From Nitrospiraceae bacterium (GTDB lineage Bacteria; Nitrospirota; Nitrospiria; Nitrospirales; UBA2166), in contig PBSN01000003.1 of the NCBI GenBank assembly GCA_002726235.1, positions 22,298 to 47,869 of the forward strand: DNA of 25,572 nt, read 5' to 3'. Below are positions 1 through 25,572 of this stretch, one piece after another. The notes below the pieces were generated by a model that had not been told where the DNA came from, ran no database searches, and saw only the letters and a list, made by a program, of their open reading frames with translations. Position 1 is the stretch's first letter; each line of letters opens with the position of its first letter. The translations under genes and the position numbers were made by a program.

Positions 1-603
1 CCGTTCCATTCCGAGTGCCCTGAAGCTTGGTTCTTTCATTCCCCAGGCCTCAAGATCGTGGCCCCTTCAACTCCCTACGATGCAAAAGGCTTATTAAAAG
101 CGGCTATTCGTGATCCTAACCCTGTCATTTATTTCGAACACAAGTTTCTCTACCGGCGTATCAAAGCGGAAGTGCCGAAGGGAGAGTATCTCGTCCCCAT
201 TGGTCAAGCCAATTGCAAGCGAACGGGGAATGATATTTCGGTGATCACCTATGGCGCAATGGTACACGAGGCCTTGAAGGCTGCCGTGCTCTTGGCTGAA
301 GAAGGGATTGATCTTGAAGTCATCGATCTCCGGACGTTGATCCCACTGGACAAAGAGACAATTTTTCAGTCGGTACGTAAAACCAGCAAGGCGATCATGC
401 TCCATGAAGACAACCGGACTGGCGGGATTGGCGCTGAGATTTCCGCACAGTTGGCTGAGGAATGTTTCGACTGTCTGGACGGGCCCATTATGCGACTTGC
501 CGCACCAGATACCCCTGTTCCCTTCAGCGCGCCGTTGGAAGAGTATTTTCTTCCCAGTGCAACTGACGTTGTCGATGCAGCTCGGAAGTTGGCGGCATAT
601 TGA
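1..603 (+). CDS. Branched-chain 2-oxoacid dehydrogenase E1 component, beta subunit (5' end cut by window)
   Basis: The frame is open from base 1 to the TGA at 601-603, giving the last 200 residues. It opens with HSECPEAWFFHSPGLKIV and continues with APSTPYDAKGLLKAAIRD and VIYFEHKFLYR, the conserved central block of E1 beta subunits of branched-chain/acetoin-type 2-oxoacid dehydrogenases. The C-terminal transketolase domain follows (VITYGAMVHEAL, VIDLRTLIPLD, HEDNRTGGIGAEI). With E1 alpha, expected just upstream, it decarboxylates 2-oxoacids using thiamine diphosphate and passes the acyl group to the E2 lipoyl domain in the cytoplasm. The GTG at position 58 is not the real start because homology runs upstream through it. 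E2 follows after 33 bases. The valine-oriented context favours a branched-chain substrate over pyruvate, but the sequence alone does not exclude a pyruvate or acetoin enzyme. Confidence 0.93.
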   Translation, partial: PFHSECPEAWFFHSPGLKIVAPSTPYDAKGLLKAAIRDPNPVIYFEHKFLYRRIKAEVPKGEYLVPIGQANCKRTGNDISVITYGAMVHEALKAAVLLAEEGIDLEVIDLRTLIPLDKETIFQSVRKTSKAIMLHEDNRTGGIGAEISAQLAEECFDCLDGPIMRLAAPDTPVPFSAPLEEYFLPSATDVVDAARKLAAY

Positions 604-636
604 TTGAAAGAGTGGATGATGGGTAAGGAGGAAGTC

Positions 637-1812
637 TTGGCTATAGACATCATCATGCCTCATCTTGGGGAAAGCGTCGCTGAGGGCACAATCATCGCAT
701 GGTTGATTCCTCAAGGTGCCCGTGTTGGAAAAGACCAGATGCTTCTGGAGGTTGAAACCGACAAAGTGGCGTTAGAGATTCCCTCACCCGAGAGTGGAGT
801 CGTGGACGAGATTTTCGTTCAGGAAGGACAGACCGTGCCGGTAGGCACTCTGCTGGCTCGATTAGGGGCTGAGGAGGCATCGACTGAAGTCGTGAATCGT
901 GCGGGCGGAATGATTGTTCGTCCTACGACTCCCCCGGAAAGTGCTTTGGATCGCTATTCACCAGCCGTGCGGCAATTCGCAAGAAAACATGAGGTCAACC
1001 TCTCGCTAGTGAAAGGAACCGGCGTTGGGGGCCGGATAACCAAGAAAAATGTCATGGGGTTCATAGCCAAACGCCAAAAGGAGGAATCAATTAGCACAGC
1101 AGGTCATCAAGAGGCATCTCCAATGATTCCAATTCGGACTTTGCCAATCGACGATAAAGTTCTTCCTTTGACGACCATGCGACAAACCATTGCTGAGCGG
1201 ATGGTCAGAAGTCGGCAGACGTCGGCCCACGTCGTTACCTTTTTCGAGGTGGACTTCTCGGAAATCACCAAAGTGCGTGTAACCCATGAACTGACCTACC
1301 TCCCCTTTGTCATCACAGCTGTGACGCGCTCCCTAAGAGATGTCCCAATGTGCAATGCATCGTGGGGAGAGTCAGGCATCATCATGAAACAAGCGATTCA
1401 TATTGGAATTGCCGTCGCTCTGGACGAGGGTTTGTTAGTGCCTGTCATCAGGAACGCAGATCAAAAAGGTCTCAAATTGCTTGCGAATGAAATTGCCGAT
1501 CTGGCCGAGCGCGCCAGAACCAAACAGTTGTATCCAGAAGAAGTTCAAGGTGGAACGTTTTCAATTACTAACCACGGAGGATTCGGGAGTCTGTTCAGCA
1601 CGCCGATCATCAATCAGCCCCAAACCGCCATTCTGGGGGTAGGGGCGGTGCAGAAGCGCACGGCTGTGATCGATGATGCTATTGCCATCCGGCCGATATG
1701 TTACTTGAGCTTTTCATTCGATCATCGAGTCATTGACGGTGCAACGGCAGATCAGTTCATGTCCAGGGTGAAAACCAATCTCGAGCACAGTGATTGGGAA
1801 ACGTTGCTATGA
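637..1812 (+). CDS. Dihydrolipoamide acyltransferase, E2 of the branched-chain 2-oxoacid dehydrogenase complex
   Basis: E2 moves the acyl group from E1 to CoA. The protein (391 residues from this start) has the classic order. First is a lipoyl domain with the lipoylated Lys43 in VETDKVALEIPSP. Second is an E3-binding domain (YSPAVRQFARKHEVNL then GTGVGGRITKKNV, about residues 105-145). Third is the catalytic acyltransferase domain with DHRVIDG near the C terminus (catalytic His about 363). I chose the TTG at 637 because a strong Shine-Dalgarno (TAAGGAGGA, 624-632) lies five bases before it and the protein then begins MAIDIIMPHLGESV, where family members begin. An in-frame TTG at 604 adds 11 unconserved residues. 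The stop overlaps the next gene as ATGA. A single lipoyl domain fits bacterial branched-chain E2. E3 is not in the window. Confidence 0.92.
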   Translation: MAIDIIMPHLGESVAEGTIIAWLIPQGARVGKDQMLLEVETDKVALEIPSPESGVVDEIFVQEGQTVPVGTLLARLGAEEASTEVVNRAGGMIVRPTTPPESALDRYSPAVRQFARKHEVNLSLVKGTGVGGRITKKNVMGFIAKRQKEESISTAGHQEASPMIPIRTLPIDDKVLPLTTMRQTIAERMVRSRQTSAHVVTFFEVDFSEITKVRVTHELTYLPFVITAVTRSLRDVPMCNASWGESGIIMKQAIHIGIAVALDEGLLVPVIRNADQKGLKLLANEIADLAERARTKQLYPEEVQGGTFSITNHGGFGSLFSTPIINQPQTAILGVGAVQKRTAVIDDAIAIRPICYLSFSFDHRVIDGATADQFMSRVKTNLEHSDWETLL

Positions 1813-2996
1813 CCAGCAAGCGCGACGCCGTGATTGTGAGTGCAGCACGGACGCCGATTGGAAGTTTCAATGGCATCCTCAGCCAGACTTCTGCGACAAC
1901 GCTTGGAAGTGCCGCGATTGCGGAGGCATTGAGACGCATTGACCTTCCTGGCAATCGCGTCGATGACGTGTACATGGGTTGCGTCCTTACCGCTGGTCTT
2001 GGACAGGCTCCCGCTAGGCAAGCGGCCATCGGTGCTCAGATTCCGCACTCTGTGGGTGCGACGACGGTCAATAAAGTCTGTGGATCAAGCCTTATGACCG
2101 TCATCATGGCTGTGCAGGCGATTGCGATTGGTCATGCAAACATCGTCGTTGCCGGTGGGATGGAAAGTATGACCCGTGCTCCCTATCTTCTCGAACGAGC
2201 CAGGCAGGGATATCGCCTTGGCCATGCCGAGCTCATAGACAGTTTGGTTAGGGACGGACTGTGGGATGTTTACAACGATTTTCATATGGGAAGCGCCGGA
2301 GAGCTTTGCGTGACCAAATACGGCCTGACGCGAACAGAACTCGATAACTTCGCCATCGAAAGTTATCGACGCGCGAATACTGCAATCTCATCAGGGGAGT
2401 TCAAAAATGAGGTCGTTGCAGTCGAGGTGTCACAGCGCAAAGGAGGGCCTCTCATGGTGAGGGAAGATGAGGAACCTACGCGCGTGGACCCTGTTAAGCT
2501 CCGTGCCCTCCCCCCCATCTTCAAAGAAGACGGTCTGCTCACGGTAGGCAATTCGCCGTCCTGCAACGATGGAGCTGCAGCATTGGTCATCATGGCATCA
2601 GATCAGGCGGAATTGTTGGGATTGGTACCGATGGCTAGAGTTGTTGGGTATGCCGGGGCTGCATTGGCCCCGGAATGGTTTACGATTGCACCGGTGGAGG
2701 CAATCCAGAGAGTGTTGAAAAAAACCGGTCTCTCTGTGCCAGACATCGATCTATTCGAAATCAACGAGGCATTCGCCGCAGTGCCTTTGGCTGTGAATCG
2801 CGAGCTTGGACTTGATCATGCGAAGGTCAACGTGAACGGTGGTGCCGTGGCACTTGGCCATCCAATTGGCGCGACAGGCGCGCGCATTCTCACAACACTT
2901 CTGCATGCTATGGAATCGCGGGGAGATCGTCGAGGAATCGCGAGTCTCTGTATCGGTGGAGGTGAGGCATTGGCGGTGGTCGTCGAACGTGTGTAG
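1809..2996 (+). CDS. Acetyl-CoA acetyltransferase (thiolase)
   Basis: This 395-residue thiolase has all catalytic elements: the acyl-accepting Cys91 in [19 protein letters not shown], His351 in GHPIGATG, and Cys381 in CIGGGEA. It would cleave acetoacetyl-CoA (and possibly 2-methylacetoacetyl-CoA from isoleucine) with CoA to acetyl-CoA, or run the reverse condensation. The ATG at 1809 overlaps the E2 stop (ATGA), so translation is probably coupled; an in-frame TTG at 1794 lies inside E2 and is less likely. The gene sits between the 2-oxoacid dehydrogenase and a 3-hydroxybutyryl-CoA dehydrogenase, which fits the last step of a short beta-oxidation sequence. It differs clearly from the second, cysteine-less thiolase further down the operon. 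Confidence 0.93.
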
Positions 2997-3028
2997 GACC
3001 TTACGCTTTCACGTCAGTGGTACGAGTG

Positions 3029-3928
3029 ATGACAATTGATGACATTCAATGCATTGGAGTTGTTGGCACGGGCCAAATGGGTTGTGGAATTGCTAATGTT
3101 GTCGCCATGAGCGGGTGGGATGTTCTCCTGCTGGACGTCAGTTCTGCCATCGTGAAGGTAGCATTGGAAAGAATTAAGGCGGACCTTGAACGTGCTGTTA
3201 CGAAAGGCATCCTCCATCCTGGCCACGTTGCGCCTTGCGTCGCCCGTCTTCACCCAATTGGGCGCATTGAAGAACTTGCGGAGGCCCAATTTGTAATTGA
3301 GGCAACTCCAGAAGATTCCGAACTCAAAACAGACCTCTTTCGGCAAATGGGTGTGTGTTGCAAACCGGAAACCATTTTGGCAAGTAACACCTCCTCCATC
3401 TCAATCACCTTGTTGGGGAAAGCAGCGGAGCGGCCTGATTGCGTCGTTGGCATTCACTTCATGAACCCAGCTCCAGTGATGCGGCTTGTCGAGATTGTAC
3501 GGGGGCTAGAGACCTCACAGGAGACGGTTGCAAGGGCAACGGGGCTTGTGATGCGAATGGGGAAAACTCCTGTGATCTGTATCGACACACCTGGATTCAT
3601 TGTTAACCGGCTCTTGATCCCCATGATCAATGAGGCCATTTGTCTCCTACAGGAGCGACAAGGGGAGTCGGATAGCGAGAGAACGCCGGAGGCTATTGAT
3701 TTAGCCATGACTGCTGGCGCGAACCACCCGCAGGGCCCCCTTGCTCTTGCTGACAGGATTGGCCTCGACACTGTCCTTGCAATCTGCGAGGTTCTTCATC
3801 ATGACTTGGGTGATTCCAAATTCAGTCCTAATCCGTTGCTCCGAAAATATGTAGAAGCTGGGTGGTTGGGGCGTAAAAGCGGTCGAGGGTTTTATGTGTA
3901 TCCCCCGCGATTAGCCATCGGAATTTAG
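3029..3928 (+). CDS. 3-hydroxybutyryl-CoA dehydrogenase
   Basis: An NAD-dependent 3-hydroxyacyl-CoA dehydrogenase of the short single-function type (299 residues). The N-terminal Rossmann fold has GTGQMG (13-18) and an acidic residue at the end of the second strand (Asp36). NTSSIS supplies the substrate-binding serine, and HFMNPAPV with Glu155 twelve residues after His143 reproduces the His/Glu catalytic pair. The C-terminal helical domain shows NHPQGPLALAD and ends with GRKSGRGFYVYPP. It would oxidise (S)-3-hydroxybutyryl-CoA to acetoacetyl-CoA for the thiolase just upstream. The start is uncertain: ATG 3029 is preferred because the fold begins right after it, but no clear Shine-Dalgarno is visible and GTG at 3017, 3020 or 3026 is possible. 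The linker QERQGESDSERTPE before the second domain is a few residues longer than usual. Confidence 0.9.
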   Translation: MTIDDIQCIGVVGTGQMGCGIANVVAMSGWDVLLLDVSSAIVKVALERIKADLERAVTKGILHPGHVAPCVARLHPIGRIEELAEAQFVIEATPEDSELKTDLFRQMGVCCKPETILASNTSSISITLLGKAAERPDCVVGIHFMNPAPVMRLVEIVRGLETSQETVARATGLVMRMGKTPVICIDTPGFIVNRLLIPMINEAICLLQERQGESDSERTPEAIDLAMTAGANHPQGPLALADRIGLDTVLAICEVLHHDLGDSKFSPNPLLRKYVEAGWLGRKSGRGFYVYPPRLAIGI

Positions 3929-3973
3929 CTAGTCGTAGAAACTCTAGAGCTGATTGTTCAAAGGGTTTATGCA

Positions 3974-5125
3974 GTGGATTTCGAGCTGACCAAAGAACAG
4001 AAGACCCTTCACGACATGATCCGCGATTTTGTTGCGAAGGAGATCGCTCCACACGCTCAGACTTTTGATGAACAAGGTGCGATATCAAAGGATCTGTTGG
4101 AGAAGATGGCAAAACTTGGCCTGATGGGAATCTGCGTCCCTTCAGAGTATGGCGGGGCAGGGATGGATTATCTGGCCTACGTCATCGTCTTAGAAGAAGT
4201 TTGCAAAGCCTCCGCGAGTGTAGGTTTGGCCATGACCGTGAACAATACGCTCTACGGCGATCCTCTCATGCGTTTTGGATCTCATGAACAAAAGCTTCGG
4301 TGGCTGGCCCCAGCCGCCAAGGGAGAGCGTTTGGGATGCTATGCCCTCACTGAGTCAGGTTCCGGATCGGATGCGATGGCGTTGGGTACCTCAGCGATTC
4401 AGGGTGACGATGGATTTGTTCTCAATGGGACGAAGCTGTTTATTACAAACGGTGAGATTTCCTCACAGGCAATCGTTTTCGCCACTATGGACAAGAGCAA
4501 GAGCCACAAAGGGATTACGGCCTTCCTTGTGGACAAGGCTACTCCAGGCTTCTCGGTAGGAAAGAAGGAACGAAAGATGGGACTGCTCGCCTCTGATACC
4601 TGTGAGCTGATTCTGGAGAATGTATCTGTTCATTCAGAGCAGGTTTTGGGCAATGTAGGCGAGGGCTACAGGGTCGCATTCTCGACGTTGGATGCGGGGC
4701 GAATTGGGATTGCAGCGCAGGCGTTGGGCATCGCCCAAGCTTGTCTCGATGCCGCGATCCCCTACGCCAAGCGGCGCTATCAATTTGGTAAGCCAATCGC
4801 AGAATTTCAAGCGATCCAGTGGAAATTGGCTGACATGGCTACGGAGATCGAAGCGGCACGCCTGCTTACCTATCGAGCCGCAGTGGTCAAAACAACCGGC
4901 CAGCAACGCTTCACTCGTGAGGCCTCAATGGCCAAGCTCTACGCCTCCGAGATGGTCAATCGGGTGGCTTCACACGCGATTCAGGTTTTCGGGGGGGCTG
5001 GCTATATGAAGGACCATCCTGTCGAGCGATACTTCAGAGATGCCAGAGCCATCCCACTCTATGAAGGGACGTCTGAGATACAGCGCCTCGTCATCGCGCG
5101 AGACCTTCTGAGAGAGGTGAAGTAA
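3974..5125 (+). CDS. Acyl-CoA dehydrogenase, short-chain (butyryl-CoA) type
   Basis: A complete 383-residue FAD acyl-CoA dehydrogenase beginning MDFELTKEQKTLHDMIRDF. Visible signatures are CYALTESGSGSDA (FAD and substrate contact), NGTKLFITNG, KMGLLASDTCEL, RRYQFGKPIAEFQAIQW and QVFGGAGYMKDHPVERYFRDA. The catalytic base is Glu364 in YEGTSEIQ, the position used by short- and medium-chain enzymes and not by isovaleryl-CoA dehydrogenase. It removes two hydrogens from an acyl-CoA and reduces ETF, encoded in the minus-strand module of this window. The GTG start has CAAAGGG eight bases upstream. The gene ends TAATG, overlapping the start of the mutase large subunit by one base, which makes n-butyryl-CoA, the predicted mutase product, a natural substrate. 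2-Methylbutyryl-CoA is the main alternative. Confidence 0.92.
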   Translation: MDFELTKEQKTLHDMIRDFVAKEIAPHAQTFDEQGAISKDLLEKMAKLGLMGICVPSEYGGAGMDYLAYVIVLEEVCKASASVGLAMTVNNTLYGDPLMRFGSHEQKLRWLAPAAKGERLGCYALTESGSGSDAMALGTSAIQGDDGFVLNGTKLFITNGEISSQAIVFATMDKSKSHKGITAFLVDKATPGFSVGKKERKMGLLASDTCELILENVSVHSEQVLGNVGEGYRVAFSTLDAGRIGIAAQALGIAQACLDAAIPYAKRRYQFGKPIAEFQAIQWKLADMATEIEAARLLTYRAAVVKTTGQQRFTREASMAKLYASEMVNRVASHAIQVFGGAGYMKDHPVERYFRDARAIPLYEGTSEIQRLVIARDLLREVK

Positions 5126-6720
5126 TGCAAGAGTGCCCTTCGAGAGTTACATCTCTATCTGGGTTGGAAATTGATCAAGTGTATTCAACCGATGTCCTCA
5201 AGGGCTGGGCCGCCGACACAGACCTCGGAAACCCAGGCGCATTTCCGTATACCCGTGGGCTCTATTCGGCTATGTATCGGCGTCGACTGTGGACAATGCG
5301 CCAATTCGCCGGATTCGGTACGGCTAACGATACCAACCGCCGAATGAAGTATCTCCTCAAACACGGCCAAACCGGTCTCAGTGTCGCCTTTGACATGCCC
5401 ACACTCATGGGCTTGGATGCAGATGATTCCCTCGCACGCGGTGAAGTAGGACGCTGTGGTGTGACAATCTCATCTTTGAGCGACATGGAATCTCTTTTTG
5501 AGAACATCCCGTTGGACAAAATCACCACGTCGATGACCATCAATGGGCCTGCCGCCATCATATTTGCCATGTACCTCGCAGTGGCGGAGCGACGCGGAAT
5601 TCCGTTTGAGCGACTTGGGGGCACACTTCAGAACGATATTCTCAAAGAATATATTGCTCAGAAAGAGTGGCTGTTCGCACCAGAACCGCACATTCGGTTA
5701 ATCACCAATACGATTGCCTATTGTGCTCAACATGTTTGGAAGTGGCATCCGGTCAGTATCAGTGGTTACCACATTCGCGAGGCCGGATCGACAGCAGTTC
5801 AGGAATTGGCGTTTACTCTCTACAACGGGCTCACATATGTGGATGCTACGGTCAATGCCGGCCTTGCCGTGGATGCTTTCGCTCCTCAGCTTTCATTTTT
5901 CTTCAACGTTCACAACGATTTTTTTGAAGAAATAGCGAAGTTCAGAGCAGCTCGTCGATTGTGGGCACGTGAGATAGAGCGACGCTACCATCCGAAGGAT
6001 CCGCGCTCTCTCCAGCTCCGTTGCCACGCCCAGACTGCCGGGTGTTCCCTTACGGCGCAACAGCCGATGAACAACGTGGTGAGGGTCAGCCTCCAAGCGC
6101 TCGCCGCGGTGTTGAGTGGGACCCAATCTCTCCACACGAATTCTCTGGATGAGACGCTAGCGTTGCCGACCGAAGGAGCAGTGAAGTTGGCACTTCGGAC
6201 GCAGCAGATTATTGCCAATGAGAGTCATGTCATCAACACCGTGGACCCTCTCGGCGGCTCCTACTATATCGAATCGTTAACCAATCGCATGGAAGCAGGG
6301 GCCCGTGAGTACTTCAAGAAGATTGATGACATTGGTGGGATGGTAAAGGCCATCGAACGCGGCTTTCCACAACGGGAAATTTTCGAGGCCTCACATCGAT
6401 ATCAACAGGAAGTGGAGCAGAACGAACGAAGCATTGTCGGGGTCAACGCATTCGTTGACGATGTGCCATGCTCGGTCCCGACCCTCAAGATTCACCCTGA
6501 GGTGGAATTGGAACAGGTGACGCGTCTTTCTGAGTTGCGAAAAAGCCGAGACGCCGTGCGAGTTGCTGACACCCTGCGGAAGTTGCACAAAGCTGCGATC
6601 ACGTCTGAGAATCTGATGCCCTATCTCATCGACGCGGTCAAATCCTATGCGACTCTGGGCGAGATCTGCGGAAGGCTCAAGGAGGTGTTCGGGACGTATT
6701 CCGAACCGATTGTACTGTGA
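5125..6720 (+). CDS. icmA: B12-dependent acyl-CoA mutase large subunit, predicted isobutyryl-CoA mutase (methylmalonyl-CoA mutase family)
   Basis: A 531-residue TIM-barrel subunit of the methylmalonyl-CoA mutase family without a fused B12 domain. Family blocks include LWTMRQFAGFGTANDTNRR, GLSVAFDMPT, GTLQNDILKEYIAQ, SISGYHIREAGSTAVQE, RAARRLWAR and TQSLHTNSLDETLALPT. Against the Propionibacterium methylmalonyl-CoA mutase the visible spacing is gapless with an offset of 28: Gln169, Tyr215 and His216 match Gln197, Tyr243 and His244. The substrate-carboxylate residues Tyr89 and Arg207 are replaced by Phe61 and Gln179. Phe/Gln is the published signature of isobutyryl-CoA mutase, so the likely reaction is isobutyryl-CoA to n-butyryl-CoA. 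The B12-binding subunit is encoded two genes downstream and the MeaB-type chaperone five genes downstream. Automatic annotation would probably say methylmalonyl-CoA mutase. Family assignment is very secure; substrate is inferred. Confidence 0.9.
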   Translation: MQECPSRVTSLSGLEIDQVYSTDVLKGWAADTDLGNPGAFPYTRGLYSAMYRRRLWTMRQFAGFGTANDTNRRMKYLLKHGQTGLSVAFDMPTLMGLDADDSLARGEVGRCGVTISSLSDMESLFENIPLDKITTSMTINGPAAIIFAMYLAVAERRGIPFERLGGTLQNDILKEYIAQKEWLFAPEPHIRLITNTIAYCAQHVWKWHPVSISGYHIREAGSTAVQELAFTLYNGLTYVDATVNAGLAVDAFAPQLSFFFNVHNDFFEEIAKFRAARRLWAREIERRYHPKDPRSLQLRCHAQTAGCSLTAQQPMNNVVRVSLQALAAVLSGTQSLHTNSLDETLALPTEGAVKLALRTQQIIANESHVINTVDPLGGSYYIESLTNRMEAGAREYFKKIDDIGGMVKAIERGFPQREIFEASHRYQQEVEQNERSIVGVNAFVDDVPCSVPTLKIHPEVELEQVTRLSELRKSRDAVRVADTLRKLHKAAITSENLMPYLIDAVKSYATLGEICGRLKEVFGTYSEPIVL

Positions 6721-7559
6721 GACTTGGTGCATTTGACATTCATCCGGTCACGGATGGTCGATTTCGCCTCGATGGCGGAGCCATGTTCGGGACCGTGCCA
6801 CGGGTGTTGTGGGAGCAATTCTGTCCAGCCGATGACCGGCACCGCATTCAGTTAAGTGTGACGCCTTTGCTCATCAAAGCCAATGGGAAAAACATTCTCG
6901 TGGATACTGGCTTGGGGGATAAAGACGATGCGAAATTTCAAGAAATGTTTGCGGTGGATCGGGTTCCTCCTCTCTATGAATCGTTGAGCCGATTGGATCT
7001 TACTCCCGAGGACATTGACATTGTCATTAATACGCATTTGCATTTCGATCATGCCGGAGGAAACACTGTAGAGGGCCAGAATTCTGGCATCGTTTCTGCC
7101 TTCCCGAAGGCTACCTATTGTGTCCAACGTGGAGAGTATGACGATGCGATTCAGGCCAACGAACGGACCAGGGCGAGCTACCGGCAGCAGAACTTTGTTC
7201 CGGTTACCCAAATGAATCAATGGGCATTGCTGGACGGCAATACCGAATTGTTACCAGGGATCTCGGTTGTTGTGACTCAGGGACACACCACTCATCACCA
7301 GAGTGTGAAGATTGAGTCGGAAGGACGCATCGCCTTTTACCTTGGAGATCTAATTCCGACCGTCTCTCATCTGCCGCTTTCGCACATTATGGGCTATGAC
7401 CTCTTTCCTTTGCAGACATTAGAGACTAAGCGATGGGTTCTTGATCGCGCGTTTGAGGAAACTTGGCTCATGGTTTTCGATCACGATCCGCATGTCCAAA
7501 TAGGCTATGTGCGTAAAGATGGCGATGGGAAACTTAGGTTCGAAGAGGCAAAGGAATGA
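6717..7559 (+). CDS. Metallo-beta-lactamase-fold hydrolase, substrate unknown
   Basis: A 280-residue MBL-fold protein with the metal motif THLHFDH (His107, His109, Asp111, His112) followed by AGG. The other expected ligands are also visible: a His in [10 protein letters not shown], an Asp in YLGDLIPT and a His in FDHDPH. The long loop around residues 125-185 resembles the AHL-lactonase/alkylsulfatase-like branch of MBL hydrolases. No signal peptide is seen, so it is cytoplasmic. It starts with GTG overlapping the mutase stop (GTGA) and its stop overlaps the start of the B12-binding subunit (ATGA), so it is encoded exactly between the two halves of one enzyme. A thioesterase, lactonase or repair hydrolase acting on a mutase substrate or by-product would fit, but nothing in the sequence identifies the substrate. 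Confidence 0.85.
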
Positions 7560-7957
7560 CCGTGGCAACGCTACCTCTTCGCGTATTGCTTGGAAAGGTT
7601 GGTCTGGACGGGCATGACCGAGGGATCAAGTTGGTCGTCCGGGCACTCCGCGATGCCGGCATGGAAATTATTTATTGTGGTCTGCACCAGACTCCGGAAG
7701 AGGTTGTGGCGACGGCCATTCAGGAAGACGTGCAGGTAATCGGCCTGAGCCTGTTGTCTGGTGCCCATCACTACCTTTTGCCACGCGTGCTGGCCCTCTT
7801 GAAAGAACAGGGCGCGGACGACATTGCGGTCATCGCAGGAGGCATCATTCCAGATGAGGATATCCCGATGCTCAAGAACGCCGGCATACGCATGATCTTC
7901 CAACCTGGGACACCTATGAGTGAGATCGTCGATTCGGTGAAAGGGCTCAAGGAATGA
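7556..7957 (+). CDS. icmB: B12-binding small subunit of the acyl-CoA mutase
   Basis: A 133-residue free-standing cobalamin-binding domain. It shows the full base-off/His-on signature: [13 protein letters not shown] with the cobalt-ligating His20 in DxHxxG, then [10 protein letters not shown] and AGGIIPDED lining the nucleotide tail pocket, and a PGT near the end. It binds adenosylcobalamin and caps the large subunit encoded two genes upstream. A separate small subunit of about this length is the arrangement of Streptomyces isobutyryl-CoA mutase and of some archaeal mutases, whereas many bacterial methylmalonyl-CoA mutases carry this domain fused. The start ATG overlaps the MBL gene stop and its own stop overlaps the next gene, both as ATGA. 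Starting at [10 protein letters not shown] leaves only a short lead before the first strand. Confidence 0.93.
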
Positions 7958-9237
7958 GACCGGTCTACATGATCAGTGGCGGAATCACCAAGTTTGCCAA
8001 GGCACATATCAACAAAGACTTTCGATTGATGGTCAAAGAGGCGTATGACTATGCCTTGCGTGATGTGCCGCGATTCTCAAAAGATATGATTGATGGGGCC
8101 GTTGGGTCCTATTTCTCTGACCACTTCACGAGGCAATTGAAAGCTGCCAGCATGGTGCAGGATTACCTTGGACTCTGTCCCAAGCCATCGAAGAGAGTCG
8201 AGGGAGGAGGCGCCACGGGGGGACTTTGTTTTCAGTCGGCTTGGGAGGCGATTGCGTCTGGGCGGATGAACTGCTGTTTGGCCTTTGGGTTCGAAACCAT
8301 GTCGAGGGTCAATACCTGGAAGGGAAACGAATTCATCGCGCTGGCATCGGATACAAACTTTGATTTTCCTGTGGGGGGGTTTTACTCGGGCTATTACGCG
8401 ATGATGGTCCAGCGTCATATGTACGAATTTGGGACAACCGTTGAACAGTTGGCGATGGTGTCGGTTAAGAATCATGTCAATGCGCTATGCAATCCTTATG
8501 CCCAGAAGGCCAAGCGGCTCTCGGTAAAGCAAGTAAGGGAGTCACCGATGGTCGCCACGCCGCTGACAATGGAGGACATCTGCACGATGTCGGATGGGGC
8601 GGCGACGTGCATCCTGGCTTCTGAGGAGCTTGCAGCAAAGGTGTGCGATCGTCCCGTAAGGATTGCCGGGGTAGGATCTGGCTCGGATACGATGCGGATG
8701 GCTGATCGTCCTCATGACAAAGTGATGCTCCTGCCGCATGAGCAAGAATCGGATTATCTTCACCTTCGGTATCCTGGAGTCCATTCCTTTCGGGGAGGTC
8801 GGATGGCCGGAAAGCTTGCCTATGAGATGGCAGGTATTAGGAATCCACTCGAGGAACTGAGTTTTGTCGAACTTCACGATGCCTACACCTCGTCGGAGAT
8901 TCAGACCTATGAGGATCTCGGATTATGCAAATATGGAGAAGGCGGGCGCTTTGTGGAGAGTGGTGCGCCATTCATGGCAGATGTGAACTACGGACTCGAT
9001 ATACCAAAGGCAGGACGTCTGCCGGTCAATCCTTCGGGAGGGCTGTTGGCTTGTGGGCACCCGGTGGGCGCGACAGGGCTGATGCAAGCTGTGTTTGCCT
9101 TCTGGCAACTGCAGGGAACAACTAGCAAACACCTTGGAGACGACACGTTGCAGGTGCAACAGGCCAAACGCGGATTGATTCATAGCCATGCGGGTACTGG
9201 AACATATATCACCGTTTCCATTTTGGAGGCCACATGA
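7954..9237 (+). CDS. SCP2/lipid-transfer-type thiolase homologue lacking the nucleophilic cysteine
   Basis: A 427-residue thiolase-fold protein of the SCP-x/DUF35-partner group. The C-terminal half keeps [11 protein letters not shown] (the HDAF-type motif), [14 protein letters not shown] with His369, and the HAGTG end. At the site where catalytic thiolases have Cys-x-(Ser/Thr)-Gly this protein reads GGGATGG, so Gly86 stands at the nucleophile position; the nearest cysteine is Cys92. Cys-less members of this group paired with a DUF35 protein include the steroid side-chain retro-aldolase Ltp2, so a C-C lyase or a non-thiolytic role is possible. Overlap with both neighbours is ATGA, and the next gene is exactly the expected DUF35/OB-fold partner. 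Substrate unknown; a short branched 3-hydroxy- or 3-oxoacyl-CoA is a reasonable guess from context. Confidence 0.88.
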
Positions 9238-9713
9238 AGAGAGGCATTCATATGCACGCACAGGGATCCGTTCTCTTGGGTGTCGATCCATTGGTCTTGC
9301 TCGATCATTACGAGATCGACTATCACCACAGCTATGCCCAAGACTCGCCATTCTTTGTTGGTCTGAGCAAAAAGAAACTCCTCGGCTCGTGCTGTACGGA
9401 ATGTGGATACATCTACGCGACCCCTCGGTCTCATTGTATGGAGTGTGGAGCTGCAACAGATTGGTGCGAACTACCATTAACAGGCCGAGTTCACACGTTC
9501 ACCACCTGTTATTTTGGAGGTGAAGTCTTTCTTGACGAAACCCCGTTTACATTAATCCTTGTGGAGTTCGACGGCGTTGATTCGTTGTTTCTGGCTAGAC
9601 TGAAAGGCATGGAACCGTCGACTGTCCACATCGGTTTGCCGGTAGTTGCTCGTTTTGCCAAGACTCCATCGTTTAAGGTGACCGATGTGTGGTTCGAGCA
9701 CACCCACAGGTAA
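9234..9713 (+). CDS. DUF35 zinc-ribbon/OB-fold partner of the thiolase homologue
   Basis: A 159-residue protein with an N-terminal helix, a zinc ribbon formed by CTECG and CMECG (two CxxC pairs about 15 residues apart), and a C-terminal OB fold (GRVHTFTTCYFGG, FTLILVEFDG, LFLARLKG, VVARFAKT). This is the standard architecture of DUF35 proteins that form obligate complexes with SCP2-type thiolases, as in archaeal acetoacetyl-CoA thiolase, BbsA/BbsB and ChsH2/Ltp2. It starts by ATGA overlap with the thiolase homologue, strongly suggesting a one-to-one complex. A second in-frame ATG seven codons later could also serve. Its 3' end overlaps the MeaB-type gene by 29 bases. Confidence 0.9.
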   Translation: MKRGIHMHAQGSVLLGVDPLVLLDHYEIDYHHSYAQDSPFFVGLSKKKLLGSCCTECGYIYATPRSHCMECGAATDWCELPLTGRVHTFTTCYFGGEVFLDETPFTLILVEFDGVDSLFLARLKGMEPSTVHIGLPVVARFAKTPSFKVTDVWFEHTHR

Positions 9714-10449
9714 AGAACCATTAACCCCAGACGTATTAGCCGAACGGGTTAAAAATGGGGACATCCGAGCCATCGCTTGTGTGATCACGGCGCTCGAAAG
9801 GCACGAGCCTCTTGGAAGTATGACCTTGGGACTCCTTGATACAAACACGCGATGCTCATCGGTGATTGGGGTGACGGGCTACCCGGGTGCAGGAAAGAGT
9901 ACATTAATTGATCAACTTGCGAAGGCGTACAGGCGGCAGGGGGAAAAGGTTGGGATTATTGCGGTAGATGCGACGAGCCCGTTGACAGGAGGAGCCCTTC
10001 TCGGCGACCGCATTCGTATGCAGCAACACACGCAAGATCTCGGGGTCTTCATCCGAAGTATGGCCACGCGTGGTCAACACGGAGGTCTTGCACCCTCAAC
10101 ATACAAGGCAGTGCGGGTGTTAGAAGCAGCTGGCTATGGGGTGATTTTTGTTGAGACCGTGGGCGTGGGGCAAGATGAAGGGGACATCACTCATGTCGTC
10201 CAGACCGTCGTGGTTGTTGTGGCTCCAGGGTTGGGGGACGAAGTACAGGCGATGAAGGCTGGTTTGTTTGAAATCGCACACATCGTTGTTGTGAACAAAG
10301 GTGATCGTGAGGGGGCAGATACGACCGTGCGAGAACTGCAACAATGGCTTCCTCAAGTTCTCCGCGCAGTGGCCTTAAAAAGCGGCGGTATTTCCGAACT
10401 TGTTGAAGCGATCGAGAGTCATCAACGACAGGGCATGGTGCCTCCATGA
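9685..10449 (+). CDS. meaB: MeaB/ArgK-type GTPase, chaperone of the B12-dependent mutase (short form)
   Basis: A G3E-family GTPase that gates loading of intact adenosylcobalamin and protects the mutase during turnover. Visible motifs are the Walker A GYPGAGKST, VDATSPLTGGALLGDRIRM, ATRGQHGGLAP, ETVGVGQDE (switch II region) and the base-specificity motif NKGD where most relatives have NKAD. At 254 residues it is shorter than typical MeaB/ArgK proteins (about 320-330). It ends just after the G domain (ISELVEAIESHQ), so the C-terminal helical dimerisation extension appears to be missing. The start ATG has AAGGTG four bases upstream inside the DUF35 gene. The stop overlaps the following acyl-CoA dehydrogenase as ATGA. 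Co-location with the mutase subunits makes the partner clear. Confidence 0.92.
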   Translation: MCGSSTPTGKEPLTPDVLAERVKNGDIRAIACVITALERHEPLGSMTLGLLDTNTRCSSVIGVTGYPGAGKSTLIDQLAKAYRRQGEKVGIIAVDATSPLTGGALLGDRIRMQQHTQDLGVFIRSMATRGQHGGLAPSTYKAVRVLEAAGYGVIFVETVGVGQDEGDITHVVQTVVVVVAPGLGDEVQAMKAGLFEIAHIVVVNKGDREGADTTVRELQQWLPQVLRAVALKSGGISELVEAIESHQRQGMVPP

Positions 10450-11600
10450 ATTTTGATCTGACAGAAGAGCATCGGCTTATCCGAGAAACAGTTCGCAGGT
10501 TTGCCGAGCAGGAAATCACCCCTGTCGCGGCAGAACATGATCGTGCCAGCCGATTCCCCGATGAACTTGTTCACCGTATGGCAACGTTAGGGTTGTTGGG
10601 TGGACCAATACCGAAAGAATATGGAGGCTCAGGCCTTGATTTCGTCAGCCATGCTATTCTCACAGAAGAAGTGGGAAAGGCCGATTCCTCACTTCGAACT
10701 ACTATATCGGTACAAGTCTCATTAGTGGAACTGAGTATTTTGCATTGGGGCACGGAAGAACAAAAAAAGCGCTATCTTCCCAAACTCTGTACTGGCCATC
10801 TCTTGGGATGCTTCGGGCTGACCGAGCCAAACGCCGGCAGCGATCCTGCCAGCATGGAGACAACCGCGACTCGCTACGAGAAGCAGTGGGTGCTGAATGG
10901 CAGCAAGATCTGGATCTCAAACGCCACCGTCGCCGATGTGGCCCTTGTCTTCGCACAAACTGATAAAACCAAGGGGCACAATGGGATAGCAGCCTTTCTT
11001 ATCGACAAGGGGACATCAGGATTCTCAACCCGCCCGATTACTGGAAAGCTGGGGCTTCGTTCGTCTGATACAGGAGAGTTACTGTTTGAAAATTGTATCG
11101 TTTCAGATAGTTCCCTGCTTGCATCAGCGGGGCAGGGGTTCAAAGTGGCCATGTCGGCATTGGATAATGGACGGTATAGCGTCGCCGCTGGGAGCGTTGG
11201 AATCATTCAAGGCTGTCTCGATGCCTGCAAACAGTATGTGACGACTAGGCAGCAGTTTGGCAAACCGATAGGACGTTTTCAACTTATCCAAGACATGATT
11301 GCCCGCATGGCGGTTGATCTTGATGCGGCCAGATTGCTTGTGTATCGTGCTGGCCACCTGAAGAATCTAGGCCTGGTGACAACGATTGAGACGTCAATGG
11401 CGAAGTATTTCGCCTCTGAGGCAGCTGTCCGTGCGGCTAGTGATGCCGTTCAAATATTTGGTGCGTACGGCTACTCGGAAGAATCCATAGTGGCACGCTA
11501 CTACCGGGATGCCAAAGTCGCGACAATTTATGAAGGTACGTCACAAATTCAAAAACTGCTGATCGGGTCCCATGTGCTGGGGATGAAAGCGTTTGTGTAG
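10446..11600 (+). CDS. Acyl-CoA dehydrogenase, second paralogue of the operon
   Basis: A complete 384-residue FAD acyl-CoA dehydrogenase with GCFGLTEPNAGSDPASMETTA, NGSKIWISNA, KLGLRSSDTGEL, RQQFGKPIGRFQLIQDM and the catalytic Glu363 in YEGTSQIQ. It differs from the first paralogue in parts that recall glutaryl-CoA dehydrogenase: ADSSLRTTISVQVSLV contains an Arg where that enzyme has its substrate-carboxylate Arg, the GCFGLTEPN-GSDP-SMET block is nearly the same, and the protein ends GMKAFV. The rest of the sequence is ordinary short-chain type. The substrate may be a dicarboxylic or second branched acyl-CoA; I would not commit. It delivers electrons to ETF. It is the last gene of the plus-strand operon, facing a minus-strand gene across 129 bases with no strong terminator visible. 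Confidence 0.91.
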   Translation: MNFDLTEEHRLIRETVRRFAEQEITPVAAEHDRASRFPDELVHRMATLGLLGGPIPKEYGGSGLDFVSHAILTEEVGKADSSLRTTISVQVSLVELSILHWGTEEQKKRYLPKLCTGHLLGCFGLTEPNAGSDPASMETTATRYEKQWVLNGSKIWISNATVADVALVFAQTDKTKGHNGIAAFLIDKGTSGFSTRPITGKLGLRSSDTGELLFENCIVSDSSLLASAGQGFKVAMSALDNGRYSVAAGSVGIIQGCLDACKQYVTTRQQFGKPIGRFQLIQDMIARMAVDLDAARLLVYRAGHLKNLGLVTTIETSMAKYFASEAAVRAASDAVQIFGAYGYSEESIVARYYRDAKVATIYEGTSQIQKLLIGSHVLGMKAFV

Positions 11601-11729
11601 GCAACGTAACAACGGGTCATCACTCCTTGGATCAGCTTGGTGGAGGAAACTTCCTGAGTTCTCGGGTTAAGAAAACAAGAGCTCTCTTGAGCAGTCGGAT
11701 GCTCGATGGCCTGCAAACTGTGCAATTTC

Positions 11730-12332
11730 TCATTTTTCCAGCACCTCATCATATTTGCTCTCTTCCAGTTGAGCGAGGTAGTCCACAATTCTGAACAGTG
11801 TTTTAGCATTGAGCGTCGTACCGAAGTCATCGGGCATCAAGTCCGCGTCAAAACCTGGAACCACATAGAGGTTGGGATCAATGATAGATTCTAGGATGTA
11901 TTCGCGAACCGAGGGGGCTACCCCGTGATACCCAGAATCTTTGATCCGTTTTGGCGCATTTGTTTTCAGATACAACTCTGGGCCAAGATCACCAGACTTG
12001 GCTCCTCGAATTCCTGGGATGGAATGGCAGACCGTACACTGAGCCTTCTCGAAAATTTCTGGGAGCGATTCGTTGCCTGTCGTCAGAAGTCCACTGGTGC
12101 TGTCACCACCATGACCCGCATCTACTGTTGATGATACACAAAAGCGGCCGCGGCATTGGGAGATCCTTGCGGCCGCCTCTGCGAAGTCTAGAGCGATCCA
12201 CGCATGGAGGGTTGCCTGATCGACATGCCCTTGTTTGCCATTACTGATCACCTCTTTTACGTGTATCATTGCCTCTTTGATATACGAGGCCGCTTCCTTT
12301 TCAAAAAAAATTGAGTTTCTGCAATGCATCAA
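11730..12332 (-). CDS. Cytochrome c-containing C-terminal portion of a frame-disrupted secreted protein
   Basis: The frame encodes a helical segment (AASYIKEAMIHVKEVISNGKQGHVDQATLHAWIALDFAEAA in short pieces resembling SmbP-like metal-binding helices) followed by a monohaem cytochrome c domain. The haem motif is CTVCH and the probable distal ligand is the Met in LMPDDFG near the C terminus, followed by a last helix (AKTLFRIVDYLAQLE). The domain therefore looks like a class I periplasmic cytochrome. The ATG at 12332 has no signal peptide and lies inside the preceding frame, so it is unlikely to be a real start for a haem protein that needs export. It is best read as the continuation of the 12301-12813 frame after loss of one T in the T8 tract. 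Location behind ETF-QO/ETF suggests a role in electron transfer, without proof. Confidence 0.75.
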   Translation of the reverse strand: MMHCRNSIFFEKEAASYIKEAMIHVKEVISNGKQGHVDQATLHAWIALDFAEAAARISQCRGRFCVSSTVDAGHGGDSTSGLLTTGNESLPEIFEKAQCTVCHSIPGIRGAKSGDLGPELYLKTNAPKRIKDSGYHGVAPSVREYILESIIDPNLYVVPGFDADLMPDDFGTTLNAKTLFRIVDYLAQLEESKYDEVLEK

Positions 12333-12813
12333 GTTCGTGTTTCAGGTTCTCCAGTGCTGTACTCGTGCGCCTATCGGATTCCACAGCATGACTTTCTCCC
12401 CAATGGCGCATGACACACTCGGCATAAGGGATTGCCTGACTTATATGATCAAGCAACCCGCCCAACCCAACCGCTGTTTTCGGGGTTGAGCTTACCTCCC
12501 ATTTCTTCGTGCCGATATCGTTTGTATCGGAATTGCCATTTTGCGACCCACTTGAATTCGTCTCCAGGTTACGGAGCAAAACTTTGGCTAGAGAATCCGC
12601 ATTCGAAAGGTTGTGCCGTGTCCATTGATAGAGAATCTTGTCCATGGCTTCATCAACGGATGCAGAGGTTTCTATTGCGCTAGAGCTATGGTGCTGCCTT
12701 TCAATTCCTTCAGGAATCACCAGCACCTCATGAGCGATCACTACATTGCTCAGAGCGACTAATGCAAAGAGTACAAATCCAATCAGTATTGAAGGCCCTT
12801 CTATCTTTATCAC
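12301..12813 (-). CDS. Signal-peptide-bearing N-terminal portion of the same frame-disrupted secreted protein
   Basis: The GTG start at 12813 has an excellent Shine-Dalgarno (AGGGGAGG on the minus strand, 12818-12825) five bases upstream. The product begins with MIKIEGPSILIGFVLFALVA and then SNVVIA-HE, a Sec signal peptide with a plausible cleavage after Ala. The mature part is predicted helical with several His residues (MRHWGESHAVESDRR, ALENLKHELDALQKL) and no domain I can name. The frame stops right after the homopolymer T8 (LNFF then TGA). With seven T it would run straight into the overlapping frame and give one protein of about 360 residues: signal peptide, helical metal-binding-like region, cytochrome c. 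As it stands the protein is truncated before the haem domain. The upstream gene is ETF alpha, 158 bases away. Confidence 0.7.
   Translation of the reverse strand: MIKIEGPSILIGFVLFALVALSNVVIAHEVLVIPEGIERQHHSSSAIETSASVDEAMDKILYQWTRHNLSNADSLAKVLLRNLETNSSGSQNGNSDTNDIGTKKWEVSSTPKTAVGLGGLLDHISQAIPYAECVMRHWGESHAVESDRRTSTALENLKHELDALQKLNFF
12303..12310 (-). other. T8 homopolymer at the frame break (A8 on the plus strand)
   Basis: Eight consecutive A on the plus strand sit exactly where two overlapping minus-strand frames must be joined. One base fewer restores a continuous reading frame (LNFF followed by EKEAAS). This may be a sequencing or assembly indel, a true frameshift, or a transcriptional slippage site. 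Confidence 0.85.
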
Positions 12814-12971
12814 TAATCCTCCCCTCTAATTGCCTTCAATAGGGCCGGCCATGCGATTTGTTCCATGGGATTATGTCTTCACCAGTCCTGATGACTTTGC
12901 TTGGTTTTGATCGTGTACATCCCACCATCACAGCGTTGGGAAAGCTGGGCCATCCATGAACTTTAAGTTTT

Positions 12972-13970
12972 CTAGGCGCATTTTTTCCGAAGTTTCTTCA
13001 CTTCTTCGGTCAGTACCGGCAAAATATCGAAGAGGTTCCCGACTATCCCATAAGTAGCCAACTTGAAAATTGGAGCGGCGGGATTGGAATTAATCGCAAC
13101 AATGACTCGCGCCGAAGACATTCCCGCTTGGTGCTGGATCGCTCCTGAAATTCCACACGCGACATAGCACTGAGGCGAGACGGTCTTGCCGGTCAGTCCA
13201 ACCTGATAGCTATGTGGTTTCCACCCAGCATCCACAGCCGCGCGTGATGCGCCAACGGCACCGCCGAGTGCGTTGGCGAGCTCTTCAACTAATTTGAAAT
13301 TTTCCGGTCCTTTCAGTCCACGCCCGCCTGAAACGATGATCGGTGCCTCAGTCAACTCGCGCTTTCCACCGACTGTTTGCTGAACCTCGCGGACTTTTGC
13401 GACGGACCGGGTTCTGGTCGTAGGAAGTGCGAGGTATTCGATTGGGATGCTCGTATTCGGTTTTAGTTCCAACGCAGGAAACACGTTTTGGCGGATGGTC
13501 ACAACCTGCAAGGCCAGGCTGACCGGTTTAACTATGGCCATCAGCTTGCCTCCATACATAGGTCTGGTTGCCACAAGTGAACAATCTTCTTCCATTTTCA
13601 ATGAGACGCAATCCTGTACCAGTGCCGTCTTTAGTTTGGCGGCAAGCCTCGGTGCAATGTCTTTTCCCATTGCAGTAGCACCCATGCAAATGGCAACCGG
13701 CTGAAGGCGTGCAGCGAGATCCGACAAGATGGTGGCATACAACTCGGCGGAGTAATGAGCCAGTGAAGCGTTCTCAGCTACGTACACGCGTGAGGCCCCA
13801 TAAGCCGAGAGGTCATTCGCTGAGGAAGCCACATCCGAACCAATGATGCACGCACATATGGCCACTCCAGAAGATGTCCCCAAGCGATGTGCTTCCCCCA
13901 GCGCCTCAAGCCCGACGTTCTTAAGTTGACCGTCACGTTGTTCGCAGAACACGAGAATCGAGTTTGGCAT
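12972..13970 (-). CDS. etfA: Electron transfer flavoprotein alpha subunit
   Basis: A 332-residue ETF alpha subunit. The N-terminal half is the ETF alpha/beta fold (ILVFCEQRDGQL, CMGATAMGKDIAPRLAAKL, TRPMYGGKLMA). The C-terminal FAD domain has the conserved SGGRGLKGPENF, ASRAAVDAGW, QVGLTGKTVSPQCYVACGISGAIQH and INSNPAAPIFKLATYGIVGN. It carries the FAD that collects electrons from acyl-CoA dehydrogenases and hands them to ETF-QO. It follows ETF beta after 26 bases in the same direction. The start ATG is the only one that gives a normal N terminus. Linked genes for two acyl-CoA dehydrogenases and ETF-QO make this the classical beta-oxidation ETF and not a bifurcating type. Confidence 0.96.
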   Translation of the reverse strand: MPNSILVFCEQRDGQLKNVGLEALGEAHRLGTSSGVAICACIIGSDVASSANDLSAYGASRVYVAENASLAHYSAELYATILSDLAARLQPVAICMGATAMGKDIAPRLAAKLKTALVQDCVSLKMEEDCSLVATRPMYGGKLMAIVKPVSLALQVVTIRQNVFPALELKPNTSIPIEYLALPTTRTRSVAKVREVQQTVGGKRELTEAPIIVSGGRGLKGPENFKLVEELANALGGAVGASRAAVDAGWKPHSYQVGLTGKTVSPQCYVACGISGAIQHQAGMSSARVIVAINSNPAAPIFKLATYGIVGNLFDILPVLTEEVKKLRKKCA

Positions 13971-13996
13971 ACGATGTGAGTCCTTGGGAGGCTCTT

Positions 13997-14800
13997 TCAG
14001 ATTAATTTTTCTTCCTCATGCAGAATCCGAACGAGTTCTTTGACGGCAGTAGAGGTGTCACCATCAAGGATACGACCCGTCAGTCGTGTTGGTGGTGGCT
14101 CTACACGGAGGGTTTTGAGTTTTGCTCCGGACGCGCCAAGCCTTCCTGGATCTATGCCGATATCCTCACAGGTCCAGGTGTTGAGTGGTTTTTGTTTGGC
14201 CTTCATAATTCCGGGGAGAGAGGGGTATCGAGGTTCGTTCAGCCCTTTCTGGCAGGTGATCACAACGGGAAACGACGCTTCTACCACTTCGATGCCATCC
14301 TCGACTTGTCGATGAGCAACCACTGCTCGTGATACTGGGTGAACTTCGAGCTTGTTCACAACGGCAACATGTGGAATGCCAAGAAGTTCTGCAACTTGGA
14401 TTCCTACGGTACCACCATCGTCGTCTACTGCTTGCTTGCCGAAAAGTAAAAGGTCAAAAGGCAACCGTTGTATGGCAGAGGTTAATGCCGTTGCTGTCGT
14501 AAAACTGTCGCCTCCGTGAAAGGCCGGACCGTCCAACAGGATGGCTTTGTCAGCGCCCATCGCTAGGCAGGTTCGCAGGGCTTCTTCAGGTTTCTGGGAC
14601 TCATGTTGGCGCATGGACAACACTGTGACTTCACCTGCTCCTAGGCGTTCCTTGATTTGCAGTGCCTCTTCGACAGCAAATTCGTCATAAGGGTTTACGA
14701 TAAAACTCAGGTTTGACCGGTCTATATCATTTCCATCAGCTACAATCGTCAGCTTTGATTCAGTAGCTGGGACTTGTTTCATGCATACGATGATGTTCAT
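13997..14800 (-). CDS. etfB: Electron transfer flavoprotein beta subunit
   Basis: A 267-residue ETF beta subunit starting MNIIVCMKQVPATESKL. It shows NPYDEFAVEEALQIKE, LAMGADKAILL, FGKQAVDDDGGTVGIQVAELLG and the family signature VEASFPVVITCQKGLNEPRYPSL followed by PGIMKAKQKPL (split here for length). It binds AMP and supports the FAD domain of the alpha subunit. It lies between the amino acid dehydrogenase (17 bases upstream) and ETF alpha (26 bases downstream), so the three are probably one transcript with ETF-QO. No unusual features were seen; length and motifs match the family. Confidence 0.96.
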   Translation of the reverse strand: MNIIVCMKQVPATESKLTIVADGNDIDRSNLSFIVNPYDEFAVEEALQIKERLGAGEVTVLSMRQHESQKPEEALRTCLAMGADKAILLDGPAFHGGDSFTTATALTSAIQRLPFDLLLFGKQAVDDDGGTVGIQVAELLGIPHVAVVNKLEVHPVSRAVVAHRQVEDGIEVVEASFPVVITCQKGLNEPRYPSLPGIMKAKQKPLNTWTCEDIGIDPGRLGASGAKLKTLRVEPPPTRLTGRILDGDTSTAVKELVRILHEEEKLI

Positions 14801-14817
14801 AAGTAGTTACGTTGGAT

Positions 14818-15933
14818 CTAGAATGCTGACCACCGCCTGTGACGCATGGCAGCACGCACCCGTTGCTCCGCGAGCTTCAGCGCGGCCTCCCGGGGTGTGC
14901 AGTGGTCCGCTCGCGAGTCCTCTAACACTCGCCGAGTGTTGTGTCGGACCTTTTCTTTCACAGTCTGCATTGCAACAATCTCACTCGCACCCTGCCATTC
15001 CATCGCCGCACAGATTACCCCGCCAGCATTCGCGATGAAATCAGGAAGACAGATGATCCCTTTGTTGTTGAGGAATCGTTCGGCTTCGTCCGTCACAGCG
15101 ATATTTGCTCCTGGCGAAATGAGGCGCGTTTTCAGACGTTCTACATTCCCTTTATGCACAACATCCGGGCGGGCCGCTGGAATCCAGATCTCACATTCGA
15201 TATCGATCAATGCATCTTGGTTTTGCTTCTCTCCATCTTCATACTCGATGACGCTTTTGCCACTTTTTACCAGTCCTATCAATGCGTCAATGTCGATACC
15301 TTTGGGATTTGCGATCGACCCTCTTGAATCCGCGACGCCCACCAAGTTGGCTCCCTGTTCTCCAAGAAACTTCGCCGCGTGCATTCCTACTGCGCCAAAT
15401 CCTTGAATCACCATCCGAGTACCCTTGATTCCCAAATTGCAGAACTCAAGTGCGACCTCGGTTGCATGTCTCACACCCCAACCGGTAGCACCGATTTCAT
15501 CCAAAGGAATCCCACCGAGTTCGCGAGGCAAACCGGTTGCCCGACCAATTTCGTCATGGATCCACGCCATGCATTCCTCGTCGGTGCCCATGTCAGGTCC
15601 AAAGATATACTCGACGGTGTCTCGCAGCGCGCAGGCAAAGGCGCGAATTCGGCGTTCTTTGTCTTGTTTTGGCATGGCAGGGTCCCCGTGAAACACGCTT
15701 TTTCCACCACCGTGAGGGAGCCCGGCCGCGGCATTTTTGAAGGTCATCGTGCGCGCAAGTCGGAAGCATTCTTCGGTGCTGACATCTTCTGCCATACGCA
15801 TGCCGCCGATCGATGGGCCGATGGCGATGTTGTCGATGACAACGATGCCCTGTAGCCCCACGGATGGCTCATGCACATGGATAATCTTCAGCGGTCCCAG
15901 ATCATCAGCATAGTTGAGCATGTTATCTATCAT
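14818..15933 (-). CDS. Leucine/valine-type amino acid dehydrogenase (Glu/Leu/Phe/Val dehydrogenase family)
   Basis: A 371-residue NAD(P)-dependent amino acid dehydrogenase. Catalytic lysines are Lys66 in TMTFKNAAAGLP and Lys78 in HGGGKSVFHGDP, followed by GPDMGTDEE and the Rossmann motif IQGFGAVG. The residue that binds the glutamate side-chain carboxylate in true glutamate dehydrogenases (the Lys of PYKGG) is Ile42 here (GPSIGGMRM), as in leucine dehydrogenases, where a hydrophobic residue is found. The FKNAAAGL-GGGK-GDP run is also leucine-dehydrogenase-like. The predicted reaction is reversible oxidative deamination of Val/Leu/Ile to the 2-oxoacids used by the dehydrogenase at the start of the window. 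AGGAGG lies seven bases before the ATG. The region around GLPRELGGIPLDEIG is closer to glutamate dehydrogenases, so specificity needs caution. Confidence 0.88.
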   Translation of the reverse strand: MIDNMLNYADDLGPLKIIHVHEPSVGLQGIVVIDNIAIGPSIGGMRMAEDVSTEECFRLARTMTFKNAAAGLPHGGGKSVFHGDPAMPKQDKERRIRAFACALRDTVEYIFGPDMGTDEECMAWIHDEIGRATGLPRELGGIPLDEIGATGWGVRHATEVALEFCNLGIKGTRMVIQGFGAVGMHAAKFLGEQGANLVGVADSRGSIANPKGIDIDALIGLVKSGKSVIEYEDGEKQNQDALIDIECEIWIPAARPDVVHKGNVERLKTRLISPGANIAVTDEAERFLNNKGIICLPDFIANAGGVICAAMEWQGASEIVAMQTVKEKVRHNTRRVLEDSRADHCTPREAALKLAEQRVRAAMRHRRWSAF

Positions 15934-16056
15934 CCCTATGCCTCCTGTTATCTCTCCGCTCTCCTACACTTCCCGAAATCGTGAGGTGAAATACCGTAGC
16001 GTGGACGCTGTCTCGACTATTTCTAGTGGGCGCAGTTTCTCTTTTCATGAAAGACC

Positions 16057-17766
16057 TTAAAGACCCTGGTAGCGGGGCCCTCCCTCCGCAGGTGCGCGCC
16101 AAATGATGTTTTGGACGCCATCGCCCTCACTCACGTCGATTGGATCCTTGATGACACAGGTTTTGCAATGCACGCAGTTCGAAAAATTGACGCGAATGTG
16201 GAGGTCATCCCCTTGGCCGATGAGTTCATACACCTTGGCTGGGCAGAAATACGTGCATGGCGCGTCACCGTATCGAGGGATGCAATCGGTGAGGCAACGG
16301 GAAGGGTCGACGATCCGGATATGTGAAGGTTGGTCCTCACGGTGTTCAGTGCCAGAATGAAACACATCCGTCAGTTTGTCGGCGAGGACCCCAGCATCAT
16401 ATTGGGCTGGTTCATGAGTCCTTTGCTTGGCTATGGCATTTTCATGATGCTGAAGATATGTGAAGTCTTCGCGCATACGGCCGGGTCGGGTTGGGCCAAG
16501 ACCGGTCCACATCGTCAACCCGCCGAGTGCTAAACCAGGGTAGAAACCCAAGGCAAACATTCTTCGGAAGTTGCGGACATGATGCAGATCCCGTATGACG
16601 TAGGTTCCTTCTAGGCGCGACTCATATGAGGACAAGGCGGAAGCAGACACATTGCCCGAGTGCAGTGCATCGACAATTGTCTCAGCTGCCACCATCCCAC
16701 TCTTCATGGCATAGTGAATCCCTTTGAGATATGGGACATTGAGAAACCCTGCCGAGTCGCCAATAAGCAATGCGCCGTCTGTGTACAAGCGTGGAATGGC
16801 AAAAACCCCTCCTTCAGGGAGCGTTTTCGCTCCATAGGCGACGACTACCCCTCCCGCAATGAACTGTTGAATCAGGGGATGTTTTTTGAGTTGTTGGAGC
16901 TGCGCGTGCGGATCCATTCGAGGATCGTCCCAATCCAACCCACACACTATACCAACCGCATACAGATGATCGTCGATGCCATAACAAAATCCCCCACCGA
17001 ACACGCGTGATCCAAGCGGATACCCAAGGGTGTGAATGGCCAAGCCAGGGGACCCTGGATTTCTGACGCGGATCATTTCCTTTACTCCTAGCGCATAGGA
17101 TTGTGGAGTTTTTCCTTTTCGCAAGTTGAATTTATGGATTACATCCTCAGCCAAAGTTCCACGCGGTCCTTCTCCGAATACCGTAATTTTCGCCTGGATT
17201 CGTGTTCCAGGTTCATAGTTCGCCTTCCTGCCACCATCGGAATCCAGCCCCTTTTCTCCGGTCAGAACCCCACACACGTAGTCGTTGTCGTACAAGACCT
17301 TAGTCCCACACGTTTCGTTGAATAGATGGACTCCGGCATCCTCAACCTGCTGTGCGAGCCACAGGTTGAGTTTTTGAAGGGATCCAACGTAACAGCCCGT
17401 ACTTCGGTAGGCGGGTGGAATCACCCAAGGCGGAATCTGGTAGGCGTGTTCAGTCGTCAGATAGTGCACTTCGTGTGCAGTAGCTGTAACTGGAAATGGA
17501 AATTCTTGTTTCGCATAATCAGGCATCAGTTCCTCAAGTGCTCGCGGATCGAAGAGGGCCCCGGAGATTGCGTGGGCGCCAACATCCCGTCCTTTCTCAA
17601 TAATCGCAATCTGAGGCTCTAACTTCCGGTCTCGAAGGGCACCCGCGGCTATCCGTTCGTTAGAGCGTGCTACGAGCTTAGTAAGATGCAATGCGCCAGC
17701 TAGGCTAGCTGGGCCTCCTCCAACGAAAAGCACATCGACATCGAGTGAGTTGAAATTTTCACTCAT
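16057..17766 (-). CDS. Electron transfer flavoprotein-ubiquinone oxidoreductase (ETF-QO)
   Basis: A 569-residue membrane-associated flavoprotein that passes electrons from reduced ETF to quinone. The N terminus has the FAD-binding motif VLFVGGGPASLAGA and IIEKGRDVGAHAISGA. The centre has VFGEGPRGTLAEDV, VGIVCGLDWDDPRMDPH and LLIGDSAGFLNVPYLKGIH. The C terminus carries the 4Fe-4S ligands CPAKVYE and NCVHCKTCVIKDP (about Cys508, 531, 534, 537). All are standard for mitochondrial-type ETF-QO, implying a respiring host with ubiquinone or menaquinone. I chose ATG 17766 (MSENFNSL) because AAGGAG (17774-17779) lies seven bases before it; a TTG at 17784 would overlap that ribosome site. It is the first gene of the minus-strand module, 123 bases before the amino acid dehydrogenase. 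Confidence 0.95.
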   Translation of the reverse strand: MSENFNSLDVDVLFVGGGPASLAGALHLTKLVARSNERIAAGALRDRKLEPQIAIIEKGRDVGAHAISGALFDPRALEELMPDYAKQEFPFPVTATAHEVHYLTTEHAYQIPPWVIPPAYRSTGCYVGSLQKLNLWLAQQVEDAGVHLFNETCGTKVLYDNDYVCGVLTGEKGLDSDGGRKANYEPGTRIQAKITVFGEGPRGTLAEDVIHKFNLRKGKTPQSYALGVKEMIRVRNPGSPGLAIHTLGYPLGSRVFGGGFCYGIDDHLYAVGIVCGLDWDDPRMDPHAQLQQLKKHPLIQQFIAGGVVVAYGAKTLPEGGVFAIPRLYTDGALLIGDSAGFLNVPYLKGIHYAMKSGMVAAETIVDALHSGNVSASALSSYESRLEGTYVIRDLHHVRNFRRMFALGFYPGLALGGLTMWTGLGPTRPGRMREDFTYLQHHENAIAKQRTHEPAQYDAGVLADKLTDVFHSGTEHREDQPSHIRIVDPSRCLTDCIPRYGDAPCTYFCPAKVYELIGQGDDLHIRVNFSNCVHCKTCVIKDPIDVSEGDGVQNIIWRAPAEGGPRYQGL

Positions 17767-18181
17767 GGCTTTCTCCTTCAACACTGTAGGTAGCGGAGCA
17801 ATTTGTGTACCATCAGAGACTTACAAAGCGAGCCAGTGCGAAAGGGACTGAGGCAAGCCGACCAAGTCCGGCAACGCTATGTGTGGGGAAGTGCCACAGA
17901 AGAGAAACAAGCCGACATCGGCATTGTTGCGCTCAGCAATATTTCATCATTCAGTAGCGCAATCAATACAATCGGTACAATTCAAGACTGTACTTGGCTA
18001 GCTAGTACGAACGGTCGTAAAAACGACGATATCTCGTGCGTCAGTGCAGGAAGACTCCTGTCGTCAGCATCCAGCCAGCGATTGGCAGCATCTCTCGAAA
18101 AGCGACAATGGTACGAACTTTGCTTTCCAGTAACTAACGGGTACGGCAATCTCCCACTCGATAGGGACAAAAGGACAACCA
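17767..18181. promoter_or_regulatory. Intergenic region between divergent ETF-QO and PrpD-like operons, with several inverted repeats
   Basis: I find no convincing gene in these 415 bases. An open frame from 17803 runs into the PrpD gene and has low-complexity, unconserved composition. The region should hold the promoters of both operons, although I cannot name clear -35/-10 boxes. Inverted repeats are visible: TTGCGCT (17927-17933) with AGCGCAA (17956-17962), GTACA (17975-17979) with TGTAC (17989-17993), and GTCGT (18014-18018) with ACGAC (18023-18027) around AAAA. These are candidate operator sites for a shared regulator; none matches a motif I can identify. Confidence 0.5.
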
Positions 18182-19588
18182 GTGCTTGCAGATCGGCTTG
18201 CTGGATACTCCAACTCACTTTCCTATATGCGCCTTGCTCCCGAGGTTGTGCATGAAGTCAAACGCCGCGTTCTCGATAGTCTCGGCTGTGCCATAGGAGC
18301 TTGGAATGCCGCACCCTGCCGCATTGCTCGGCGTCTAGCTCAATCCGCCAAGGTTAAAAACGGGGCCACCATCATGGGCACCAGTCATAAGACCCTTCCA
18401 GATCTTGCAACCTTCGCGAACGGAGCACTGATTCGGTATCTGGACTTTAACGACACCTATCTTTCGAAAGAACCTGCGCATCCATCAGACAATCTCGCCG
18501 CGATCCTGGCGATTGGAGAGACCGTTGGGGCTTGCGGCAAACAAGTGATTGAAGCGACCGTCCTAGCCTACGAGATCCAATGTCGGCTCTGTGACGTGGC
18601 GGCGCTCCGACCACGCGGATGGGACCATGTTACCTACGGCCCGTTCTCATCAGCACTAGCTGTTGCCAAACTCTTGGGACTCTCCAAAGCCCGAACGGTT
18701 CAGGCAGTGAATCTCGCTGGTGTGGCCAACATCGCTCTTCGGCAAACGCGAGTGGGCGATCTCTCTATGTGGAAAGCCTGCGCCTTTTCAAATGCAGGAC
18801 GGAATGGGGTATTTGCGGCGTTGCTCGCTCAGTATGGGATGATCGGACCATCGCCCATATTCGAAGGCGCAAAAGGTTTTATCCAGCTTGTGTCTGGGCC
18901 ATTGGATTTGCCCAAACTTGGAGGCGAATCCACAAACAAGAGCCGCCTCCGTCAGCGGATGATCCCGTTCAAAATATTGGACACGTATATCAAGCCGCGA
19001 CCGGTGGAATATCACGCTCAGACAGCGATTGAGGCGACTCTCAAGATTAGAGATGAGGTGCTCAAAACCGAAGGCCCTCGCGGCCTTGTTGAAATTGCGG
19101 AGGTGGAAATTGGCAGTTATGGCATCGCGATTGAAATCATTGGCCGTGATCCCGAGAAGTGGCACCCTGAAACCCGAGAGACGGCGGATCATAGTTTTCC
19201 CTATTGTGTGGCTATTGCTTTGCTTGATGGAGCTGTGACATTGCGATCATTTGAGTCAAAACGACTTCGAGACCCCCACGTTAAGGAGTTGATACACAAG
19301 ACCCATGTCGTCGAAGTGGATGACTTCACGGACCGATATCCACAATCAATGCCGACGAGGGTCACTGTTCGGACCTCCAGTGGGATGGAATACGTGAAGC
19401 AGGTTGATTGCCCATTAGGCCATCCCAAATCACCAATGGCGGACTATCAGCTGGAAGATAAATTTCTTCGGCTCGCCGCTCGAAAGCTTGGTTCAGTACA
19501 GGCAGGCAAGGTCATTGATTTTGTCTGGAAGTTTGAGACGATAAACGATGTGGGTGCGTTGATGCCACTCCTGAGGGTCGAGAAATGA
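18182..19588 (+). CDS. prpD: MmgE/PrpD family protein, probable 2-methylcitrate dehydratase
   Basis: A 468-residue MmgE/PrpD protein, normal length for the family. Signatures are VKRRVLDSLGCAIGAW near the N terminus, LDFNDTYLSKEPAHPSDNLAAI (read as FNDTYL and HPSDN), GPFSSALAVAKLLGL, and the C-terminal lid domain with DHSFPYCVAIALLDG and KSPMADYQLEDKF. PrpD dehydrates 2-methylcitrate to 2-methyl-cis-aconitate in propionyl-CoA disposal. The GTG start at 18182 has AAAAGGA (18169-18175) six bases upstream. Its stop overlaps the PrpB-like gene as ATGA, which strongly supports methylcitrate-cycle membership over other MmgE/PrpD activities such as cis-aconitate decarboxylase. Confidence 0.9.
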   Translation: MLADRLAGYSNSLSYMRLAPEVVHEVKRRVLDSLGCAIGAWNAAPCRIARRLAQSAKVKNGATIMGTSHKTLPDLATFANGALIRYLDFNDTYLSKEPAHPSDNLAAILAIGETVGACGKQVIEATVLAYEIQCRLCDVAALRPRGWDHVTYGPFSSALAVAKLLGLSKARTVQAVNLAGVANIALRQTRVGDLSMWKACAFSNAGRNGVFAALLAQYGMIGPSPIFEGAKGFIQLVSGPLDLPKLGGESTNKSRLRQRMIPFKILDTYIKPRPVEYHAQTAIEATLKIRDEVLKTEGPRGLVEIAEVEIGSYGIAIEIIGRDPEKWHPETRETADHSFPYCVAIALLDGAVTLRSFESKRLRDPHVKELIHKTHVVEVDDFTDRYPQSMPTRVTVRTSSGMEYVKQVDCPLGHPKSPMADYQLEDKFLRLAARKLGSVQAGKVIDFVWKFETINDVGALMPLLRVEK

Positions 19589-20493
19589 GCGCGGGAAAGC
19601 GCTTGCGCGAATTGATCGAACGGCAAACTGTTGTACTTCCAGGTGCATTCAATGCACTCACGGCCCTACAGATACAGCGGGCTGGGTTCGAAGCTGCCTA
19701 TGTCTCCGGAGCTGGGGTCGCTGCGAGTCGTGGCCTTCCTGATATCGGCCTCGTGTCGATGACTGAAGCGGTATCAGATAGCGCCATCATCGCAAACGCG
19801 GTCACCCTTCCGATGCTGGCTGATGCCGATACGGGGTATGGGGAGTTGCTTGCTGTCATGCGCACAGTGCGAGAGTTCGAGCATGCCGGGCTTGCTGGAA
19901 TTCACATCGAGGATCAAGAAAGCCCGAAGCGGTGCGGCCATTTGCCTGGGAAACGCCTTTTGTCCTCAACCGCCATGGCTCGGAAAATTGGAGCTGCAGT
20001 CGAGGCGAGACAGGATGCAGATTTTCTCATCGTAGCCCGAAGCGATGCACGAGCCATCGAAGGGCTTGACGCGACCGTTATGAGAGCCTTGGCCTATATC
20101 GAGGCGGGGGCTGATGCGGTGTTTCCTGAGGCTTTGGAATCTGCAGAAGAGTTTGGGGCCTTCGCTACAGCGCTTTCTCCACATGGCGGTAACGTGCCGC
20201 TGGTAGCCAACATGACGGAATTCGGAAAAACACCCTATTTGACCGTAAAGGAATTTGCAGCGTTGGGATACAGGATTGTTTTATTCCCACTCACCGCGCT
20301 ACGAGTCACTCTGCATGCCGTTGAGATGCTACTCAATGAATTGAAATGCCGAGGGACGCAACGTGGTGAGCTGAGCCAGATGCAAACGAGGGAGCAACTC
20401 TACGAGTTGCTCCGTTATGCGGATTATGAGCAGCGTGATGAGGATCTATATGAGCGGTATGGGCGAGAATCCGAAGGGCCCGTTACGAACTAA
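19585..20493 (+). CDS. prpB: Methylisocitrate lyase (isocitrate lyase/PEP mutase superfamily)
   Basis: A 302-residue lyase that splits 2-methylisocitrate into pyruvate and succinate. It has PGAFNALTALQIQRAGFEAAYVSG in short conserved pieces, the Mg-binding DADTGYG (80-86), HIEDQ, and the catalytic loop KRCGH (115-119) containing the general-acid cysteine found in isocitrate and methylisocitrate lyases but absent from PEP mutases. LFPLTALR and the C-terminal swapped-helix region (RYADYEQRDEDLYERY) also match PrpB. It is translationally coupled to the PrpD-like gene. No dedicated methylcitrate synthase adjoins it; the citrate-synthase-family gene near 24-25 kb is the nearest candidate. Confidence 0.93.
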   Translation: MSAGKRLRELIERQTVVLPGAFNALTALQIQRAGFEAAYVSGAGVAASRGLPDIGLVSMTEAVSDSAIIANAVTLPMLADADTGYGELLAVMRTVREFEHAGLAGIHIEDQESPKRCGHLPGKRLLSSTAMARKIGAAVEARQDADFLIVARSDARAIEGLDATVMRALAYIEAGADAVFPEALESAEEFGAFATALSPHGGNVPLVANMTEFGKTPYLTVKEFAALGYRIVLFPLTALRVTLHAVEMLLNELKCRGTQRGELSQMQTREQLYELLRYADYEQRDEDLYERYGRESEGPVTN

Positions 20494-20609
20494 GAGGCCC
20501 AATTAGGCCGAAAGTGATTATGGAATGAGCTCAGGCCATGAGCGAGGCGTACGCATGGCGGGAACATGAAAGTACTGAGTGACGCTAAGAGCTAGGAAGG
20601 TTTTTTGAT

Positions 20610-22355
20610 GTGAGTCCTAGGATTAATCATCTCAATGACACGCATGACATGATCCAGCGTGCACATCTAATGGGTGGTTCCCCTTTCATCCTGCCGTGGA
20701 TATCGTTTGCCGATTTCTTTTATTCGCGAGTTCGTGACCCTCACCTCGCCACTCGAACAGTCTTAACTTACTACGACGATAAGCGCAGGGCATGTCGTCG
20801 CTATCGCTACACAGAGTTTGGTCTGCTTGTCCAGTGTGCAGCGACCGTCATGCATTGCCGGTTTGGTCTCCGGCGGGGTGATCGCATCGCAACGGTCCTC
20901 TTCAATCATGATCAGACGGTCTTGGTGTATTTCGCAGCGTGGGTGCTTGGTGTGGTTGTTGTGCCAATCAACGTGGATGAGCCGCCCGACAAGAAACAGT
21001 ATATCTTGGAACATTCCGAGGCTCTTGTTGTGTTCTGTTGGCAAGACTTCCTCGATGAAATAAAAAGCATTCAGAGTCACTTGCATGGCCTTCGTGACGT
21101 TGTGGTTGTCGGAGAGGATCGTAGGTGCGGGCGACTATTTATTGATGAAGTTGCTGCCGTAGAGTCAAGCCAGCGTTTCCTGGACGATGACATCCCAGAC
21201 GGCGATCTAAACGATGATGCTCTTATCGTATACACCTCTGGGACAACCGGGCCTCCAAAAGGTGTGATCCTCTCGGCACTGAATCTCCTTATCGATGCGG
21301 ATGGGATTGCCAATTGGCACAATTTTAGCGTTGCCGATCGCCTGATGTGCGTGTTGCCGATTCACCACGTGAATGGGATCGTGGTGACCCTCGTCACTCC
21401 CTTCTACTGCAAAGGGGAAGTTGTTCTCAATCGCAGTTTCACAACAGAGATGTTTTGGCGAAGAATACAGCAGGAACAAGTGACATGTGTGAGCGTGGTC
21501 CCAACCTTACTAGAGTTTCTGCTGGAGGAAAACGAAGACATCACGTCGTACAGACTGAAGAGATGTAGAGGAATGATCTGCGGCGCTGGACCCCTCCTCA
21601 AGGAGACCGCGGTTCGATTTGATGATCGGTTTGGATTTCTTATTCGGCATGGCTATGGGTTGTCAGAAACCACCTGTTACTCATGTTTTCTCCCAAGCGA
21701 CCTCGGGCCGGATCATCATCGTCGCTGGTTGACAGCCTATGAGTTCCCTTCTATTGGTATTCCAATTCGTCACAATGAAATGACGATCATGGATGATCAG
21801 GGTGTTGAGGTGTCCGAGAAAGCACACGGAGAGATCTGTATCCGTGGACGGACGGTGTGCTCGGGGTATTTTAAGCGGCCAGAGGCGAATGAGACGGCGT
21901 TCAGGGATGGTTGGTTTCGCTCTGGTGATGAGGGATTTTTCATCCGAGATGATCAGGACCGTCCATTCTTTTTTATCTCTGGAAGGTTAAAAGAATTGAT
22001 TATCAGAGGTGGGGTAAACATTTCTCCATTAGAGATCGACGATGTCCTCAAGACCCATCCATCTGTCAAGTTTGCCATGGCCGTCCCGTTTGAGAACCGG
22101 TTCTATGGTGAAGAGATCGCAGCATATATCGTTCCTCGTGGAGGGACTGAGCCACCCACTGAATCCGATCTCATGAATTTCTGCGAGAGGCATCTTCCTT
22201 TTGCAAAACGCCCGAAGGCCATTGTTTTTGGACACGATGTGCCGTACACGGCAACTGGAAAGCCCAAGCGGTTGGAGTTGAAGGCTAAGCTAGCTCATGC
22301 CCTGATCCGTTATAGAGACACGCAATTTCGGGACATCCATAAATCATATCGTTGA
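20610..22355 (+). CDS. AMP-forming acyl-CoA synthetase/ligase (ANL superfamily)
   Basis: A 581-residue adenylate-forming enzyme that would activate a carboxylic acid with ATP and CoA. Core motifs are the P-loop YTSGTTGPPKG (Lys218), VLPIHHVNG, GYGLSETT, the hinge region SGRLKELIIRGG, and the C-terminal catalytic lysine in TATGKPKR (about Lys551). The first 45 residues form a lead before the canonical domain. The GTG at 20610 has AGGAAGG nine bases upstream across a T-rich spacer. It is separated from the PrpB-like gene by 116 bases, containing only a short GGCC-type inverted repeat, so it may have its own promoter. The substrate is not readable: propionate or a short branched or odd-chain acid is suggested by neighbours, but long-chain or aryl substrates are possible. 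Confidence 0.88.
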   Translation: MSPRINHLNDTHDMIQRAHLMGGSPFILPWISFADFFYSRVRDPHLATRTVLTYYDDKRRACRRYRYTEFGLLVQCAATVMHCRFGLRRGDRIATVLFNHDQTVLVYFAAWVLGVVVVPINVDEPPDKKQYILEHSEALVVFCWQDFLDEIKSIQSHLHGLRDVVVVGEDRRCGRLFIDEVAAVESSQRFLDDDIPDGDLNDDALIVYTSGTTGPPKGVILSALNLLIDADGIANWHNFSVADRLMCVLPIHHVNGIVVTLVTPFYCKGEVVLNRSFTTEMFWRRIQQEQVTCVSVVPTLLEFLLEENEDITSYRLKRCRGMICGAGPLLKETAVRFDDRFGFLIRHGYGLSETTCYSCFLPSDLGPDHHRRWLTAYEFPSIGIPIRHNEMTIMDDQGVEVSEKAHGEICIRGRTVCSGYFKRPEANETAFRDGWFRSGDEGFFIRDDQDRPFFFISGRLKELIIRGGVNISPLEIDDVLKTHPSVKFAMAVPFENRFYGEEIAAYIVPRGGTEPPTESDLMNFCERHLPFAKRPKAIVFGHDVPYTATGKPKRLELKAKLAHALIRYRDTQFRDIHKSYR

Positions 22356-22364
22356 ACTCGGCCA

Positions 22365-23492
22365 ATGCATATCAAATTTATCCGCTGTGTTGCCTGTGAT
22401 CGTGAGTATCCATGTGAGAATCTTATCTATCGATGTCGGTGCGGCGAAAGTCTGGAGATTGTTTACGACTATGACGAAATTCGAGGGAAGCTGGACTGGA
22501 AAACGCTACGCCAGCGGCCGTTTCGACATTGGAGGTACCGGGAATTTCTCCCAGTCCTCTCAGATAACCACATCATCTCCATGAATGAGGGAGGTACCCC
22601 GTTGCTGCTGTCTCGCAATCTGAGCCGGCGCTTCAATGTGCCAGGGTTGTATTTTAAGTACGAAGGGCTGAATCCTACTGGTTCTTTCAAGGATCGTGGG
22701 ACTACCGTTGAAATCTCGAAAGCGGTTGAGCATGGGAGCAGCGATGTGGTGGTCGCGTCGACTGGTAACATGGGTGCGTCGATTGCAGCATACACCGCTC
22801 TGGCAATGGTGAAAGCAAAAATTTACGTCCCAAGGAGACTTACCGCAAGTGCGAAGATACGACAGATGAAAGGCTATGGGGCAACAGTCAGCTTAGTCAA
22901 TGGGGACTATACTCAAGCGATGAAACAGGCAGTTTCAGATTTTGAACGCAAGGGGTTGCACCTTCTTGGAGATTATCCTTATCGCGGGGAAGGTGAAAAA
23001 ACGGTAGGCTATGAGATTGTGGATCAGTGTGACGGGAGAGTGTCTCACATCATTGCCCCTATCGGCAATGGCACTTTACTCGCCGGCATCTGGAAGGGTA
23101 TCAAGGACTTGGAAAAGGGGGGGCTTATTACTGAAAGGCCTCGACTAGTCGGAGTCCAGGCTTCCGGTTGTCAGCCGGTAGCACGTGCTTTTCTGAGTGA
23201 CCGTGAGACTATTATGCCCGTAGTTCCGAGGACCAAGGCGAGTGCAATTGCATGTGGAAACCCTCTCGACGGCCGCAAAGCATTAAAGGCAATACGCGAA
23301 TCTGACGGGATGATCCAAGTCGTGAGTGATGCGGAATTGGTAAAGGCTAGGAAATTATTAGCTCAGGAAGAAGGCATCTATGCGGAGTTAGCTGGTGCTG
23401 CCCCGCTTGCTGGACTGCTCAAACTTCTATCAACCTTGAACGCGGGTGCTTGTGTCGTGTTGGTGATCAGTGGAACTGGCCTGAAAGATTGA
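22365..23492 (+). CDS. thrC: Threonine synthase (PLP fold-type II) with N-terminal zinc-ribbon-like segment
   Basis: A 375-residue PLP enzyme. The N terminus has CVAC and CRC separated by 12 residues (Cys8, 11, 24, 26), the short metal-binding-like lead common in bacterial and archaeal threonine synthases. Next come NEGGTPLL, the PLP lysine in NPTGSFKDRG (Lys109), ASTGNMGASIAAY (phosphate cup) and APIGNGTLLAGIWKG. The expected reaction is O-phosphohomoserine to threonine. It starts nine bases after the acyl-CoA synthetase stop, so the two are probably co-transcribed, an unusual partnership. Threonine is a precursor of 2-oxobutyrate and propionyl-CoA, so a catabolic PLP enzyme (threonine dehydratase-like) is an alternative reading of the same fold, but the motifs favour threonine synthase. 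Confidence 0.88.
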   Translation: MHIKFIRCVACDREYPCENLIYRCRCGESLEIVYDYDEIRGKLDWKTLRQRPFRHWRYREFLPVLSDNHIISMNEGGTPLLLSRNLSRRFNVPGLYFKYEGLNPTGSFKDRGTTVEISKAVEHGSSDVVVASTGNMGASIAAYTALAMVKAKIYVPRRLTASAKIRQMKGYGATVSLVNGDYTQAMKQAVSDFERKGLHLLGDYPYRGEGEKTVGYEIVDQCDGRVSHIIAPIGNGTLLAGIWKGIKDLEKGGLITERPRLVGVQASGCQPVARAFLSDRETIMPVVPRTKASAIACGNPLDGRKALKAIRESDGMIQVVSDAELVKARKLLAQEEGIYAELAGAAPLAGLLKLLSTLNAGACVVLVISGTGLKD

Positions 23493-23506
23493 GGAAGGAG
23501 ACAGTG

Positions 23507-23581
23507 GTGATTTCTGGCATCCTCGCAAACACAGGATGTGCGATTATCCTATCAGTTGGATTGGGTCACGATGTTCAGTAA
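23507..23581 (+). CDS. Micro-ORF of 24 codons, possibly the surviving 5' end of a lost gene
   Basis: Two bases after the thrC stop comes GAAGGAG (about 23494-23500), then six bases and a GTG. The frame reads MISGILANTGCAIILSVGLGHDVQ in two parts (MISGILANTGC, AIILSVGLGHDVQ) and ends at TAA. The ribosome site and spacing are as good as those of the real genes upstream, so this was probably translated as the next gene of the operon. The product matches nothing I recognise; it may be a short peptide or the start of a gene truncated by rearrangement. Confidence 0.35.
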   Translation: MISGILANTGCAIILSVGLGHDVQ

Positions 23582-23639
23582 TGTTATGTGGATCAACGTC
23601 ATGCTAGCGCTTAGTCAGCGATGCTTGCGATAGGATGGC

Positions 23640-23673
23640 AGACCACCGCATTCGACCACTCTGCCACCTCCCC
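23640..23673 (-). pseudogene. 5' half of a tRNA-Ser gene (truncated at the anticodon loop)
   Basis: Read on the minus strand the segment is GGGGAGGTGGCAGAGTGG followed by TCGAATGCGGTGGTCT. It matches the acceptor strand, D arm and 5' anticodon stem of bacterial tRNA-Ser genes up to about position 33. The sequence then diverges: no pairing anticodon strand, no long variable arm, no GTTCGAATC T arm and no matching CCTCCCC acceptor end follow. It is therefore a fragment and not a functional tRNA. Confidence 0.65.
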
Positions 23674-23731
23674 AATACTTTGATTTATAATGGCTCTAAT
23701 CGATTTTAGGGATAGGCGGTTCCCAATACTT
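23671..23731 (+). repeat. Direct repeat of CCCAATACTT, 51 bases apart
   Basis: CCCAATACTT occurs at 23671-23680, immediately overlapping the acceptor end of the tRNA-Ser fragment, and again at 23722-23731. A 10-base repeat is weak evidence alone, but its position at the edge of a tRNA fragment makes it worth noting as a possible recombination trace. Confidence 0.3.
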
Positions 23732-23921
23732 ACTATAGCTCTATCCAATATATTGTTGATTTACAAAGGTTCTTATGTCACGTCAGGAGTATTTACAGAC
23801 CGTCGGGTTTGCTGTCTCGCAGTGACTGCCGTAGCGAGGAATGTCGGTACCATTTTTGTCAGAGATCTCCTCAGCCACTTCAAAATCGTCGTTGAGTAGA
23901 AGATTGGGATCGATTGATATC

Positions 23922-25070
23922 TCATAGCTGTGCCTGTGAATGGCGTACACTCATAGGAAGATAAGGACGGGCTCGTTCACCTTCATAGATTTGATCTGGG
24001 CGAAACAGCCGGTTATCTTGGAATTGTTCAAAGCAATGCGCAAGCCAGCCAGCGACACGCGCTATGGCGAAGACCGGGGTGAAACAATCAGGCGCAATGC
24101 CCATAGCACGATATACCAAGCCTGAATATAAATCTAAATTGGCAGACACGCCTTTATGGCTGATCAATTGATCCATGACCCGTTCTACTTCTTGTGCGAT
24201 CTCGAACAAGTGAGATTGACCAGTGTGTTCGCATACCTGTTTTGCGTGTCGTTGTAAGATCATTGCACGTGTATCTTTCACCTTATAAATGCGATGTCCG
24301 AATCCCATAATCCGCTTTTTGGCCGCAAGCTTTTGCTCGATATATGACTGTACCCTGTCTACTGATTCGATCTCTTCCAACATTTTGATGGCCTGCTCAT
24401 TTGCGCCCCCATGCAACGAGCCTTTCAGCGTCCCAATGGCTGAAGAAATTACGGAATAAGCATCTGAGAGGGTTGAGGCCGTCACGAGGCCACTAAAGGT
24501 TGATGCGTTCATGGTGTGTTCCGCGTGGAGGATCAGCGACACATCCAAGATCCGAGCCAGTGATGGATCTGGAACGGTCCCAAACAGCATGTAGAAGAAA
24601 TTCTCTGCGTGTGTCAAGTCATCGCGTGGCTGGATTTGTTCGTTGCCGTGCCGAAGCCTCGCATAGGTGGCTACGATTGTTGGAAGCTTGGCAATTAAGC
24701 GGACAGCTGCCCAGTAGTTGGCCTCTGCATCCTGTACATTTGGCTGTGGATAAAACATCCCAAGAGCGGCCACTGTGGCTTGTAGGGCATCCATTGGATG
24801 ACCATATTCGGGGAGGCATTTGATCAGATCGGTGATCCGATACTTAATCCTGCGGTGATGCGACAAATCGCTATTGAAGGCATCCAGTTCCTTCTGACTG
24901 GGAAGTCGGTTATAGAGTAAGAGGTATGTGGTCTCAGGGAAGGTACTATGTTCTGCTAGTTCCTCAATGCAAATCCCTCGATATTCGAGAATGCCCTTTT
25001 GACCGTCGACAAAGCTGATTTTCGACCGTGCAGCTGGAACTCCGGCTAATCCTGGGAAAAAGTCATGCAT
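23922..25070 (-). CDS. Citrate synthase family protein (citrate or 2-methylcitrate synthase)
   Basis: A hexameric-type (short) citrate synthase of 382 residues from ATG 25070. It starts MHDFFPGLAGVPAARSKISF, then VDGQKGILEYRGI. Catalytic residues are all visible: His220 in GSLHGGAN, His259 in MGFGHRIYKVKDTRA, Asp313 in NLDLYSG, and HAEHTMNAST. It condenses acetyl-CoA or propionyl-CoA with oxaloacetate. Short enzymes of this type often act as 2-methylcitrate synthases, and the PrpD/PrpB genes lie 3.4 kb away on the other strand, so either role is possible. A GTG at 25106 would add 12 residues; neither start has an ideal ribosome site (GGGAGG lies 15 bases before the ATG), and the ATG start matches where relatives begin. 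Confidence 0.9.
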   Translation of the reverse strand: MHDFFPGLAGVPAARSKISFVDGQKGILEYRGICIEELAEHSTFPETTYLLLYNRLPSQKELDAFNSDLSHHRRIKYRITDLIKCLPEYGHPMDALQATVAALGMFYPQPNVQDAEANYWAAVRLIAKLPTIVATYARLRHGNEQIQPRDDLTHAENFFYMLFGTVPDPSLARILDVSLILHAEHTMNASTFSGLVTASTLSDAYSVISSAIGTLKGSLHGGANEQAIKMLEEIESVDRVQSYIEQKLAAKKRIMGFGHRIYKVKDTRAMILQRHAKQVCEHTGQSHLFEIAQEVERVMDQLISHKGVSANLDLYSGLVYRAMGIAPDCFTPVFAIARVAGWLAHCFEQFQDNRLFRPDQIYEGERARPYLPMSVRHSQAQL

Positions 25071-25106
25071 GGCAGTACCGCTCTGCCTCCCTATGGCATG
25101 GTGCAC

Positions 25107-25462
25107 TTTATGTGGTGCGCATCTTAGGCGAACATGCTGCTTTTACTCATCAACAGCGTCCTTAACCCTTCACTCCGTAAATAGATTGGGAAGCAATCGC
25201 CGTACCAGTAACAATCGCATCTTAATGAGCGTTTTTCCTCTGTGATCGAATCGATGGCACGACCAATCAAACGAATGACGATATTTCGTGTGTGATATCG
25301 AGCAATGTTTTGGAGGGGAAAGGAAAGATGGGTGGAGCGCATGCCCTCCTGGCACTGCGCATACTCTCGCACCATAATTTTTTCTTGCCAGGAGATGTGG
25401 CACGAAGCTTGCGTTTCAAGAGAGGAGAGCAGGTTGCGTTAATTGCATGAGGGAGGTCATTG
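25107..25462. other. Divergent intergenic region between citrate synthase and a secreted-protein gene
   Basis: About 350 bases without a supported gene. Minus-strand open frames here lack ribosome sites and recognisable sequence. The right part contains the sigma-54 type promoter described separately. The citrate synthase promoter should lie in the left part, but I cannot identify it. Confidence 0.45.
25398..25412 (+). promoter_or_regulatory. Candidate sigma-54 (RpoN) -24/-12 promoter
   Basis: TGGCACGAAGCTTGC matches the RpoN consensus TGGCACG-N4-TTGC exactly, with GG (25399-25400) and GC (25411-25412) ten bases apart. Transcription would begin near 25424, about 40 bases before the ATG of the secreted-protein gene. 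Such promoters need an enhancer-binding activator; a binding site was not identified. Confidence 0.65.
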
Positions 25463-25572
25463 ATGATGTCCCGAAGGAATTTCCATAGTGCTATGAAAGG
25501 AATATGTGGAGGGGTGTTTGCCATCATCGCTCTCATCGCGTTCGTCGATAGCGCGTATGGTGGGGGAGGGTT
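25463..25572 (+). CDS. Start of a secreted protein (3' end beyond the window)
   Basis: A 36-codon open frame runs off the window end. GGGAGG (25451-25456) is six bases upstream of ATG 25463; a second ATG follows directly. The product begins MMSRRNFHSAMKGICGG and then VFAIIALIAFVDSAYGGGG: a basic n-region, a hydrophobic core and an A-x-A-like end (DSAYG) typical of a Sec signal peptide, followed by glycine-rich sequence. The mature protein is not visible, so no function is offered. Expression is probably under the sigma-54 type promoter 50 bases upstream. Confidence 0.7.
   Translation, partial: MMSRRNFHSAMKGICGGVFAIIALIAFVDSAYGGGG

Follow-up and report, generated by a model that had tools for sequence, protein, structure and literature searches.

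In the acyl-CoA mutase family, isobutyryl-CoA mutase (ICM) carries a Phe/Gln signature, numbered Phe80/Gln198 in Streptomyces IcmA, and ethylmalonyl-CoA mutase accommodates its free carboxylate with an Arg at the second of these sites. Two specificity-determining sites, occupied by Tyr and Arg in methylmalonyl-CoA mutase (MCM), are reported by Jost et al. 2015, as relayed by PMC7238569. IcmF, which carries the Phe/Gln pair, also has isovaleryl-CoA/pivalyl-CoA activity (PMC10481361), and thus Phe/Gln alone does not fix the substrate. In Syntrophothermus, isobutyrate is isomerized to butyrate and then enters β-oxidation, with a gene cluster comprising a split mutase and MeaB (PMC5017805). Nitrospira papers use the names mcmA1A2, mutA or 'methylmalonyl-CoA mutase', and genome papers class the enzyme with B12-dependent enzymes or stress genes (PMC8115632, PMC11865330, PMC12542776).

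The window analysed here, a 25,572-nucleotide stretch of a Nitrospiraceae genome, contains an intact 531-residue open reading frame with an ATG start, mutL (5125–6720, + strand). On the basis of TIGR00641, PDB matches, residues, the tree and an AU test, it is predicted to encode the large, substrate-binding subunit of an acyl-CoA mutase of the Phe61/Gln179 type, similar to IcmA. TIGR00641 scores 726 bits in a profile search, and the best PDB match is 4R3U (524 bits), a 2-hydroxyisobutyryl-CoA mutase (HCM) with 49% identity over the aligned part. The residues named in the initial annotation can all be read directly in the translation: the catalytic Gln169, Tyr215 and His216 of the family are kept, and Phe61 (TMRQFAGFGT) and Gln179 (LKEYIAQKEWLF) stand in the columns of MCM Tyr89 and Arg207 (P. 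shermanii numbering). The gapless offset of 28 to the Propionibacterium enzyme, also claimed initially, holds around both sites (author numbering). This alignment checks itself: the column of Phe61 has Phe in chain 5REQ, which we take to be the Y89F mutant of Propionibacterium MCM, and Tyr in 1REQ. Among NCBIfam models the best fit is a generic one, 'methylmalonyl-CoA mutase N-terminal domain'. The equivalog model for full-length MCM reaches 603 bits where 876 are required, a shortfall explained in part by the missing fused C-terminal domain. An IcmF-type fusion of B12 domain, G-domain and mutase domain was rejected, as the window has three separate genes and the IcmF model NF045497 reaches 337.5 bits against a cut-off of 1500. 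A single-sequence AlphaFold model of mutL was unusable (pLDDT 34).

The signature was then placed among homologues. When 148 proteins are grouped by the two signature columns (126 F/Q and 22 Y/R), columns 61 and 179 are the only ones of the 531 with a fixed difference between the groups. An earlier set of 80 relatives was skewed to Phe by the use of WTMRQFAG as a search pattern, and statements on frequency therefore rest on a survey of Nitrospirota in which mutases were found by a Pfam profile blind to the signature. Among the 50 genomes with a mutase, 41 have Phe/Gln, 9 have Tyr/Arg and none has a mixed pair, so the pairing is not due to chance. Crystallized IcmF (4XC6) shares both residues with mutL, Phe at the first specificity site and Gln at the second. 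In the HCM pocket (4R3U, Methylibium and Xanthobacter), Ile and Asp accompany a Gln at site 179, whereas mutL has Phe61 and Ala88. Where ethylmalonyl-CoA mutase has its Arg, mutL has Gln179.

mutL is flanked by genes of acyl-CoA metabolism on the same strand. The window opens with the 3′ part of an E1-beta gene (1–603; ORF translation, with a gene order conserved in Nitrospira), and the E1-alpha gene lies directly upstream of it (L117, 18511–19590). These are followed by the lipoyl E2 subunit of the 2-oxoacid dehydrogenase complex (604–1812; succinyltransferase family, 346 bits, under cut-off), an acetyl-CoA C-acyltransferase or thiolase (1794–2996; TIGR01930, 436 bits, over cut-off), a 3-hydroxybutyryl-CoA dehydrogenase (3017–3928; NF004474, 346 bits against a cut-off of 408) and an acyl-CoA dehydrogenase, a candidate butyryl-CoA dehydrogenase (3974–5125; acryloyl-CoA reductase AcrC, 454 bits, under cut-off; YEGT with the catalytic Glu), which stops on the mutL start codon (TAATG). 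A metallo-β-lactamase-fold hydrolase with an HLHFDH motif (6717–7559; PF00753, 79 bits; PDB 3ESH; YtnP-lactonase-like family, 204 bits, under the family cut-off) sits between the mutase subunits with a 4-base overlap on each side, and a metallo-hydrolase nearly always adjoins mutL in F/Q loci of Nitrospiria. The small, icmB-like B12-binding subunit, mutS (7556–7957; TIGR00640, 157 bits; 4R3U chain C, 6e-46), has the cobalamin-binding motif DxHxxG as DGHDRG. Next come an SCP2-type thiolase-like protein (7954–9237; NF004982, 664 bits against a cut-off of 695; nearest PDB entry 6ESQ, an archaeal acetoacetyl-CoA thiolase), a Zn-ribbon/OB-fold partner protein of the DUF35/ChsH2 type (9234–9713; PF01796, 47 bits, and PF12172, 25 bits, both over cut-off), a MeaB-type G-protein chaperone for adenosylcobalamin loading (9685–10449; TIGR00750, 260 bits, above the cut-off of 240.75; P-loop GYPGAGKS, NKGD) and a second acyl-CoA dehydrogenase (10446–11600; AcrC, 403 bits, and glutaryl-CoA dehydrogenase, 397 bits, both under cut-off; YEGT). 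The mutase subunits, MeaB and flanking genes are intact and overlap as in a single transcript. Of the separate small subunit and MeaB, which had been taken to fit ICM, both are indeed present, but they do not discriminate, being found also with HCM and with split MCMs.

Further along, the − strand encodes ETF alpha (12972–13970) and beta (13997–14800), with ETF-family matches under cut-offs, an amino-acid dehydrogenase of the Glu/Leu/Val-dehydrogenase family (14818–15933; family matches) and a putative ETF:quinone oxidoreductase-like protein, assigned partly by inference (16057–17784; FixC-like, under cut-off; C-terminal cysteine-rich motif). Methylcitrate cycle genes are also present: prpD-like (18182–19588; PrpD, 200 bits, under cut-off) and prpB (19585–20493; TIGR02317, 385 bits, over cut-off) on the + strand, and a citrate/2-methylcitrate synthase (23922–25106; NF010639, 573 bits, and TIGR01800, 464 bits, both over cut-off) on the − strand.

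The acyl-CoA dehydrogenases, 3-hydroxybutyryl-CoA dehydrogenase and thiolase of the window, with a FadB-like gene elsewhere, form a context that could use butyryl-CoA; the single crotonase gene of the genome is part of this FadB-like fusion. Across Nitrospirota loci, which are not phylogenetically independent, a hydroxybutyryl-CoA dehydrogenase accompanies the mutase in 17 of 20 F/Q and 0 of 9 Y/R cases, and a methylmalonyl-CoA epimerase lies beside it in 0 of 20 and 7 of 9, respectively. The IcmF genes of Ideonella and Priestia adjoin a hydroxybutyryl-CoA dehydrogenase and acyl-CoA dehydrogenases, as mutL does. Absences were tested family by family in an assembly that is 90.65% complete, which makes them weak. 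Within that assembly there is one mutase and no second was found, nor was a full-length carboxyltransferase (beta gene) of the propionyl-CoA carboxylase kind or a full-length gene of the methylcrotonyl-CoA carboxylase type; no epimerase, methylmalonate-semialdehyde dehydrogenase or 3-hydroxyisobutyrate dehydrogenase scored over cut-off. A cobalamin adenosyltransferase gene is present.

We infer the activity, direction and physiological substrate of MutL/MutS from residues, phylogeny, gene neighbourhood and gene content, and consider it highly probable that the two subunits form an ICM feeding valine carbon into butyryl-CoA oxidation. The interconversion of isobutyryl-CoA and n-butyryl-CoA proposed at the outset gains support from the tree, the residue identity with IcmF, the neighbourhood and the lack, within the assembly, of enzymes supplying methylmalonyl-CoA, specificity being the predicted element. 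MutL (5125–6720) and MutS (7556–7957) would constitute an adenosylcobalamin-dependent mutase, with the MeaB-type GTPase (9685–10449) loading the cofactor. Homolysis of the Co–C bond would yield a 5′-deoxyadenosyl radical that abstracts hydrogen from isobutyryl-CoA, and migration of the CoA-carbonyl group would give n-butyryl-CoA. The free carboxylate of methylmalonyl-CoA is held by a Tyr and an Arg in MCM; with Phe61 and Gln179 in their place, the pocket is predicted to accept a plain methyl group. In the proposed pathway, valine would be deaminated and the resulting 2-oxoacid oxidized by the E1/E2 complex to isobutyryl-CoA, which the mutase would convert to butyryl-CoA. Oxidation of butyryl-CoA would begin with an acyl-CoA dehydrogenase, together with ETF and ETF:quinone oxidoreductase; the remaining steps to two acetyl-CoA would fall to a hydratase encoded outside the window, 3-hydroxybutyryl-CoA dehydrogenase and thiolase.

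The tree was computed without the signature columns, after removal of an odd long row and of two Streptomyces rows that were in the wrong frame. IcmA and ethylmalonyl-CoA mutase references are not part of it (two Streptomyces megaplasmid records yielded no recognized IcmA), and its proven ICM anchor is the distant, long-branched IcmF. Every Y/R protein, human and Propionibacterium MCM among them, falls in one clade (99/95), and the tree check proposed with the initial annotation, run here, finds mutL outside it; forcing mutL into that clade is rejected (AU p = 5.5e-9). The Phe/Gln proteins form a grade, in which mutL groups with Nitrospira F/Q proteins (100/100), outside both the MCM and HCM clades. 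That mutL encodes an MCM, as the usual annotation has it, accords with the generic MCM models that are its top NCBIfam matches and with the naming in Nitrospira papers. It is nonetheless very unlikely given this placement, the replacement of both carboxylate-binding residues, the equivalog score with its partly explained shortfall, and a supply side in which propionyl-CoA carboxylase and epimerase were not found in the assembly and propionyl-CoA has an outlet in the methylcitrate cycle genes of the window. An HCM would agree with 4R3U being the top solved-structure match and with HCM branching from within the Phe/Gln grade; yet the HCM clade (100/100) leaves mutL out, Phe61/Ala88 stand against the Ile/Asp of HCM, and the order of the Methylibium and Xanthobacter HCM loci (small subunit/AMP-ligase/MeaB/mutase) is absent around mutL, making this assignment exceedingly improbable.

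A different main substrate, 2-methylbutyryl-CoA (giving n-pentanoyl-CoA) or isovaleryl-CoA (giving pivalyl-CoA), is improbable. The isovaleryl/pivalyl activity of IcmF, which has the same residues, points in this direction; the oxoacid dehydrogenase of the operon could yield any of the three branched acyl-CoAs, and no full-length methylcrotonyl-CoA carboxylase-type gene was found in the assembly to take on isovaleryl-CoA. However, to our knowledge isobutyryl/n-butyryl-CoA is the sole proven main activity of any Phe/Gln mutase, pivalyl-CoA has no evident onward route here, and 2-methylbutyryl-CoA can be oxidized directly to acetyl-CoA and propionyl-CoA, the latter a substrate that the methylcitrate genes would handle. 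Also improbable is that, in an overlooked, widespread amino-acid catabolic operon of nitrifying bacteria, the Nitrospiria Phe/Gln mutase and the inter-subunit lactonase-like hydrolase make up a module that either acts on some branched acyl-CoA different from isobutyryl-CoA or includes a hydrolytic side step of its own. Finally, the branch leading to mutL is longer than those of its Nitrospira relatives, and residues 185, 205 and 331, all at near-invariant positions, deviate from the norm, with no such departures in five near Nitrospira relatives, as might be expected of a degenerate or poorly active mutase. We give this almost no credence: the frame is intact, the catalytic and cofactor motifs are all there, the overlapping, intact genes for both subunits, MeaB and their neighbours look like one transcript, and a few other F/Q proteins have two to four such departures.

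ICM activity itself is already known; what is probably new, judging from sequence, is a member in a lineage whose Nitrospira papers speak of MCM. The anticipated mis-annotation as MCM is plausible and partly documented, by the generic NCBIfam model and, at the level of gene and enzyme names, by Nitrospira papers. If the ICM reading holds for the common Nitrospira gene, pathway reconstructions would change, with no methylmalonyl-CoA route, and a complete-looking route from valine or isobutyrate to acetyl-CoA would emerge in bacteria seen as nitrifying autotrophs. The two-residue rule, tested on 50 Nitrospirota genomes, could serve to correct MCM annotations, strain by strain because two genomes of the same order as the window carry the Tyr/Arg type.

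Among described systems, the two-subunit ICMs (IcmA/IcmB of Streptomyces cinnamonensis and the split clusters of Syntrophothermus lipocalidus) resemble the window in having the large subunit and the small, B12-binding one as separate proteins, a MeaB gene in the same cluster and the Phe/Gln pocket, as quoted for ICM. The predicted window mutase differs in lying in a branched-chain oxoacid/methylcitrate operon with a metallo-hydrolase gene between its subunits. IcmF (4XC6) has the same Phe/Gln sites and the same 3-hydroxybutyryl-CoA dehydrogenase and acyl-CoA dehydrogenase neighbours, but is one fused chain of ~1100 residues with its own G-domain and only distant sequence similarity to mutL. 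HcmAB (4R3U), the closest solved structure, has the split architecture and Gln at 179, but Ile for Phe, Asp for Ala88 and other gene neighbours. MCM (P. shermanii, human and the split form of other Nitrospirota) has the fold, catalytic Gln/Tyr/His and cofactor domain in common with mutL, and differs in its Tyr/Arg pair, its separate clade and the epimerase and carboxylase genes alongside.

The large mutase subunit gene mutL (5125-6720, + strand) encodes a 531-residue protein in which, by direct reading, Phe61 lies within TMRQFAGFGT and Gln179 within LKEYIAQKEWLF; Gln169, Tyr215 and His216 are also present. Methylmalonyl-CoA mutases (MCMs) align with mutL across almost the full length, as does the large subunit of 2-hydroxyisobutyryl-CoA mutase (HCM; 4R3U, 524 bits). 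The alignment to P. shermanii MCM has no gaps near either specificity site, so that Phe61 occupies the column of Tyr89 and Gln179 that of Arg207. The active-site signature described in the initial annotation is thus confirmed. In a control at the Phe61 column, 1REQ has Tyr and 5REQ, the Y89F mutant, has Phe. Two specificity-determining sites tell the mutases apart, with Tyr and Arg in MCM (reported in PMC7238569, citing Jost et al. 2015). The columns of mutL Phe61 and Ala88 are occupied in HCM by Ile and Asp. Together with mutS (7556-7957, +), the B12-binding small subunit, mutL very probably forms an isobutyryl-CoA mutase (ICM), in support of the initial interpretation.

Among 148 homologues (126 Phe/Gln, 22 Tyr/Arg), columns 61 and 179 are the sole columns more than 90% fixed for residues that differ between the groups; the groups are defined by these columns themselves, and the informative point is that no other column behaves in this way. 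A signature-blind Pfam-profile survey found a mutase in 50 of 245 Nitrospirota genomes, the pocket being Phe/Gln in 41 (three of them partial genes), Tyr/Arg in 9 and mixed in none. In the Tyr/Arg mutases of two genomes of the same order (G060, G220; loci L147, L155), Phe replaces the catalytic Tyr (mutL Tyr215), and neither an epimerase nor a carboxylase lies nearby. Two Sphingobium plasmid mutases (L160:2899-4575, L161:2815-4536) adjoin a small subunit and MeaB, the G-protein chaperone for AdoCbl loading; by alignment, their pockets are wholly different (Ile/Ser and Val/Val) and they seem to be without the usual Gln/Tyr/His set. Provided that this alignment holds, they are possibly mutases for other substrates.

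Neighbourhoods were compared in Nitrospirota loci for which roughly 12 to 25 kb of sequence could be read. Of the 9 Tyr/Arg mutases, 7 have a methylmalonyl-CoA epimerase gene nearby (at least 40% identical to that of Ilyobacter), against none of the 20 Phe/Gln mutases; 3-hydroxybutyryl-CoA dehydrogenase lies near 17 of the 20 and none of the 9 (Fisher p ~2e-5 for each contrast, relatedness ignored). Weak epimerase matches (28-33%) near some Nitrospira loci correspond in position to a glyoxalase-fold gene by a homogentisate-dioxygenase-like gene, as checked in a locus of Nitrospira sp. S2bin.17 (L081). There, glyoxalase-fold, homogentisate-dioxygenase-like and fumarylacetoacetase-like genes (1093-3921) precede E1-alpha; the first is possibly a 4-hydroxyphenylpyruvate dioxygenase, and the set suggests a tyrosine route beside the branched-chain operon in a nitrifier.

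In the window, the + strand carries E1-beta (1-603, with E1-alpha directly upstream), E2, thiolase, 3-hydroxybutyryl-CoA dehydrogenase, acyl-CoA dehydrogenase, mutL, a metallo-hydrolase, mutS, an SCP2-type thiolase, its OB-fold partner, MeaB (9685-10449) and a second acyl-CoA dehydrogenase. From the first acyl-CoA dehydrogenase onward, successive genes overlap by 1, 4, 4, 4, 4, 29 and 4 bases, implying one transcript. The metallo-beta-lactamase-fold hydrolase (6717-7559; YtnP-lactonase/methyl-parathion-hydrolase-like, HLHFDH) sits between mutL and mutS with 4-base overlaps; its relatives adjoin mutL in most Nitrospiria Phe/Gln loci and none of the Tyr/Arg mutases examined, with just a weak 37% match elsewhere in L174. 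The interval between mutS and MeaB holds the SCP2-type thiolase and OB-fold protein in the window (7954-9713) and in three other loci (L004, L122, L180), and a carboxyltransferase, enoyl-CoA hydratase and HMG-CoA-lyase-like gene (leucine route) in most Nitrospira loci (for example, L081:12853-16257). Across phyla, conservation is higher for the SCP2-type thiolase than for the mutase itself.

Next, on the opposite strand, come genes for both ETF (electron transfer flavoprotein) subunits, alpha and beta, for an amino-acid dehydrogenase and for a protein resembling ETF:quinone oxidoreductase. Beyond these lie prpD and prpB, an AMP ligase, a threonine-synthase-like gene and citrate/methylcitrate synthase. 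Two small overlapping frames (11730-12813, - strand) separate the second acyl-CoA dehydrogenase from ETF: one combines a haem-like CxxCH motif with a weak match, below cut-off, to a small metal-binding protein, and the other gave no match in a family search. Directly upstream of the window (L117:9068-15607, contig C3), translations resemble the arginine succinyltransferase pathway (AstA, AstB, AstD, aminotransferase) and are followed by a sigma-54-type regulator; this contig end therefore looks like an amino-acid catabolic island.

A tree of the kind proposed in the initial annotation was built from 67 proteins with columns 61, 88 and 179 taken out beforehand (bootstrap not fully converged, correlation 0.979). 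All 19 Tyr/Arg proteins, human and P. shermanii MCM included, form a single group (bootstrap 99, SH-aLRT 95). mutL lies outside it, with the Nitrospira Phe/Gln proteins (100/100), and a tree constrained to keep it with the Tyr/Arg group is worse by 166 log units (AU p=5.5e-9). mutL also falls outside the separate HCM group (100/100). Because the Phe/Gln proteins are a grade rather than a proven clade and fused ICM (IcmF) is a long branch, the tree rules out MCM and HCM and is in itself no proof of kinship with a particular ICM. The mutL branch is longer than those of its Nitrospira relatives, and mutL differs at three near-invariant positions, where Pro185 has become Ala, Pro205 Trp and Gly331 Ser; this may be a sign of faster evolution in its small genome. 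The source genome has one mutase, a cobalamin adenosyltransferase and one crotonase-family gene, within a FadB-like fusion. Absences carry limited weight in this 1.87 Mb, 90.65% complete assembly, which has no full-length carboxyltransferase (two half-domain genes match, the arrangement expected for acetyl-CoA carboxylase) and only sub-cut-off matches to the epimerase, methylmalonate-semialdehyde dehydrogenase and 3-hydroxyisobutyrate dehydrogenase families. An MCM here would thus be without its usual methylmalonyl-CoA source, and the classical valine route looks incomplete, the ICM route complete.

Acyl-CoA mutases proceed by AdoCbl homolysis, abstraction of a substrate hydrogen, 1,2-migration of the CoA-carbonyl group and hydrogen return. 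Phe61 and Gln179 take the place of the carboxylate-binding pair, and the pocket would suit a methyl group. We infer the substrate and direction: valine would yield isobutyryl-CoA, the mutase would convert this to n-butyryl-CoA, and oxidation by the neighbouring enzymes would give two acetyl-CoA. IcmF also interconverts pivalyl-CoA and isovaleryl-CoA (PMC10481361), which is the chief remaining doubt on the mutL substrate.

No paper in our literature search contained both 'isobutyryl-CoA mutase' and 'Nitrospir'. Three Nitrospira papers name methylmalonyl-CoA mutase (PMC12542776, PMC8115632, PMC11865330; judged by their wording); given the Tyr/Arg type in G060 and G220, a genuine MCM-type enzyme may well exist in some of these strains, N. 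marina above all. The prpCBD genes were already noted in PMC12542776, with cited low expression under nitrite-oxidising conditions. Mis-annotation of IcmF as MCM is a widespread problem (PMC7764203); the value here lies in correcting annotation across Nitrospira and in bringing to light that relatives of nitrifiers have a conserved operon for branched-chain catabolism. The predicted ICM is an enzyme of a kind already known. In Syntrophothermus lipocalidus, isomerisation of isobutyrate to butyrate is reported to precede beta-oxidation, and the cluster holds a split mutase, an adenosyltransferase and MeaB (PMC5017805). Ideonella IcmF (1875 bits to crystallised IcmF, 4XC6) has, by alignment, Phe and Gln at both sites, as in mutL. 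The gene for IcmF has the same neighbours as mutL in both Ideonella and Priestia, namely 3-hydroxybutyryl-CoA dehydrogenase and acyl-CoA dehydrogenases.
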